This document shows, piece by piece, positions 1 through 64,000 of a stretch of DNA of 64,000 bases. Within the stretch, counting starts at the first letter, position 1. The number at the start of each line of letters is the position of its first letter. A program made the translations under genes and the position numbers. Source of the DNA: Erysipelotrichaceae bacterium (GTDB lineage Bacteria; Bacillota_I; Bacilli_A; Erysipelotrichales; Erysipelotrichaceae); the NCBI GenBank assembly GCA_017405785.1, contig JAFQZR010000019.1, forward strand, positions 1 to 64,000, written 5' to 3'. The notes beneath the pieces are model-generated. The model did no database searches and was not told the DNA's origin. It saw nothing but the letters and a program-made list of their open reading frames with translations.

Positions 1-3000
1 GCCTGTGAAGACGATCTTACTCTCATCAAACAGACTGCTTTCGCTTGTGGCTGTGTAGCCTTCTGCTGTCTTGGCTGTTCCGTCATAAGTGTACTCTTTC
101 TTATCACCTTCGATGTTGATTGTCAGAGTGGCCTTGTTGATTATCAACTTACCAGGATTGAATGTCTGTGTAGAATAGTTACCAGTTACATCATCTTCAT
201 TTGCATTAACTATTGTGTATGTGGTAGCAAACTCACCAGTATAAGTACCAGCATTGGTTCCTTTAGCTGGAGTGTATGTGATTGTTAATACATCACCCTT
301 GCCAAGACCTGCAATTGTGTAATCATCTGTGCTGATTGTCTCGCCAGTACCTGTTACTGTTGCAACAAATGAACGTCCTACTTGTTCAGAGCCATTGTAT
401 TCCTTTTCAACATCATTTATTGTCACTACAAGTGAACCAGCATTGACCTTTAAAGTGCCAAAAGTATGGCTAACAGTATAGTTGGCAGAATTTGTTGTTC
501 CCCAATCAATTTCGTAGTCATTTAAACTCTGGCCAACCTCTGTCTGGCTACCAACAATTGTGAATGTAATCTTATCGCCTGTTCCAAGAGTGACTTCACC
601 AGGCTCTGCTGTTGTGGCTGCTGTCCACTCTCCACCAATATTGGCTGTCCAATAACTGTGATCTAATGTAGCGCCTTCTTCTTTTGTCAGTGCTATGCCA
701 TCATAGACCTTTTCAGCAGATGGTGTAGTAATAGCTAATGGTAATGGTTCAATCTTCAGGAAGCTGTCACGGGCATACAATGTAATTGAGTAGTTAGGAT
801 CAGACATCATTGCTTCACAATTCTCGTATATTATAGCTTTCTGTTGATCACCGCTGACTGTGTAAGTGCCTGCATCTTTTTCAGAAATCAAAGCACCATT
901 TTGTCCATATAAAGCATTCCAAATTGCGTCTCCATAAGTTTCTTTGAACAATTCGCGCTGTCCACTTGTAATACTAATATAAGCAGATCTACCAGCTATA
1001 TCGTTGAACTGTTGTTTTCCTGTATTTGTGAAACCTACGTTGAACGTCTGTCCTGTATAGTAGTTAGGACCACCTGTACTACCAGAGTGTGTGTTCCACT
1101 GGTCAGCAGCAATACTGATGTATACACTGACCGGCTTAACTGTTAATGAACCTGGAACATAAATGATACTGTAATAATCTTCAGGTGCAGTAGTATTAGT
1201 TGTCCCTAATGTGATAACAGCATTCTTTGGTGTTGTTGCACTGGTTCCAGCATTTGTTTGTGACCCATCAAACTGGACAGAAGTTAATGTATCATTACGA
1301 GCAAGGCCAGTTACTGTAGCATCACCTAATCCATTACTTAATAATGCCTGACCATCATACGTTTTTGCTTTGTTGTTAGCAATAATAATCAGTTTTTTCT
1401 GGTAATAGATGTTAATTACCAAATTGCCTTCGTTACCAGTTATCTGGTATGTTGACTGAGGAGCAGTTGTTGTTCCATCAAGATATGCATGATGATAAAC
1501 AAACCCCTCAGGAGCTTTATTCTGTACTGTGAATGTATCGCCCTTTTCAACATACGTAACATCTGTTGCCTCAATCTCATTCCCATCCATGTCAAAATAG
1601 TTGACTGTAATTTTTGTTGTTGTATATGGGATATATTCAAAAGTTATTACGTTGTTATCCAAAGCAAGCTGTAATTCTTTAGAGGTTTCTGTCGGTTTAT
1701 AATGCTGTCCAAGAATATTACTATCAGATGTTTGTGTTGCAAGATAGTCTGAATCGACTTCAACAGCCATCTCCATAGCATTAGTTGTTGAGCCAGAAAC
1801 TGTAACCGTCTTAGATTCTGCTACCTTGATTTCCGGATAATCTTTTAACACATAGTTTACTGTATATGTAATCTCATCTGGAATTGTATAGTAATAGAAA
1901 ATAATTGTATTCTCTTCTTCATCAAAGGATAACTCAATTGTTACATAAGCCTTATCTGAAACATGTCCGGCAACTGTAGGAGCATTTTCCGTAATCTCTT
2001 GTCCTTCTCTGAAATCAGGATTAGAAACTACTTTGTCCTCTGTAACCTTGGTTGTTGTACCTTGTTCGTAGTAATGGACTATGTAACTGATTGTATCCTG
2101 AGTCCAATGAGCATAGAGGGTAATGTCTTCTTCAACTGGTTTATTCCAGTCATACGGAGAACCAGTTTCGTCAGCAGCAGTGAACCAACCCTGGAAGGTA
2201 TAGTGAGCTTTTGTAGGGTCAGATGGTTTTGTTGCATAGAATCCATATTCATCTGTCTGGGTATAATTTGCACCACTCTGGCTGTATGTTTCTGTGTCAG
2301 TTTCAGTCCATGTTCCACCCTGCATGTCAAATGTTACAGTACGTGTTGGGAACTGGAAATCTCCATAAAGCACAAGACCTGTAGGCATCTTTGTATTCTG
2401 ATTATAGGTGTACGCATTCTCGTGTTCTGCATCAGTAAACCAACCTAACCATGTTGCGCCTTCCATTGGTGCTTCAGGGATTGCTTCAGTGATATTGTTA
2501 TATATATTGGCGTTGAGTGTAACTTGCGTGGTACTGATCAAACTTCCGTCATAATCATAGAAGGTTAATGGATACTGCAATGCATTGTAATAGAAATCTG
2601 CAGTCATTGATCCACTTGGTGTGCTATCAGTCAAATGTCTTGCATTATCTGATCTTACCCAACCACCTTTTGTATAACCAGCATAATCAGGATAATCAGT
2701 ATCATACAGATAGTTATAGTGTACAGTTACACTCTTAAACAACCCATATGTATGACCATTATATGTTTTAGTCTGAGTCCCATCATAGTTTTCAAACCAA
2801 TAGTTTAAAAACTGAGTCTTAGTAGTGCTGTAATACCAATGATAAACTGTCTTATTACCAGATGGCATGATATCCAGACTAGTGAATTTTTCATCGTTAT
2901 TAGTTGTTGAAAAGTTCCATGCCCAGTTAGGATGTGGCGTATTGAAAGTAGCTGTCCACTGTGCACTAATATCTGCGCCATACTTTGCTGTTAAAGTAGC

Positions 3001-5316
3001 ATTACCTCTTCCGGTACGCCAACGAGGCTGGCCTTGGTTATTCAATTCATAACCGCTTCCTTCCCAAGTAATGGTATAGACATTACGGCTGTACCTAACA
3101 ATTACTACTGTTGTTCCATCTGCCTTAACTGTTTCTGTTGTAGAATCCTTGAATGTGAAATTTGTTGTATCTAATTCACTTGGTCTTGTTCCATTTGCAC
3201 CAGCTGTCTGAGCAGTCATTGTTACTGTATTACCCGTCGGTTCAGTCTTTGTAACTGTAGCCAGATATGAATATCCATCATCGTTTGCATTTTCTATCAT
3301 ATAAACGATCTTATATTCACTCTGATCTGGATTCCACTTTGCATAAAGTGTGGTGTTATCTTCAAGAGTAATACTAGTACCTGCTTCTTGAGTGCAATCA
3401 GAGTCTTTATACCAACCACCAAATGTATAACCCGTACGTGTTGCTGTAGTTGGTAATGTAACTTGTGTTCCATAAGGAGCAGTTACTGCATCTATATACT
3501 CTCCACCATTAACATTATATGAAAGAGTAAAGTCTCTGCGAGTATAGTAAACCTTTAATTCCTGAGAAGCATTTCCAGTAATGGTTACGTTCTCATCACG
3601 TCTTTCATAATTTGCAAAAGCATAACTGTTGATATCTGGTGTAACTTTTGAGTTCTTTACACCAACTTTATCAACTGTTTCAATTAGTTCATATTCTGAT
3701 CCACTTAATGGTTCAAGATAATGTCCAACCTTATATTCAGCATCAGCTGCTACATATTCGTCTTCTACTTCGAGAGTGTATATTCCGTCATTGTCTTTAG
3801 TAAACTGGTCTTTTGTAACAGTGATAGTTGGTTGGCTTGGATAATATGTTGGTTCATCAGTTACTTGTGTAGCTATTGTATATCCCGGTGCAGTTACAGT
3901 ATATGGGAAGTCTGCTTCAACCAAGTCAAAGACCTGAGTTCCAACACCTATTCTTTCACCATCTTCATTCTTATAAAAGTAATTAACTGTGAGTTCATAA
4001 GTATCAATAACCTTGAATACAGCTACTGCATTGAATGATTCAGTAACTATTGTTCCCACTTTTACTTCAGTATGAGCAGTTTCATGCTCCCAATGATCAA
4101 ATACCTTTCCTTCGATAAATGGATCATCAGGTAATGTTGTAATCTGGTCACCTACTGAAAGGTCAACGAAATACTGTGACTTTTCACTGATAATATTTCC
4201 ATCATCATCCTTTACCAAGAACTTAACTGTTACCTGTCCTTCAAAGTAAGCATAAAGAGTTAAGTCCTGATTAACTGTTGATGATGCAGTGTACTCTGTA
4301 CCCTTTCCATCAGGTTCAGTAAACCATCCTACGAATGTTTCACCAGCGATAATAGGGTTAGAAGGTAAAGTAATGGTGGTTCCATTTGCAGTAGTTAACT
4401 GTGAATTCTGCTCAGGATCTTTCTGCACAACAAAGTTTACTGTAAAAATATTCTGCTCATACGCAGGCTCTACAAAAGTATCTGCAGAAACAACTGTTCC
4501 AACTGGGAATTCTGTCTCTGTTCCCTGAAGTACCCATTTACCAACTTTATTAGTTTTTTCTGGAACTTCTGGGTAATCATTATCGTCTACAGCATAACCC
4601 TCATCTATACTCACATCTACTGTTTTAAGAGTTGTACCGTCTTCATTTAAAAAGGTAACAGTATAAATGATTTTATCCTTACCTACAACTGCGGTAAACG
4701 GTTCAGTAACTACTGTATCTGCAGTAACAACTATTTCAGGATCTGTACCGCTTATAACCCATTTAGTGATATAGCCAGGAATTTCATCAATAGTGGGTAA
4801 CTTGTTTCCAATAGTTTCACCTGTATTTACCTCAATGGTAATAGGTGCTAATGGTTCATTTGGATCTGTTGTAGGGTTGAATGTTACCGTTATGGTTTCT
4901 TCTTCACCAGCTTTTACAGGATCGCCACCAATTGGTGCCTTTACCTCTACTACTGGTTCCTGATTATCAGGATCTTTGTTTTCTACGACTTCACCAGGCT
5001 GTTCATTAACTTCAGTAACCGGAGCTTTATTCTCTCCTGTTTCTGAGTTTTCACCAGATTGAACCGGTGTAACAACCTCGTTCTGTTCTGATTGAGTTCC
5101 CTCGTTTACTTCGATGACTTCAACTTCCTGGTTGCCGTCATCGTTTTCTGTGTCGCCAGGATCTACTTCTATGATGGCGTCTGGGGTATCGTCAATCAGT
5201 TCAATGCCGTTATCGTTTTCTTCAGCTATTACTCTGATTCCATCCCAGGACATGGATGTCATCATGAGGAATACTGTGACAAACACGATTAAGGCTTTCT
5301 TCAATACCTTGTACAT
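1..5316 (-). CDS. Giant secreted adhesin with InlB/Flg_new, MucBP-like and YDG/MBG-like repeats (3' end beyond window)
   Basis: This frame stays open from an ATG at 5316 to the left edge, giving 1772 codons without a stop, so the C-terminus and any wall anchor are missing. The start has AGGAG seven bases upstream. The N-terminus is a signal peptide (MYKVLKKALIVFV..., cleavage near residue 27), followed by an acidic Glu/Asn/Val linker to about residue 130. The middle (about 130-1100) has repeated InlB B-repeat/Flg_new modules recognisable by endings such as GWFTEPDGKGTEY and TLYAHW, and by a TLTAKYGADISAQW segment common in gut Bacillota adhesins. MucBP-like segments with YYEQGT follow. The last 450 residues carry YDG/MBG-like units (KTYDGQALL, EKVYDGIAL, KEYTYDGTAKT). 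The role is probably surface adhesion; the ligand is unknown. Its leader carries a possible pseudoknot. Confidence 0.85.
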   Translation of the reverse strand, partial: MYKVLKKALIVFVTVFLMMTSMSWDGIRVIAEENDNGIELIDDTPDAIIEVDPGDTENDDGNQEVEVIEVNEGTQSEQNEVVTPVQSGENSETGENKAPVTEVNEQPGEVVENKDPDNQEPVVEVKAPIGGDPVKAGEEETITVTFNPTTDPNEPLAPITIEVNTGETIGNKLPTIDEIPGYITKWVISGTDPEIVVTADTVVTEPFTAVVGKDKIIYTVTFLNEDGTTLKTVDVSIDEGYAVDDNDYPEVPEKTNKVGKWVLQGTETEFPVGTVVSADTFVEPAYEQNIFTVNFVVQKDPEQNSQLTTANGTTITLPSNPIIAGETFVGWFTEPDGKGTEYTASSTVNQDLTLYAYFEGQVTVKFLVKDDDGNIISEKSQYFVDLSVGDQITTLPDDPFIEGKVFDHWEHETAHTEVKVGTIVTESFNAVAVFKVIDTYELTVNYFYKNEDGERIGVGTQVFDLVEADFPYTVTAPGYTIATQVTDEPTYYPSQPTITVTKDQFTKDNDGIYTLEVEDEYVAADAEYKVGHYLEPLSGSEYELIETVDKVGVKNSKVTPDINSYAFANYERRDENVTITGNASQELKVYYTRRDFTLSYNVNGGEYIDAVTAPYGTQVTLPTTATRTGYTFGGWYKDSDCTQEAGTSITLEDNTTLYAKWNPDQSEYKIVYMIENANDDGYSYLATVTKTEPTGNTVTMTAQTAGANGTRPSELDTTNFTFKDSTTETVKADGTTVVIVRYSRNVYTITWEGSGYELNNQGQPRWRTGRGNATLTAKYGADISAQWTATFNTPHPNWAWNFSTTNNDEKFTSLDIMPSGNKTVYHWYYSTTKTQFLNYWFENYDGTQTKTYNGHTYGLFKSVTVHYNYLYDTDYPDYAGYTKGGWVRSDNARHLTDSTPSGSMTADFYYNALQYPLTFYDYDGSLISTTQVTLNANIYNNITEAIPEAPMEGATWLGWFTDAEHENAYTYNQNTKMPTGLVLYGDFQFPTRTVTFDMQGGTWTETDTETYSQSGANYTQTDEYGFYATKPSDPTKAHYTFQGWFTAADETGSPYDWNKPVEEDITLYAHWTQDTISYIVHYYEQGTTTKVTEDKVVSNPDFREGQEITENAPTVAGHVSDKAYVTIELSFDEEENTIIFYYYTIPDEITYTVNYVLKDYPEIKVAESKTVTVSGSTTNAMEMAVEVDSDYLATQTSDSNILGQHYKPTETSKELQLALDNNVITFEYIPYTTTKITVNYFDMDGNEIEATDVTYVEKGDTFTVQNKAPEGFVYHHAYLDGTTTAPQSTYQITGNEGNLVINIYYQKKLIIIANNKAKTYDGQALLSNGLGDATVTGLARNDTLTSVQFDGSQTNAGTSATTPKNAVITLGTTNTTAPEDYYSIIYVPGSLTVKPVSVYISIAADQWNTHSGSTGGPNYYTGQTFNVGFTNTGKQQFNDIAGRSAYISITSGQRELFKETYGDAIWNALYGQNGALISEKDAGTYTVSGDQQKAIIYENCEAMMSDPNYSITLYARDSFLKIEPLPLAITTPSAEKVYDGIALTKEEGATLDHSYWTANIGGEWTAATTAEPGEVTLGTGDKITFTIVGSQTEVGQSLNDYEIDWGTTNSANYTVSHTFGTLKVNAGSLVVTINDVEKEYNGSEQVGRSFVATVTGTGETISTDDYTIAGLGKGDVLTITYTPAKGTNAGTYTGEFATTYTIVNANEDDVTGNYSTQTFNPGKLIINKATLTINIEGDKKEYTYDGTAKTAEGYTATSESSLFDESKIVFTG

Positions 5317-5338
5317 GCGCGCACTCCTTTCCCTCTAA

Positions 5339-5383
5339 AACAATGAGTGTATGTACGGCAGATTTTCATCGTTTATATCTGCC
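5339..5383 (-). promoter_or_regulatory. Possible H-type pseudoknot in the adhesin 5' leader
   Basis: On the minus-strand RNA, stem 1 pairs GGCAGAU (5383-5377) with AUCUGCC (5363-5357). The loop contains AACGAUGA (5373-5366), which can pair over 8 bp (one G-U) with UCAUUGUU (5346-5339) downstream of stem 1. Loop lengths are 3, 2 and 10 nt, which is sterically reasonable. It ends a few bases before the AAAGGAG ribosome-binding site. It is a hand fold with no comparative support. Confidence 0.4.
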
Positions 5384-5669
5384 TGAATATTGTGGTTTAT
5401 GTCAGCAAAAACACCCTTGGAGTTACTCTCAGGTATTATTGCTTTGTGTTCACACACAAAAAAACCCAAATTTATTGTAGCATACTAATCCTATTTTGAA
5501 AGTGAGTTATCGACACTTTTCCCATAAAATTACCGATTTCACAAAGAAAAATCACGAAAAATTTTCTTTTGTTTTATGTTTCAAAGAAAATGAAAATTTG
5601 CCTTGAAGTTGCTCTCAAGGCCTTTGAAAATGTTTTCTTTTTGATTTCACTACCCTTTTTCATAAGAAA

Positions 5670-5690
5670 AACCGGTATTTTGTACCGGTT
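5670..5690 (-). terminator. Intrinsic terminator of the MFS transporter gene
   Basis: An 8-bp stem, AACCGGTA/TACCGGTT, with a 5-nt loop lies 30 bases after the transporter stop codon. On the minus strand it is followed by a modest T-rich tract (TTTCTTATG). Confidence 0.7.
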
Positions 5691-5720
5691 GATCTATCTT
5701 TTTAATTAGTTATGACTATA

Positions 5721-7055
5721 TCAGTCATCCATATTCTCAAAGGCTTCTAAACCCTTCTTTGCTTCCACTTTCTGGTCACCGTGCTTGACCTGTGTCATGG
5801 TCACAAATGACAGTAATACGAATATGGAAGCATAAATGAACAGTACCTTATAGGAGATAAGTCTCATCAATGTGCCTGCCAGGATAGGAGTTACGATCTG
5901 AGCAGCCATGCTGGCGGTGTAATACAGTCCGGTGAACTTACCGATATCTGATCCCTTACACATTTCAACAACCATTGGTAATGAGTTAACATTAATAGCC
6001 GCCCAGGCTATACCTACTAAAGCAAATGCAGCAAACATGATAGGATTGATAGAACTGAACGTTGTGGTAAGCACAAAGCCCATGAAGAACATCACTGATA
6101 ACAGAATGGTACCTCCCATGATGGTCTTTTTTCTGCCGATTTTGGAAGCTATATTACCAACAGGAATGTAGGACAGAATAGCGCCTGCTGTAGCGACTAA
6201 TAAGCAGGTACTGGCTCCACCTAAACCCTCCCCCATTACAACCTTTACATAAGTCGTAAACCATGTTGTAACGGCATTATAGCCAATGAACCATAAAGCT
6301 ATGGAAGCCAATAGGAAACCAAGTGATCTCTTTACATCTGCAGGTAATTCCTCATGTCCTGATCCGTCATCTTCCGCCAGATTCCATTCCGGATGTTGTT
6401 CTTCCAATATTCTGTTTTCTTCAACCAGTTTTGGTTCCTTGACAAACAAAAACAGTAAAGCCACTGCTACAAACATGATTCCTGATACAATGACAAAGAG
6501 AATCTGATAGTCGATATGTTCGACATTAAGAGTCTTGGCCTTTGGGTAAAGGATTGCTGCCAGAGCAAGATAGATCATACCGCCTACAGCACCCATCAGG
6601 TTTATTATGGCATTAGCTTTTGATCTTAACGGCTTAGGTGTTACATCCGGCATCAGGGCAACAGCCGGTGAACGGTATGTGCCCATGGCTACCAGCAGTA
6701 ATCCCAATACGATAACAAATGATACGACCTTGAACGCACTTGGCGTATTGAAGTATGAGTTATCCAGTATAGGCAGCAGGTTCATTAATATGACTGCACA
6801 TCCTGTACCAAACAGAATATACGGCATTCTCTTACCAATTTTGGTATCTGTCTTATCAGACAGTGATCCAAAGAATGGCAAAAGGAATAAAGCCAGAAAG
6901 TTATCTGCGGCCATGATGGCACCAGCGAAGGTTTCATTCAGGTGGAAGGTTTCCTTCAATATCAGAGGTATGACATTGTCATATACCTGCCAGAAGGCAC
7001 AGATAGATAAGAACGCTAAACCGACGATAAAGGTTCTTTTATAATTGAGTTTCAT
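5721..7055 (-). CDS. MFS sugar transporter of the SLC45/GPH-like type
   Basis: This 444-residue integral membrane protein has about 12 hydrophobic segments. The conserved cytoplasmic loop after helix 2 reads GSLSDKTDTKIGKRMPY, matching the SDxxxSRxGRRxP pattern of SLC45/sucrose and GPH-type symporters, so proton- or sodium-coupled uptake of a di- or oligosaccharide is the best guess. The substrate cannot be read from sequence. A central hydrophilic loop (EENRILEEQHPEWNLAEDDGSG) separates the two halves. I chose the ATG at 7055, ten bases after GGAGG. The longer frame to 7142 would run into the terminator of the upstream gene. An in-frame ATG at 7082 with GGGGGT upstream is a weaker alternative. 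A TACAAT box near 7090 may be its -10. It is monocistronic. Confidence 0.85.
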   Translation of the reverse strand: MKLNYKRTFIVGLAFLSICAFWQVYDNVIPLILKETFHLNETFAGAIMAADNFLALFLLPFFGSLSDKTDTKIGKRMPYILFGTGCAVILMNLLPILDNSYFNTPSAFKVVSFVIVLGLLLVAMGTYRSPAVALMPDVTPKPLRSKANAIINLMGAVGGMIYLALAAILYPKAKTLNVEHIDYQILFVIVSGIMFVAVALLFLFVKEPKLVEENRILEEQHPEWNLAEDDGSGHEELPADVKRSLGFLLASIALWFIGYNAVTTWFTTYVKVVMGEGLGGASTCLLVATAGAILSYIPVGNIASKIGRKKTIMGGTILLSVMFFMGFVLTTTFSSINPIMFAAFALVGIAWAAINVNSLPMVVEMCKGSDIGKFTGLYYTASMAAQIVTPILAGTLMRLISYKVLFIYASIFVLLSFVTMTQVKHGDQKVEAKKGLEAFENMDD

Positions 7056-7128
7056 ATATATGATTCCTCCATAAATGTTCATATATATTGTACCCCCTTT
7101 TATCAAGTAAAAGAAGACAGAATTGAAA

Positions 7129-7153
7129 AGAGCGCCTGCCAAGCAAGCGCTCT
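7129..7153 (-). terminator. Intrinsic terminator of the 2399-aa Cna-B protein gene
   Basis: Stem AGAGCGC/GCGCTCT with an 11-nt loop follows the stop codon by 27 bases and continues into TTTTCAATTC on the minus strand. Confidence 0.8.
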
Positions 7154-7180
7154 ATTTCGTTTTCAATTCAGAATCCGTTC

Positions 7181-10100
7181 TTAGAACAGTTCGTCTTCTT
7201 TTCTTCTCTTCAGAGCAACACCAGCCAGAGCTACGGAGCTAGTCATGGATAATGCCATTAATGTAGCCCATAACTTCAGGTTGTTAGTGTCGCCTGTTTC
7301 AGGAGGATTGACAGTATTGGTAATAGTTACCTTGTAGCCTGTCTGTGAGAAGCTCATTGTGTATCCTTCAGGAACTTCATCTTCCTTAACAGTGTAGCTG
7401 ATTTCTTCGTATTCTTCATCAGAGAATGCTAAGCCTTCCCACTTGTATGTCCAGCCGTTCTCTTCATTCAGAGTTACTGTTTCAACAGCTTCATTGTTTG
7501 CGTATAAGGTTACTTCGATTTCTTCAGGTCTGTTGCCGCTTTCGTTCTCATTGTCGTCCCAGATCTTTTCTACTTCAACTTCTACAGTTTCTCTGTAAAT
7601 GTTGACGAATTCGAACTGTGAAGGTTCAAGGTTCTTATGGTTAGCTTCCTCACCATTGATTGTTAAATCGCATACTAACTCATTATTCTCATCAACACTG
7701 ATTACGAATATCAGAGTGTACTTCTGCTCATCGTAAGTGTAGCCTTCCTTACCTTCGTTAACCTCAGTGATTTCGTAAGTATATGTACCTGTTTCTACCA
7801 GATATACATCACCGAATTCATAAGCCTTGCCGGCAGGGATTGTAACAGTCTTAACACTGCCTTCAGAACCTTCTGGCATTGGTGCGCCATCTAATCCTTC
7901 GAACTTGAATGTGAACTGTTCGTTCGGATCTGCTAAGTCTTTATCACCATCGACATTCTTGATTACAGGTGGGTCGAAGCTGATCGGAGTGAATTCGTTA
8001 GTGATTGTGTATCCACCAGTAGCGTCACCAGTGATTACACTCTTGTAACCTGCAGGTACTTCTGGTTCGATTGCTGTGTACTTGATTTCCTGACCCTCGA
8101 AACGCTTATCAAGATCTGTCCAAGTGTAAGTCCACTTGCCGTCTTCGCCTTCCTTGAGTTCCTGGATATCGTTGTATACTTCTTCTTCCTTACCGTCTAC
8201 AGTTACTGTACCGACTAATTCAACCTTGATGCTTTCTGGTCTGACATTGAATTCTTCATCGCCAGTCCATGTCTTTTCAACAGGTACTTCTACTGTTTCA
8301 GGAGTATGGCTGTTAGTTGCCTTCAGTTCTGAATCGTACTTGACTGTGTAGTTATCATCTAACTGATCACCGTCTTTCAGTTCAGTGCCATCGGCCTTAA
8401 CTTCAACGATATGGTAAGTTACTGGGAAGTTATCTTCGTATTCAGGTAAGCCTTCAACGACAATCTTCCAAGTATTTGCATCTTCTTCATCAGCATTTTC
8501 AGCTGTGAGCTTGATTTCCTGAACCTTTGTATCCTTACCATCAACTGTCTTGTACAGATAGAATGTTACATCTTCTGGTCTGAAGCCATCCTGATCAGAT
8601 GCGTCATCCCAAACCTTAACTAATTCTAATTCTGTTTCTGTTGGTGGGTTAGGAATTGTGAATGAACCAGTCTTGTATACTGCTTCTTCATCGAGGATCA
8701 GATGATAGAACCAGTTCCAGTAACCTTCATTAGGATTGTTGTATTCAACCTTATCAACACCTGACTGAGTTACGATGATAGTCCATGTACCTGGATCAGC
8801 TATATAGCCTTCTGGTGCAGTTTCTGTCATTGTGTACTGATCAGCATATGTGAATTCGATTGTAATAGTTCCATCTTCACCTGTTGTGTAAGATCCGATT
8901 GTCTTGCCTTCTGAATCTACTACTGTGAAGATTGCATCCTTTAATGGGTTATTAGTATTGGCATCAGTCTTGATGATTGTCAGACTTACTGGATCAATTA
9001 CATCAATCTTATCAACAGGTGTGTTGATTACATCATAACCGTTGATTTCCTGAGTGTAACCAGTTACTGCATCTTCTGTCAGAGTGTAAGTAATCTTGAC
9101 ATTGTTGTAGTATACCGGCAGATCCTTGAATTCGTATGCCCATTCATCATCTGCAGTGACAGTCTTAGTGTAACTGCCAACTGTCTGTTCACCTTCATCA
9201 GTTGTAATTGTACCTGTTAAGGTTACAGTGATGCTTTCAGGTCTCTCATATCCTTCTAATTCAAGATATTCAGAATCATCCCAAGTCTTTTCACCATCAA
9301 TTACAGTTGTTTCGAATGTGTTGGTAATGATTGCATCTGCAGGATCTGCAGTCCAACTCATTGTTCCATCCTGATCGTCAACTACTGTGAATGTGATGGT
9401 TACAGGGTTGTTGGTTGTTGTCCATCCTGGATCATTGACTGATGTATCTTCTGTTAATACATAAGTGTATTCACCCGGTTCAGTAAATTCAATTGTACCG
9501 AAGTTAATTGCGTACTTACCAGCTGCTGTTACTGTTACTGTAGCAGTTAAGTTAGCCGGTGCTGGTGCATCATCCTGTGGAGCAAGAGTGAACTTGAATT
9601 CTACTGATTCCTTATTAGGTATCATCTTATCAACAACCTTGTTGAATACAGGTGATACGATTTCAGGTTCAACACTGTATACGTTAGTGAATGACAGTGG
9701 AGTCTCCTCTGTTGAACTAGCTGTGGCTGTTAATGTACCGTCGCCATTGTCTACTACTGTAACTGTTACTGTCTTACCAGTTTCGGCTGCGGCATCGTTG
9801 GTTACACCATCAATATCGCCTTCCTCAGTTACTGTGTATGTGTATGTGCCAGGCTTACTGTATGTGATTGGTCCAAATGTGTATGTGTCATTGTCCTGAT
9901 CTACTGTGCCTGTCAGAGCTGTTGTAACGCCTTCACCTACGCTTACTGTGAATGTGTATTCCCATTCCTCCGGTCCATCCAGTCCTTCTGGTACTGATAA
10001 GATCTTCTGTACTGGGAACTCTACTGTTGTAGGTTCAACACTGTATACGTTAGTGAATGTAGTTATTGGATTATCTACAGTAGCAGTTAATGTTCCATCA

Positions 10101-13100
10101 CTGTTAGCAACAACTGTCACTGTAACTGTCTTAGAAGATGGATTTTCATTAGTAATACCATCGATATCGCCTTCCTCAGTTACTGTGTATGTGTATGTGC
10201 CTGCTGCTGTATATGTAAATGGTCCAAATGTAATTGATGGATTATCGTTGGTGACTTCACCTGTCATTGTTGCAACAACCGGAGCTCCGTTCTGTGCTGT
10301 AACTGTAATGTCATATGCCCATTCATCAACGCCAGTCAGTCCTTCTGGTATAGAAACAACTTTTGTTACCGAGAAGCTGGCTGTAATAGGATTCATCTTA
10401 TTAGTAATAGATAATTCATTATCTGAATATGAAGCTACATAATTACTGTTATTCAGGCCTGGTAATAATCCACCATCTGAAACAGGATCGCTACCATTCA
10501 TTTCTCTAATATAATAAGTAACTTCGTATCCATCTTCATATGCAGGCAGGTCAGTGAATGAACCGGTCCAAGTATTTCCAGATCCGTTCAATGTTAAGGT
10601 CTTACCTGTTACAGCACTTGGAGTACCATTTACTCTCTTATATAACTGGTAAACAACACTTGTCGGTCTTGTTGAGTTCTTATTGCTCTCGTCATCCCAA
10701 ATCTTTTCTACATTAACTGTAGTAGTTGTTGGAGTGTTAGGAACTGTTAAGATACCAAGTTCTGGGTCATAATCTGTTTCATCACCGAAGATAAGGTCAT
10801 GTAACCAGTCCCAAACACCATCTACTTGAGTAACTGAAACTACTTCGCCTTCTTCAACAACAACCTTCCAAGTTGTATTATTCTGCTGATAACCTGTTGG
10901 AACAGTTGTTTCTGTCAGGGTAAATGTTCCCTTTCCAGGTAAAGCGGCTTCATCAGGATCAAATGTGATAATAACAATACCATCGCTTGCTGTTGTGTAT
11001 GACCATGTCTTAGTACTATCTGTACTGTCTGTCAGAGTAAATACAGCACCAACAAGACCATGTTCAGTATTGGCATCAATTTTGATTATTTTCAGTTCTA
11101 ATGGGTTATAAGTAATAATTCTTGTCGGAGTATTTGTAACTGTCAAAGCTGTCTGATTGATTACAGGTTCATTGTAACCATCTAACTGCTCTTCAGAGAC
11201 AGTGTATGTAATCTCTTTACCAGCAGCATAAACTGGAAGATCTGTGAATGTATAAGACCATCTGCTGCTGTCTGAACTATCAGCATTCCGAGCTGTTAAT
11301 GTAGCATCACGGGATGAATCATCTGTACCATTTAATGTCAGAACAATGCTTGAAGGTCTAGAATAACCGGTAACAGTCTGATATTCAGCATCATCCCAGA
11401 TCTTTGTAATGGTTACGCTTCTCTTTTCTGGTGTATGAGTGTTGGTAATTGTACCGTCATCAACAGCAAAGTCTTCTTCATTTTCATAAGACACAACATA
11501 ATTATCATCAAATGAATCGCCATTAGCTAAAGGTGCTTCAGCAGCAGATAATTCTTTTACAGTCCAAGTGATTTCTTCACCATTTTCATATTTAGGAAGA
11601 TTTTCAAACAGAACTTTCCAAGCAGCGTTTTCACGATCACCTGTTGTAGCTTCATCAGTTGTTCCATCAAGTTCGACAGTTTTATCTGTAGCTTCACCGT
11701 TTTTATACAGGACGAAAGTAACGGTTTCAGGTCTCTTGCCATCCTGATTGTTATTGTCTTCCCACTTCTTTGTTACTTCAATATTGATTAAAGTGAATTC
11801 GTTAGTGAATTTAACTGTATAGTCGGTATTTGTATTCTCAATAGTACCAGTGGTTGTCTGACCGTCTGAGAATGTACTGTCCTCACCTACTGTCAGTTCT
11901 GATTTATCAAATGCATAGCTTTCAGGGAGAGTACCTTCAGTGAAAGTATATGTTGACTCTGAAGGAAGGTTCAGGAAACGCAGGTTCCATCCAGCTTTAA
12001 GTTTTACACCGATTTCAGCTTCACTCTTTGCATAGTAGTAGCCGGTATAAACTGTATAAACACCATCTGCTACTGTATAATCAGCTGCTTTTACATCATA
12101 AGTATAAGCAGGGATTACATTACCCTCGTCATCTTCTGAAGCAGCATAATGTAAAGTAAGAATATATCCATTATCTTGCTCGGCAACGGTAATACTCTCA
12201 ACCGTACCATAAGGAGTTTCTCCCGTCCTGTATGTCGCTGTTTCAGGTGTTGCTCCAGTGATATATGTGTTCTGTGAATCATTAATAATGAAATCTAATT
12301 TATTTGGATCGTTAGACTCTTTAATAGAGAACCATACATAGTTGTCGGAGTTAGTATCTGTTGATGAAGGATCATCAGCTTTAGAATCCTTAACTTTTAC
12401 TGTGAAATCAAATAATGTATCAGGATCAGCATCTGCACCAACAACGGCTTTTGTAAGGTTCAGTGCAGAACGTCTAAAGTTAGTTGCTGTCAGTGAATTT
12501 GCGTTTATGGAGTCATCAACAACATAGTATCCGTTGAAACTACCATATTCATTTGACCAAGCAAGTTTATAGTATGTCTTGCTACCAGATTCTGCTGTTG
12601 CAGGAGCAGTTGCAGATACTAAACTAGCTGGTGCTTCACTTTCATCAATCTTAAATAATAATGTTTTTTTATCATTGATAAGCATTGGGTGTACAACTGG
12701 AACATCCAGTTCCCAATAATAAGCCATATTATCAGGTTCTGAGAATGTATAGTCGTGACCAGAAGCCTTAACAGAAACAACACCATCATGGATTGTCATG
12801 ATACCGATAGAAATGTATACACTTGATGACCATGGAGTAGGTGTATTGTCACTGGCTAATCTAACCAAATACTGATTGTGACCATCTCTGGTAACATTCA
12901 TATTAATTGGAGCAGCTTCTCTTCCGTCAAGTTCGTTCTGCCATTCCTTGGCAACAACCAGTGATTCAACACTGGTTGTATCGACAGGGTCTGGGTTAAC
13001 AATTTCTGCGGTATGTTGTGTGGCAGGATCTTCTCTGGTATCCTTCCAAGAGATTGTTGCGGTTTTATTCGTCTTCAGGTTACCATTTCTGTCAATATAC

Positions 13101-14380
13101 TGTTGTATAGCTGGATCCAATTCGTCATAATGTGCAGGATTATTTTTAACGTCTGCAATGATATCCAAAGTTTCCTGGCTTGGATATACATCAAATGTAA
13201 CAGCATAAGTAACGCCGTTCTCTAATGGACCGCCTAATGTTGTAGTATCAAGTGTCCATGATACCTTGCCTTGACTGTCTACCGTTGCCTGAGCTGCAGG
13301 AGGTACATCTGTCCACTGATCACCCAAAATGACAGTACCAGCGTCACCAGTAACGGTTAGTGGATTTGCTGTTGTTGAATATGGGCTACCAGAACGATAG
13401 TATTGGAATGAATCCGCATCAACACCTAATAAGTGAGAAACTTCAGCTGATGATGTTGCAACATAGCTTGTTGTTGGGTCATCAATCGTAACATCAGAAA
13501 TACCAGCTCTCTGAATGTTTTCCATGATTTCAGCAATTGCTGCATTTAGCTGTTCACTATTCGCTGCAGAATAATAGTTACCTGCTGGAGCGCCAGCATC
13601 AGTAGTTAAGTCCTGCATTCTGTCAACGTTACCGTACGCACCGATAGTATACAATGTCATTCCAGCATTAACGATTGCCTGAGCATCATCAACAGCATGT
13701 TCATAACAACGAGTAACAGTGGTGTTACTACTATCAGATCCACTACCCCATACCCCATACTGACGATAATAATCTGCGTTATAGTCATTGTTATGGTTAG
13801 GGTAATTACCTTCAGTATTTCTGAACGTTGGGTTACCATCAGATACAAAGATAACGAACGTCTGATCATTGTCCCCAAAATCCACATTCATTACTTCTTG
13901 TAATGCGTCTTCCCAGTTAGTACCACCCTCTGCATTAACCCTATTAACTGCAGCACTAAAAGTAGTATAGTTAGTAGTTGGGTTTTGTGAGATAGTAGCA
14001 ACGTTAGAGAATGTAATCAGTGCCAATTCAAAAGTATCATTAGGATTCCCGTCTTGGCCGTTGAATCCTAACAATGTCTGGGCCAAACTGTTAACTGCAT
14101 TCTTTGCGGCAGTCATTCTCTGTGTATTCATACTGCCAGATCTGTCCAAAATAACGATTACATTAGTTTTAGTAACCTTCTTTTCTGACTCACCTGTAAC
14201 AGTAAGGACTAGTTTGTAAGTCCCATCGCCATTATCATGCAAGTATTTACTGTTTTGTGGAGGTGTTACTTCGTCCTCCGCGCGAACTACTTCTATTCCT
14301 GTTCTAGGAATCTGAAGCACGCTGAAACACATGAGTACTGACAACAGAGCTTTCAAAACTCGTTTAGTAAATTGTCTCAT
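7181..14380 (-). CDS. Giant wall-anchored vWA / Cna-B / FctA-type surface protein (2399 aa)
   Basis: A signal peptide (1-34, ending VRA) is followed by a von Willebrand A domain (about 73-300) with a canonical MIDAS, DRSGS at 79-83, a TNW threonine near 155, and SDG near 182. The rest is a stalk of Cna-B domains (VTKKWEDNNNQDG and VEKIWDDESNKNS type, with internal Lys/Asn isopeptide potential), two SpaA-like prealbumin folds (KIIKIDANTEHGLVGAVF; TIIKTDANTNNPLKDAIF), and FctA/Spy0128-like pilin linkage domains (TYTYTVTEEGDIDG twice; TYTYEITEVNEGKEGY). It ends with the sorting signal NPPETG at 2358-2363, a hydrophobic helix and KRRKEDELF. This is the plan of a pilus-tip adhesin or stalk protein linked covalently by sortase; no sortase gene is in the window. 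It is paralogous to the 2618-aa protein at 21334-29190, with near-identical ends and leader. Confidence 0.9.
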   Translation of the reverse strand: MRQFTKRVLKALLSVLMCFSVLQIPRTGIEVVRAEDEVTPPQNSKYLHDNGDGTYKLVLTVTGESEKKVTKTNVIVILDRSGSMNTQRMTAAKNAVNSLAQTLLGFNGQDGNPNDTFELALITFSNVATISQNPTTNYTTFSAAVNRVNAEGGTNWEDALQEVMNVDFGDNDQTFVIFVSDGNPTFRNTEGNYPNHNNDYNADYYRQYGVWGSGSDSSNTTVTRCYEHAVDDAQAIVNAGMTLYTIGAYGNVDRMQDLTTDAGAPAGNYYSAANSEQLNAAIAEIMENIQRAGISDVTIDDPTTSYVATSSAEVSHLLGVDADSFQYYRSGSPYSTTANPLTVTGDAGTVILGDQWTDVPPAAQATVDSQGKVSWTLDTTTLGGPLENGVTYAVTFDVYPSQETLDIIADVKNNPAHYDELDPAIQQYIDRNGNLKTNKTATISWKDTREDPATQHTAEIVNPDPVDTTSVESLVVAKEWQNELDGREAAPINMNVTRDGHNQYLVRLASDNTPTPWSSSVYISIGIMTIHDGVVSVKASGHDYTFSEPDNMAYYWELDVPVVHPMLINDKKTLLFKIDESEAPASLVSATAPATAESGSKTYYKLAWSNEYGSFNGYYVVDDSINANSLTATNFRRSALNLTKAVVGADADPDTLFDFTVKVKDSKADDPSSTDTNSDNYVWFSIKESNDPNKLDFIINDSQNTYITGATPETATYRTGETPYGTVESITVAEQDNGYILTLHYAASEDDEGNVIPAYTYDVKAADYTVADGVYTVYTGYYYAKSEAEIGVKLKAGWNLRFLNLPSESTYTFTEGTLPESYAFDKSELTVGEDSTFSDGQTTTGTIENTNTDYTVKFTNEFTLINIEVTKKWEDNNNQDGKRPETVTFVLYKNGEATDKTVELDGTTDEATTGDRENAAWKVLFENLPKYENGEEITWTVKELSAAEAPLANGDSFDDNYVVSYENEEDFAVDDGTITNTHTPEKRSVTITKIWDDAEYQTVTGYSRPSSIVLTLNGTDDSSRDATLTARNADSSDSSRWSYTFTDLPVYAAGKEITYTVSEEQLDGYNEPVINQTALTVTNTPTRIITYNPLELKIIKIDANTEHGLVGAVFTLTDSTDSTKTWSYTTASDGIVIITFDPDEAALPGKGTFTLTETTVPTGYQQNNTTWKVVVEEGEVVSVTQVDGVWDWLHDLIFGDETDYDPELGILTVPNTPTTTTVNVEKIWDDESNKNSTRPTSVVYQLYKRVNGTPSAVTGKTLTLNGSGNTWTGSFTDLPAYEDGYEVTYYIREMNGSDPVSDGGLLPGLNNSNYVASYSDNELSITNKMNPITASFSVTKVVSIPEGLTGVDEWAYDITVTAQNGAPVVATMTGEVTNDNPSITFGPFTYTAAGTYTYTVTEEGDIDGITNENPSSKTVTVTVVANSDGTLTATVDNPITTFTNVYSVEPTTVEFPVQKILSVPEGLDGPEEWEYTFTVSVGEGVTTALTGTVDQDNDTYTFGPITYSKPGTYTYTVTEEGDIDGVTNDAAAETGKTVTVTVVDNGDGTLTATASSTEETPLSFTNVYSVEPEIVSPVFNKVVDKMIPNKESVEFKFTLAPQDDAPAPANLTATVTVTAAGKYAINFGTIEFTEPGEYTYVLTEDTSVNDPGWTTTNNPVTITFTVVDDQDGTMSWTADPADAIITNTFETTVIDGEKTWDDSEYLELEGYERPESITVTLTGTITTDEGEQTVGSYTKTVTADDEWAYEFKDLPVYYNNVKITYTLTEDAVTGYTQEINGYDVINTPVDKIDVIDPVSLTIIKTDANTNNPLKDAIFTVVDSEGKTIGSYTTGEDGTITIEFTYADQYTMTETAPEGYIADPGTWTIIVTQSGVDKVEYNNPNEGYWNWFYHLILDEEAVYKTGSFTIPNPPTETELELVKVWDDASDQDGFRPEDVTFYLYKTVDGKDTKVQEIKLTAENADEEDANTWKIVVEGLPEYEDNFPVTYHIVEVKADGTELKDGDQLDDNYTVKYDSELKATNSHTPETVEVPVEKTWTGDEEFNVRPESIKVELVGTVTVDGKEEEVYNDIQELKEGEDGKWTYTWTDLDKRFEGQEIKYTAIEPEVPAGYKSVITGDATGGYTITNEFTPISFDPPVIKNVDGDKDLADPNEQFTFKFEGLDGAPMPEGSEGSVKTVTIPAGKAYEFGDVYLVETGTYTYEITEVNEGKEGYTYDEQKYTLIFVISVDENNELVCDLTINGEEANHKNLEPSQFEFVNIYRETVEVEVEKIWDDNENESGNRPEEIEVTLYANNEAVETVTLNEENGWTYKWEGLAFSDEEYEEISYTVKEDEVPEGYTMSFSQTGYKVTITNTVNPPETGDTNNLKLWATLMALSMTSSVALAGVALKRRKEDELF

Positions 14381-14404
14381 AAAGAATTACTCCTTCCCTC
14401 AAAA

Positions 14405-14474
14405 ACTCAGTTTTTTTCCGTATGGCATATTCTGAGTAAAACATACTTTTAAGTCTGCACTAAAAAAAGTGCAA
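14405..14474 (-). promoter_or_regulatory. Structured leader with hairpin and H-type pseudoknot (copy B)
   Basis: The minus-strand RNA begins with a hairpin, UGCACU/AGUGCA (14474-14457). Then come GUAUG (14446-14442), CUCAG (14436-14432), CAUAC (14424-14420), a nine-base loop GG plus seven A, and CUGAGU (14410-14405). GUAUG/CAUAC and CUCAG/CUGAG interleave, the signature of an H-type pseudoknot. The same order and loop lengths occur upstream of the paralogue at 29190. The ribosome-binding site GAAGGAG follows within 20 bases. A possible -10 box, TATTAT, lies near 14490. Confidence 0.55.
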
Positions 14475-14594
14475 ACTTATCCATATAAATAATACACTAA
14501 AAGTCTCATATTTGGGAATAATCTTAGAGCTTTTTGTTAATAACATTTGCTATTTCACAAATAAAACAGTGCTAGTGTATCATTTTCAAAAAAA

Positions 14595-14615
14595 GAAACA
14601 GGGATTACCTGTTTC
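14595..14615 (-). terminator. Intrinsic terminator of the CotH-kinase gene
   Basis: A perfect 8-bp stem, GAAACAGG/CCTGTTTC, with a 5-nt loop is followed by seven T on the minus strand, 30 bases after the stop codon at 14647. Confidence 0.92.
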
Positions 14616-14646
14616 AATGTTTTTTCTATTGTGCATATTATTACGA

Positions 14647-17600
14647 TTATTCGAAATCTATGATCTTGTCAGAGGATCTCATTTCAAACTCACTCTTGAC
14701 TAATGCATCTGTAAGCTTGGCTGTTCCGCCTAAGACGTAACCCGTTTTTATTCCCTTTGATTTCAGATATGCTGCAGTCTTATCAGCATCAGCATCTCTT
14801 GTTAAAAGTAAAGGTGCATTGATCTGATTAGCCAACGGGCCACCGCATAAGCCGTCAGGGAAATCATGTGAGTAAGCTATTACTGCCTGAGTTGCATCAG
14901 GGAAGAACTTCTTAGCTATTTCAATTGAAGTAGCTGCTCTGTTAGCTCCCTGAATTCTTTCAACATTACCGTAACTCTTTAACTGGTTCTCTATTACCTG
15001 TTTAACAGCGTTTATGCCACCTAAAATAATGAATTTCTTTCCTTTATTCTGTGACAGGAATGCTTTTTGTTCATTTGTCAACCCATCATCCTTTACTAAC
15101 AAGATAGGTAGTCCGGTTGCTGATGCACTTAATGAATCGGCAAAGTTGGTTCCTGTTGATACTAGGATAGTATCTCCTTCTATACCCTTATTATTAAGAA
15201 TTTCAAGGTTAGTCAGATATCTGTTCTCTCCGGCCAGCCTTTCAATCTTATATCCGCTTAAGCCCTTCAGACATGATTCAGGAACAGCAGTAGTACCGCC
15301 TAAAACATAGACAGTTCCACCTTTAACTAATATTGATTTAATATAATTATTTATTTCAGTTTCCTTACCCTGTCTGGTAATAATGATTGGTGCATCATAA
15401 CCGGCAGCAAGATATGATCCGGCTAATGCATCAGCAAAGTTATCGCCGTTAGCCAGAATAACAGCGTTCAGTTTATCAGTCTGACTGTTCTGCTTGTAAG
15501 CTGCTGCTATTGCTTCACTTGTACCGAATCTGTTAGCTCCCGCTACTCTTATAACAGCGTTAACCTCAGGTATTACCGGTGTTTCTTCCGTCTTGGAGTA
15601 ACTGCCACCACATACCCTGCATGTATACGTGGTTGTATTGCCTTCTGCCGTTACTTCAAAATCACATGGTTCTGTTTCAGTATGCTTGGAATCATTAGCA
15701 CAGACACGGGTATGAGTCTTAGCTTCTTCACCATTGAATGTCCATGCACCCCAGTTATGATCGGTTGCCGGCTTTCCTTCAACAGTCTTACTCTGAGTCT
15801 TGAACACCGTATTCTTGAATGTGGCGGTATAAGTTATACTGCCTGCTTCAGTACAAGTAGGTGCAGTTTCTTTCTTGGTTACCGTGGCTTTTTCTGTCTG
15901 TCTGTGTGAAGAATCTCTATTACATACCATGGATGCCTCACAGCTTTCGTTATTATTTGACCAGGTATAAGTTGCTTCACCCCAGTCATGTCCTAAAGCA
16001 GCTATCTCTTCAGTTTCCTTTTCACCGCATAATAAGCATGTGCGTGTCTTTTCACCTTTAGTTTCACATCCAGGATCCTTAGTTTGTTTCCACTCGCTCC
16101 AGCTATGACCTAAGGCAGGTGTTTCAACCTTCTTTATCTGTTTTTCAAATGCGCTGTTTGTGAATACACCTGTATAGGTTATTTCACCCCTTTCAGTACA
16201 TGTAGCTGCCTTTGTTACTTCACTTGTTGAATTAACTGTTTCAGTCTCAGGATGATCACCGTTATTGCATGTTCTGGTTGCGGTAACTTTGCTGTAATCA
16301 TCACTCCATGAATATGTCGGTGCATTCCAGTCATGTCCTAATGGATTGATATCCTGAGTTTCCGTTTCACCGCACCTTGAACATACTCTTTCTTCTGTTC
16401 CCTTTTCGGTACATGTTGGTTCTTTAGTAACTCCCCATTCACCCCAACTATGGCCTAAGGCTTCTACTGTTTTTGTCTCTCTGCTTAATTCCTTACCACA
16501 GACTGTACAGTATACTACTTCATCATATGAGCCAGGTCCTGTGCATGACTCTCCTACTTCATGTTCTCTGACAGGTTCGCCAGGTGTATGACCTGTGGCT
16601 GGGATTGAATGATGTTCAGATGAAAGGACCTCATTACATCTTGTACAGCGTACAACCATATCATATGAACCTTCTATTTCACATGTTGGTTCTACTCTGT
16701 TCTCTTCATGAGCTTCACCAGGTAAATGACCTAATGCTTCAACAGGCTGTGTTTCTGTTGCTCCGCATCTTGAACATTCTCTTTCTTCTGTACCTTCTTC
16801 AGTACATGTTGGTTGTGTCTTTACTGTCCACTGTCCCCAGTTATGGCCTAAGGCTTCTACTGTCTTTGTCTCTCTGCTTAATTCCTTACCGCAGACAGTA
16901 CAGTAGACAACACTCTGATATGAACCTGCCTCTGTACATGTAGGAGCTATTTCATTTTCAATTATAGCGTCACCATGTGTATGTCCGGTTGCAGAACCAC
17001 CGGCAACAGTCTTAGTCTGTTTACTGAAAGCACTGTTTTTAAACTCTGCAGTATAAGTTATGCTTCCATCTGCAGTACATGTAGGCGGAGTTATAACATT
17101 TGTTGTATTAACAGTTTCAGTTTCAGGATGATTGTCATTGCTGCAGACTCTGGTGGCAGTTACTGTCAGGTTGTCGTCTGACCAGGTATATGTTGGTTCA
17201 CCCCAGTTATGACCAGTTGGTTCAGTTGTAAAATTCTCACTGCTTAACACTGCATTGCAGACAGTACATCTAACAACCATATCATAAGAACCTTCTTCAG
17301 TACATGTTGATGGTACTTCATTCTCTTTCTTTGGCTGTCCTGGAGTATGACCATTTTCCGGTATTACTGATGTATCAGTGGTAGAGAATTCCATTGAATC
17401 ATTAACGCAATAGAAAGCATCAGGCATAAACAGCGTTGCAGTATATGTCATTATGCCTGTTTCCGTACATGTTGGTTCTTTTGTTACTTTGCTTGTTGTA
17501 TCAACAGTCTGCTCAATCTTAATTTTATCATCATCAGTTGCGATAAATGTAAATGTTGCCTGTGACTTGTCTTCACTGAAGACCACTGTAGGTAAATTGT

Positions 17601-20600
17601 ATACTCTGTCAACAGTAAAGCTCTTTATCAGACCGCTGTCGATATGATAGCCTCTCTTAAATAATATTACCTTATAATTACCAGGTTTCAGGTACTGTTC
17701 ACCGTTATTGATGTTTCTGGTGTCTTGACCATTAACCTCATAACTGCTTAACAGTTTCTTATCCAGCGGATCACTGTCAGCATAGTCATATAAGCCAACC
17801 CATCCGGTATCAAACCCTGTAGCTGATGTGACGTTAATTGCTTCACCGTATTTGTAATGTCCTTTATTTGTTTCCAGAGATGATTCTCTAACTTTAGTAA
17901 CGGTAATGTCTACCGATACTACAGGGTTATATGAGTCATCAGAGAATAATACGACAGTAAACTGACCGGCATCATAATCCCCTGCTCTGCCGTTTGCATC
18001 AGCACTTGAAAGAATGCTGAAAGGATTATTGATATCCTTGAAATATCCCCAGAAAATGGACTTTACGCCACCGGCATCAGGATTGTATGTTTCACCTTTC
18101 CTGTATAAGCCAATCCAATGCTTGGCAGCATATGGATAATTGAAAGTTACCAGTACTTCCTCATTGACATCATATGTATCCTTGTCAGTGGCAAGTACGA
18201 TATTCTGGCTTCTGTAATCACATCTTGAGCACTCATAATTTGCATAGGCTTCATTCCCTTCGGCATTATGAGTGTATCCCGTGAATACCATATCATGACC
18301 TAAGGCTGTCAGTGTATCAACTTTATTATCTGTATATGAATTTCCTCTATAGGTTACAGAGGCTGTATATGTTTTAGTACCATCACTAAGACATGTCGGA
18401 TCTACAGTTACATACTGTACCGTTGCATCGACAGTCTCAGTAAATTCTGTCTTACCGTCATTTGTCGTAAAGGATGCAGTTGCAGTATATCCATCTTCAT
18501 CTGGTGTCCATGACCATACCGGTGCCCCGTAGCTACGATCGTGAGCAGTATAAACAGCGGTATATGTAGCATCAGCTACAGCAGGAACAATATTCGGTGT
18601 CCAACCGGAGAACTCATACCAGTAATCGGCATTTGCTGCTTTTACCGGTGTTGCAGCAGTATAGCTTGGAGTCGCTCCAACCTCTACTTCAACGTTTTGT
18701 AGTGATTCACCGTTTTCATCTACGAATGATATCGTGCATAATCTCCATTGTGCATATAGAACTGTCGGACCGGCGAATGCTGTTGTTTCATTGTCCCGAT
18801 ATGCAGTTCCAGTACCATCAGCCTTTGTATTCCATCCGTTAAACAGATATCCTTCTTTCTCAAATGTGTTAGATTGGATTTCGACTTCCACATTTCCATA
18901 TATCTGCTGATCACCCATGGTTCCTGTACCACCATTAGAATCAAATGATAAATATGTATATGCTTTTACAGTAACCTTTGGATTCCCTGTAACTTTTGTC
19001 ATTCGGTATCCATTCTCAATTCCGGTATCTTCTTTACCTTTCAAGTTCTTGAATGATCCTTCAGGACCGGCTGTAACAGGTTCCAGAACAAAACCTGGAT
19101 CAACAATTACAAGGAAATTTACCTGTCCATCGCCACCGCATTCAATCCATCCTGATGATTTATCGCGAGGGTGTACTACTGTTGCGTTTTCAATAGGATT
19201 GCTGGTAAAGTCATTTTTCTCATAAACAGTAACAGATGTACCGGCAGAACATTCAAAAGTTACATACAATAACTGCTGATGACACATCGTACATTCATCA
19301 TCTACGTATTGATGAGGAATTATCGCAATAGGTGTATCTACATAGCTTTCACCGCATATAGTGCATGTATGTGTAGTATATCCTGCAGCCTGACATGTTG
19401 GCGCTGTTACAACATCTTCATATACATGATTACAAACATAGTTCTCGTCATAATACTTGTTGGCAAACCAGCGGGAACGGGTTTCAATGTATGTCCTCAT
19501 GTTTGCTACATAATCACTCCAGGTTGTTGTCGCTACATATACCTGTCTGTATTCACCAGATCCCAGAGTAGTTTGTGAACTGTAATAATGGTTATTTTTT
19601 CCAGGACTGGTTCCCAGCTCCTTAACCTTTTTAAAATTCATCTCTGCTGACAGCCGAATGTCTGCTGCCATCTTATCAAAATCAGTAGCCAGATTATCAA
19701 AGAACCTATGATACCTGGTATACTGCTTTTTGACTTCTTCCATGAAACCAGTGCAATTGCTTATTGTTTTATAAACAGATGTCTTATACTCAGTAATGTT
19801 CTGTATAAAATCTCCCTGAGCGCTTCTGCGGTCTCCGTTACGACGGTCATCAGCTCTACCGAGTGAACCATTTTGGTATACAGATCCCATGGCATTATCA
19901 AGGTCCCATAATGGTCCTGCAATCAGCTTATCTGCATCAGTATCACCATCACGATGATAAAGAATACTACCTGCACATATGTCATAACTCTTTATATACT
20001 CATGCATGAGATACATTCTGGCAAAACTGACAATGTCAATGTAATCAGTATAGTTACTTTGTTTATTACGAATTGCATCCCATGCTGTCTGCAGCCATGG
20101 TTTAATAATCTTCAGAGCAACTTCTTCTTCAGGATACTCAGCATCAGGATACAGTTTTGTCAGAGTACTTCCAATATCTTTCACTGTTATACGGTTATAA
20201 CATGAATCCCATCCTGAGGCTTCCTTTAATCCCTCCAGTGTAAACTGTGGATCTCCGCCTTCGGAAACAGGGTCTTCCTTATAGTTATCCTGTTCGATCA
20301 TATAACCGGTCTTTGTTACAAAAGAGTCTGTTTTTGGAGTAATCATATAACAGCCCTGATACTCTCCATTCATCCAGACATCGGCATGTGTTGTGCTCTG
20401 GCCAATGCCTAATTGTTCAGCCAGATAAAAACCTGCCCGGTTACCTAAAAGTGAACGGTCCAGTATTTCAGCCATAAATGACCACTTTGATGTAGGATCC
20501 GAATCAACACCAGGAAAATTGATTTTTTTCCCGATAGTTACATTATATGGTCTCTTGTCTCTGGATTCCTTCCATGTGGCATTGCCTCTGCCTTTCATTT

Positions 20601-21135
20601 TCTTGAGTTCATACCAAGTACCGTTTATGTTTATTCTGCCTGTACATTCAACAGAATGATCTGCAGATCCATCCATCTGGGCAATGGTGTTATGTCCTTC
20701 ACTCTCGTCAATCTCAATGAAGACTCTCTGAACGTTTTCATTATCGGAACCCTGATATGTTACAAATTTATATGAAACAAGTGTAGAATTACCGTTTTTA
20801 AAAGTATAAGTATCTGAAGTGTTAAGAGCAGGCACAGGTAAAGTACCGCTGGTGTAGGTAGTACCATTTACTGTAACGGTTGCATCCCCGTCCCAGGAAA
20901 CAAAGACATTATTAAGATCTACTCCACCAGGTAAATAGAATTCATATCTGTCTGTTGATCCTGCCTCAACAAACCACCCATTTATCCGGCTTGGTATTTT
21001 GGCAGATTCATTTTCTTCGATTCTGATGTTTGTCGGTGCAGTTGCAGCTTCATATATTATATAGTCACTAAAAATTTGAGATACACTCAGCATTAACGCA
21101 AACAGCAATGATAAACTGATCCTCAGCCTTTTCAT
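14647..21135 (-). CDS. Secreted CotH-kinase-domain surface protein with Cys-rich repeats and CWB2 wall-binding repeats (2162 aa)
   Basis: A signal peptide (about 1-31) leads to a small beta domain (33-130) and then a CotH kinase domain (about 135-520). Its landmarks are KMKGRGNATW (179-188), an RxxLLGNRAGFYLAEQLG helix, WMNGEYQGCYM (254-263), and GPLWDLDNAMG (407-417); the D-x-D here should be the metal-binding pair of this atypical kinase family. Flg_new/InlB-like repeats follow (about 735-865). Next is a long array of modules with paired CxxC (PTCTEEGS...CTVC, HNWGEPTYTWSDD, VCSNDNHPETE). The last 290 residues are three CWB2 repeats (RVAGANRFGTSEAIA; RLAGENRYLTN; RIQGANRAATS), which bind the wall polymer non-covalently. 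CotH proteins phosphorylate Ser residues of spore-coat proteins in Bacillus, so an extracellular kinase acting on neighbouring wall proteins is an inference. The start is the ATG at 21135 with AAAGGAG ten bases upstream. Confidence 0.9.
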   Translation of the reverse strand: MKRLRISLSLLFALMLSVSQIFSDYIIYEAATAPTNIRIEENESAKIPSRINGWFVEAGSTDRYEFYLPGGVDLNNVFVSWDGDATVTVNGTTYTSGTLPVPALNTSDTYTFKNGNSTLVSYKFVTYQGSDNENVQRVFIEIDESEGHNTIAQMDGSADHSVECTGRININGTWYELKKMKGRGNATWKESRDKRPYNVTIGKKINFPGVDSDPTSKWSFMAEILDRSLLGNRAGFYLAEQLGIGQSTTHADVWMNGEYQGCYMITPKTDSFVTKTGYMIEQDNYKEDPVSEGGDPQFTLEGLKEASGWDSCYNRITVKDIGSTLTKLYPDAEYPEEEVALKIIKPWLQTAWDAIRNKQSNYTDYIDIVSFARMYLMHEYIKSYDICAGSILYHRDGDTDADKLIAGPLWDLDNAMGSVYQNGSLGRADDRRNGDRRSAQGDFIQNITEYKTSVYKTISNCTGFMEEVKKQYTRYHRFFDNLATDFDKMAADIRLSAEMNFKKVKELGTSPGKNNHYYSSQTTLGSGEYRQVYVATTTWSDYVANMRTYIETRSRWFANKYYDENYVCNHVYEDVVTAPTCQAAGYTTHTCTICGESYVDTPIAIIPHQYVDDECTMCHQQLLYVTFECSAGTSVTVYEKNDFTSNPIENATVVHPRDKSSGWIECGGDGQVNFLVIVDPGFVLEPVTAGPEGSFKNLKGKEDTGIENGYRMTKVTGNPKVTVKAYTYLSFDSNGGTGTMGDQQIYGNVEVEIQSNTFEKEGYLFNGWNTKADGTGTAYRDNETTAFAGPTVLYAQWRLCTISFVDENGESLQNVEVEVGATPSYTAATPVKAANADYWYEFSGWTPNIVPAVADATYTAVYTAHDRSYGAPVWSWTPDEDGYTATASFTTNDGKTEFTETVDATVQYVTVDPTCLSDGTKTYTASVTYRGNSYTDNKVDTLTALGHDMVFTGYTHNAEGNEAYANYECSRCDYRSQNIVLATDKDTYDVNEEVLVTFNYPYAAKHWIGLYRKGETYNPDAGGVKSIFWGYFKDINNPFSILSSADANGRAGDYDAGQFTVVLFSDDSYNPVVSVDITVTKVRESSLETNKGHYKYGEAINVTSATGFDTGWVGLYDYADSDPLDKKLLSSYEVNGQDTRNINNGEQYLKPGNYKVILFKRGYHIDSGLIKSFTVDRVYNLPTVVFSEDKSQATFTFIATDDDKIKIEQTVDTTSKVTKEPTCTETGIMTYTATLFMPDAFYCVNDSMEFSTTDTSVIPENGHTPGQPKKENEVPSTCTEEGSYDMVVRCTVCNAVLSSENFTTEPTGHNWGEPTYTWSDDNLTVTATRVCSNDNHPETETVNTTNVITPPTCTADGSITYTAEFKNSAFSKQTKTVAGGSATGHTHGDAIIENEIAPTCTEAGSYQSVVYCTVCGKELSRETKTVEALGHNWGQWTVKTQPTCTEEGTEERECSRCGATETQPVEALGHLPGEAHEENRVEPTCEIEGSYDMVVRCTRCNEVLSSEHHSIPATGHTPGEPVREHEVGESCTGPGSYDEVVYCTVCGKELSRETKTVEALGHSWGEWGVTKEPTCTEKGTEERVCSRCGETETQDINPLGHDWNAPTYSWSDDYSKVTATRTCNNGDHPETETVNSTSEVTKAATCTERGEITYTGVFTNSAFEKQIKKVETPALGHSWSEWKQTKDPGCETKGEKTRTCLLCGEKETEEIAALGHDWGEATYTWSNNNESCEASMVCNRDSSHRQTEKATVTKKETAPTCTEAGSITYTATFKNTVFKTQSKTVEGKPATDHNWGAWTFNGEEAKTHTRVCANDSKHTETEPCDFEVTAEGNTTTYTCRVCGGSYSKTEETPVIPEVNAVIRVAGANRFGTSEAIAAAYKQNSQTDKLNAVILANGDNFADALAGSYLAAGYDAPIIITRQGKETEINNYIKSILVKGGTVYVLGGTTAVPESCLKGLSGYKIERLAGENRYLTNLEILNNKGIEGDTILVSTGTNFADSLSASATGLPILLVKDDGLTNEQKAFLSQNKGKKFIILGGINAVKQVIENQLKSYGNVERIQGANRAATSIEIAKKFFPDATQAVIAYSHDFPDGLCGGPLANQINAPLLLTRDADADKTAAYLKSKGIKTGYVLGGTAKLTDALVKSEFEMRSSDKIIDFE

Positions 21136-21200
21136 AGTCGGTACACTCCTTTTTACCTATCAAATACAAATTCTTCCAGATTTCATACATTATTAAATAC

Positions 21201-21216
21201 AACTGTGATTACAGTT
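21201..21216. promoter_or_regulatory. Inverted repeat upstream of the CotH-kinase gene
   Basis: AACTGT and ACAGTT form 6-bp arms with a 4-base spacer, about 65 bases before the start codon in an A+T-rich region. It could be an operator or a leader hairpin. I could not place a confident promoter around it. Confidence 0.3.
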
Positions 21217-21280
21217 TCTATACATATATTTTAATTAATATCCTTTATTTGTTCAAATATTAACGTATTACACATATGAA

Positions 21281-21306
21281 AAGAGTGCTTGGGGAAAAGC
21301 ACTCTT
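21281..21306 (-). terminator. Intrinsic terminator of the 2618-aa Cna-B protein gene
   Basis: A 10-bp stem, AAGAGTGCTT/AAGCACTCTT, with a 6-nt loop lies 27 bases after the stop codon and is followed by TTCATATG on the minus strand. Both its sequence and its spacing resemble the terminator of the paralogue at 7129-7153. Confidence 0.82.
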
Positions 21307-21333
21307 ATTCATTTGTTATTTCAGAATCTGTTT

Positions 21334-24300
21334 CTAGAACAGTTCTTCCTCTTTTCTTCTCTTCAGAGCAACTCCAGCCAAAGCTACGGTGCCGGTTAAT
21401 GATAATGCCATTAATGCAGCCCATAACTTGAGGTTGTTAGTGTCGCCTGTTTCAGGAGGATTGACAGTGTTGGTGATAGTTACCTTATTACCTGTCTGTG
21501 AGAAGCTCATTGTGTAGCCTTCCGGTACGTTGTCTTCCTTGACTGTGTAGGAGATTTCTTCGAAGTTCTCATCAGAGAATTCTAAGCCTTCCCACTTGTA
21601 AGCCCAGCCGTTCTCTTCACTCAGAGTTACGGTTTCGACAGCTTCACCGTTTGCGTATAATGTTACTTCTAATTCTTCAGGTCTTAAGCCCTGCTCATCA
21701 TCATTGTCTTCCCAGATCTTTACAACTTCTACATCAATGTAATCTCTGTATTCGTTGACGAACTTGAACTGTGATGGGGTCAGATTCTGGTAATCAGCTT
21801 CTTCGCCATTGATTGTTAACTTAACAGCTAACTGGTTGTCTTCATCTACTGTGATTTCGAATACCAGTAAGTATTCAGTCTCATCGTAAGCGTAGCCTTC
21901 CTTACCTTCATTGACTTCTGTGATCTTGTACTGGTATGTACCAGGTTCAACAAGATATACATCACCGTATTCATATTCTTCACCGGCCTTGAGAGTAGCT
22001 GTCTTTGTCTGACCTTCTGCTCCTTCTGGCATTGGTGCGCCATCTAAGCCTTCGAACTGGAATGTGAATGTATCATCACTGTCAGCTTCATCGCCTTCAA
22101 CAACCTTCATTACAGGTGGGTCGAAGTGTACAGGTGTGAATGTGTTGGTAATTGTCCAACCCTTGTTATCGCCTTCTGCTTCGCTCTTGTATCCGGCAGG
22201 AACTTCAACTTCCTTGACACTGTATTCGATTTCCTTGCCATCAGCGTACTGATCAAGTCCTTCGAATGTGAACTTCCATTCATTCTCTTCGTTTAACTCA
22301 GCTGTCAGTCCTTCTTCACCGATTGACTTGCCGTCAGCCAGTAATTCAACTGTAACGCTTTCAGGTCTGACATCAAAGTCCTCGTCACCCTTCCAAACCT
22401 TCTCAACAGGGATATCGATCTGTTCAGGTTCATGAGCGTTAGTAACTTCAATTGTCTCAGATACTTCACCGGTGTACTGAACTGGATCACCGATTGTCAT
22501 CGTGTAATTCAGTGTTTCATCACCGTAAGTCTCTTCAACTGAGTAAGTTACCAGCTTGCCGTCTTCATATGCCGGTAAGTCTTTCCACTCGTTGCTCCAG
22601 TCATCGCCTGTACCTACTGTTACAGGATCGCCGACTTTGGTCTTTTCTTCTGAGCCTTCTAACTGCTTGTACAGCTGTACAGTTGCACCTAACTTAGCTC
22701 TGAAGCCGTCCTGGTCATTGTTGTCTTCCCAGATCTTATTGACAATTACTGAGAATGTGTCAATTGTGTATGGGTTGGTTAATTCCATAACGTTGTCTTC
22801 AACATCAACTGTCAGAGTAACTTCTGTTACAGCATCTTCGCTTAATGTAGCACCGAAGATTTCATAGCCGCTTTCAGTAGCAGTGATTTCTGTTTCGTAA
22901 GGAATCTTTTCACTTAATACCCAAGTGTACTTCAGACCGTCAACTTTGACATCTTCATCAGTAACCTTGAGTACCTGGATTTCTTCACCAGCAACAGTAA
23001 TGCTGATCTGGAAGTCTTCAGGAATCATTTCATTGGTGATACCAGTGAATTCCTTGGTTACAGTGATTTCATAACTCTGTTTTTCGTATTGGTTATAGAA
23101 ACTTATTGTTTTACCATCTTCAACAATTATTTCTGATGCATGGAACATTGCAGATACAAGCCGATATCCTGGAATCTCATAGTTCTTTTCGTCTAATTCA
23201 ATCAATGATTCAAACGGAACATTTTCAATGACCCAATGGAATTCATTCTCGCCGACCTTCTGTGCATTATCTAATGTCAGATTTGGCTGAGCTTCACCAT
23301 CAATGCTGTAAGCAATATAGAAGTCAGCAGGAATCTTGCTGTAGTCATCAATATAGAATATCTTTTCTACATTGACACTGTAGACTTTTCTTTCATACGG
23401 GTTGGAGACTGTCAGGATGTTGGCGCTTGCAGATGCAGAGATAGTGATCTTTCCATCTTTTGCTGTGCCCTTCCATGTGAAGCCTGTGATCTCATAACCT
23501 TTTTCTTCCCAAGCTACTTCTGTTTCGTAAGGAATTGCTTCAACCTTCCAAGTGTATGTCTTCTTATCTTCTGAGACTGAGACACCTTCATCGGTAAGTT
23601 TCAGAGCCTTAGTTGTTTCACCGTATGTCAGGTCGATTTCGAATTCTGCCGGAATCTTTTCTGCATCATCGATATCGAATACCTTAGTTACAGTTAAGTC
23701 GTAATTATTTCTTGTATAAGGGTTAGTAAGAGTAATTACATTCTTTTCGGAATCTGTTGATACTGTTACTGAAGCGGTTGTTGCTGTACCGGTCCAAGTG
23801 AATCCTTCAACTTCGTAATTCTTTTCTTCAGCACCGATTACTGAACCGTAAGGAACGCCCTTAAGAGTCCATGTGTAAGTTGTACCGTCAGTTGATACTT
23901 CAACATCTTCATCCTTGAGAGTCAGAGTATCAGTATTAGTACCGATTGTAATGTCGATTTCGAAGTTTGCAGGGATCTTATCCAGATCTTCAATATCAAA
24001 GATCTTTGTAACTGTTACATCATAAGTATTAATAGTGTACTTATTGGTAACAGTTAATGTGCCTTCACCGTTCTTTTCAAGAGTTACAGGATCTGAAATG
24101 GTTGTAGTTAATGAGTAACCAGTAACTTCTGCACCGCTTTCAGTTACGCTGTATTGTCCTGTCGGAACCTGACCGAAGTCATAGCTTCCATCAGTGAAAT
24201 CACTATATGAAACTGTCATTGAGCCGTTTGTACCGAAATCATCCGGTCCGGTTACTGTGAATGTAGCTGTACCTGGAGTTGTTGTATCACCTTCAACTAC

Positions 24301-27300
24301 TTTCTTCAGAACCAACTTAGCTGTATCTCTGACATATGTATTGGTGACTGTTAATTCACCGCTCTGTTCCAGAGTAACCTCTGTAGGATCTGAAATCGTT
24401 GTAGTTAATGTGTAACCTTCAATACCAGCACCCTCTTCAGTTACGCTGTATTCACCTGTCGGAACCTGACCGAAATCATAGATACCGTCAGTGAAATCAT
24501 CGTATGTAACTGTCATTTCACCGTTTGTACCAAAGTCAGCAGGACCGGTTACTGTGAATGTGGTTGTACCAGGAACTTCTACATCGCCTTCGACAACTTT
24601 CTTCAGAACTAAGCCTGCCTGATCTCTTGTATAAGTGTTAGTGACTGTTAATTCTCCTTCGTCACCCTTTTCAAGAGTTAATGCTGCAGTGTCTGTTGAA
24701 GTTGTAGTAACTAATGTGTAGCCTTCAATACCAGCACCTGTTTCTGTAACTGTGTAGTCACCTGTTGGGACATCACCGAAATCATAGCTTAAGTCTTCGT
24801 CCAGCATATCATATGTAACAGTCATTGAACCGTTTGTACCGAAATCATCTGGTCCTGTTACTGTGAATACTACTGTTTCAGGTAATTCAACATCACCTAC
24901 AACAGACTTAACGAGAGTTAACTTAGCTGTATCTCTTGTGTTAGTGATTGTTACTGTGTAACCGTCTTCTACACTTCCGCTAACTGTTCCGACAGTCTTT
25001 GTATAGCCATCAGGTACGGTAGGCTCATCAACTGTATATGCAATAGCTGAACCGTTTTCATAAGCCTGTAAGTCTTCCCAAGTGTAAGTCCATTCGTTCT
25101 CTGCAGTTAACGTCTGAGTGTCCTTGACAGTTTCTCCAACCTTTAACTGAACAGAGATGCTTTCCGGCAGATCATCTTCTTCAACACCTGACCATTCCTT
25201 GGTAACAGTTACGGTTGTTGTTTCATATGTATTGGTTACTGTTGCTTCAACAGTAGCAACCTTGCCTTCAGAAGCAGCTGTGAATGTTCCACCAGTAATG
25301 TTGGATACATATAACTTGCCGTCTGCATCTGTTGATACAGTTACAACGATTGTTGCAGCTGGGTTAGCAGCATAAGTTAAGTCGCCGACAACTGTTCCAC
25401 CGTTTGCTTCAGTAATTGTATAAGTATATGTTCCTGCAGCGATGAATCTTAACTGACCATAAGTATTGGTCTTTGCAGATGTTGTGGCTGTAACTTCTGT
25501 TGTATCAGGCATTGGATTTGTAGTCTCTGAAGCTACCAGTGTTAACTCGAAGCTGTCAGTATCTGTCCAGTCACGACCTGTAATTGCCTTGGTAACCTTG
25601 ATTTCAGCATCAACTGCATCAAGCTTGTTCTCGAATCTGTTGTAATAACGTGTATTCGGTTCTGCAATTGTACCAGTAATCTTATCGTTATCAACAGTTT
25701 CCTTACCTGCTGTGCCGTTTGTTGAGGTGTTCTTTACAAGATAGCCCTGGCTTGTCAGATCCTTACCGTTTGCCTGAACTTCTACGATTGTATAAGTTGT
25801 TCCTGTAGGCAGGTTAGTGAAACGGATGACCTGATTACGGTTCATTGTTACTGTAGCAGTAACAGTTGTTCCGCTTGCAGTTGTAGCGTACTTAGTACCA
25901 CCCCATGTTTCATCAGCTGAGTAACCAGTAGGAGCAAATGCTGCACCTGGGTTAGTTCCGCTGTATTCAGGTAATGTCCATGTATCGCCTTCAGTAGCCG
26001 GAGTGTAGATCCAGTAGTTGATACCGGATACTTCATTGACTGCTGATTCAGGTACTACGAATGTTACTTCGAATGTGAATGTTTCAGCATCAAGCTCTTC
26101 AGCTGTCTTGGTTGACAGAGAAGAATCGATGATCTTAGTGATATCTAATTCAGCTGTCTTGAAGTTGAAGCCTGTTACTGATGCGTTAGTTGTATGAGTT
26201 TCGTCAGCAAGTACACGATACTTGACACCGTCAATTGTATAAACGTTAGAATTCAGCAGTCTGCTCTCATCGAAGACTGAATCAGCTTCAACCAAGTATA
26301 CCAATGTTCCACTGTAAGAACCACCCATTGTGGTATCGGTTAATACCATCGGACGGACTACTTCAGACTGGAATTCCATTGAATAGCCGCTGGCTTGTTC
26401 TTCAGATCCTTCAACGACTGTGTAATAAGTTCCACCTTCACCTGAAGTCTTATTGAATTCATATGTCCATGACTTTCCTTCTTCAAGCTGATAACTGTGG
26501 CCTGTTTCAAGTACTGTGGCATTTCCGTCAGCATCGAACTGAACGATACCCGGAGCGATTTCAACTTCTTCAATCCATTCAAGACCGTTTGTAACGAAGT
26601 ATTCAGCCGGCTTCTGGCCATCGGCATCAGATGCACTGTCAGATGACAGTAACTTCTTGTCCTTTACGATAAGAACATATGGGTTACCATCAGCACCCTT
26701 ATAGTACTCGTTGCCAACTTTCAGGTAGAATTCAACCTTGTTAGCTCTGTTACGAGTATTGATATCGTCTACCCAGTCTTTTCTGATATTCATGGTTTCA
26801 GATTCAAGCAGCATCTGTCCTTCAGACTGAGTGATGCCTGCATCTGTATATGTCTGACCATTGTATGTGTAGGTCGTCTGTAAATGTGTATTTGTCTTCA
26901 GATAGTATGCTACTGATGTTGCACTGTCGATTGCTGACTGTAACTCTGCATCTGTCAGATAAGTACTGCCATTTGATGACCAGCCATTACCTTCGGTGAA
27001 TGTATAAGTTGTTCCGTTAACAACTACTTTCAACTGAGGCTTCTGTTCTGCTGTTACATTAGCGATCTTCTTGACTTCGTTGTTGAGGTCTGTAATCAGG
27101 TCATAAGCTTCCTGACTTGGCCATACCTTGAAGATAAGACGATAAGTAACACCATCTTCCAATACACCGACACTGCTTAAGTCCCATGTAACACCATTGT
27201 CTTCACTGTAAGAAGCACGTGCAGGGTTTTCCCATTCAGTGAAGTTGGTTGGGGTTCCATCTGTGGCATACTGATTAGTCTTGTAGTATTCGAATCCGCC

Positions 27301-29190
27301 TGCTTCACCGGAAACCATAGCACTGACATTTGACAGGCTTGTAACACCGTCGTCAACTGTTGTGTCGGTTGAACCGAAGTTATTAACGATTGTGGAAGCG
27401 ATGTTTGCAAATGCTGCCTTAATTGCCGCATCATCAGCACCGTCAATTGTTGCCGGTCTGTTAGTCTTGCCTGCAGCAGAAGCTGCTGCTGTCAGCATTC
27501 CGTCTAATGTATCATAACCACCTGCAGAAGCACCGCAGAATACACCGTAGAATTCGATGTTGCTGTCAGAATACAGTGATACAGCATGTGGTCTTGCTGC
27601 GTTAACAGCTGCTGTCTGACCATTCCGGACATAACCGGTATAGTTATTTCCGGTTTCACCGGTACCGCGGGCGTTTGGAGAACCGTCTGTTACGAAGATA
27701 ACGTATGTCTTATCTTTGTTGTTTTCTGCCTGGTTCTTTGCCTGAGCAAGCAGTAATGCTCTGTATAATGGGTCTTCCCAGTTAGTACCGTTATTGGTGT
27801 TATCATTAGCACCAATTGGTGTAAGACTTGTACCCTGGATATAAGAATTATAAGTGGTAGCATTGTCTGTCCACTCATCTGTTCCCCACGTATGAATTGG
27901 TGAGTCGATTCTGTTGTAGAAAGAAATCAATGAGTATTCAACATCATTACCGGCATTGTCACCAGTAGACAGTGTTGTAACAAGTAAGTCAATTGCTTCT
28001 CTTGCAACTGTCCATCTGTTATCCCGTTCATCAGCAGCGATCTGGTCATTGCCCATGTTGTAACGCATACTCTTTGTTCTGTCTAAAACGATCAGAACGT
28101 TTGCACCGGTAACTTCTGTTTCAGTCTTAACAGCACCCTTGACGTCAAGAATAATTGAAGATGTACCATCATGGTTATCAACAACGTTCTTGATTGTTGT
28201 CGGTCCTTCAACTTCTTCCGGGCTTGGATTATGAGGTTGGCCTTTTGGTACATATCCAACATAAATGGTTGATCCATCTTCAATAGCAGTAAGTACTACA
28301 GAAGTTGAGTCACCGTCATGAATATGCATTTTCAGCTTGTAAACACCATTATCATTTACGAGAACCGGATCAACAACAACATTTGTTTCACCTTTTTCGT
28401 AATGAGCCTGAGCGAATTCATACCCATCAAAGATGTTGGCTAAGCTGACACTTCCGGCGCCAGTATCGATTGATACGTTGTCAACATCAAACGGTTCGAT
28501 CGTTCCGTCTGTTTTGATTTCACCCCAAACAACCGTTGCAGTCTTAGTAACCTGTTCTTCGCCTTCGCCTTCTTTCCAGGTGATTGCGAATGTTGAGAAG
28601 CTTTCAACTGTGAAATTAAGTTTCAGAGCATCTGCTGCTCCTTCGATCTTCTCAGCGACTACCTCAACTTCTTCCTCTTCGGTGATGTGGGTAACGTTAA
28701 TTGTCTCGACATCAATCTCAGGTGCGATTTCAGCTAATGCCTGTTCATTGAGGGAAATCTGGACATCAACTGAGCCATCAGGTTCAATCTTCTCTCCAGT
28801 CTCAACTACCTTGAAATAGATGTCGTACGCAATCATACCGTCATACTCAGCACCGCTCTCTTTCAGAATATCTTCAGTTTTGAAATATTCTGCACTGCCG
28901 TTGAAAATCGGTTCGACAACGAGTTCGACTTTCTCGGCAAAAGTGCCTTCAGCAACAGTAGCAGTAACTGTAACCGTATAGTTTTTGGCCTTATAAACAG
29001 TAGGCTGCGTTTCTACCAAAGTTACTTCTTCGATTTCTTCGATTTCTTCAATCTCTTCGATTTCCTCTACTGTCGGTTCTTCACCTTCTTCAGCAAAAAC
29101 CTCCGTTCCTAAATAAGGAATGTGAAGTACGCTGAAGCACATGATTACTGACAGTAAAATCTTAAGTAATTTGTTGGTAATCTGTTTCAT
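21334..29190 (-). CDS. Giant wall-anchored vWA / DUF5979-like / Cna-B surface protein (2618 aa)
   Basis: The signal peptide (1-33, ending VFA) is followed by a Glu/Ile microrepeat (EEIEEIEEIEEIEEV) and an N-terminal domain ending TVESFSTFAITW (about 60-205). The von Willebrand A domain begins near residue 365. Its MIDAS reads DRTKS instead of DxSxS, while TNW and TDG are present. A broad beta-rich middle leads into three tandem DUF5979-like repeats (VTGPDDFGTNGSMTV, nucleotides about 24080-24990) and four tandem repeats of the type YDVTVTKIFDIEDLDKIPA (about 22760-24040). Cna-B domains, an FctA-like domain and the sorting signal NPPETG (2577-2582) with helix and KRRKEEELF finish the protein. 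It resembles a pilus-tip adhesin or long stalk crosslinked by internal isopeptide bonds. Its two ends are about 90 percent identical by eye to those of the 2399-aa protein; the interior differs. Confidence 0.9.
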   Translation of the reverse strand: MKQITNKLLKILLSVIMCFSVLHIPYLGTEVFAEEGEEPTVEEIEEIEEIEEIEEVTLVETQPTVYKAKNYTVTVTATVAEGTFAEKVELVVEPIFNGSAEYFKTEDILKESGAEYDGMIAYDIYFKVVETGEKIEPDGSVDVQISLNEQALAEIAPEIDVETINVTHITEEEEVEVVAEKIEGAADALKLNFTVESFSTFAITWKEGEGEEQVTKTATVVWGEIKTDGTIEPFDVDNVSIDTGAGSVSLANIFDGYEFAQAHYEKGETNVVVDPVLVNDNGVYKLKMHIHDGDSTSVVLTAIEDGSTIYVGYVPKGQPHNPSPEEVEGPTTIKNVVDNHDGTSSIILDVKGAVKTETEVTGANVLIVLDRTKSMRYNMGNDQIAADERDNRWTVAREAIDLLVTTLSTGDNAGNDVEYSLISFYNRIDSPIHTWGTDEWTDNATTYNSYIQGTSLTPIGANDNTNNGTNWEDPLYRALLLAQAKNQAENNKDKTYVIFVTDGSPNARGTGETGNNYTGYVRNGQTAAVNAARPHAVSLYSDSNIEFYGVFCGASAGGYDTLDGMLTAAASAAGKTNRPATIDGADDAAIKAAFANIASTIVNNFGSTDTTVDDGVTSLSNVSAMVSGEAGGFEYYKTNQYATDGTPTNFTEWENPARASYSEDNGVTWDLSSVGVLEDGVTYRLIFKVWPSQEAYDLITDLNNEVKKIANVTAEQKPQLKVVVNGTTYTFTEGNGWSSNGSTYLTDAELQSAIDSATSVAYYLKTNTHLQTTYTYNGQTYTDAGITQSEGQMLLESETMNIRKDWVDDINTRNRANKVEFYLKVGNEYYKGADGNPYVLIVKDKKLLSSDSASDADGQKPAEYFVTNGLEWIEEVEIAPGIVQFDADGNATVLETGHSYQLEEGKSWTYEFNKTSGEGGTYYTVVEGSEEQASGYSMEFQSEVVRPMVLTDTTMGGSYSGTLVYLVEADSVFDESRLLNSNVYTIDGVKYRVLADETHTTNASVTGFNFKTAELDITKIIDSSLSTKTAEELDAETFTFEVTFVVPESAVNEVSGINYWIYTPATEGDTWTLPEYSGTNPGAAFAPTGYSADETWGGTKYATTASGTTVTATVTMNRNQVIRFTNLPTGTTYTIVEVQANGKDLTSQGYLVKNTSTNGTAGKETVDNDKITGTIAEPNTRYYNRFENKLDAVDAEIKVTKAITGRDWTDTDSFELTLVASETTNPMPDTTEVTATTSAKTNTYGQLRFIAAGTYTYTITEANGGTVVGDLTYAANPAATIVVTVSTDADGKLYVSNITGGTFTAASEGKVATVEATVTNTYETTTVTVTKEWSGVEEDDLPESISVQLKVGETVKDTQTLTAENEWTYTWEDLQAYENGSAIAYTVDEPTVPDGYTKTVGTVSGSVEDGYTVTITNTRDTAKLTLVKSVVGDVELPETVVFTVTGPDDFGTNGSMTVTYDMLDEDLSYDFGDVPTGDYTVTETGAGIEGYTLVTTTSTDTAALTLEKGDEGELTVTNTYTRDQAGLVLKKVVEGDVEVPGTTTFTVTGPADFGTNGEMTVTYDDFTDGIYDFGQVPTGEYSVTEEGAGIEGYTLTTTISDPTEVTLEQSGELTVTNTYVRDTAKLVLKKVVEGDTTTPGTATFTVTGPDDFGTNGSMTVSYSDFTDGSYDFGQVPTGQYSVTESGAEVTGYSLTTTISDPVTLEKNGEGTLTVTNKYTINTYDVTVTKIFDIEDLDKIPANFEIDITIGTNTDTLTLKDEDVEVSTDGTTYTWTLKGVPYGSVIGAEEKNYEVEGFTWTGTATTASVTVSTDSEKNVITLTNPYTRNNYDLTVTKVFDIDDAEKIPAEFEIDLTYGETTKALKLTDEGVSVSEDKKTYTWKVEAIPYETEVAWEEKGYEITGFTWKGTAKDGKITISASASANILTVSNPYERKVYSVNVEKIFYIDDYSKIPADFYIAYSIDGEAQPNLTLDNAQKVGENEFHWVIENVPFESLIELDEKNYEIPGYRLVSAMFHASEIIVEDGKTISFYNQYEKQSYEITVTKEFTGITNEMIPEDFQISITVAGEEIQVLKVTDEDVKVDGLKYTWVLSEKIPYETEITATESGYEIFGATLSEDAVTEVTLTVDVEDNVMELTNPYTIDTFSVIVNKIWEDNNDQDGFRAKLGATVQLYKQLEGSEEKTKVGDPVTVGTGDDWSNEWKDLPAYEDGKLVTYSVEETYGDETLNYTMTIGDPVQYTGEVSETIEVTNAHEPEQIDIPVEKVWKGDEDFDVRPESVTVELLADGKSIGEEGLTAELNEENEWKFTFEGLDQYADGKEIEYSVKEVEVPAGYKSEAEGDNKGWTITNTFTPVHFDPPVMKVVEGDEADSDDTFTFQFEGLDGAPMPEGAEGQTKTATLKAGEEYEYGDVYLVEPGTYQYKITEVNEGKEGYAYDETEYLLVFEITVDEDNQLAVKLTINGEEADYQNLTPSQFKFVNEYRDYIDVEVVKIWEDNDDEQGLRPEELEVTLYANGEAVETVTLSEENGWAYKWEGLEFSDENFEEISYTVKEDNVPEGYTMSFSQTGNKVTITNTVNPPETGDTNNLKLWAALMALSLTGTVALAGVALKRRKEEELF
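29027..29068 (-). repeat. Nine-base tandem microrepeat coding for (Glu-Glu-Ile)n
   Basis: Within the 2618-aa protein gene, the unit GAAATCGAA recurs about four times with small changes and codes for the EEI tract just after the signal peptide. Gain or loss of units keeps the frame, so it would change only linker length. Confidence 0.7.
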
Positions 29191-29214
29191 AAAGAATTAC
29201 TCCTTTCCCCTAAT

Positions 29215-29280
29215 ACTCAGTTTTTTTCAGTATGGTTTAGTCTGAGCAAAACATACATTAAACCTGCACAAAAAGTGCAC
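29215..29280 (-). promoter_or_regulatory. Structured leader with hairpin and H-type pseudoknot (copy A)
   Basis: The minus-strand RNA starts with hairpin UGCAC/GUGCA (29279-29265). Then come GUAUG (29256-29252), CUCAG (29246-29242), CAUAC (29234-29230), UG plus seven A, and CUGAG (29220-29216). The two pairings interleave. Stems and loop lengths (5, 7, 9) equal those of copy B at 14405-14446, although the 7-nt middle loop has changed from AAUAUGC to ACUAAAC. The extra closing pair is G-U here and A-U in copy B. AAAGGAG follows 7 bases before UAAUUCUUU and AUG. A TATTAT box near 29293 could be the -10. Confidence 0.55.
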
Positions 29281-29459
29281 AATTTCACAACTTTATAATA
29301 CTACAATTTAATATTACTTGGAAATAAATTTACATTATATTTTATGTAAATATTACATAATTATAGGATGCATTTTTTCATTTGTCTTCAGAGCGCACAT
29401 AATTGTATAAATGAAACAATTACGCCCACAAAAAGAACATATTAAAACGAACAAAAAAA

Positions 29460-29477
29460 GAGCAGTTTTACCTGCTC
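29460..29477 (-). terminator. Intrinsic terminator of hpf
   Basis: Stem GAGCAG/CTGCTC with a 6-nt loop is followed by seven T on the minus strand, 25 bases after the hpf stop codon. Confidence 0.9.
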
Positions 29478-29502
29478 CTCTGAATTGGTTTTACCAGTTG
29501 GT

Positions 29503-30030
29503 TTATACAGCCTCGATGAGACCGTAGCCTCCGTTTTCTCTCTTGTAAACGATGGCGATTACTCCGGAATCAACCTGACGGAAGACGAAGAATGTGTGGT
29601 CCAGCAGTTCCATCTGCATGATGGCTTCTTCGACATCCATTTCGCTTACCGCAATTCTCTTGGTTCTTACCGGGATTTCCTCCGGTGCCTTCTCAGCTTC
29701 GGCAGCTGCTGCGAAGTTGACAGCCAGTTTTTCCTTGTGTCTTCTGGACAGACGGGTCTTCTGTCTTCTGACCTGGTCTTCCAGCTTGTCTACTGATTTA
29801 TCAACGGCGTCCCGGATCTCATGATTGATAACTTCGGAACGGAGATATCCTACTTTGGTAGGAATAGTTATTTCCAGTTTGATGTCTTTACCATGCTTCT
29901 TTACTACAGCCTGAGCGGTGGTGTCATCATCGATCAGGATGTACTTGTCAAGGAATGACAGTTTGTTCTCGATCCTCTCGACCATGTCATTACTGACGGA
30001 TAAATCTTTTCCATGTACTTTAACTTTCAT
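29503..30030 (-). CDS. hpf: Ribosome hibernation promoting factor, long form
   Basis: The 175-residue protein has the N-terminal HPF/RaiA ribosome-binding domain (1-105, MKVKVHGKDLSVSNDMVERI) and the short C-terminal dimerisation domain (about 118-175, RIAVSEMDVEEAIMQMELLDHTFFVFR) that defines the long form. Long HPF binds 30S near the decoding site and joins two ribosomes into inactive 100S dimers in stationary phase or stress. The start has AGGAGG five bases upstream. It lies 18 bases after the DUF2779 gene and is probably co-transcribed with it. A small hairpin, AGCCCT/AGGGCT (30042-30056), covers the end of the upstream gene. Length and domains match the family. Confidence 0.95.
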   Translation of the reverse strand: MKVKVHGKDLSVSNDMVERIENKLSFLDKYILIDDDTTAQAVVKKHGKDIKLEITIPTKVGYLRSEVINHEIRDAVDKSVDKLEDQVRRQKTRLSRRHKEKLAVNFAAAAEAEKAPEEIPVRTKRIAVSEMDVEEAIMQMELLDHTFFVFRQVDSGVIAIVYKRENGGYGLIEAV

Positions 30031-30048
30031 AATATCCTCCTAGCCCTT

Positions 30049-31515
30049 TCAGGGCTTAACTAACGATTGCAGCCAGTGGTATACCTCTACCATGGCATAG
30101 GAATCAAGGCCGCAGTATTCATAGAGATCCTGATAATACTTATTTCTCTGATCAGGGTCAGATTCCTCACGGATTCGGCGGTAAATCGCTACCGCTTCCA
30201 GACCGGTACTGACATCCAGATCCTTGTATGAATAATCCCGGTCGATCATTGCCTGTATTACCTTCAATGAGTACAGGCCTCTCATTCTGACATCATAGAC
30301 CATGCCTTTGATAAACGGATTGGCCAGGTCCACGACACGTACGATTATCTGTTCCAGCTGATCATGATACTGCGGGAAGGCTTCCTGCAGCTCTCTTAAT
30401 CTCATGATCTCTGCGCCTTTGGCGTTATAGGCAAAGATGACACCTTCCTTTGGTACATCTTCTATTAACTGTTCAATGAACCGCTGGCGGCAGTCATCCA
30501 TGCCGATGAACTGCTTATGTTCCAGCTTTCCGTCCTTTTCGATGTGCAGTGAATACTGGAAACACAGTACCTGCATGACCGTCATGTCATCATACGGCGG
30601 AAACGGGAACAGGTCCCATTCAAAGTCGAAGAATGACATCGTCTCACTGCTGTTCTCACTAAGCCAGCTCTGCAGGGCCAGCTGTTCAAAGTACAAACCG
30701 CCCTTTTTATCTGCCATGACCTGGGCATACTGCTGTGCCGAACCCTCAAAATGAGTCAGGTCAATGTCAGACAGATACTTTATGCCGCTGTTGAACATCT
30801 CATATTTATGCTGGGATGATACCAGATTGAGAATGCTGTTATCAGGCAGCTGGCTTTCCTCAGGGAAGCAGACATCATAGTAACGGCACTTGCTTCTACC
30901 TGTACACTTGTTGGTTCTTATCACCGGATCCTCATCGTCAAGGTCGAAATGCAGGAACTCATCAAGCCGGGCATCCAGGTTGAAGCGGGTCTTATGATAG
31001 GCATCCAGCACATTACGGGTCGGATTGTTGTTGTCATTATAGAAACTGTCCGATATGTGCCACAGTTTCTTGTGGTTGAGTTCACCGTGTCTTACATAAT
31101 CTGGATTCAGATGTATCAGGTTGATGCCCTTGATCACAAAGCCCAGATGTTCCATGACTGCACAGGTCCATTTGATGTTGGTCAGTTCCCCTTCCGTAGG
31201 TGCTGTTGACAGGAAACTGAAATACAGCCAGCATTCATTGCCATCATGAAAGAGAACCGGAACCCTGACTCTTAAGCCTCGGTACATGAACCTGCACTTA
31301 AGAAGCCAGTCGTATTCCCGAAAGGCCCTTAACGTGTTCTCATTATTATCATTGGCAATACCTTCATAATATCTATCTATGTCAAGCTTTTTCCTGATGC
31401 TTTCATCAACATCGATGTTGATGTTGAAATACGGGAACGGCCTGTATTCATCTTGCAATGATAACTGATATAAGCGCGGACAGCGCAGATAATTCTTTAT
31501 ATCAGATATGTGCAT
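30049..31515 (-). CDS. DUF2779 protein with Cas4/AddB-like cysteines and RNase H-like exonuclease domain
   Basis: The 488-residue protein starts MHISDIKNYLRCPRLYQL, the look of a PD-(D/E)XK nuclease of the Cas4/AddB type. One cysteine is at residue 12 and a CX5CX5C cluster (CTGRSKCRYYDVC, about 203-215) follows; four cysteines in this layout could hold an iron-sulfur cluster. The C-terminal half is DUF2779, beginning FFDFEWD (about 303), with a D-x-E pair, YNAKGAEI, and a late YCGLDSYAMVEVY, consistent with a DEDD 3'-5' exonuclease fold. The function is unknown. There is no CRISPR array nearby. An inverted repeat, CACTTAT/ATAAGTG (31529-31552), spans a possible -10 (TAAAAT). The start has GAGGT upstream. 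It precedes hpf in a two-gene unit. Confidence 0.8.
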   Translation of the reverse strand: MHISDIKNYLRCPRLYQLSLQDEYRPFPYFNINIDVDESIRKKLDIDRYYEGIANDNNENTLRAFREYDWLLKCRFMYRGLRVRVPVLFHDGNECWLYFSFLSTAPTEGELTNIKWTCAVMEHLGFVIKGINLIHLNPDYVRHGELNHKKLWHISDSFYNDNNNPTRNVLDAYHKTRFNLDARLDEFLHFDLDDEDPVIRTNKCTGRSKCRYYDVCFPEESQLPDNSILNLVSSQHKYEMFNSGIKYLSDIDLTHFEGSAQQYAQVMADKKGGLYFEQLALQSWLSENSSETMSFFDFEWDLFPFPPYDDMTVMQVLCFQYSLHIEKDGKLEHKQFIGMDDCRQRFIEQLIEDVPKEGVIFAYNAKGAEIMRLRELQEAFPQYHDQLEQIIVRVVDLANPFIKGMVYDVRMRGLYSLKVIQAMIDRDYSYKDLDVSTGLEAVAIYRRIREESDPDQRNKYYQDLYEYCGLDSYAMVEVYHWLQSLVKP

Positions 31516-31567
31516 AATCTATTAACCTCACTTATATTTTACCACATAAGTGTTTTTTTATATAGAA

Positions 31568-31596
31568 AAACGATACCGTTTTAAACAGTACCGTTT
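31568..31596 (-). terminator. Intrinsic terminator of the HU gene
   Basis: Two arms, AAACGGTACTGTTT and AAACGGTATCGTTT, can pair along most of their length with two G-U pairs, followed by TTTTTC on the minus strand. It begins 10 bases after the HU stop codon. Confidence 0.75.
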
Positions 31597-31605
31597 CAGA
31601 AAAAC

Positions 31606-31890
31606 TTAATTGACTTTTTCCTTTAAGCCCTTGGCGGCCTTAAAGCTTACAGCTTTCTTGGCTTCGACAGTCAGCTTTTCCAGAGTTGCCGGATTGATGC
31701 CTTCATGGCCCTTTCTCTCTTTGACAGAGAACTTACCGAAGCCACTGAGTTCAACACTGTTTCCCTCTACTAACTGTGCTGTAATCTCATCAAGCAGGAA
31801 CTGAACTTCTTCAAGAGCGGCCTTCTTGGTGATATCGAATCTTTCAGCCAGCAATTCAGCCAGTTCTTTTTTATTCAGAGATTTCTTCAT
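31606..31890 (-). CDS. hup: HU family DNA-binding protein
   Basis: At 94 residues this is the usual HU size. The dimerisation helices (MKKSLNKKELAELLAERFDITKKAAL) are followed by the VELSGFGKF core strand and a beta-arm region (KGHEGINPATLEKLTVEAKKAVSFKAAKGLKEKVN). The canonical arm tip RNP is replaced by NPAT, where the Pro that intercalates DNA is kept. HU bends and compacts DNA as a homodimer. The start has a strong AGGAGG. A clear promoter precedes it (31911-31940) and a terminator follows, so it is monocistronic. Confidence 0.93.
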   Translation of the reverse strand: MKKSLNKKELAELLAERFDITKKAALEEVQFLLDEITAQLVEGNSVELSGFGKFSVKERKGHEGINPATLEKLTVEAKKAVSFKAAKGLKEKVN

Positions 31891-31910
31891 AAGTGTTTCC
31901 TCCTGATTTA

Positions 31911-31940
31911 ATTATAACATGACGTTGCATACCCTCTCAA
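31911..31940 (-). promoter_or_regulatory. Promoter of the HU gene
   Basis: -35 TTGAGA (31940-31935), an 18-base spacer and -10 TATAAT (31916-31911) are preceded by the extended -10 element TGT. The -10 ends 20 bases before the start codon. Confidence 0.8.
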
Positions 31941-31953
31941 CCAGGATATACAA

Positions 31954-31974
31954 ATCATTTGTGAAATAAATGAT
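31954..31974 (-). terminator. Possible weak terminator of the toxin-antitoxin operon
   Basis: A 7-bp stem, ATCATTT/AAATGAT, with a 7-nt loop is followed by TTGTATATCC on the minus strand. It is A+T-rich and weak. Confidence 0.3.
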
Positions 31975-31999
31975 ATAGTCTGATGGCCAGAAATCAGCG

Positions 32000-32284
32000 T
32001 CACTTGAACAAATCCGAATGACTGCCTGTTCTGACCAGATAAAGGATTACAGTTTCATTAGAATACTGATATATTAACAGCCAATCATGATCAATATGTA
32101 ATTCCCTACAGTTCATGTATTCTTTACATGGATGTAATGGGTGATCGCAATACTTTTCAGGTAATACAGCCCCCATCTGAAGTAATTCCAGAACTTCTCT
32201 GAATGAATCAATATTCAATCCTCGTTTTAGGCATTGTTTGAAGTCCTTCTTAAATTGACTGGATCTTCTGATCTCATAGATCAT
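32000..32284 (-). CDS. yafQ: YafQ-family mRNA interferase toxin
   Basis: This 94-residue RelE/ParE-fold toxin is the partner of the DinJ/RelB antitoxin upstream. YafQ binds the ribosome and cuts mRNA at AAA codons. The catalytic set known from E. coli is visible: H48/H51 (CDHPLHPC), H63 and D67 in ELHIDHDW, and H89 and F93 in the end RTGSHSDLFK. The toxin therefore looks intact and active. Its ATG overlaps the antitoxin stop as ATGA, giving translational coupling. It is repressed, as usual for the family, by the antitoxin and the toxin-antitoxin complex at the palindrome upstream. Confidence 0.92.
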   Translation of the reverse strand: MIYEIRRSSQFKKDFKQCLKRGLNIDSFREVLELLQMGAVLPEKYCDHPLHPCKEYMNCRELHIDHDWLLIYQYSNETVILYLVRTGSHSDLFK

Positions 32285-32550
32285 TTCATTAGATCCTCCA
32301 TTAAATCATCGACATCATGAAATGTCTTGTAATTACCTGGATTCATATCCATATAATTAACCTCTTTTATTGCCTGCAGAGTTTCAGCATTTGGCATTTC
32401 CGCTTTCAGTTCAAAAGGAATACTATTCGTTCTGACAACCTGTTTGTAAAACAGCGTTATTGCTATCGTAGGGTTTAAACCCAGATATGAAAAGACCTGT
32501 TCTGCTGCATGTTTTAAATCTTCATCAATTCTTACATTAACACTGGCCAT
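32281..32550 (-). CDS. dinJ: DinJ/RelB-family antitoxin
   Basis: This 89-residue ribbon-helix-helix antitoxin starts MASVNVRIDEDLKHAAEQVF, with the strand VNVRID that contacts operator DNA and the helices to about residue 50 (GLNPTIAITLFYKQV). The C-terminal tail (MNPGNYKTFHDVDDLMEDLMK) should wrap and block YafQ. I chose the ATG at 32550 because GGGAGG lies seven bases upstream; the frame is open for 16 more codons but those would include the promoter. It overlaps the toxin start by four bases. The pair is monocistronic as a unit. Confidence 0.92.
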   Translation of the reverse strand: MASVNVRIDEDLKHAAEQVFSYLGLNPTIAITLFYKQVVRTNSIPFELKAEMPNAETLQAIKEVNYMDMNPGNYKTFHDVDDLMEDLMK

Positions 32551-32575
32551 GGATATTCCTCCCTTAACTAACTGA

Positions 32576-32594
32576 ATTATAACACATTTGTGTT
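32576..32594 (-). promoter_or_regulatory. Promoter -10 and operator of the DinJ/YafQ pair
   Basis: The -10 TATAAT (32581-32576) abuts and overlaps the palindrome AACACA-TT-TGTGTT (32581-32594). This is the expected position for autorepression by an RHH antitoxin. The -35 is poor. Confidence 0.65.
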
Positions 32595-32801
32595 GCATTT
32601 TGCGATAATATATTTCATTTTCACTTATTATTGCGAGTGTTTATGTTATTAGTATTAACACAAAAATAAATTTTTCGTTATCTGAACATTTAATACATAC
32701 CGTCTTTTTGATATATTCAGAAAATACCTTTATATTTCGGTTTATCTATGTTACTTAATAGCGATAATTCCATCAGATTCCTTGTGCCTTCTGGCAAAAA
32801 A

Positions 32802-32820
32802 AAGACGTTATTCACGTCTT
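32802..32820 (-). terminator. Intrinsic terminator of the efp-to-gpsA operon
   Basis: Stem AAGACGT/ACGTCTT with a 5-nt loop is followed by eight T on the minus strand, 8 bases after the gpsA stop codon. Confidence 0.92.
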
Positions 32821-32827
32821 GTCAAAT

Positions 32828-33811
32828 TCATTCAGCTTTAAGACTTCTGGTCATCAGATCATTAATGGCTTCTGATGGCTTTTTTTCTTCAAATAATACT
32901 TTATACAGTTCTTCGGTTATCGGCATGGATATGCCCTTCTGAACTGCTACATTCTTGATGATCTTACAGGCATCAACACCTTCAACGGTCTTGGTATTGG
33001 TTTTCCAGAAAGTTTCGGCACTGTTGTCAGTTCCTATCTGATAACCGGCCTGCCAGTTACGTGATAATGGCGATGTGCAGGTCACGATAAGGTCACCCAT
33101 GCCGCATAAGCCCATGAAGGTCTCCTTTTTACCGCCCATCATCACACCCAGTCTGGTGATCTCCGCCAGGCCTCTGGTAACCAGTGATGCCTTGGCATTG
33201 TCGCCCAGATTCAATCCGTACAGGATACCTGAAGCAATGGCGATGATGTTCTTTAAGCCGCAGCCATACTGACATCCAATAAGGTCACTGTTGCGGTATA
33301 CACGGAAGTATTCATTGGAGAAGGCTCTCTGCAGCTTGCGTGCCACATCCTCATCCCGGCAGCAGACATTTACTGCCGTATGCTTATGAAGAACCACTTC
33401 ATCAGCCAGTGACGGTCCCAACAGTGCTGCATAAGGATATTTGTTTTCCAGTTCCTCACTGACACAGTCTGACAGCAGTCTGTAGCTTTCCGGTTCAAAG
33501 CCCTTGGCAATGTTGAGTATAATGGTGGCCTCACTCAGGTAAGGCTTTATCTGCTTGGTGACATTCAGGCATTCCCTGCTTGGCACACCCAGCATTACCA
33601 CATCAAATCCATTGCATTCGCTGATGTCATTGGTTGCCCTGACATTTTCATTTATCCTACAGGAAAAATACTTTGTATTTGTATGCTGACCGTTTATCTC
33701 ATCGACAGTCTTCGGGTTACGCCCGTATATGACAGCCTGATGGCCGTTATCAGCCAGTACATTGGCTAAGGCTGTGCCCCAGGCACCGGAACCGACAATA
33801 AATACTCTCAT
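32828..33811 (-). CDS. gpsA: Glycerol-3-phosphate dehydrogenase [NAD(P)+]
   Basis: This 327-residue cytosolic enzyme reduces dihydroxyacetone phosphate to sn-glycerol 3-phosphate for phospholipid synthesis. The Rossmann motif GSGAWGTALA is at 7-16. The substrate-binding lysine falls in CGLKNIIAIASGI (about 185-195), and GLCGMGDLIVTC is typical of the family's C-terminal helical domain. The gene starts three bases after der, so it is the last gene of the efp, acidic protein, cmk, der, gpsA operon, in the der-gpsA order also known from Bacillus. Length is normal. Confidence 0.96.
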   Translation of the reverse strand: MRVFIVGSGAWGTALANVLADNGHQAVIYGRNPKTVDEINGQHTNTKYFSCRINENVRATNDISECNGFDVVMLGVPSRECLNVTKQIKPYLSEATIILNIAKGFEPESYRLLSDCVSEELENKYPYAALLGPSLADEVVLHKHTAVNVCCRDEDVARKLQRAFSNEYFRVYRNSDLIGCQYGCGLKNIIAIASGILYGLNLGDNAKASLVTRGLAEITRLGVMMGGKKETFMGLCGMGDLIVTCTSPLSRNWQAGYQIGTDNSAETFWKTNTKTVEGVDACKIIKNVAVQKGISMPITEELYKVLFEEKKPSEAINDLMTRSLKAE

Positions 33812-33814
33812 AGG

Positions 33815-35122
33815 TTAATTCTTCTTTCTGGCAATGATGCGGATCGGGTTACCGTCAAAACCGAAGGCTTCTCTTAATCTGTTCTCCAGATAACGGGAGT
33901 ATGAGAAATGCAGAAGCTCTTCATCATTGACAAATACCACGAAAGTCGGAGGCGCTACGGCAACCTGTGCCGCATAGTTGATCTTCAGTCTTTTACCGTT
34001 GTGAGTAGGAGGCGGTGTGGTTACCTGAGCGTCAGTTATTACTTCGTTCAACAGGGCTGTTGATACTCGTAACTGAGCGTAGTCATATACTTCATCGATT
34101 AACGGGAATAAGGTCTGGATACGTGACTTGTTCAGTGCTGAGACAAAGGCCACCGGAGCATAGTCCAGATACAAAAACTGTGCTTTTATTTCCTTGGTGA
34201 TCTTGTCCATGGTGTTCTGGTCCTTTTCCACCAGATCCCACTTGTTATAGACAATGATTACGCCCTTCCCTGCTTCCTTGGCATAACCGGCAACATGCTT
34301 GTCCTGATCGGTAATACCGGTTGAACCATCGAGAACAAACAGTACGACATCGCATCTGTCAATGGCCTTCATGGCTCTTAATACGGAATACTTCTCTACG
34401 TCTTCGTAGATCTTGCCCTTCTTTCTGATACCGGCAGTATCAACTACGACATAGTGCTTGCCGTCTCTTTCAAAAGGCGTATCGATGGCATCTCTGGTTG
34501 TACCTTCAATATCGGAAACGATGACACGCTGCTGATTCAGAATGGCATTTACCAGTGAGCTCTTGCCCACATTAGGTCTGCCGATGACCGCAAAGGAGAT
34601 CATTCCTTCATACCGGTTTACTCCCGTGCCGTCAAAGGTTTCCACTATGGCATCCAGCAGATCGCCGATGCCGATACCGTGAACACCGCTGACCGGGATA
34701 GGATCGCCTAAGCCCAGTGAATAGAATTCATAGATATTAGGCTGCTGAGCTATGTCATCGATCTTGTTTACTGCCAAAAGTATAGGCTTGTTGGTTTTCT
34801 GCAGCATGCGGGCAATGAAGACATCGTCATTGGTTATGCCTTCCTGACCGTTTACCAGCATCACTACCGTATCTGCTTCTTCAACCGCGATGTCTACCTG
34901 AGCCTTTATTTCCACTTGAAAAGGCTGATTCTCAATTTGGATGCCACCTGTATCAATGACATTAAATTCCTGCATCAGCCATTCACATTTACCATAGATT
35001 CTGTCTCTGGTTACGCCGGGAGTGTCATTGACTATAGAAACCCTTTCCCCAATCATGCGGTTGAAGATGGTGCTTTTGCCTACGTTGGGTCTGCCAACGA
35101 TGGCCACTGTTCCCATAATCAT
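33815..35122 (-). CDS. der: Ribosome biogenesis GTPase Der (EngA)
   Basis: At 435 residues with two tandem Era-like G domains and a C-terminal KH-like domain, this is Der, needed for 50S assembly. P-loops GRPNVGKST (first domain) and GRPNVGKSS (second domain), DTGG and DTAG G3 motifs, and NKID and NKWD G4 motifs are all intact. The frame can start at TTG 35128, but the ATG at 35122 gives ten bases to AAAGGAG and the usual N-terminus. It lies 15 bases after cmk, with its ribosome-binding site in the gap. Confidence 0.96.
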
Positions 35123-35137
35123 ACTCAAATCACTCCT

Positions 35138-35797
35138 TTACACTAGTTTTGGTCTTACAATATTCAATACTGCGTCCGTCACTTCATCGATCGTCATCTC
35201 AGATGTATCGATCTCAATGGCATCAGGCGCTTTTTTCAGCGGTGATTCCTTGCGGTGGGTATCCTGATAGTCCCTCTCAACCAGTTCTTCCTTCAGTTCA
35301 CGGAGATTGCATTTGATGCCTCTCTTCTGGTTTTCCAGATATCTTCTTCTGGCTCTGGTCTCAACAGAGGCAACCAGGAAGATCTTGACCTCGGCATCCG
35401 GTAATACTACCGTTCCGATGTCACGGCCGTCCATGACATATCCCTTGTCCTTGGCAATTTCCTGCTGTAGGGCAACCAGATACTTTCTGACGATTTTTCT
35501 GGTTGATACGTTAGAAGCCATCATGGAGATCTCATCTGTTCTGATGGCCTTGCTGACATCTTCCCCGTCCAGCAGAACTCCGCCTTCCGGTGTGAAGTCA
35601 ATAGTCGTATTCTCCAGCAGTTCCTTCATCGCCTCATCCTTGTTGTAGTCAGCACCGGTACGTACTACCTTCAGGGCAACGCAGCGGTACATGGCACCGG
35701 TATCGAGGTGTTTGTATTCGAGCTCCTTGCAGAGTTCCTTGGCTATGGTGCTTTTACCGGAAGCACTCGGACCGTCTATTGCAATATTGATAGCCAT
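35138..35797 (-). CDS. cmk: Cytidylate kinase
   Basis: The 219-residue protein phosphorylates CMP and dCMP with ATP. The P-loop GPSASGKST is at 8-16, LDTGAMYR binds nucleotide, and the DGRDIGTVVLPDA and RARRRYLENQKRG segments form the NMP-binding and LID parts. Its ATG shares one base with the TGA stop of the large acidic protein gene (TGATG), so translation of the two is probably coupled. No separate Shine-Dalgarno site is needed. The cmk-der-gpsA order is conserved in many Bacillota. Confidence 0.96.
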   Translation of the reverse strand: MAINIAIDGPSASGKSTIAKELCKELEYKHLDTGAMYRCVALKVVRTGADYNKDEAMKELLENTTIDFTPEGGVLLDGEDVSKAIRTDEISMMASNVSTRKIVRKYLVALQQEIAKDKGYVMDGRDIGTVVLPDAEVKIFLVASVETRARRRYLENQKRGIKCNLRELKEELVERDYQDTHRKESPLKKAPDAIEIDTSEMTIDEVTDAVLNIVRPKLV

Positions 35798-38700
35798 CAG
35801 ATTAAACCCCTTTCCTTGGCGAAGAAGAAGCCCATGATGAACAGGATGACAAACAGAGCAATGATCAGCAATGTCAGGATGACATTGAGGATCCTGTTGG
35901 TCCTGCTCATGTTATTTGATACTTCATTCAGGTCGTTTTCATATTCGGAAACCTGAAGCTTCAGCTGCTGAGTTGTCTCAAACAGTTCATCTCTGGCCTT
36001 GCGTTCCTTTTCAATCTGGGCGGTCAGGACATTGATGTGTTCCTGCTCCCGGGTCTTCTGCATCATCGGTGCAGGATAACCCTGGGTAGTATCATATGAG
36101 GTTTCCTCATCGTACAGCATCTCTCCATCCTCAATAGGCTTCATGTCGGCGATTGCCTTCATGATTGAAGAGTTGGTCTGCTCGATCTCATCTTCGCTGT
36201 ATTCTTCTGCTATCTTTACCGGCTTTTCAACCTTCTTGGTAACAGGTTCTTCATCTTCTTCTTCCTGGTAGTCATCGATTTCCTCATCGCTGACACCGAA
36301 GAAACTCTGGAACAGAGATTTCTTTTCCGGCTTTACTGAACCGGTTGCGGTCTTTTCTTCGACTGCCGGTTCTGTCTGATCTCTCATGAGTTCTTCCTTC
36401 TTGAGCTCAGACATTATGTTGATCTGGGTATCTTCGACATTTCTGATACCCTTTTCGATATTGCGTTCCTTCAGTTCGTTGAGGATGTCTTCGATGTTGT
36501 CTTCGGCATCATCGTCTAACATGAAGGTTCCTTCTTCATCAGTTAATTCTCTTCTGACAGCAGCAGGTTCCTCAGCAGGTTTCTGCATTACCGGTTCCTC
36601 TTCCTTGACTTCCGGCATCTTGACTTCCGGTATTTCATCGAATAAAGTCGGTTCACTGTAATTCTGCTGTACTTCAGGTTCTTCCTGAGGGAACGGAATG
36701 CTCTCATTGATATTGGCGAAAGCGCTGTGAATTGCTTCTTCAACATCATAGTCATCCTCTTCTTCAGGCTCTTCTTCCTGTACAGGTTCTTCAGCTGGCT
36801 GTTCAGATTCAACATCACCGAACGGTCTTAAACCTGCGAAGGCACTGTGAATTGCCTCTTCGACGTCGTAATCGTCTTCTTCCTCTTCCGGCTGAACTTC
36901 TTCCTGTTCAACGAACTGTTCCCATTCAGGTCTTTCCTCAGCTATTGGTTCTTCAGGCTGCTGTTCACAGACTGCTTCAACTTCTGGTTCCTCGATTACA
37001 GGTTCTTCAACTGGAACTTCTTCTGCAGGAACTTCTTCAACAGGCTGTTCTTCTTCATCTAAGGAGCCGATTCTGGCGAAGGCACTGTGAATTGCTTCTT
37101 CAACATCGTAATCGTCTTCCTCTTCAGTTTCTTCTTCCTGTACTGGTTCTTCTGCAGGTAACTCTTCAGCAACAGGTTCAGCACAGATTTCTTCAGGCTG
37201 TTCCTCTTCAGCTGGTTCGTGAATTACAGGCATTTCTTCGGTAACGAATCTGTCGATGTTGTCTTCAAAATCAAAGTTGATTTCATCTACTTCGATGTCA
37301 GGCATCTCGAACTCAGCGATCTGTTCTGCTGGTTCAGATGGTTCTTCTGCAGGCTGTTGTTCACAGACTGCTTCAACTTCTGGTTCCTCAATTACAGGTT
37401 CTTCAGCCTGAGGTTCTTCCTCAACATAAATCTCTTCCTGTACAGGCTCTTCAACTGGAACTTCTTCAGCAGGAGCTTCTTCAACTGACTGTTCTTCGTC
37501 GCCTAAGATTCCGATGCTGGCGAAAGCGCTGTGAATTGCTTCTTCGACATCGTATTCGTCATCTTCTTCAGGCTCTTCTTCTGCCGGAGCTTCCTCGTAT
37601 TCAACTTCAGTTATTTCTTCTTCAGCCGGTTCTTCAAAGCATTCTTCAGCAACCTGTTCTTCCGTAAATACATCTTCAACAGGTTCCTCATAGATCTCTT
37701 CTTCAGGCTGTTCTTCTGTAACAGGCTCTTCGGCAGGAACTTCTTCAACAACAGGTTCTTCGCATACAGGTTCTTCAACCTGTTCTTCTGCTGCGCCCTC
37801 ATAGTCTTCAACGACTACTTCAGCTTCCTCAACAGGAACTTCTTCCTGTACAGGTTCTTCAAATCTTTCTGCTTCAACAGGCTGTTCTTCAGGCTGCTCT
37901 ACTGTTAATGCAGGCTCCTGGAAGACTTCTTCGTGAATCAGTTCTTCAACATATGGTTCTTCTTCCGGTTCTTCGAATCTGTCAGCTTCAAGCGGCTCAG
38001 GAATGAATGGTTCCTGTACAGGCCGTTCTTCGATGATCGGTTCAATGAAGATTTCCTGAGGTTGTTCTTCAACAACAGGTTCTTCAATGAACGGAATAAA
38101 CGGAGCAACTGTTTCCTGCTGTACTTCAGGTAATCCAAGATCACAGTTCTCTTCAATGACTGGAGCTTCTACATGCTCTTCATTAGTGTTCAGGGCAGCG
38201 AATGCTTCACTCAGCTGTTCTTCCGGATTCTCGGCAGGCTGTTCTTCAACAACAGGTTCTTCAAAGCGCTCTTCTTCCTGAACCTCTTCAACAGGTTCCT
38301 CTACCGGCTGTTCTTCATAAACTTCTTCATAGACCGGTTCTTCAGCCTGAGGTTCTTCCTCGACATAAATCTCTTCCTGTTCAGGCTCTTCTGCCGGGAT
38401 TTCTTCAGCAGGCTGCTCTTCCTGGAATTCTTCTGTTGGTTCTTCAACTGTTGTCTCTTCTTCTGTAGACTCTTCGAATGGTTCTTCTTCCCGAACCTCT
38501 TCAGCAGGTTCTTCTACTGGCTGTTCTTCAAAGACTTCTTCATAAACAGGCTCTTCAACAGATGGTTCTTCCTCGGTCGGTTCCTCCTGTACATAGATTT
38601 CTTCCTGTACAGGTTCTTCTGCCGGGATTTCTTCAGCAGGCTGCTCTTCAGCTGCAGGTTCTTCAGGAACTTCAACAGCTGGCTCTTCCCACTTAGGGAA

Positions 38701-40704
38701 TTCGAAGCCGTGAGGCTCTTCTCCGACATGTGTCAGGTTCTCCTGAACATAAGCATCGATATCAAAGTCATTGAAGTCTGCGAATTCTTCGTCTTCTTCA
38801 TCAATATCGTTTTCTCTGAATTCCTCAAATCTTGGTAATTCAAGGTCAGAGTAGTCAATATTCTCTTCTTCTTCGGTATGAGGCAGTTCAAATGTTGTCT
38901 TAGCTTCTTCAATTACCGGTTCTTCTTCAGTTGGTTCTTCAGCTACAGGTTCTTCAACTGCAGGCTCTTCAAAGTGTTCTTCTTCGATCAGTTCTTCCTG
39001 AACTTCTTCTTCAGGCTCTTCAAAGGCTTCTTCAGCGAATTCTTCAACCGGTTCCTCAGTGAACTGTTCCGGTTCTTCTTCCGGCTGAGGTTCGGTAACT
39101 ACCGTTTCCTCAACGAAATCGGCCCATTCAGGCTGTTCTTCAGCAACAGGCTCTGGTGCTGGAACTTCTTCAACGACTGGCTCTTCAGCTGCTTCGGTAT
39201 CAATGGTCTCAACCATGTCTTCCCAAGGCATTCTGCCATCATCGATCCACTCAGGTTCAGCTTCCACAACCGGTGTTTCGTCATATGGTTCGCTTATAAT
39301 CTCTTCTGCTACAGGTTCTTCCGGAATCTGTTCTTCAACAGGTTCTTCTTCTGATACCGGTTCAGCAGCAGGTTCCTCAACGAATTCATCAACGTCATTT
39401 TCCGTAAATGAATCTGCCGGTTCCTGATTTAATTCATCAACAGGTTCCTCATTCAGAAGTTCATCAAATAAAGGATTATATTCTTCTTCATAAGGCTCTG
39501 TCTGATATTCTTCAACAGAGAAAGGCTTCTCTTCAGCGTACTGAATGTCATTGTCAGCTACTAAGATATCTCCTTCCACGGTTTCTTCTTCCTCTGCAGG
39601 CTCTCTGGACCGCAGATAATCTTCAACTGTATGATATCCTTCATTTACCAGTCCGGCTGTAGGTCCGAATACTGAAGAGATCTTCGGCATTGCGTTCTCT
39701 TCTCTGACATATTCCTGTTCCGGTTCATCATCGAATACCGGTTCCTGGAAATAGTCAGGATTTTCGAAATAGATTCCCTCTTCAGATTCTTCAGCAGCCT
39801 CTTCTGAAACAGGTTCTTCAGTCTGTTCTTCAACAGGTTCTTCGATGCCGATGCTGGCGAAGGCATTTCTTATAGCCTCCTGTACATCATAATCATCGTC
39901 ATCATCTTCATCAGATACTTCTTCTTCCGGCTGAGGTTCTTCAACAACTTCCTCTGCCGGCTCTTCTTCAACGTAGATTTCTTCTTCTGCAGGAGTTTCT
40001 TCAATGACAGGTTCTTCATACTGAACTTCTTCAGCTGGTTCTTCTTCCTGTGGTTCAAACTGAGGAATCTCAGGCTCTTCTGACTGAGGTTCATCAACTA
40101 TCAGTTCCTGATATGTTTCCCGTTCCGGAAGATCATCGATGTCGATTCCTTCCAGGATATCCTCTACTTCTTCATCGGTATGGATTGGTCTTATTTCAAT
40201 GGTATCTCTCAGATCCTGAGGCACGGTTTCCTCAGGTAGTACAATTTCTTCTTCACGAGCGAATGCAGGCAGGTCTTCTTCACTCTGGACAACTGTTTCT
40301 TCAGGAATGATCACTTCCTGTTCAGGAGCTTCAACGGTTTCTTCAACAACTTCTTGTGGCTGTACTTCAGGTTCCGGTTCACTTTCAGCTTCAGGCTGTT
40401 TTTCTTCTGCATGAGGCATGACAAAAGAGTCCAGCAGTTCCTCTAAGGTTGGAATGTCATCTACCGGCGTTTCATCTGTTGTGAAACTGCCGAACTGTGC
40501 ATCCAGCGTCTTGAGGAATTCCTCCTGTTCCTTCAGCATCTTCTCATAATCATCAGAGATTGATCTGCTGCTGTCTCTGTATGAAGAGCTGAATCCCTTT
40601 CTGTTGAATTCTCCGGTATTGTCGTCAAAGATGGAAGTCTCCTGTTCTTCCGATCCGTCATTGTTTTCCAGGTCCGTTACCCTGTCAAAGTCTCTGTTAT
40701 CCAT
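35797..40704 (-). CDS. Uncharacterised 1635-aa acidic Glu/Pro/Val-rich protein with repeated helix motifs and C-terminal membrane anchor
   Basis: I do not recognise a family. There is no signal peptide. Residues 1-110 are mixed (MDNRDFDRVTDLENNDGSEE...; DDYEKMLKEQEEFLKTLDAQ). Residues about 110-1400 are an extremely acidic array of EEPVEEP-type units, likely extended and disordered. Embedded are five copies of DDYDVxEAIxxAFAxxG (about 268, 1046, 1195, 1276 and 1316), plus DFNDFDIDAYVQEN (about 650) and FDFEDNIDRFVTEEM (about 1150). After 1400 come helical segments (EDILNELKERNIEKG; KKSLFQSFFGVSDEE), a coiled coil (about 1540-1600) and one membrane helix (LNVILTLLIIALFVILFIMGFFF), with only about seven residues beyond. 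The layout suggests a tail-anchored cytoplasmic scaffold; function is unknown. AGGAGG is five bases upstream. It follows efp by 24 bases and overlaps cmk by one base, so it is made with the operon. Confidence 0.85.
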   Translation of the reverse strand: MDNRDFDRVTDLENNDGSEEQETSIFDDNTGEFNRKGFSSSYRDSSRSISDDYEKMLKEQEEFLKTLDAQFGSFTTDETPVDDIPTLEELLDSFVMPHAEEKQPEAESEPEPEVQPQEVVEETVEAPEQEVIIPEETVVQSEEDLPAFAREEEIVLPEETVPQDLRDTIEIRPIHTDEEVEDILEGIDIDDLPERETYQELIVDEPQSEEPEIPQFEPQEEEPAEEVQYEEPVIEETPAEEEIYVEEEPAEEVVEEPQPEEEVSDEDDDDDYDVQEAIRNAFASIGIEEPVEEQTEEPVSEEAAEESEEGIYFENPDYFQEPVFDDEPEQEYVREENAMPKISSVFGPTAGLVNEGYHTVEDYLRSREPAEEEETVEGDILVADNDIQYAEEKPFSVEEYQTEPYEEEYNPLFDELLNEEPVDELNQEPADSFTENDVDEFVEEPAAEPVSEEEPVEEQIPEEPVAEEIISEPYDETPVVEAEPEWIDDGRMPWEDMVETIDTEAAEEPVVEEVPAPEPVAEEQPEWADFVEETVVTEPQPEEEPEQFTEEPVEEFAEEAFEEPEEEVQEELIEEEHFEEPAVEEPVAEEPTEEEPVIEEAKTTFELPHTEEEENIDYSDLELPRFEEFRENDIDEEDEEFADFNDFDIDAYVQENLTHVGEEPHGFEFPKWEEPAVEVPEEPAAEEQPAEEIPAEEPVQEEIYVQEEPTEEEPSVEEPVYEEVFEEQPVEEPAEEVREEEPFEESTEEETTVEEPTEEFQEEQPAEEIPAEEPEQEEIYVEEEPQAEEPVYEEVYEEQPVEEPVEEVQEEERFEEPVVEEQPAENPEEQLSEAFAALNTNEEHVEAPVIEENCDLGLPEVQQETVAPFIPFIEEPVVEEQPQEIFIEPIIEERPVQEPFIPEPLEADRFEEPEEEPYVEELIHEEVFQEPALTVEQPEEQPVEAERFEEPVQEEVPVEEAEVVVEDYEGAAEEQVEEPVCEEPVVEEVPAEEPVTEEQPEEEIYEEPVEDVFTEEQVAEECFEEPAEEEITEVEYEEAPAEEEPEEDDEYDVEEAIHSAFASIGILGDEEQSVEEAPAEEVPVEEPVQEEIYVEEEPQAEEPVIEEPEVEAVCEQQPAEEPSEPAEQIAEFEMPDIEVDEINFDFEDNIDRFVTEEMPVIHEPAEEEQPEEICAEPVAEELPAEEPVQEEETEEEDDYDVEEAIHSAFARIGSLDEEEQPVEEVPAEEVPVEEPVIEEPEVEAVCEQQPEEPIAEERPEWEQFVEQEEVQPEEEEDDYDVEEAIHSAFAGLRPFGDVESEQPAEEPVQEEEPEEEDDYDVEEAIHSAFANINESIPFPQEEPEVQQNYSEPTLFDEIPEVKMPEVKEEEPVMQKPAEEPAAVRRELTDEEGTFMLDDDAEDNIEDILNELKERNIEKGIRNVEDTQINIMSELKKEELMRDQTEPAVEEKTATGSVKPEKKSLFQSFFGVSDEEIDDYQEEEDEEPVTKKVEKPVKIAEEYSEDEIEQTNSSIMKAIADMKPIEDGEMLYDEETSYDTTQGYPAPMMQKTREQEHINVLTAQIEKERKARDELFETTQQLKLQVSEYENDLNEVSNNMSRTNRILNVILTLLIIALFVILFIMGFFFAKERGLI

Positions 40705-40728
40705 AATGTCCTCCTGATTGCTGCAGAG

Positions 40729-41286
40729 TTATGCTCTGCCGCAGTACTTTCCGTCGATTGTTGAGATTATCACCATTTCATCCTGCTCTATGAATAATGG
40801 TACTTTTATCTGCCATCCTGTTTCCAGAACAGCGTTCTTGGTGGCGGCAGTAGCCGTATCGCCCTTTACTGCCTGTTCTGCTTCAACTACCTGCAGGACT
40901 ACCTTGTCAGGCAGCTGAATGCCCAGGATCTCGCCTTCATAGCTTGTGATCATGACATTGTCGTTTGGCTTCAGGAAGTTCATTTCCCATTCCAGACGGC
41001 TCTTAGGAATCTCGATCTGGTCATAAGTTGTGGTATCCATGAAGACCAGTTCTTCTCCGGCGTCATACAGATATTGCATCTCGCTCTTTTCAATATTGGC
41101 CTGTTCGACCTTGTCACCACCGGTAAAAACGACGTCCTTGATGGTTCCGGTTCTCATGTCCTTGGCATGAGCCTTAACAACCATCTGTCTCATCGCAGTC
41201 TTGTTCAGTGATGTGCTTAACGTCAGATACAGGTTACCTTCATAAATGAAAGTGGTTCCCGGTTTGAGATCGTTAACAATAATCAT
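40729..41286 (-). CDS. efp: Elongation factor P with atypical tip loop
   Basis: The 185-residue protein has the three beta-barrels of EF-P: KOW-like N-terminus (MIIVNDLKPGTTFIYEGNLY), OB domain 2 (IEIPKSRLEWEMNFLKPND), and the C-terminal OB domain ending ETGWQIKVPLFIEQDEMVIISTIDGKYCGRA. EF-P rescues ribosomes stalled on polyproline. The domain I tip, normally PGKG with a modified Lys or Arg, reads SLNKTAMRQM here, placing Met at position 32 by length; the usual target residue is missing. It heads the operon with the acidic protein, cmk, der and gpsA. The acidic protein is rich in Glu-Pro but has few consecutive prolines. Confidence 0.94.
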   Translation of the reverse strand: MIIVNDLKPGTTFIYEGNLYLTLSTSLNKTAMRQMVVKAHAKDMRTGTIKDVVFTGGDKVEQANIEKSEMQYLYDAGEELVFMDTTTYDQIEIPKSRLEWEMNFLKPNDNVMITSYEGEILGIQLPDKVVLQVVEAEQAVKGDTATAATKNAVLETGWQIKVPLFIEQDEMVIISTIDGKYCGRA

Positions 41287-41309
41287 ATATAATCATCCCT
41301 TTCTTCATA

Positions 41310-41374
41310 CCACAAAAAACAATCATCGGCATGATTCCTAGTCTATTATATCACTTACGCGAATATAAAAACAA
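41310..41374 (-). promoter_or_regulatory. Promoter and leader hairpin of the efp operon
   Basis: -35 TTGTTT (41374-41369), an 18-base spacer and -10 TATAAT (41350-41345). Transcription should begin near 41338. The first bases of the RNA form hairpin AAUCAU/AUGAUU (41336-41321) followed by GUUUUUUG, a terminator-like layout at the very 5' end. Whether it attenuates is unknown. Confidence 0.65.
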
Positions 41375-41493
41375 TCTCTATATTTTAGGGCAAAATGGCG
41401 TAAAACCGCCGTTTTCCGCCCTTCAGAGCTCATTTTCGATTCAATTTGGGCATGTCATTCCCTATTTTCGTTCATTTAGCCTGCATGATGAAA

Positions 41494-41523
41494 AACCGGT
41501 ACTGAGACATGTCAGTACCGGTT
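41494..41523 (-). terminator. Intrinsic terminator of the comG operon
   Basis: A perfect 12-bp stem, AACCGGTACTGA/TCAGTACCGGTT, with a 6-nt loop is followed by TTTTTC on the minus strand, 45 bases after the last comG gene. Confidence 0.93.
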
Positions 41524-41567
41524 CAAGGAGGTATGAAGCTATTGTCATAAACAGTATCTGATGAGAT

Positions 41568-41915
41568 TCACTGGTAATCAATGACCTCATCTTCGATGTC
41601 ATCAAACACCAGAGTACGGACACGCAGGTGTCCGTTACCCCGGATGGTAATGGTGCAGGAAAGATCCTGGTATCTGAAACTGACGGAATAGCCGTCAACA
41701 TAAACAGTCTCATCAGATTCACTGTAACAGCGGTAACTCTGAATGGCTCTTTTGATGGCTAGCACTTCGATCCAGTTCATTTTGCGGAAGACTTCCCTTT
41801 CACTTTGAAACCGGTAATATCTGGACATCTCACTGAAGATCCCGTGAGACACCATCAGACAGACTGCCAGCACCGTCAGCAGATACAGGCTTACAAAACC
41901 CTTACTGCTCTTCAC
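41568..41915 (-). CDS. comGG: ComGG-like competence pseudopilin
   Basis: This 115-residue small protein starts at GTG (41915), with AGGT upstream. Its N-terminus, MKSSKG followed by FVSLYLLTVLAVCLMVSHG, resembles a type IV prepilin leader and hydrophobic helix, but without the Glu at position +5, as is common for ComGG. The body is poorly conserved. The assignment rests mainly on position as the last gene of the comG operon and on size. It overlaps the previous gene by 14 bases. ComGG is a minor pseudopilin needed for assembly of the DNA-uptake pilus. Confidence 0.65.
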   Translation of the reverse strand: MKSSKGFVSLYLLTVLAVCLMVSHGIFSEMSRYYRFQSEREVFRKMNWIEVLAIKRAIQSYRCYSESDETVYVDGYSVSFRYQDLSCTITIRGNGHLRVRTLVFDDIEDEVIDYQ

Positions 41916-42360
41916 AGTAACCTATCGGAAAGCGGAGCTGTTTTCCCTGACGGGAAAAACTCAGGTATATCACGGTGTCCTCAACCTCAAAGAAGGCTTC
42001 ACTGATGCCGTGAATGAAATCCTCGCTGCCCGGCTGAGAAAGGAGCTTGTCATTGACGATGTGCAGGATGAAGGTATCACCGTTTTTATGGTAAACGATG
42101 CTTTCATAATTCACTTCTTCAATGTCATGCAGTGCCAGTTCCAGCTGCAGCTGATATAGCCCTATCTCATCCTGATAGAATACTTCACTGCTTTTTCTGA
42201 CCTTCACTAAAGTGCTGATCAGCGGTACCGTTATTCCCGACAGAAAGACAAGCACCGTTAAGGCAAGCATCAGTTCGGTAAGAGTGTATCCTCTGTTACG
42301 ATCGGATCCTGCGGTATTTCGATGTGAGTGTAAATACTGTATCTGTCCGGATCGTTCCAT
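41902..42360 (-). CDS. comGF: ComGF-like competence pseudopilin
   Basis: This 152-residue protein has a prepilin cleavage motif NRG followed by YTLTELMLALTVLVFLSGI, with Glu at +5. The ATG at 42360 gives a 24-residue leader, longer than usual, but has AGGAG ten bases upstream and no better in-frame start was seen. The body (FYQDEIGLYQLQLELALHDIEEVNYES) and the end FPIGYCEEQ fit ComGF. It overlaps the upstream comGE frame by 91 bases, which is a lot for this operon. It is a minor pseudopilin of the competence pilus. Confidence 0.75.
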   Translation of the reverse strand: MERSGQIQYLHSHRNTAGSDRNRGYTLTELMLALTVLVFLSGITVPLISTLVKVRKSSEVFYQDEIGLYQLQLELALHDIEEVNYESIVYHKNGDTFILHIVNDKLLSQPGSEDFIHGISEAFFEVEDTVIYLSFSRQGKQLRFPIGYCEEQ

Positions 42361-42503
42361 ATGTCATACATCTCCTGCTGGCTGAAATCATAATGAAAGC
42401 TTCCGCGTGCCATCGACATCATAAGAATCAGTGAAACAGCTGCCATGACAATGTAGATGCCCAAAAGAGTATCCAGCAGCACGAAACCTTTATTCCCGCA
42501 CAT
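42270..42503 (-). CDS. comGE: ComGE-like competence pseudopilin
   Basis: At 77 residues it is small. The N-terminus MCGNKG followed by FVLLDTLLGIYIVMAAVSLILM looks like a prepilin leader and helix, with Asp where Glu is usual at +5. The remaining 45 residues carry no recognised motif. The assignment is by position between comGD and comGF. The ATG at 42503 overlaps comGD by 14 bases and has AAGGA just upstream. Confidence 0.65.
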   Translation of the reverse strand: MCGNKGFVLLDTLLGIYIVMAAVSLILMMSMARGSFHYDFSQQEMYDIWNDPDRYSIYTHIEIPQDPIVTEDTLLPN

Positions 42504-42783
42504 AGATCCTTCCCGTTCCTAAGGAAATGATAACGGCAACACCGTCGATGTAAACAGTGTCCCGCATTCGCACATTTCCCTTTCGGTTGAATCCGGTATA
42601 ACGGTTTTCCCTGTGCTGACAGTCAACCACCGCCTGATACTGATCCATGACGATGTCATTTATGGCATCCTGGGTTTCCTGTCTGATGGCCAGAGGCCTT
42701 ATGCGGACAGAAGTCAGAGTCATGCAGATGGCTATGACGGTAACTGCCAGCAGGCATTCAACAGCGGTATAACCCCTATTCAC
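42490..42783 (-). CDS. comGD: ComGD-like competence pseudopilin
   Basis: I start this 97-residue protein at GTG (42783), giving a very short leader, (M)NRG, then YTAVECLLAVTVIAICMTLTSV with Glu at +5. GGAG lies nine bases upstream, inside the end of comGC, which it overlaps by eight bases. The open frame extends further upstream to 42909 but that part overlaps comGC and carries no prepilin signal. Minor pseudopilin of the DNA-uptake pilus; the leader is processed by the prepilin peptidase ComC, not in this window. Confidence 0.75.
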   Translation of the reverse strand: MNRGYTAVECLLAVTVIAICMTLTSVRIRPLAIRQETQDAINDIVMDQYQAVVDCQHRENRYTGFNRKGNVRMRDTVYIDGVAVIISLGTGRIYVRE

Positions 42784-43069
42784 CGTGAGCTTCTCCGTTA
42801 ACAATGGATATACGTGTTCCGTTTGGACAGTAACACTGGTTTTCCGTGATGTAACCGCCTGCGACCAGCTCGCTGACATCCCCGGGTTTCTCGCCCTTTT
42901 CCAGATCATACAGCAGGATCTGACCGTTGATCAGTTCCACTAATGCTGAACAACCGACCTGCCCGATGATCTGTTTCTTCTGAGCAATATTGGGGACAGT
43001 CACCAGGACGATCAGTGAGATTACCGTCAGAACCAGAATCATTTCCAATATCGTAAAGCCTCTTTTCAA
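42776..43069 (-). CDS. comGC: ComGC major competence pilin
   Basis: This 97-residue protein is the main subunit of the competence pilus. The leader MKRG precedes FTILEMILVLTVISLIVLVTVPNI, with the processing site and Glu at +5. Downstream cysteines (QVGCSALVEL; NQCYCPNGT) could form the disulfide known for B. subtilis ComGC. It starts at TTG (43069), with GGAG eight bases upstream; an ATG-ATG just before it is in another frame. The helix is the best-conserved part of the family and makes this the firmest assignment among the small comG genes. Confidence 0.92.
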   Translation of the reverse strand: MKRGFTILEMILVLTVISLIVLVTVPNIAQKKQIIGQVGCSALVELINGQILLYDLEKGEKPGDVSELVAGGYITENQCYCPNGTRISIVNGEAHGE

Positions 43070-43084
43070 AGCATCATCTCCTTC

Positions 43085-44068
43085 CTAGAACTGCTGCAGC
43101 ATCTCCAGCGGCAGCAACAATACCTGATAAGCCAGAACCACCGTCACCGCCACAAACAGATAACATACGCCCTGAAATACCAGAGATATCCTTTTTATCG
43201 CAGCGTTTAAAGTAACTTCCACCATGTCAATGTAGTCATCCAGAGCCGACGGGAAATCATCCCCCTTCAGTCCCAATAGACACAGGGAATGAAATCGCGG
43301 ATCAAAGTAATCCATGTCCAGACTTTTCTCAAAGTCCTCTCCGGCTTCCAGCTTTTCATCAAAGTGAAAGGCCAGTAATCTTACCAGCGGATCCCGGGTC
43401 CCGTAACGGATGATCTTCAAAGCGGCAAGAATGCTGACGCCGTTATCAAGAAGGATCTTCAGTTTTCTGGCCATAGCACAGGTGACAATAACTCTTAACC
43501 GGCCGTCCCGTTTATGGCGGTGCAGAAATACCCATAACAGCTCCTGCTTTCCGGTAATGGTGACGTACCGGTATGACAGTCCGATACCAGCTGCCAGTAT
43601 CAGAAAACTGTTCTGAATCAGTGCAATGATCCTGAACCGCAGCAGGATGGAAGCTGTTTTCCGGTATCCTGTATCCAGTGATCTGATCATCACCGGCAAT
43701 ACCACCTTAGTAAACAGCAACAGTACACCCATGCTGCAGATCATCAGTATCACCTGATAGGAAACACCCGAAACAAACTTCTTCCTGCTTTCTCTGACAA
43801 TACGTAATTCTTCGGCAGTGACCTTTATGCTCTGGCCTAAGGGCAGATACCGGACGTAGAACCTGAGTTTTCTTTCAAAGCCGTTATCTGACAGCACATC
43901 TGCCAGCTGACCGCCGTTTTCCAGATGTTCGCAGATCCTCTGTACACCGGTATCATCAGGCATGGTTTTTCTGAGATATTCAAAAGCTGTTCTGACACTG
44001 TAATTACGTGACAGTAATCTCGCAATGATCAGCCAGCTGTATTCAGAAAGACCTTTCCCGTTCATCAT
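43085..44068 (-). CDS. comGB: ComGB-like type II secretion/type IV pilus inner-membrane protein
   Basis: This 327-residue polytopic membrane protein of the GspF/PilC family has two GspF domains. It has cytoplasmic segments with the SVRTAFEYLRKTMPDDTG and LLDNGVSILAALKIIRYG helices, membrane segments near 108-130, 155-175 and 300-325, and an end DVVLAY...LLLPLEMLQQF type. It forms the platform on which ComGA polymerises pilins. The start (ATG 44068) overlaps comGA by 26 bases, with a second ATG one codon later. Slightly short for the family. Confidence 0.9.
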   Translation of the reverse strand: MMNGKGLSEYSWLIIARLLSRNYSVRTAFEYLRKTMPDDTGVQRICEHLENGGQLADVLSDNGFERKLRFYVRYLPLGQSIKVTAEELRIVRESRKKFVSGVSYQVILMICSMGVLLLFTKVVLPVMIRSLDTGYRKTASILLRFRIIALIQNSFLILAAGIGLSYRYVTITGKQELLWVFLHRHKRDGRLRVIVTCAMARKLKILLDNGVSILAALKIIRYGTRDPLVRLLAFHFDEKLEAGEDFEKSLDMDYFDPRFHSLCLLGLKGDDFPSALDDYIDMVEVTLNAAIKRISLVFQGVCYLFVAVTVVLAYQVLLLPLEMLQQF

Positions 44069-45005
44069 AGATGCCCTTCTTCACACCTTCATCGATCTTT
44101 TTCTCCAGGCGCTGTTCGCATACCGTTCTGCCTTCCATGGCGTCAGATAATTCCTGTTTCTGCAGAATATCATACACGCAGCGGTAACCCTTTCCGTTTT
44201 TCAGCCTCACCAGACGCTGGGAAACGATGCCTATGGCAGTATCCTTGAGATCCTGCTGGCTGACACCCAGTTCCACCAAGCGGTTAACGGCGGAAAAGCT
44301 GTTACGGGCATGCAGGGAACTCATTACCAACGTGCCGGTAAGAGCTGCCCTGATGCACATCTTTGCTGTCTTTTCATCTCTGATCTCACCGATCATGATG
44401 ATATCGGGATTATGACGCAGTATCTGTCTGATCCCTTCATCATAGCCAAAACCGGTTCGGTCATTGACTTCCAGCTGAACAATGTTATCCTGAACCACCT
44501 CAATGGGATCTTCGATTGAATAGATCGTCCTGCCTTTGGCCATTTTCAACAGCGAGTAAAGCGTTGTGGTCTTGCCGCTGCCGGTCAGACCGGTAAACAG
44601 AATGAGCCCTGATCTCTTTCTTAGCCATCCGGTAAAGGTTTCCCGGACATCCCTGTCATCGGTAAGCTGATCAAGCGTCAGTCCGTAGTGACAGTTAAGA
44701 ATGCGCAGAACACCGTTTTTCTGATGAGTGCTCTGGATGATGGCGAAGCGGAAATCATAGAACTGGCCTTGAAAGAAATAACTGAAGGCTCCTGACTGCG
44801 GTCGGTTAAGACAGGTAATGTCCATGTTGGCCATGTACTGCAGATAGTTGAACAGTCTGACATCATCGCCTGTGGCTTCAACGGGAATCAGTCCGTTTAC
44901 CCCACGCAGACGGATAGTGACAGTATTATCCGCAATGGTGAAATGCATGTCCGTGGCTTTCTGATACAAGGCTGTTTCCAGCAGTTCTTCAAATCTCTGT
45001 TCCAT
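44043..45005 (-). CDS. comGA: ComGA-like competence pilus assembly ATPase
   Basis: This 320-residue cytoplasmic secretion ATPase has Walker A FTGLTGSGKTTT (about 130-141), the Asp box YSIEDPIE, Walker B DIIMIGEIRD and the His box TGTLVMSSLHARN, all intact. It powers assembly of the competence pilus and is the first gene of the seven-gene comG operon. I start at ATG 45005 (MEQRFEELLETALYQKATDMHF); the frame opens earlier at a TTG inside the preceding terminator, which is not credible. The ribosome-binding site is modest (AGGGAAAG). Regulation by a competence factor is expected but no box was identified. Confidence 0.93.
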   Translation of the reverse strand: MEQRFEELLETALYQKATDMHFTIADNTVTIRLRGVNGLIPVEATGDDVRLFNYLQYMANMDITCLNRPQSGAFSYFFQGQFYDFRFAIIQSTHQKNGVLRILNCHYGLTLDQLTDDRDVRETFTGWLRKRSGLILFTGLTGSGKTTTLYSLLKMAKGRTIYSIEDPIEVVQDNIVQLEVNDRTGFGYDEGIRQILRHNPDIIMIGEIRDEKTAKMCIRAALTGTLVMSSLHARNSFSAVNRLVELGVSQQDLKDTAIGIVSQRLVRLKNGKGYRCVYDILQKQELSDAMEGRTVCEQRLEKKIDEGVKKGIYDERERSF

Positions 45006-45068
45006 ATCTTTCCCTGCAGTACTTAATTGACGGAAACCAGCGGTATTCCTACCAAACCGCAAAAAAAA

Positions 45069-45084
45069 GAACCGTTACCGGTTC
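45069..45084 (-). terminator. Intrinsic terminator of the MBL hydrolase gene
   Basis: Stem GAACCG/CGGTTC with a 4-nt loop is followed by eight T on the minus strand, 14 bases after the stop codon. It separates this gene from the comG operon. Confidence 0.9.
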
Positions 45085-45097
45085 ATTTTACGGATTT

Positions 45098-45700
45098 CTA
45101 TAAAAACGGATTATACCTCAGTTCATGGCCTACGGTCGTGGATTCCCCGTGTCCGGGACAGATCACCATGTCATACGGCAGAGAGTTAAGCACGTCCAGG
45201 GACTGCTTCAGCTGGGAAAAGCTTCCCCCGTACAGATCGGTACGGCCTACGCTTTCATGGAAGATGGTATCACCGCTGAATAGAATTCCTCCGATCTCAT
45301 ACATCACTGATCCCGGTGAATGACCGGGTGTGTAGTATATCTTTACGATGATGCTGCCGACCTTCATGGAATTTCCCTTCACCCAGGTAATCGGGCTTTT
45401 CACCGTGGCATTCATTCCCATCAGGGAATTAACCGCCGCATCGGTAAAGAGCTTTTCATCATCCCTGCAGCCATATACCGGACATCCATATTCTTTAACC
45501 AGATGGTCTACAGCTCCGATATGGTCAAAGTGCCCGTGGGTCAGCAGGATACCGTCCAGCTTGCCTTCGTAATCCCTGTTGATCCTGTCAACCAGACGTC
45601 TTCCTGAGGAAGCCGGATCAATGATCAAAAGACTGCCGTTCTCACTGACGAGATAGCAGTTGGTTTCGACCATGCCCAATACCAATGTTTCCACTTTCAT
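45098..45700 (-). CDS. MBL-fold metallo-hydrolase (glyoxalase II-like)
   Basis: This 200-residue enzyme has the metal motif LTHGHFDHIGA (about 55-65), TPGHSPGSVMYEIGG with the third histidine, FSGDTIF with the bridging Asp, and CPGHGEST at the end, so two metal ions are expected. Proteins of this type (YqgX-like) hydrolyse thioesters such as S-lactoylglutathione or bacillithiol adducts; the substrate is not readable. The ATG at 45700 has no clear Shine-Dalgarno site. A terminator-like hairpin with a U tract ends only 11 bases upstream, so expression may depend on read-through from rpmG or on a leader not recognised. Length is normal. Confidence 0.9.
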   Translation of the reverse strand: MKVETLVLGMVETNCYLVSENGSLLIIDPASSGRRLVDRINRDYEGKLDGILLTHGHFDHIGAVDHLVKEYGCPVYGCRDDEKLFTDAAVNSLMGMNATVKSPITWVKGNSMKVGSIIVKIYYTPGHSPGSVMYEIGGILFSGDTIFHESVGRTDLYGGSFSQLKQSLDVLNSLPYDMVICPGHGESTTVGHELRYNPFL

Positions 45701-45711
45701 AGATAAGAAAA

Positions 45712-45726
45712 AAGCCTTGAGGGCTT
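45712..45726 (-). terminator. Intrinsic terminator of rpmG
   Basis: Stem AAGCC/GGCTT with a 5-nt loop overlaps the rpmG stop codon by two bases and is followed by TTTTTCTTATC. It lies just before the MBL hydrolase start. Confidence 0.6.
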
Positions 45727-45874
45727 ATTTTTTCTCCTTATGAGTAGTCATCTTATTGCAGCGAGGGCAATACTTCTTGACTTCCATTTTTTCTGGATGT
45801 TTTCTCTTATTACGACTGCCTAAGTAGTTTTCTTCGCCACAGACTGTACACTTGAAAATCAGGTTTTCTCTCAC
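45725..45874 (-). CDS. rpmG: 50S ribosomal protein L33 (zinc-binding form)
   Basis: This 49-residue protein starts at GTG with GGAGG eight bases upstream: MRENLIFKCTVCGEENYLG, ending KKYCPRCNKMTTHKEKK. The two CxxC pairs mark the zinc-binding C+ paralogue. Basic residues in the middle (SRNKRKHPEKMEVKK) are typical. It has its own promoter (45907-45936) and a hairpin at its end. Bacillota often have additional rpmG copies elsewhere, including next to secE; whether this is the only one cannot be said from this window. Confidence 0.93.
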   Translation of the reverse strand: MRENLIFKCTVCGEENYLGSRNKRKHPEKMEVKKYCPRCNKMTTHKEKK

Positions 45875-45906
45875 GTTACATCCCTCCATTTTTTGTATGC
45901 TTTAGT

Positions 45907-45936
45907 ATCATACCACATTCCCGCGCCATAATACAA
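45907..45936 (-). promoter_or_regulatory. Promoter of rpmG
   Basis: -35 TTGTAT (45936-45931), an 18-base spacer and -10 TATGAT (45912-45907), with TGG just before the -10 giving an extended -10. It diverges from the ispG promoter 40 bases away. Confidence 0.65.
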
Positions 45937-45976
45937 TAGTTTTGTTAAGTTCTTTTTTATTATAGTCTATTTGTCT

Positions 45977-46005
45977 TTAACAGGAGCTTTCATATTTTGT
46001 ATAAT
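45977..46005 (+). promoter_or_regulatory. Promoter of ispG
   Basis: -35 TTAACA (45977-45982), a 17-base spacer and -10 TATAAT (46000-46005). The -10 ends 19 bases before the chosen start codon, so the leader is short and begins just before the GAGGT ribosome-binding site. Confidence 0.75.
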
Positions 46006-46024
46006 GTCTGTGAGGTATCTTATC

Positions 46025-47098
46025 ATGAACAAAAGAACGCAGACCAGAGCGATAAAAGTCGGCAGCCTGACCATAGGCGGATTCGATAACGTCATCATTC
46101 AGTCAATGACCAACACTCCTACCAAGGATATAGAGGCCACCGTCAGTCAGATAAATCAGCTGGCCGGTATCGGCTGTCAGCTGATCAGAGTGGCTGTCCT
46201 GGATGAACAGGATGCTCTGGCAATAAAACAGATAACGGAAAGAATCAGCATTCCACTTGTGGCTGATATTCATTTCAATTACAGACTGGCTTTACTGGCC
46301 ATAGAAAACGGCGCTGCCAAGGTCAGGATCAATCCGGGTAACATCGGCTCAGAAGAGAATGTGAAGGCAGTTGTCGAGAAGTGCCGTGAATACGGCATAC
46401 CTATCAGAATCGGCATCAACAGCGGTTCCCTGGAAAAGGAACTCTATGAAAAATACGGCAGATGCTGTCCGGAAGCGATGATCGAGAGCGCTCAGAAGCA
46501 CATCGACATTCTGGAAGACCTGGATTTCCATGACATCTGTCTTTCCTTCAAGTCTTCCAATGTCCCTATAACCATTGATACCTACAGACTGGCAGCCGAA
46601 AGATGGAACTACCCTCTTCATCTGGGGCTTACCGAAGCCGGAACCAAGGATTACAGCCTGATAAAGTCATCAGCGGCCCTTGGTGCCCTGCTGCACGAAG
46701 GCATTGGAGATACTCTCAGGATATCAATCTCCGATGACTGCCGTCATGAAGTGGAAGCTGCCAAGAAGCTTCTTAAGGCTTTTGATCTTATTCATAACGT
46801 GCCGGATCTGATCAGCTGTCCTACCTGCGGCCGAACCCAGTATGACGTGCTGCCGTTAATGAAGGAAATGGAAGAATTTCTGACCACGGTACACGCTGAC
46901 ATCAAAGTAGCGGTCATGGGATGCGCCGTTAACGGTCCGGGTGAAGCCCGAGATGCCGACATCGGCGTGGCCGGAGGCTATAAGGAAGCCCTGCTGTTCA
47001 GACACGGTGAGATAATCCGCAAGATACCACAGGATGAGATATCCTCTGTCCTGAAGCGGGAAATACTGGCCTTAGCCAGCGAAATGAAACAAAGTTAG
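46025..47098 (+). CDS. ispG: 4-hydroxy-3-methylbut-2-enyl diphosphate synthase (IspG/GcpE)
   Basis: This 357-residue cytosolic iron-sulfur enzyme makes HMBPP in the MEP pathway of isoprenoid synthesis. The TIM-barrel half begins RAIKVGSLTIGG and contains IIQSMTNTPT and VADIHFNYRLAL. The C-terminal half has the [4Fe-4S] ligands SCPTCGRTQ (two Cys), GCAVNGPGEA (third Cys) and the Glu of the same motif. The ATG at 46025 (MNKRTQTRAIKVG) has GAGGT eight bases upstream; the open frame begins 18 codons earlier but that would place the start before the -10. It is alone on the plus strand among minus-strand operons and is closed by a bidirectional terminator shared with rbfA. Confidence 0.96.
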   Translation: MNKRTQTRAIKVGSLTIGGFDNVIIQSMTNTPTKDIEATVSQINQLAGIGCQLIRVAVLDEQDALAIKQITERISIPLVADIHFNYRLALLAIENGAAKVRINPGNIGSEENVKAVVEKCREYGIPIRIGINSGSLEKELYEKYGRCCPEAMIESAQKHIDILEDLDFHDICLSFKSSNVPITIDTYRLAAERWNYPLHLGLTEAGTKDYSLIKSSAALGALLHEGIGDTLRISISDDCRHEVEAAKKLLKAFDLIHNVPDLISCPTCGRTQYDVLPLMKEMEEFLTTVHADIKVAVMGCAVNGPGEARDADIGVAGGYKEALLFRHGEIIRKIPQDEISSVLKREILALASEMKQS

Positions 47099-47101
47099 TA
47101 A

Positions 47102-47129
47102 AAGACCGGGAATCAGTTTTCCCGGTCTT
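47102..47129. terminator. Shared bidirectional terminator between ispG and rbfA
   Basis: An 11-bp stem, AAGACCGGGAA/TTCCCGGTCTT, with a 6-nt loop starts 4 bases after the ispG stop. It overlaps the last codons and stop of rbfA. CTTCTTTTC follows on plus and TTTACTAAC on minus. Confidence 0.82.
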
Positions 47130-47481
47130 CTTTTCTGTTAAGCTCGTTTATAATGCTTTCAATGCGGTTGCCTGTTTCCAGGGATTCATCAAGCAGGAAG
47201 GTCAGTTCCGGGCACTTTCTGGTGTCCAGATGCTTGCTGACATAGTTTCTGATACGGCCTTTGGCCTTATCCAGAGTTCTTAAGCCTGCTTCGTTTCTTT
47301 CCTGTTTGCCTAAGAAGGTCACATAGACCTTGGCAAAGGACAGATCGTTGCTGACGGAAACGTCAGTGACGGTCACAAAGCCGATCTTAGGATCGTTCAG
47401 TTCGGTTGTTAACAGTTCAGAAACACATCTTTTGATGATGGAGGCAACTCTTTCACTTTTAAGACTTGCTTTTCTGCCCAT
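47113..47481 (-). CDS. rbfA: Ribosome-binding factor A
   Basis: At 122 residues this is the KH-fold 30S maturation factor: RVASIIKRCVSELLTTELNDPKIGFVTVTDVSVSNDLSFAKVYVTF and the C-terminal DTRKCPELTFLLDESLETGNRIESII, all typical. It acts late in 16S rRNA processing, close to helix 1. It directly follows infB (one base between stop and start) as the last gene of the rimP-nusA-ylxR-infB-rbfA operon. Its stop codon and last codons lie inside the terminator stem. The ylxP gene often found between infB and rbfA is absent. Confidence 0.96.
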   Translation of the reverse strand: MGRKASLKSERVASIIKRCVSELLTTELNDPKIGFVTVTDVSVSNDLSFAKVYVTFLGKQERNEAGLRTLDKAKGRIRNYVSKHLDTRKCPELTFLLDESLETGNRIESIINELNRKEDREN

Positions 47482-47482
47482 G

Positions 47483-49318
47483 CTAATTCTCCTTTACTTC
47501 CTGATCCTCGAAGGCTTCGATGACGTCACCTTCCTTGATGTCATTGTACTTTTCAATGGTCAGGCCGCATTCATATCCGGCGCTGACTTCCTTGACATTG
47601 TCCTTGAATCTCTGTAATGAACCCAGATTACCGGTATAGACAACAACACCTTCTCTGATGAGTCTGATCTTGCAGTCTCTCTTGATAACACCGTCATCGA
47701 CCATGCATCCGGCAATGGTACCGACCTTGGAAACCTTGAAGAGCTGCTTGACAGTAGCCTGTCCGATGACAACTTCTTCATATACCGGTGCCAGCATACC
47801 CTTCATCATCATTTCCAGCTCTTCCAGAGCCTTGTAGATGATGTTGTGCAGTCTGATTGATACACCGCTTTCCTCAGCCAGTTTCTTGACTACAGCCGTC
47901 GGTCTGACGTTGAAGCCGTAGATGATGGCGTTGGAAGCACTTGCCAGCATGATGTCGCTTTCGGAGATCGCACCGGCTGTTGCTCTGATTACATTGGTTC
48001 TGACATCGCCGACCTGCAGTTTCTCCATGGAGCTTCTGACAGCTTCAGCGGAACCGTTGACATCTGCCTTGATGATGATGTTTATCTCCTGCAGAGAACC
48101 CTCCTTGATGGCGTCAGCCAGATCATCGATGGTACCGACATTGGTCCTTCTCTCAGCTTCGATCTTGGCCTGAGCTCTCTCGGCTGCGATCTTTCTGGCC
48201 CGCTTTTCAGAGGTAAATACCTTAAACAGGTCACCGGCTTCCGGAACGTTGTCCAGACCGATGATCTCCACAGGTGTTGACGGCTTGGCGGAAGTGATCT
48301 CCATGCCCTTGTCGTCAGTCATCTTTCTGATACGTCCGACACAGCTGCCGCAGACGACCATATCGCCTGTATGCAGCGTACCGTTCTGTACCAGTAAGGT
48401 AGCTACGGCGCCTCTGCCCTTATCGAGTTTGGCTTCTACGACCGTACCGGTCGCATTTTTATGAGGGTTGGCTTTCAGTTCCATCATTTCAGCCTGTAAC
48501 AGAATCATTTCCAGCAGGTTGTCAATACCGATTCCCTGCTTGGCACTCATCTTGGCAAACATGGTTGACCCGCCCCATTCTTCCGGCATCAGATCATAGT
48601 CTGCCAGTTCACTGTAGACCTTGTCGATGTTGGCGTTGTGTTTGTCGATCTTGTTGACGGCAACGATCATCGGAACACCGGCTGCTCTGGAGTGGTCGAT
48701 GGCTTCCTTGGTCTGCGGCATGACACCGTCATCCGCTGCTACCACGATGACGACGATGTCAGTCATCTTGGCACCTCTGGCTCTCATGGCTGTGAAGGCT
48801 TCATGACCCGGAGTATCCAGGAAAGTGACCTTCTGGCCCTTGACATCGACCTGATAGGCACCGATGTGCTGAGTAATGCCGCCGAATTCCGATTCGGTAA
48901 CATGGCTTCTTCTGATGTTGTCCAGCAAGGTGGTCTTGCCATGGTCAACGTGACCCATGATGGTTACGACCGGAGCTCTGAGCTCCAGATCTTCAGGGTT
49001 ATCCTCTTCTTCATCCTGAAGAGAGAATTCCTCCTGAGGTTCTTCCTTGGTGATGTTGATGTTATACTGCATGGCGATCAGCTGGATCAGATCATCGTCC
49101 AGTACCGCATTAATGGTAACCATCTTACCCATCATGAATAAGAATTTAATGATCTCGGCCGGCGATTTGTTGATCTTGCTGGCCAGTTCCTTAACAGTGA
49201 TGCCATCCTGGTATGTACAATCCTTTACCGCTTCACTTGTATGAGGCTGATAATTCTCGTTATCCGGCCTTCTGTTTCTGTTGTTATTGTTTTTGCGATT
49301 GGTATTCTTCTTTGCCAT
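47483..49318 (-). CDS. infB: Translation initiation factor IF-2, short form
   Basis: This 611-residue GTPase brings initiator tRNA to the ribosome. The basic N-terminus ([22 protein letters not shown]) is short, followed by one IF2_N domain ([31 protein letters not shown]). The G domain has GHVDHGKTT (about 119), [12 protein letters not shown] and SAKQG; domains II-IV end with the fMet-tRNA-binding C2 region. Most Bacillota have longer N-termini, so this is a compact version. AAGGTGG lies upstream of the ATG. It sits between ylxR and rbfA; the ylxQ gene usually present before infB is missing. Confidence 0.96.
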
Positions 49319-49340
49319 ATCTGCACCACCTTTCTGTTGG

Positions 49341-49592
49341 TTAAATCTGCTTTAACAGTTCCTCGTATACTTCATCAGGAATCTCAGTCTCAAGTATCCT
49401 GTTGAGTATCTTTTTCTTCTTAGCCAGGGCTATTACTTCCGCGTCTTTCTTCAGGTAAGCACCGTGGCCGTTTTTCTTACCTGTCGGATCAACAACGATC
49501 TCGTTTTCCGGAGTTCTGACCACACGGATCAGTTCATTCTTCGGGAAACGCTCGTTGGTGACGACGCATTTACGCATCGGAATCTTACGCAT
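49341..49592 (-). CDS. ylxR: YlxR-family RNA-binding/nucleoid-associated protein
   Basis: At 83 residues this is a typical YlxR (DUF448): [26 protein letters not shown], then [17 protein letters not shown], the family's GRGAYL-like signature here as GHGAYL. The family binds RNA, and work in Bacillus links it to transcription of many genes and to RNase P. It starts two bases after nusA and precedes infB in the standard operon order. Confidence 0.94.
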
Positions 49593-49594
49593 TT

Positions 49595-51289
49595 CTATTC
49601 CTCATCGTCATAGTAATCATCGTAGTCATCGTAATCGATGTCTTCATCATACCAGTGCTCTTCATCATCATTGTTGAATTCTTCAAGTTCTTCTTCAGTG
49701 TATTCAGGCTTGATGAGGTATTCCTGGTTCTTGAGTTCTTCAAGCTTTCTTCTGAGTTCGGCTTCTTCTTCAGCTTCCTTGGTATTCTTCTTGCGCTTGC
49801 TGGTTGAAGTCTGAGTCTGGCTCTTCTTGGCATCAGCCAGTTCTTCATACTTGGAAACATATTCGCTGGCCTTTTCCAGTTTCGGCTTTCTCTTTTTGAC
49901 AGTCTCGGCTACCGGCTCTTCCTCTTCAACAGGTGTTGACTGTTCAACAGGCTCAGCAACCGGTTCTTCCTTGACTTCAACTGGTTCTTCAACCGGTTCA
50001 GTGATTTCAACAGGTTCACTGATGATTTCTTCTGCAGGCTTGATTTCCTCAACAGCTTCTTCGGCAGCCTTCTTGGCAGCTTCCTCAGCAGCCTTGGCAG
50101 CCTCTTCAGCGGCCTTTTCTTCTTCGATTCTCTTTAATTCATCGAGAGCTCTCTGCTTGCGTAAAGCTTCTTCCTTGGCAGCGAAGGCCTGTGATTCAGC
50201 GAGCCAGTCAATGCCCATGGCATCTACTTCGGACATGCTCTTGATGTCGATCTTGCGGCCTAACAGCTTGCTGGCAAGTCTGGCATTGATACCGCGCTTG
50301 CCGATAGCCTGTGACAGTTTCTCATTGTCAACGACCAGTAACAGTCCGCCGCTTTCACCTACAGGTAAGACACCCATGATCTCAGCCGGCTTCATGATGT
50401 TCTTGATGAATTCAACCAGATTGGCACTCCATTCAACGACATCGATTCTCTCGTCATTGTTGGAATATCTGGTGATCTCTTCCAGAACGTCTCTGACTCT
50501 GGCACCCTGATGACCGATGCAGGAACCGACAGCGTCAACGTTAGGGTTGCGTGAATAGACAGCCATCTTGGTTCTTTCGCCTGCTTCTCTGGCGATGGCC
50601 TTCACTTCAACGGTACCGTCATAGATTTCAGTTATAGAGGTTTCAAACAGTCTTTTGACCAGATTGGCACTGGCACGTGAGACGATGACCTGAGCACCCT
50701 TGGTCTCCTTGGCTACTGACTTGATCAGAACTCTGATTCTCTGACCGTCCTTGAGGTTTTCATAAGGGATCTGTTCGCTCTTCGGCATCATGGCCAGAGT
50801 CTTGTCCAGCTGAATGAGAGTATACTTATCTTCAACAGTCTGAACGGTACCCCAGGTAATGTCGTCGATCTTGTCGCTGTATTCATCGTAGACGATCTGC
50901 TTGCTGGCTTCCTTGATCTTCTGCAGCATGACGTTCTTGGCCAGTGATACGGTGGCACGGCCGAAATCGGCGATGCTTACCGCTTCTTCCAGAACATCCC
51001 CTACCTGGATGTCAGGCTTGATTTCCTGAGCATCTTCCAGGGAGATCTCTATCTCGTCATCTTCAACTTCAGTATCGATGACCTTACGCTGCTGATAGAC
51101 ATCCATCTTGCCGTCAGGATGCAGTTCGACTCTTACTTCAGCGTCCGGGCAGTTGATGTGCTTGCGGTAAGCCTTGACGATGGCTTCCTTTAAAGCTTCC
51201 TGGAACACTTCCTGCGGAATCAGCTTATTGCTGACTATCTCACCCCATGCTTCATCAAGTGATGGTGTGTTGTCTTTCTTTGTTCTCAT
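49595..51289 (-). CDS. nusA: Transcription termination/antitermination factor NusA with a long acidic C-terminal tail
   Basis: The 564-residue protein has the NusA N-terminal RNA polymerase-binding domain (1-130), S1 domain (about 135-200, VLEEAVSIADFGRATVSL upstream), and KH1/KH2 (GSCIGHQGARVRDVLEEI; QAIGKRGINARLASKL). These end near residue 365, where Bacillus NusA stops. The extra 200 residues are a charged helical segment (AAEEAAKAAEEAAKKAAEEAVEE), an EPVEEPVEV-rich stretch, a Lys-rich patch (KRKKNTKEAEE) and a very acidic end (DYDDYDDYYDDEE). The Glu/Pro/Val stretch is similar in style to the 1635-aa acidic protein. NusA modulates pausing and termination. AGGAG lies seven bases upstream. 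Confidence 0.95.
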   Translation of the reverse strand: MRTKKDNTPSLDEAWGEIVSNKLIPQEVFQEALKEAIVKAYRKHINCPDAEVRVELHPDGKMDVYQQRKVIDTEVEDDEIEISLEDAQEIKPDIQVGDVLEEAVSIADFGRATVSLAKNVMLQKIKEASKQIVYDEYSDKIDDITWGTVQTVEDKYTLIQLDKTLAMMPKSEQIPYENLKDGQRIRVLIKSVAKETKGAQVIVSRASANLVKRLFETSITEIYDGTVEVKAIAREAGERTKMAVYSRNPNVDAVGSCIGHQGARVRDVLEEITRYSNNDERIDVVEWSANLVEFIKNIMKPAEIMGVLPVGESGGLLLVVDNEKLSQAIGKRGINARLASKLLGRKIDIKSMSEVDAMGIDWLAESQAFAAKEEALRKQRALDELKRIEEEKAAEEAAKAAEEAAKKAAEEAVEEIKPAEEIISEPVEITEPVEEPVEVKEEPVAEPVEQSTPVEEEEPVAETVKKRKPKLEKASEYVSKYEELADAKKSQTQTSTSKRKKNTKEAEEEAELRRKLEELKNQEYLIKPEYTEEELEEFNNDDEEHWYDEDIDYDDYDDYYDDEE

Positions 51290-51299
51290 ACCTTAACTC

Positions 51300-51758
51300 C
51301 TATAACTTAACAGCGATTCTGACAAATCTGATGTTGTCCTTCCGTATTTCCGCTGTCTTTTTCCTTGTCTTATCCATATACTCGACAGTGATGTTTTCCT
51401 CATCGCTGCCTGTCAGTGTGCCTTCGAGCTGATCTAATCCCTTGGTCGGATTCTTCAGTTCCACATGAATGTAGGTTCCTGCCAGCTCATCAAGTTCAGC
51501 GATGGTCAGTTCCCTTTCCGCTCCGAATGAGCAGACATCCAGATTGTAGGCACTGTCAGAGAAATCCATCTCATCCAGCAGTTTTGACAAATCCCGGGAA
51601 ACCAGTGCACAGGTATCCATGTCCATTGACCCGTCTGCCTTCATGATCTTCACTTCCAGTGTACCGGTCTTCCCCGGGATCCAGCGTATCTCATGCTTGG
51701 TAATGCCGAATCTCTCGAAGATGACACTGGCTTTTCTGCTTAATTCACTTAATTCCAT
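51300..51758 (-). CDS. rimP: Ribosome maturation factor RimP
   Basis: This 152-residue factor for early 30S assembly has an N-terminal alpha/beta domain (LEVKIMKADGSMDMDTCALVSRDLSKLLDEM) and the motif YNLDVCSFGAERELT, which matches the family's YxLEVSSPGxxRxL. A C-terminal Sm-like barrel (YIHVELKNPTKGLDQLEGTLTGSDEENITVEYMDKTRKKT) follows. It heads the rimP-nusA-ylxR-infB-rbfA operon, with GGAGG close upstream, a promoter at 51815-51843 and a leader hairpin. Confidence 0.95.
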   Translation of the reverse strand: MELSELSRKASVIFERFGITKHEIRWIPGKTGTLEVKIMKADGSMDMDTCALVSRDLSKLLDEMDFSDSAYNLDVCSFGAERELTIAELDELAGTYIHVELKNPTKGLDQLEGTLTGSDEENITVEYMDKTRKKTAEIRKDNIRFVRIAVKL

Positions 51759-51781
51759 GTGTCCTCCAAAGCATTAATTAA

Positions 51782-51843
51782 GGAGTGGCTTAACCACTCC
51801 CTGTTACGCTATATATATTACTTTAAAACTTTTTCAATTGCAA
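51782..51843 (-). promoter_or_regulatory. Promoter and leader hairpin of the rimP-nusA-infB operon
   Basis: -35 TTGCAA (51843-51838), a 17-base spacer and -10 TAATAT (51820-51815). The RNA should begin near 51808 and almost at once forms the hairpin GGAGUGG/CCACUCC (51800-51782, 5-nt loop), followed by UUAAUUAAUG before the rimP ribosome-binding site. The hairpin could be a leader regulatory or stability element. Confidence 0.6.
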
Positions 51844-51882
51844 TACCCAAAAAACACAGTTTTCACAAATTCGTTTTCCATG

Positions 51883-51908
51883 AAAAAAGCGTTGTCAAAC
51901 GCTTTTTT
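51883..51908 (-). terminator. Intrinsic terminator overlapping the polC stop codon
   Basis: Stem AAAAAAGCGTT/AACGCTTTTTT with a 4-nt loop includes the polC stop codon (51907-51909) on its upstream side. The last T run is partly in the stem. Confidence 0.88.
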
Positions 51909-54900
51909 ACATGAATGAGAACAGCGACAGCTGATCTTCTTCGTTAAGATCTTTGAGCACGCCCATTCTTTCCAGGGTCGCCATCTGCGTATTGTTGAGG
52001 ATCGTTCTTTTCTGCAGATCTTCCTTGGAATGGAACGGTCTTTCTTCCCTGGCTCTGATGACGCTGGTGGCAACGTTGGCCCCTAAGCCGTCAACACAGC
52101 TGAAGGAAGGAACGATTTTCTTAGGATCATCCGGATCAACTGTAAAGCGGGTCGCGTCCGATTTTTCCAGGGAGATGTTGGCGAAGCTGTAGCCGCGCAG
52201 ATACATTTCCCAGGCCGTCTCCAGAGTGCCTTCCAGAGCCTTTTCCTTGGTTGATACCGCATTCTTGTTGGTATCGATCTTGCGTCTGATCTCCATCAGA
52301 CGGTTACGGATGGCTTCCTCGCCCTTCACCATTGTTTCGATCTCATAGGCTTCACAGCGGCAGCTGAAGAAAGCAGCATAGTATTCTGCCGGATAGTAGA
52401 CCTTCCACCAGGCAATGCGGACAGCCATCATGACATAGGCAACCGCATGGGCTTTCGGGAACATGTAGGCGATCTTCAGACAGGAATCAATGTACCATTC
52501 AGGAACATCGTGATCTCTCATATCCTTGATCCAGTCGCCGGTCAGACCTTTGCCCTTTCTGACCTTCTCCATGATATCGAAGGATTCCTTAGGATCCAGA
52601 CCGCGGGAAATCAGATAGGTCATGATATCATCACGGCAGGCAATAACATCGTTCAGGGTAAGTCCCCTGTTATCGATCAGGTCTTCGGCGTTGTTGGCCC
52701 AGACGTTGGTACCGTGAGTCAGACCGGACAGAGCTACCAGTTCGGCGAAGGTCGTCGGCTTGGTCTTGTCTAGAATGTGACGGTTGTTATGAGTGCCGAA
52801 TTCCGGCAGTCCTGCAGCCCCGTTTTTCTCCGGATAGATGCCGTCAGGATCGTTTATGTTCAGTGCTTCGATGCTGCTGAACAGGGAGATGGCCTTAGGG
52901 TCATTCATCGGAATGCTCTTAGGATCCACACCGGTATACAGCTGCAGCAGACGCACAGCGGTTGGGTCAACATGGCCCAGGATGTCCAGTTTCAGAATGT
53001 TGTCATGCAGATCGGAGAAGGCAAAGTGCGTGGTCTTCCAGTCCGCAAACGGGTCATTGGCCGGATACTGGACCGGAGTGAAGTCATGGACTTCTTTCTC
53101 CTTAGGAATGACTACGATGCCTCCCGGATGCTGGCCGGTCGTTCTCTTGACATCCTTGCATAACTGCGCCAGCAGTTCCTGATAGGCATTGGAGAATACC
53201 GGTCTTCCTTCCCGGTTAAGCAGGCCCTTGTCTTCACAATAGCCCTTGACATAACCGAAGGCTGTCTTCTCGGCAACGGTACCGATGGTACCGGCACGGT
53301 AAGTGTATTCTTCACCGAAGATATCTCTTATAAGCAGCTGTGTCTTGTTCTGGTTCTCTTCCGAGAAGTTCAGGTCAATATCAGGAACCTTGTCGCCATG
53401 GAAACCTAAGAAAGTCTCAAACGGAATGGAATGACCGTTGCGGTTCATTGGTGTTCCGCATACCGGACAGTTTTTATCCGGCAGGTCAAAGCCGTTAGCG
53501 TATTCGTTATTGGTAAAGAACTCAGAATGCTTGCAATGCGGACATACATAATGAGGTACCAATGGGTTAACTTCGGTGATGTTGGCCATGGTCGCGATGA
53601 AACTGGAACCGACGGATCCGCGGGAACCGACGATGTAGCCGTCTTCGTTGCTCTTTTTGACCAGCAGATAGGCAATGTAATACTGAACGGAGAAACCGTT
53701 GGTGATTACACTGTTAAGTTCCTTTTCAATACGCTCTCTGACGATGTCCGGTAACGGATCACCGTAGATCTCATGGGCATTCTTATAGATCTCCTTGGTC
53801 AGCAGCTCTTCACAGCCATCGATGGTCGGAGTCATCAGCTTGGTCGGGATCGGATAGATCTTTTCGATCATGTCAGCGATTCTGGCCGGATTGTCAATGA
53901 CGAATTCCTGAGCTCTGTCTCTGATGAAACTGAAGGCTTCCAGCATTTCATTGGTGGTCGGAAGATGCTGATGCGGAGCCGAGAACTTCTTCTGGCGGTC
54001 GCTTCTTAACGGGCATAACGGATGTCTGCCCCCGCCGATACGCTTGGCCATGATATAGACCTCACGGGCGATCTTCTCTTCCGGATTGATATAGTACACG
54101 TCATTGGAAGCGATGATCGGCTTACCCAGTTTATCAGCGATGCGGATAATGGTTGAGACGATCTTCTTCAGACGGTCTTCATCCAGGGAAGTACCCTCTT
54201 CCATTAACGGCCGGTAACATTCCAGCGGCTGCAGTTCAATATAGTCATAAAGCTTCATGCATTCTTCAACTTCTTCATCGGAACGGTTGAAGGCATTCTC
54301 TATAAGTTCACCGTAAAGGTTGCCTGATCCGATCAGCAGGTTTTCCCTTCTCTTGAGGATCTCACGCATGACAATGCGCGGTTCAGCGACCACGTCACTG
54401 TCCGTCTTCTTGGCATCCTTTTTGGCAAAGTATGTCAGATACTTGGTATGAGAAAGTGTTACCAGTTCATATATGGCCTTGATACCTGCCATGTTTCTGG
54501 CCAGTAAGACCACGTTATGGGTAAAGGCTTTCTTGTAGATGTCATCGCCCTGGTTTTCCTGGATCCATCTGAAGGTGGCGTTGTGATAATCAGGAACATC
54601 CTTCAGCATCTTGACCAGGATCTGAGCCAGAACCATGGCATCATAGTCACCGCGGTGAGCGGCTTCATCGTCATAGGCGACGTTATAGTTTTTGGCGATC
54701 TGTCCCAGACGGTAGTACTTGCGGTTTGTAACCACGACCTTGGCCAGGGACAGCGTATCCAGACAGACATTGGTCAGAGGCTTGCGTCCCATTTCAACAA
54801 GTTTCTGATTGAGGAACTTGAAGTCGAAATCGGCGTTGTGCGCTACTATGACCCTGTCTCCGATGAAATCAAGGATCTCATCGATGACATCTTCCAATGG

Positions 54901-56229
54901 CGATGCTTCTTCCAGCATGGCGTTGGTGATGTTGGTTTTCTGTTCAATAAACGGCGGCAAGGTTACCGGCGGCTTGATGAAGATCTGCTTCTTCATTGAT
55001 TCCATCACGGTATTGTTGCGGACAATTACACCGCCGAATTCAATTATGTAATCGTATTTGGTACTTAAACCGGTTGTTTCCAGGTCAATAACCGCATACT
55101 CTGCTTCGGAGATTTTCTGATCATTCGGGTTATAGACAATAGGCAGCTGTTCATCGGCCACCTTGATCTCAATACCGTAGATGACCTTGATGTCCCCGCC
55201 CTTTTTCTCGATGTCAAACTGAGCTCCCTGAGCCAGCGGATAAGCCTGTACGACAGAGATGTCAGCGATGGCAATGGCCTTCTGGCCGAACCGGTGAGCC
55301 TGCTTGATGATCCTGGCAGTATCTGCCACCCCATCCATTTCACTGCGGTTGGTGTGAACGTGCAGATCAATGTGTTTGGTGCCCGGATAACTGTCTACAC
55401 GGGCCCACGGATCGAAGTCACACTTTTCGATCATTGCCGCTGTCATGACGGTATCTCTTTCGTATTCATCACGCTTCATGGCACCGTAGGCTCTGATCAC
55501 GTTGCCTTCTTCGATTTCATGCAGCATCGCCTTTGAGGTCATGCGGTCTTCAAAACGCTTGATCATCACGGCTTCTTCATAGTCGGTAACATAGATCTTC
55601 TGCATTTCCCTGCCGTTGCGGAAAGTCTGATAGTCAACCCTGAAGACCTTGCCGATGATGGCAATGTCTTTCATGTCAGCTTTCAGAGATCTGATCGGCA
55701 GCAGACTGTATCTTTCCCTGTCAGCTTCCGTAAAGGAAACAGGTCTGCTGTGACCTCTTTCCTGTGAACTGCGGGCAAAATACTCTCTGCCGTTACGCTG
55801 AGGTTCTTCGATTCTTATCCGTTCGCTTACCACAGGATACTCAATGCCGACATCGTCAAGATACGTTCTTAACAGATTCAGCTGTCCCTGCGGCAAGGTA
55901 ATGTTTATCTTCTTATCCTTAATGACCGGTATCTCGCTTTTAACCCCGTTGATACGGGCAAATTCCAGATAATAGCCGTTAAGCCCTGAGGTATCGATGT
56001 CGCACTGACGCGGCTGTATCTTCAGTATTACCTCACAGTTCATCTGCTGGCTTAAGGTGTTCTTCAGCCGGCTGTAGACCTCATAAGGCAGAACGTTATC
56101 GGTTATGACACGGAATGATACGGTCTGATTTTTCTCGTTGAATTCCGGGACCATTAAAAAAGCGTTAACAAAGTAACTCAGATAATCTGATGAAAATCCC
56201 ATTTTCTTAAGCATTTCCAGTATATCCAT
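51907..56229 (-). CDS. polC: DNA polymerase III PolC-type alpha subunit
   Basis: This 1440-residue Gram-positive replicative polymerase carries its own 3'-5' exonuclease. The order is an N-terminal domain, an OB segment ([15 protein letters not shown]), a PHP domain ([16 protein letters not shown], about 287), a DnaQ-like exonuclease with DLETTG (about 379) and [13 protein letters not shown], the rest of PHP, the polymerase palm with PDIDLNF (about 950) and the zinc-binding CxxC pairs just before ([21 protein letters not shown]). Fingers and helix-hairpin-helix regions follow ([29 protein letters not shown]). It ends LFSFM, a likely beta-clamp tail. Only two bases separate it from rnc upstream. 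Confidence 0.97.
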   Translation of the reverse strand: [1440 protein letters not shown]

Positions 56230-56231
56230 AA

Positions 56232-56912
56232 CTACTTCACCAGTATTTTCAGCGCTTCCTTGGCCGCCATCTGCTGGGCCTCCTTCTTACTGTGGCCCGT
56301 TCCCTTTCCCAGCAGTACCTCATCCAGATAGGCTCCGATGACAAACACCGGGTTATTGGATGGCCCGCTTTCGGATATCAGTCGGTATTCCACAGCCTTG
56401 CGGATATCGGACTGAACATATTCCTGCAGCCTGGTCTTGTAATCAGTGTTCTCCAGGCTTTCCAGATTCTCAATTATCGGACTGACATACCTGTCCAGTA
56501 TGATCTCAGTCTTCTCCATTCCGGCTGTCAGATACAGGGCTCCGATGAAGGCCTCAAAGGTATCGGCCAGAATGGAATCTCTGTCTCTGCCGCCGTTTTT
56601 CTCTTCACCGGCACCCAGACGGATGAACTGACCCAGTTTCATCTTTCTCATCAGGGCGGCAAAGGATTTTTCACAGACGATCGCGGCACGGTAACGGCTC
56701 ATCTGGCCTTCCGAAAGCACCGGTTCCTTACGGAACAGCTGTTCCGATACCCATATCTGCATTACCGCATCACCCATGAATTCCAGTCTCTCATTATCGT
56801 GAAGAGCCTGCTTGTGCTCGTTCAGATATGAGGTATGAGTAAAAGCGTCATCAATCAGCTGATGACGGCTTATTTCTATTCCATGTTTATTCAGCCAGTC
56901 GTAAATATTCAT
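56232..56912 (-). CDS. rnc: Ribonuclease III
   Basis: This 226-residue double-stranded RNA endonuclease processes rRNA and regulatory RNAs. The signature NERLEFMGDAVMQ (about 40-52) carries the metal-binding Glu and Asp; a second acidic pair occurs in ADTFEAFIGALYL (about 116-128). The dsRNA-binding domain is at about 155-226 (DYKTRLQEYVQ...GTGHSKKEAQQMAAKEALKIL). It lies between recG (60 bases) and polC (2 bases). The Shine-Dalgarno site is weak; a TAGAAT box and a TTACCT/AGGTAA inverted repeat in the gap upstream might give it a promoter of its own. Confidence 0.96.
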   Translation of the reverse strand: MNIYDWLNKHGIEISRHQLIDDAFTHTSYLNEHKQALHDNERLEFMGDAVMQIWVSEQLFRKEPVLSEGQMSRYRAAIVCEKSFAALMRKMKLGQFIRLGAGEEKNGGRDRDSILADTFEAFIGALYLTAGMEKTEIILDRYVSPIIENLESLENTDYKTRLQEYVQSDIRKAVEYRLISESGPSNNPVFVIGAYLDEVLLGKGTGHSKKEAQQMAAKEALKILVK

Positions 56913-56972
56913 GTCTCTATTCTATCACACTTACCTTTCAGGTAAAAAGATTCGTTTGCCTTTTTGCCAACG

Positions 56973-58979
56973 TCAGTCGGCATAATGTCCGCTGTCCCGG
57001 TTCAGGGATTCCAGATACTTTTTAACCTCAATGTTTTCCGGGTCATCAAGATGCTCCAGCACTTCACGGGCATCCTCGCGGGAGCTGTTCAGCAAAGCGG
57101 CATCATCGACGACATTGCCCAGATTAAAAGCCGGTAACCCGCTCTGACGGTAACCTAATATGTCACCCGGACCTCTTAACTTCAGATCGTAGTAAGAGAT
57201 TTTGAAGCCGTCGGTATTCTCAACGATCACCTGCAGTCGCTTCAGAGCTTCTGCATCGGTGCTGTCAGTCAGCAGATAACAGTATCCTTCTCTCTGGCCT
57301 CTGGCTATGCGGCCTCTTAACTGATGCAGCTGGCTTAAGCCGAAACGGTTGGCATCGTAAATGACCATGATGTTGGCATCCTTTACATCCACGCCGACTT
57401 CAATTACGGTCGTAGCCACCAGGATATCTGTCTGATGATTGCGGAAGGCTTCCTGGACCCTGTCCCTCTCTTCCTCACTCATCTGTCCGTGCAGTAATGA
57501 CACCTTGTATCTGCCGTCAAAATAAGCGGACAGGTTTTTGTAAACGTCATTGACGTTTCTTACGGTGATGTCCGAGGCAGATTCAATGGCGGCACAGACT
57601 ACATACATCTGATTGCCTTCATCCAGAAGCTTCTCTATATCCTTTACCACCGCCATAAAGCTGTTCTTCTTTATCAGAGTCGTGGTGATCTTCTTGGAAG
57701 CGTTAGGAGTCTGAGTGATGGTCGTGACATCCAGATCGCCGTAAAGAGAAGTCGCCAGAGTACGCGGTATCGGAGTAGCTGACATTAACAGAACATCAGC
57801 CTGAATTCCCTTATCCTGCAGCAACTGACGCTGACGGACACCGAAACGGTGCTGTTCATCGGTAATGATCAGCTGCAGGTTACTGAACTCCACGTCGTTC
57901 TGAAACAATGCATGGGTTCCGATCACAATATCGGTTTCTCCCAAAGCTATCTTTTCCAGAACTTCCCTTCTTTCCGCCGCCGACAGTCCGGAATATAAAA
58001 GTGCTATGTTAACGTCGTATCCTTCAAACATCTTCAGAGCATTCCGGTAGTGCTGCTTTGCCAGTATTTCTGTAGGAGCCATCATGCAGCTCTGAGCCCC
58101 GGCCAGATACACTGCATACATGGCCATAAAGGCCACTACGGTCTTGCCGCAGCCCACATCGCCCTGTAACAGTCTTCCCATTCTGGTTTCGCTCTTGAGA
58201 TCTCTGATAATATCGTTTACAGCCCGTTTCTGATCATAGGTCAAGGTAAACGGAAGATCATCCGCAAGCTCTCTGATCTTACGGCTGTCAAAAACCTTCC
58301 GGTAACCCGGAGAAAGCTGATGTATTTCCTTCCTTCTGTACAGCATGGCACAGTGGAAGCGGAAGAATTCTTCGTATTTAAGGACATCTATGCCCTTCTG
58401 CAGGCTCTTTTCGTCCTGCGGGAAATGCACCCGCCATAAGGAGTTATATCGATCCGCAAACCCGTATTTGTCTCTGATTGATTCCGGCAGGAATTCACCT
58501 ACCTCACCTCTGTTGAGTTCCAGAGCATTCTGCATCAGCTGACGGAAAGTCTTAGGTTTCATCTTATCCTTCAGTGAGTAGACAGGCGTGATGCCCAGTA
58601 ACTCCTGCATATCATCCTTGGTGGTCTGGGAAGCCACGATCCTGTTGGAACCTTCATACTTGCCGACAACGGTCAGATGATCGCCTATCTGCAGGGATCT
58701 GTACCACGGCTGATTGAAAACAGTTATCCTGAAGGTATCCTGATCATTGCCCAGTTCAAAATGCAGCACTGACTTACGTGACCCGAAACGCACCATCTTC
58801 GGACGTGAAAAGACCTTTCCCTCCACTATGACACGGCTGTTTACCTCCCAGTCACGGTAATCGGTAAACTGCAGGTTTTCATAGCGGTAAGGAAAGTAGC
58901 TTATCAGCTCGGCGGTATTGTTTATGCCCAGCTGCCGTAAGGCTTCTCTTCTTTTCGGTGTAAGCTTGATTTCCTTCAT
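56973..58979 (-). CDS. recG: ATP-dependent DNA helicase RecG
   Basis: This 668-residue branched-DNA translocase reverses stalled replication forks and remodels recombination intermediates. It has an N-terminal wedge/OB domain (RVIVEGKVFSRPK...LHFELGNDQDTFRITVFNQPWYR), Walker A LLQGDVGCGKTVVA (about 268-281), TDEQHRFGV (about 370), SATPIPRTLA, and a C-terminal helicase lobe with VGVDVKDANIMVIYDANRFGLSQLHQLRGRIARG. The gene has no clear Shine-Dalgarno site; a strong hairpin with a U-rich tail ends 12 bases before the ATG. Confidence 0.96.
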   Translation of the reverse strand: MKEIKLTPKRREALRQLGINNTAELISYFPYRYENLQFTDYRDWEVNSRVIVEGKVFSRPKMVRFGSRKSVLHFELGNDQDTFRITVFNQPWYRSLQIGDHLTVVGKYEGSNRIVASQTTKDDMQELLGITPVYSLKDKMKPKTFRQLMQNALELNRGEVGEFLPESIRDKYGFADRYNSLWRVHFPQDEKSLQKGIDVLKYEEFFRFHCAMLYRRKEIHQLSPGYRKVFDSRKIRELADDLPFTLTYDQKRAVNDIIRDLKSETRMGRLLQGDVGCGKTVVAFMAMYAVYLAGAQSCMMAPTEILAKQHYRNALKMFEGYDVNIALLYSGLSAAERREVLEKIALGETDIVIGTHALFQNDVEFSNLQLIITDEQHRFGVRQRQLLQDKGIQADVLLMSATPIPRTLATSLYGDLDVTTITQTPNASKKITTTLIKKNSFMAVVKDIEKLLDEGNQMYVVCAAIESASDITVRNVNDVYKNLSAYFDGRYKVSLLHGQMSEEERDRVQEAFRNHQTDILVATTVIEVGVDVKDANIMVIYDANRFGLSQLHQLRGRIARGQREGYCYLLTDSTDAEALKRLQVIVENTDGFKISYYDLKLRGPGDILGYRQSGLPAFNLGNVVDDAALLNSSREDAREVLEHLDDPENIEVKKYLESLNRDSGHYAD

Positions 58980-58991
58980 CTGATTAAATAA

Positions 58992-59016
58992 AACTCTTTG
59001 AGAGACTCAAAGAGTT
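58992..59016 (-). terminator. Terminator-like hairpin at the end of fakA
   Basis: A perfect 11-bp stem, AACTCTTTGAG/CTCAAAGAGTT, with a 3-nt loop overlaps the fakA stop by two bases and is followed by TTATTTAATC, then the recG start 12 bases on. Confidence 0.7.
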
Positions 59017-60598
59017 ATTCAACTCCTATAATGAACGGATAGAGATCCTGCGCCCCGTCATTGACGCCGCAGTCCAGTCCGTATTTATCATTAACGTATT
59101 TCTCTATTTCCCCAACCAGGGCTTTTTCTACACCCCGGCCGTATATAACTGTAACATAGGATGAATCCTCATCGATCATGCTGTCAAGCAGCTTACAGGT
59201 CACATCCTTCAGATCCTTTGATGAAGCGATGATTTCCTTGCCGCAGATGCCCATGTAGTCATCCTTGTGGATCGCCACGCTGTTGAAGCTGGTATCCTTG
59301 ACCGCATTGGTAACGGAGCCTGTCTTTACTTCTCTGATGGCTTCCATCATATTATCCTCATTTTCGGAAGGCTCGGCTTCCTGATTCAGAACCATTGCGG
59401 CACTTAAGCCTTCAGGAATTGACTTGGATTCCATGACGATGACATTTCTGTCCTTGAGGACCTTCTTGGCCCGCTGGGCAGCCATGATGATGTTGCTGTT
59501 GTTAGGCAGGATAAAGACCGTATCCGCATGGATGTTCTTTATCAGGGATACAAAATCACCAGCAGCCGGATTCATGGTCTGGCCGCCGAAGACAAAGTGT
59601 TCAACGCCCAGCTGACGGAACATTTCCTCTATGCCCTTACCGTTGACAACGGATATTATGGCATATTTGCTGTTTTCCACGGTTTTGACAGTATAGTCAC
59701 CTTTTACGTTATGTTCTATTTCAATGTTTTCAATCTTGATGCTTTCCAGAATACCTTCCTTCTGGCTTCTGTTAAGTACATCGCCAGGTTTCAGAGTATG
59801 AACATGGAATCTGATCTCATTTTCTTCCTTTACACAGTCAACCAATGAGCCGTTTTTGCCCATGACTGTACGGAAAGAATCATAGTCATGATCTTTGTTA
59901 GTTACTCTCAGGACGATTTCAACACAATAGCCTCTTTCAGCTGCCTGCTCCTTATCAGACGCATCAGCGAGTTTGATCGGTCTGCCGTGAAGATAAGCCC
60001 AGAAGCCTTCGATAATGCATACCAGACCAGCTCCGCCGGAGTCAACGACACCGACTTCCTTCAGTACCGGAAGTAACTCAGGTGTATGTTCCAGAGATTT
60101 GCGGGCACTGATCAGCAGTGCATCAAAATACTGAACGATGTCACAGTCCTTCTTAGCCTTGAAGTAACGGGAAGCAGCTTCGCTGGCTTCTCTGATAACG
60201 GTAAGGATCGTGCCTTCAACCGGTCTCATGACGGCTTTGTAAGCCTGTTTTGAGCCGTTTTCAAAAGCCCGGCAGAAATCTTCAGCAGTTACATCCTGCT
60301 TATCGGTAAAGCTGCGGTAGATGCCCTTGAAGATCTGGGACAGGATGACGCCGGAGTTTCCTCTGGCGCTCATCAGCATATTCTTGCCCAGAGCCTTGGA
60401 AGTCTCACCGATGCTTTCAGACATCATCTTGGAAACTTCCCTGACACCTGAACCGAAGGTCATATTCATATTGGTTCCCGTATCACCGTCCGGTACCGGG
60501 AAAACGTTCAGAGTATTGATGTATTCATGCTGGTTGGCCAGATTGTTGGCGCCCGATACCAGCATTTCCCTGAATTGCTGGCAGTTCATGGAGTTCAT
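59015..60598 (-). CDS. fakA: FakA/YloV fatty acid kinase (DAK2-domain)
   Basis: The 527-residue protein has an N-terminal DhaL/DAK2 domain with NVFPVPDGDTGTNM (Asp residues hold Mg-ATP, about 30-43) and MSARGNSGVILSQ, and the DegV/FakB-interacting C-terminal DAK1-like part (GAGLVCIIEGF; PNNSNIIMAA). FakA phosphorylates exogenous fatty acids bound by FakB so they can enter phospholipid synthesis. The start ATG 60598 has AAAGGGG close upstream; a second ATG three codons later is possible. It follows asp23 by 14 bases, as in the common yloU-yloV pair. Confidence 0.93.
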   Translation of the reverse strand: MNSMNCQQFREMLVSGANNLANQHEYINTLNVFPVPDGDTGTNMNMTFGSGVREVSKMMSESIGETSKALGKNMLMSARGNSGVILSQIFKGIYRSFTDKQDVTAEDFCRAFENGSKQAYKAVMRPVEGTILTVIREASEAASRYFKAKKDCDIVQYFDALLISARKSLEHTPELLPVLKEVGVVDSGGAGLVCIIEGFWAYLHGRPIKLADASDKEQAAERGYCVEIVLRVTNKDHDYDSFRTVMGKNGSLVDCVKEENEIRFHVHTLKPGDVLNRSQKEGILESIKIENIEIEHNVKGDYTVKTVENSKYAIISVVNGKGIEEMFRQLGVEHFVFGGQTMNPAAGDFVSLIKNIHADTVFILPNNSNIIMAAQRAKKVLKDRNVIVMESKSIPEGLSAAMVLNQEAEPSENEDNMMEAIREVKTGSVTNAVKDTSFNSVAIHKDDYMGICGKEIIASSKDLKDVTCKLLDSMIDEDSSYVTVIYGRGVEKALVGEIEKYVNDKYGLDCGVNDGAQDLYPFIIGVE

Positions 60599-60612
60599 GG
60601 TGTACCCCTTTT

Positions 60613-60966
60613 CTAGTCAATGACCTTGACGCCCTGAACGAAAACGTTGATGGCAGCGAATTCGATGTCAAGGGTCTTGCCCATCTGGTATTTGACTTTC
60701 TTCTGGATCTCAGAAACAACTTCCGTGATTCTGACACCGTAGCAGATGATTACATAGATTTCCAGTTCCAGGCCGTTACTGGTCTGTTTTACCACTACGC
60801 CCTTGGAATAGTTTTCCTGTCTTAACAGGACGGCCCAGCCATCTTTGAGGAATTTGCGTGAAGCCATTCCGACGACACCATAGCATTCGGTCACTATGGC
60901 TCCGACCATTGAAGCTACTGCGTTCTCTGATACATTGATTCCGCCTAATTTAGTATTAGATTTCAT
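60613..60966 (-). CDS. Asp23/Gls24 family envelope-stress protein (YloU-like)
   Basis: This 117-residue protein starts MKSNTKLGGINVSENAVASMVGAIVTECYGVVGMASR and has the Gls24 core (GVVVKQTSNGLELEIYVIICYGVRITEVVSEIQKKV, then LDIEFAAINVFVQGVKV). Family members are small cytoplasmic proteins; in Staphylococcus aureus Asp23 is tied to the membrane by AmaP. The pairing with fakA is widespread and suggests a role near membrane lipid homeostasis, but no activity is established. Its start overlaps the ftsQ stop as ATGA, so it is translationally coupled to a division gene. Confidence 0.93.
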   Translation of the reverse strand: MKSNTKLGGINVSENAVASMVGAIVTECYGVVGMASRKFLKDGWAVLLRQENYSKGVVVKQTSNGLELEIYVIICYGVRITEVVSEIQKKVKYQMGKTLDIEFAAINVFVQGVKVID

Positions 60967-61850
60967 TGTCCGTTTTCCTCCTGTGTACTCTCTGTACCCT
61001 CCTGCTGAGTCTCACCATTGCCGGCCATCTTTTCCATTTCCTGGCAGTTTCTGACAATGGCGTTGTTATGATCGTAATCCAGATATATGCACTTATTGGC
61101 ACTGGTAGTGGTGGTGATGATGGATATGTAGTTTTTCAGAAGCGGAATGCCGTCAACGGAAGAATAAACCACATAACCGTCATCCATAATGAATTTTACC
61201 ATATCGCTGTCGTAACTCAAAGAAAAGTCCCTTACTTCCGCGATACGGGAGATCGTATCAAAATCAAGTCTGCTCATGGCCTGGGCCACGCGGGCGATCT
61301 TGTCGTTGTCAACATTCATGAACATCGGCAGTATCGTCAGACCCTTGATGTATTTCTGATCAAAGACGATGATCGAGCCGTCTCCCAGTACAAGTTCCAT
61401 GCCCTTGCCATAGCGGTAACCCATGATCGGGTTTTCCTCGACATTGATGACAACGGTCTTGTTAGGACCTCTTTCAATGCGGATCTTGTTGACCAGCGGA
61501 CTTTGAGCAGCTCTGAAACTTCTTAATGCCGTAAACAGCAGAACATAATCGCTCTTGGTGGATACCCCGGTCAGTTCCTGAATGTACTCATCAGAAAGAT
61601 AGTTGTTATTGACGATCTTGACGCTGCGGACATTGCTGACAGGAAGAAGAATGTATATGACACAGATGAGCAGTAAGGTGCCGATCATTCCAAGCAGCCG
61701 AAAAATGGAATAAAGCTTCTTTTTGGCCTTCAGTTTCTTCTTGGCCTTTTCCAGGTCAACTTTCTGGCGGATGATGTTTATTCCCGTTTCAACTTCCTGC
61801 TGATACTCTTCCCTTGGGTCGAGTATTTCGGGTTCCTTTATTTCGTCCAA
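60963..61850 (-). CDS. ftsQ: Cell-division protein FtsQ/DivIB
   Basis: This 295-residue type II membrane protein has a basic cytoplasmic N-terminus (about 1-48, KAKKKLKAKKKL), one membrane helix (about 50-72, LLGMIGTLLLICVIYILLP), a POTRA domain (VRSVKIVNNNYLSDEYIQELTGV, about 73-140) and a beta domain (ENPIMGYRYGKGMELVLGDGSIIVF). The C-terminal 35 residues are Gln/Glu-rich and polar. FtsQ/DivIB scaffolds FtsL and FtsB at the septum. It overlaps murB by 13 bases and asp23 by 4. Downstream ftsA and ftsZ, expected in a dcw cluster, are not here. Confidence 0.92.
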   Translation of the reverse strand: MDEIKEPEILDPREEYQQEVETGINIIRQKVDLEKAKKKLKAKKKLYSIFRLLGMIGTLLLICVIYILLPVSNVRSVKIVNNNYLSDEYIQELTGVSTKSDYVLLFTALRSFRAAQSPLVNKIRIERGPNKTVVINVEENPIMGYRYGKGMELVLGDGSIIVFDQKYIKGLTILPMFMNVDNDKIARVAQAMSRLDFDTISRIAEVRDFSLSYDSDMVKFIMDDGYVVYSSVDGIPLLKNYISIITTTTSANKCIYLDYDHNNAIVRNCQEMEKMAGNGETQQEGTESTQEENGQ

Positions 61851-62740
61851 TTGAACTTCTCCACTTCCAGAACCAGTTCAATACCGAACTGTTCTTTAAC
61901 TTTCTTCTGTATTTCCTCTATCAGCTTTGCAATTTCACTGCCGGTGGCATGACCCTTGTTGACGATGAAGTTTGAGTGTTTTTCCGATACGCAGGCATCA
62001 CCGATGCAATGACCGCGATATCCTATCATGTCTATATACTTCCAGGCAAAATCCCCTTCCGGATTGCGGAAGACGCTGCCTGCTGACGGCATTTCCAGAG
62101 GCTGTGTTTCAAAACGGCGCTGCTGTCTGGTTTTCATCAGATTGGTGATGGTATCTCTGTCAGCCGGAACAAGCTGTATTCTGGCGGCCAGAATGATCCA
62201 TTCCGGATGCTTCTGGAACACCGATGTACGGTATCCGAATTCACACTGCCGGTTAGACAGCCAGACGATCTGATCATCAATCAGAACCTGTACCTCAGTG
62301 ATCACATCACTCATTGAACTCTTATAGGCTCCGGCATTCATGAACAGACATCCGCCCAGTGAACCCGGAATGCCGCTGGCAAATTCCAGTCCTGACAGGG
62401 AGTTTCTGGCTGATTCATAAGCCAGGGAAATGATCGAGCATCCCGCCCGGGCTGTCAGTACATTACCGTCATAGGAAAACTGGTTCATTGTGCGGTTCAG
62501 TCTGATGATCACTCCTTCGAAAACATCATCGGAGCACAGGATGTTGGATCCGTTGCCGAAAACCTTGAACGGCAGTCCGTTTTCCTTACAGATACTGATG
62601 ATCGACTGCAGTGAGAACACGTTGCGCGGATATACCACAAAACGGGCTGTTCCCCCAGCCTTATATGTTGTCAAGGTGGTGAAGGAAACGTCTTCCTTCA
62701 CTTCACCGCATTCTGAAAATCTGTTAAATAAATCATTCAT
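61838..62740 (-). CDS. murB: UDP-N-acetylenolpyruvoylglucosamine reductase
   Basis: This 300-residue FAD enzyme reduces UDP-GlcNAc-enolpyruvate to UDP-MurNAc in peptidoglycan precursor synthesis. The FAD-binding part reads VFGNGSNILCSDDVFEGVIIRL, then SGLEFASGIPGSLGGCLFMNAGAY. The catalytic Ser lies in PSAGSVFRNPEG, and the C-terminal Glu is in LVLEVEKF. The form is the short type II common in Bacillota. It overlaps murG by 8 bases and ftsQ by 13. Confidence 0.96.
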   Translation of the reverse strand: MNDLFNRFSECGEVKEDVSFTTLTTYKAGGTARFVVYPRNVFSLQSIISICKENGLPFKVFGNGSNILCSDDVFEGVIIRLNRTMNQFSYDGNVLTARAGCSIISLAYESARNSLSGLEFASGIPGSLGGCLFMNAGAYKSSMSDVITEVQVLIDDQIVWLSNRQCEFGYRTSVFQKHPEWIILAARIQLVPADRDTITNLMKTRQQRRFETQPLEMPSAGSVFRNPEGDFAWKYIDMIGYRGHCIGDACVSEKHSNFIVNKGHATGSEIAKLIEEIQKKVKEQFGIELVLEVEKFNWTK

Positions 62741-63827
62741 ATTTCTTACCTGCTACCTGATAGAGCAGTTCACTTATTTCCTTGGCCGCATACGGATGGC
62801 TCATCTTGCGGGCTGCCTTGGACATGTCGGCAAGCTTCATGTCATCACCTAATAACTCATCCACCTTCTCCAGCAGAAGTTCTGAGGTAAGATCCTTTTC
62901 CTCAATTAACAGGCTGGCTCCGTTGTCAACCATGCTTTTGGCATTGTAATACTGATGGTTATTGGTGACAAACGGGCTTGGAATGATGATGCTAGGCAGT
63001 CCCAGAGCCATGTACTCGCAGGCACTGGTTGCCCCGCCGCGGGAAATGACCAGATCGCAGCAAGAGGCGATCTTGAACTGATCAATGTAAGGCACGATCC
63101 TGACATTGTCAGACTCACTGACCTGCCGGATCATGGCATCATAGTTATTCTTTCCGGTGACGTATATGACATTGTAATCTTTTTCCTTCATGGCATTGAG
63201 GATCTCAACCATTCTGTCATTTACCGATGCTGATCCCAAGGAGCCCATGACGATCAGGACGGTCTTCTTCTTGATGTCAAATCCGAAGGTTTCCAGGTTT
63301 CTCTTATCAACTACCAGATCAAGCACAGCTGATTCCCTCGGGTTGCCCAGATTGACAACCTTGCGTTTCGGGAAGGAAGAGTTGACCTGAGGATATACGG
63401 TTATGACCTTGTTGGCAAAATGCCCCAGGGCCTTATTGGCCATGCCGGCAAAGGAATTCTGTTCGTGAATAACGGTCTTGACATGGCTTCTGACACCGGC
63501 CATGACGACCGGTACGGTAACATAGCCGCCAAAACCGACAATGATGTCCGGCTTGAAGCTGTCAACGACCTTCAGGCATTCCTGATATGACTTGTAAAGA
63601 GTTTTTAAGGCCTGGATCTTGTTACCGGCCAAAGGCCCGTTGAAACGGGCTGCTTCTATACCTAAAAAACGATAACCCAGCTGCGGAATTATCGTGCTTT
63701 CCATTCTGTCTGCATTTCCGACGAACATGAAGGTGTTGTCTTTGTAATTGCTGGCAAGGTAGTCAGCCAGGGAAATGGCAGGATAGATATGTCCTCCCGT
63801 TCCTCCTGTTGCGATAAGTATTTTCAT
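62733..63827 (-). CDS. murG: UDP-GlcNAc:lipid I N-acetylglucosaminyltransferase
   Basis: This 364-residue GT28 enzyme makes lipid II at the inner face of the membrane. The N-terminal glycine loop is KILIATGGTGGHIYPA. The UDP-GlcNAc-binding lobe has VMGSLGSASVN and ISRGGATSACEYMALGLPSIIIPSPF. The ATG at 63827 is the family start; a longer open frame exists but would include the promoter. The ribosome-binding site is weak (GGTG). It heads the murG-murB-ftsQ-asp23-fakA run and has a promoter at 63843-63871. Confidence 0.96.
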   Translation of the reverse strand: MKILIATGGTGGHIYPAISLADYLASNYKDNTFMFVGNADRMESTIIPQLGYRFLGIEAARFNGPLAGNKIQALKTLYKSYQECLKVVDSFKPDIIVGFGGYVTVPVVMAGVRSHVKTVIHEQNSFAGMANKALGHFANKVITVYPQVNSSFPKRKVVNLGNPRESAVLDLVVDKRNLETFGFDIKKKTVLIVMGSLGSASVNDRMVEILNAMKEKDYNVIYVTGKNNYDAMIRQVSESDNVRIVPYIDQFKIASCCDLVISRGGATSACEYMALGLPSIIIPSPFVTNNHQYYNAKSMVDNGASLLIEEKDLTSELLLEKVDELLGDDMKLADMSKAARKMSHPYAAKEISELLYQVAGKKYE

Positions 63828-63842
63828 ATAATCACCAATGAC

Positions 63843-63871
63843 ATTATAGATGAACGAATGTGAAATGTGAA
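63843..63871 (-). promoter_or_regulatory. Promoter of the murG-murB-ftsQ operon
   Basis: -35 TTCACA (63871-63866), a 17-base spacer and -10 TATAAT (63848-63843). The -10 ends 15 bases before the murG start, so the leader is very short. Confidence 0.65.
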
Positions 63872-63977
63872 CATAAAATATCCAAAGCACCAGGTGTCGA
63901 TAATCATGGAATTCATAACGTCTGACTTTTAAACAAGGCCTTTTTTTATTACAATAGTAGAAAAAGGAGACATTTAT

Positions 63978-64000
63978 ATGTTCGTATTCTGGGGAGACGG
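63978..64000 (+). CDS. Unidentified plus-strand gene, first 7 codons only
   Basis: An ATG follows AAAGGAG by 9 bases at the right edge and reads MFVFWGD. The product cannot be named from this. A TACAAT box (63950-63955) may be its -10, preceded by a poor -35. It diverges from murG. Confidence 0.5.

Follow-up and report, generated by a model that had tools for sequence, protein, structure and literature searches.

The locus and its neighbours

In a window of 64,000 nucleotides of genomic DNA from an Erysipelotrichaceae bacterium, an open reading frame of 1635 codons runs on the minus strand from its ATG at 40704 to a TGA at 35797. A preliminary description of this DNA had recognized the frame; its length is confirmed here and its strand is corrected to minus. 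The genes and features at the locus are as follows.

40729..41286, minus strand, efp, the immediate upstream neighbour in the window genus
35797..40704, minus strand, tail-anchored acidic protein of 1635 aa (the window protein), from the open reading frame and family match
35795..35799, minus strand, TGATG stop/start overlap with cmk
35138..35797, minus strand, cmk, the invariant downstream neighbour

The frame belongs to a tight run of genes in the order efp, this frame, cmk, der and gpsA. It is separated from efp by about 24 nt, its stop codon overlaps the start of cmk as TGATG, and the gaps of cmk-der and der-gpsA are 9 nt and 3 nt, respectively. The sole terminator-like site between genes on the minus strand was found after gpsA (32820-32802). 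Both the coupling to cmk and the common operon with cmk and der, as proposed in the preliminary description, are supported by this arrangement. Downstream of gpsA lies a gene for a RelB-type antitoxin (PF04221; window 32281-32598, minus strand). Directly upstream of efp, and at the same position in relatives, is a Com-type pseudopilus operon encoding a T2SSE ATPase, T2SSF and an N-methylated pilin (window 41568-45062, minus strand). A further minus-strand gene (window 21334-29190) encodes a surface protein of 2618 aa that combines VWA, Cna_B, DUF5979 and FctA domains with a PETGD sorting signal and is probably a giant pilus or adhesin protein.

Architecture of the window protein

The following segments were recognized along the window protein.

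40660..40704, minus strand, N-terminus MDNRDFDRVTDLENN, a degraded remnant of the family [S/T]Rxx[K/R]xxxLR helix, from alignments
40489..40572, minus strand, genus-conserved block SDDYEKMLKEQEEFLKTLDAQFG, within residues 45-72, with a similar block in the g26 proteins L095-L097
36565..40419, minus strand, acidic low-complexity arm, residues 96-1380, from composition
39634..39696, minus strand, genus-conserved block NAMPKISSVFGPTAGLVNEGY, residues 337-357, in 7 of nine genus genomes
36385..36510, minus strand, family block DAEDNIEDILNELKERNIEKGIRNVEDTQINIMSELKKEELM, residues 1399-1440, the equivalent of NEYLDEFIxEVKQYNxxKGxRxxEDTQxNIL
35890..36069, minus strand, coiled coil, residues 1546-1605, from alignment and AlphaFold helix
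35824..35892, minus strand, C-terminal transmembrane helix, about residues 1605-1627, from hydropathy and AlphaFold

The arm is composed of 34% E, 12% P and 10% V, and carries a net charge of -478, in agreement with the acidic stretch of about 1300 residues described before. By Kyte-Doolittle analysis, a single hydrophobic segment was detected, with a value of 3.2 at residue 1605, and since nothing else in the protein exceeded 0.5, a signal peptide is absent, as had been stated. The EVKQYN...DTQxNIL block is represented by ELKERNIEKGIRNVEDTQINIM within residues 1399-1440. AlphaFold modelling with 11 homologues gave one unbroken helix for residues 1546-1631, including both the coiled coil and the transmembrane segment (pLDDT ~90), and low confidence for the rest of the chain. 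The cytoplasmic arm and C-terminal membrane anchor of the preliminary description are supported.

An order-wide family upstream of cmk

The preliminary description knew of no family with this design and took the repeated 17-residue motif as its defining feature. Neither view is supported: homologues with the anchor but without the motif stand before cmk across the order, other genus members with an assembled gene among them, and this is an observation that the preliminary description had itself named as refuting its proposal. With the C-terminal 250 residues as query, homologues were found in 26 of 60 relatives. A family profile made from 15 short homologues then matched in 157 of the 187 good genomes of the order, the scope of this survey, and the window protein itself matches the family by profile and homology over the coiled coil and the C-terminal transmembrane helix. 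In the loci read, the family gene adjoins cmk-der on the upstream side. This position was also seen in 9 of the 12 loci of the order's second family, whose gene before cmk again encodes SRVxKYxxLREGI at the N-terminus, YNTRxDILNKI and the tail anchor.

The core of the window protein matched nothing above cut-off in Pfam or NCBIfam, the sub-threshold matches being of the generic coiled-coil or transmembrane type. Among these, Synaptobrevin (Pfam PF00957) was rejected as a generic resemblance, with E 0.02 and 14.9 bits against the curated cut-off of 26.4 bits. A PDB search gave no relative, nor was any match found by a plasmid search. This order-wide tail-anchored family is unannotated. It deserves attention because most genomes of the order, which comprises gut and animal-associated bacteria, encode it beside essential genes.

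The constant elements of the family are the N-terminal helix, the NEYLDEFI-to-NIL block given above, the coiled coil and the transmembrane helix with a short C-terminal tail; the T of DTQ is invariant in the family alignments. Most open frames are of about 210-430 aa. Members in the window genus are of 832, 983, 1429, 1512 and 1635 aa, and other expanded members were detected in genus g26 (818-993 aa), g19 (866 aa), and g3, g20, g49 and g50 (about 350-550 aa). The window protein is the largest sampled member, and across the family the proteins, with a disordered arm between ends that stay fixed, range from about 210 to 1635 residues. The giant scaffold is an extreme and partly rewired member of this family, and not a new category.

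The arm differs among family members in length, composition and sequence, being E-rich, Q/Y/P-rich or S/Y-rich depending on the member, with a net charge per residue between -0.03 and -0.35. In one member (G013; L028 4215-5492) the arm is S/Y/P/G-rich (SQPAYNSQPAYNSQ) and not acidic, indicating that arm chemistry is not conserved. A comparison of the sister species G006 with G007 gave 11 synonymous codon differences and no non-synonymous one over the coiled coil and transmembrane helix; over the arm it gave 142 synonymous and 197 non-synonymous differences, plus indels. This wide variation and rapid change would be expected if the arm were a spacer or acidic brush, with selection on length and charge and with the motifs as passengers of segmental duplication; indeed, some linker segments flanking the motifs are recent, near-identical DNA duplications. 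Within the window genus, however, two further blocks are conserved: EYEKMLKEQEEFLKSL lies close to the N-terminus and LPKVSSVFGPTxGIVNxGY within the arm. Conservation of the SSVFGP and EQEEFLKxL sequences is difficult to reconcile with a mere spacer. The motif copies described below argue in the same direction, and we consider this explanation very unlikely.

The 17-residue motif copies

Five copies of the motif were located in the arm.

39847..39897, minus strand, motif copy 1, DDYDVQEAIRNAFASIG, residues 270-286
37510..37560, minus strand, motif copy 2, DEYDVEEAIHSAFASIG, residues 1049-1065, predicted helix
37066..37116, minus strand, motif copy 3, DDYDVEEAIHSAFARIG, residues 1197-1213, predicted helix
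36826..36876, minus strand, motif copy 4, DDYDVEEAIHSAFAGLR, residues 1277-1293, predicted helix
36706..36756, minus strand, motif copy 5, DDYDVEEAIHSAFANIN, residues 1317-1333, predicted helix

All five copies reported for DDYDVxEAIxxAFAxxG were thus found again, but its final G was not common to them, the terminal 'xxG' being present in three of the five. The common core is 14 residues long, D[DE]YDV[EQ]EAI[HR][SN]AFA. The copies scored 46-51 bits, as against 13 bits for the best of 200 shuffles. Copies 2 to 5 lie within 285 residues, and copy 1 is isolated. By alignment-free AlphaFold prediction of residues 1030-1345, which was of low confidence, helices were formed at copies 2 to 5 and nowhere else.

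The 14-residue core is the same peptide in copies 3 to 5; the changes between them are at least 9 synonymous and 0 non-synonymous. For all five copies, at least 15 synonymous changes were counted against 4 non-synonymous ones, where the expected synonymous fraction is 0.18 (P ~2e-8). The five copies are under purifying selection, and therefore they are not neutral repeats, the contrary case that the preliminary description had set against its own proposal. Divergence in DNA and not in peptide is likewise at variance with motifs carried along as passengers.

From the sequence and the predicted helices, the copies may represent short docking helices for a partner. The preliminary description proposed a multivalent docking scaffold in which each helix binds one copy of the partner; on this reading, such docking would be the main job of the protein. 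The motifs are short, linear and repeated in tandem along a flexible arm that is anchored, they are near-identical as peptides in spite of their synonymous changes, and they are predicted as the only helices in their region, all of which agrees with such a role. Among nine genomes of the genus, however, the 17-residue motif (peptide DDYDVEEAIHSAFASIG) was found only in the window genome; G003 and G005 lay outside this comparison, cmk being missing from both assemblies. Nor was it present in any other family member scanned, including congeners of 832-1512 aa, and homologues of 210-350 aa retain everything but the motif. As other family members are without it, the motif is at most a species-specific addition, and multivalent docking is unlikely to be the main job of the protein.

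An origin of the motif from the family 'SIxxAIAxM' helix before the coiled coil was considered and is not supported, since EETEAIASALASM of L021 scored 21.8, whereas the 95th percentile of the shuffles was 26.0. No match to the 17-residue motif was found in the PDB. The hpf product (hibernation-promoting factor, window 29503-30030, minus strand) contains SEMDVEEAIMQMEL, with DVEEAI in common with the motif; this is probably a chance resemblance between helix starts.

N-terminal helix and its likeness to GpsB-binding motifs

The sequence [S/T]Rxx[K/R]xxx[LVF][RHYQ] was found at the N-terminus of 59 of the 61 homologues with a complete N-terminus, and its R is invariant in the alignments. The two exceptions are the window protein (MDNRDFDRVTDLEN), which is without the N-terminal helix motif, and the protein of the congener G002 (MMAEEVREKKQE), in which R-x-x-K is kept (VREKKQ) and the losses are confined to the S cap and the LR that follows. 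As the motif is degraded only in these two, the window protein is a derived member of the family.

The GpsB-binding motif is (S/T/N)-R-x-x-R-(R/K), in which S caps the helix and the first R enters a groove of Tyr25, Asp31 and Asp35 (PMC6335420, PMC11062636). The N-terminal motif of the family resembles this sequence, except that position 5 is usually K instead of R and position 6 is usually Y instead of R/K. Along the chain it is located far from the membrane, unlike that of the B. subtilis clients. In the aligned GpsB proteins of the order, Y25, D31 and D35, with the same numbering as the B. subtilis residues, are invariant. These observations suggest docking to GpsB by the family N-terminus. 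The N-termini of PBP1, used as a control for decay of SRxxR, contained no SRxxR in either group, which made this control uninformative.

Presence and loss of gpsB

The gpsB gene was detected in 179 of the 187 good genomes. In the window genome (G000) it was found neither at the locus nor elsewhere in the assembly. In sister species, gpsB is located between yebC and pgsA, near cinA-recA-rny; in G000, G002 and G005, the yebC-pgsA locus is intact and contiguous, and gpsB is absent from it. For G002 (75% complete, ~1 Mb assembled; L023, L188) this holds at an intact yebC-pgsA junction. At the gpsB site of the sister species, the window genome has yebC and pgsA separated by a gene for a zinc-ribbon/SH3 protein of 335 aa (L187 8504-10193, C6). 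In the gpsB-less clade of G000 and G005, the N-terminal region of RecA is altered (KKTLGEDAIMWGNETVNVDVDAISSG vs EKQYGKGSIMRLGDAAALEVDAIPTG; L187 11275-12279 and L189 5297-6316), and its identity to congeners is only about 73%, as against 92% among those congeners.

G000 and G002 encode the two proteins that lack the N-terminal motif, and all four gpsB-positive genus members with the N-terminus read keep it. By genome count, with relatedness ignored, the co-loss of motif and gpsB has P = 0.0005. Three metagenome-assembled genomes (G103, G163 and G167) keep the N-terminal motif and gave no gpsB match, for which incompleteness may be the explanation; if they are taken as true gpsB losses, P becomes 0.005, again with relatedness ignored. 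In the tree, G000 and G005 were joined firmly and G002 was placed without support (bootstrap 47), so that the co-loss represents one or two events, and gpsB may have been lost twice.

Such a small number of events leaves room for a target of the N-terminal helix other than GpsB, for instance DivIVA, FtsZ or membrane lipid, the co-loss with gpsB then being coincidental. DivIVA is also present in most genus members, and basic amphipathic helices can bind lipid. The G000 lineage, however, retains DivIVA and has lost the motif, and an S/T helix cap with an invariant R is the signature of GpsB clients (PMC6335420). We therefore regard a different target as rather unlikely.

Proposed role of the family

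Taking the sequence comparisons and the analogy to FacZ together, we propose, as a reading with about an even chance of being correct, that the family consists of GpsB-docked tail-anchored adaptors, FacZ-like with reversed topology, and that the window lineage lost GpsB and gained docking helices. The free N-terminal helix would dock into the acidic groove of GpsB, the coiled coil would mediate probable oligomerization, and the adaptor would link the division and cell-wall machinery that GpsB organizes with a coiled-coil complex bound to the membrane. Both gpsB and the N-terminal motif have been lost in the window lineage, and the five selected, species-specific amphipathic helices on the very long acidic arm would represent candidate docking sites. 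In the window species, these five new helices and the blocks that are still conserved presumably serve other partners. That the five-helix array on its tethered acidic arm, after loss of GpsB, recruits cell-wall or division proteins, possibly as a membrane-bound condensate, is a long shot.

Should the GpsB-docked adaptor proposal be correct, GpsB clients would include tail-anchored proteins that carry their docking site at the tip of a disordered tether. The lineage that lost gpsB would then be a natural experiment in the decay and emergence of docking motifs. The family thereby gains a testable candidate partner, GpsB.

Comparison with known systems

ZipA of E. coli resembles the family in having a charged, P/Q-rich unstructured linker by which a module that binds a division protein is tethered to the inner membrane; it differs in the N-terminal anchor, the folded FtsZ-binding domain and the unrelated sequence. 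Synaptobrevin (PF00957) shares a tail anchor preceded by a coiled-coil helix, at a score below the curated cut-off.

FacZ/YtxG of S. aureus and B. subtilis has a single membrane helix and a membrane-proximal coiled coil; its cytoplasmic tail is disordered and carries, toward the distal end, an RxxR-type motif that binds GpsB (PMC10914604). FacZ is, however, an 18-kDa protein with a positively charged tail, an N-terminal transmembrane helix and the motif near the C-terminus, whereas the family has a C-terminal transmembrane helix and adds the EVKQYN/DTQ block, and some of its genera also have a huge acidic arm. As the transmembrane helix of the window protein is C-terminal, the family is not counted as part of FacZ/YtxG, and is compared with it by architecture only. 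YpbE and YrrS/RagB, the GpsB clients of B. subtilis, are single-pass membrane proteins with an N-terminal cytoplasmic SRxxR motif (SRVERR in YpbE) (PMC6335420, PMC12457691). In these proteins the motif lies near the membrane and is accompanied by extracellular domains (LysM in YpbE), whereas members of the present family are wholly cytoplasmic with a C-terminal membrane helix.
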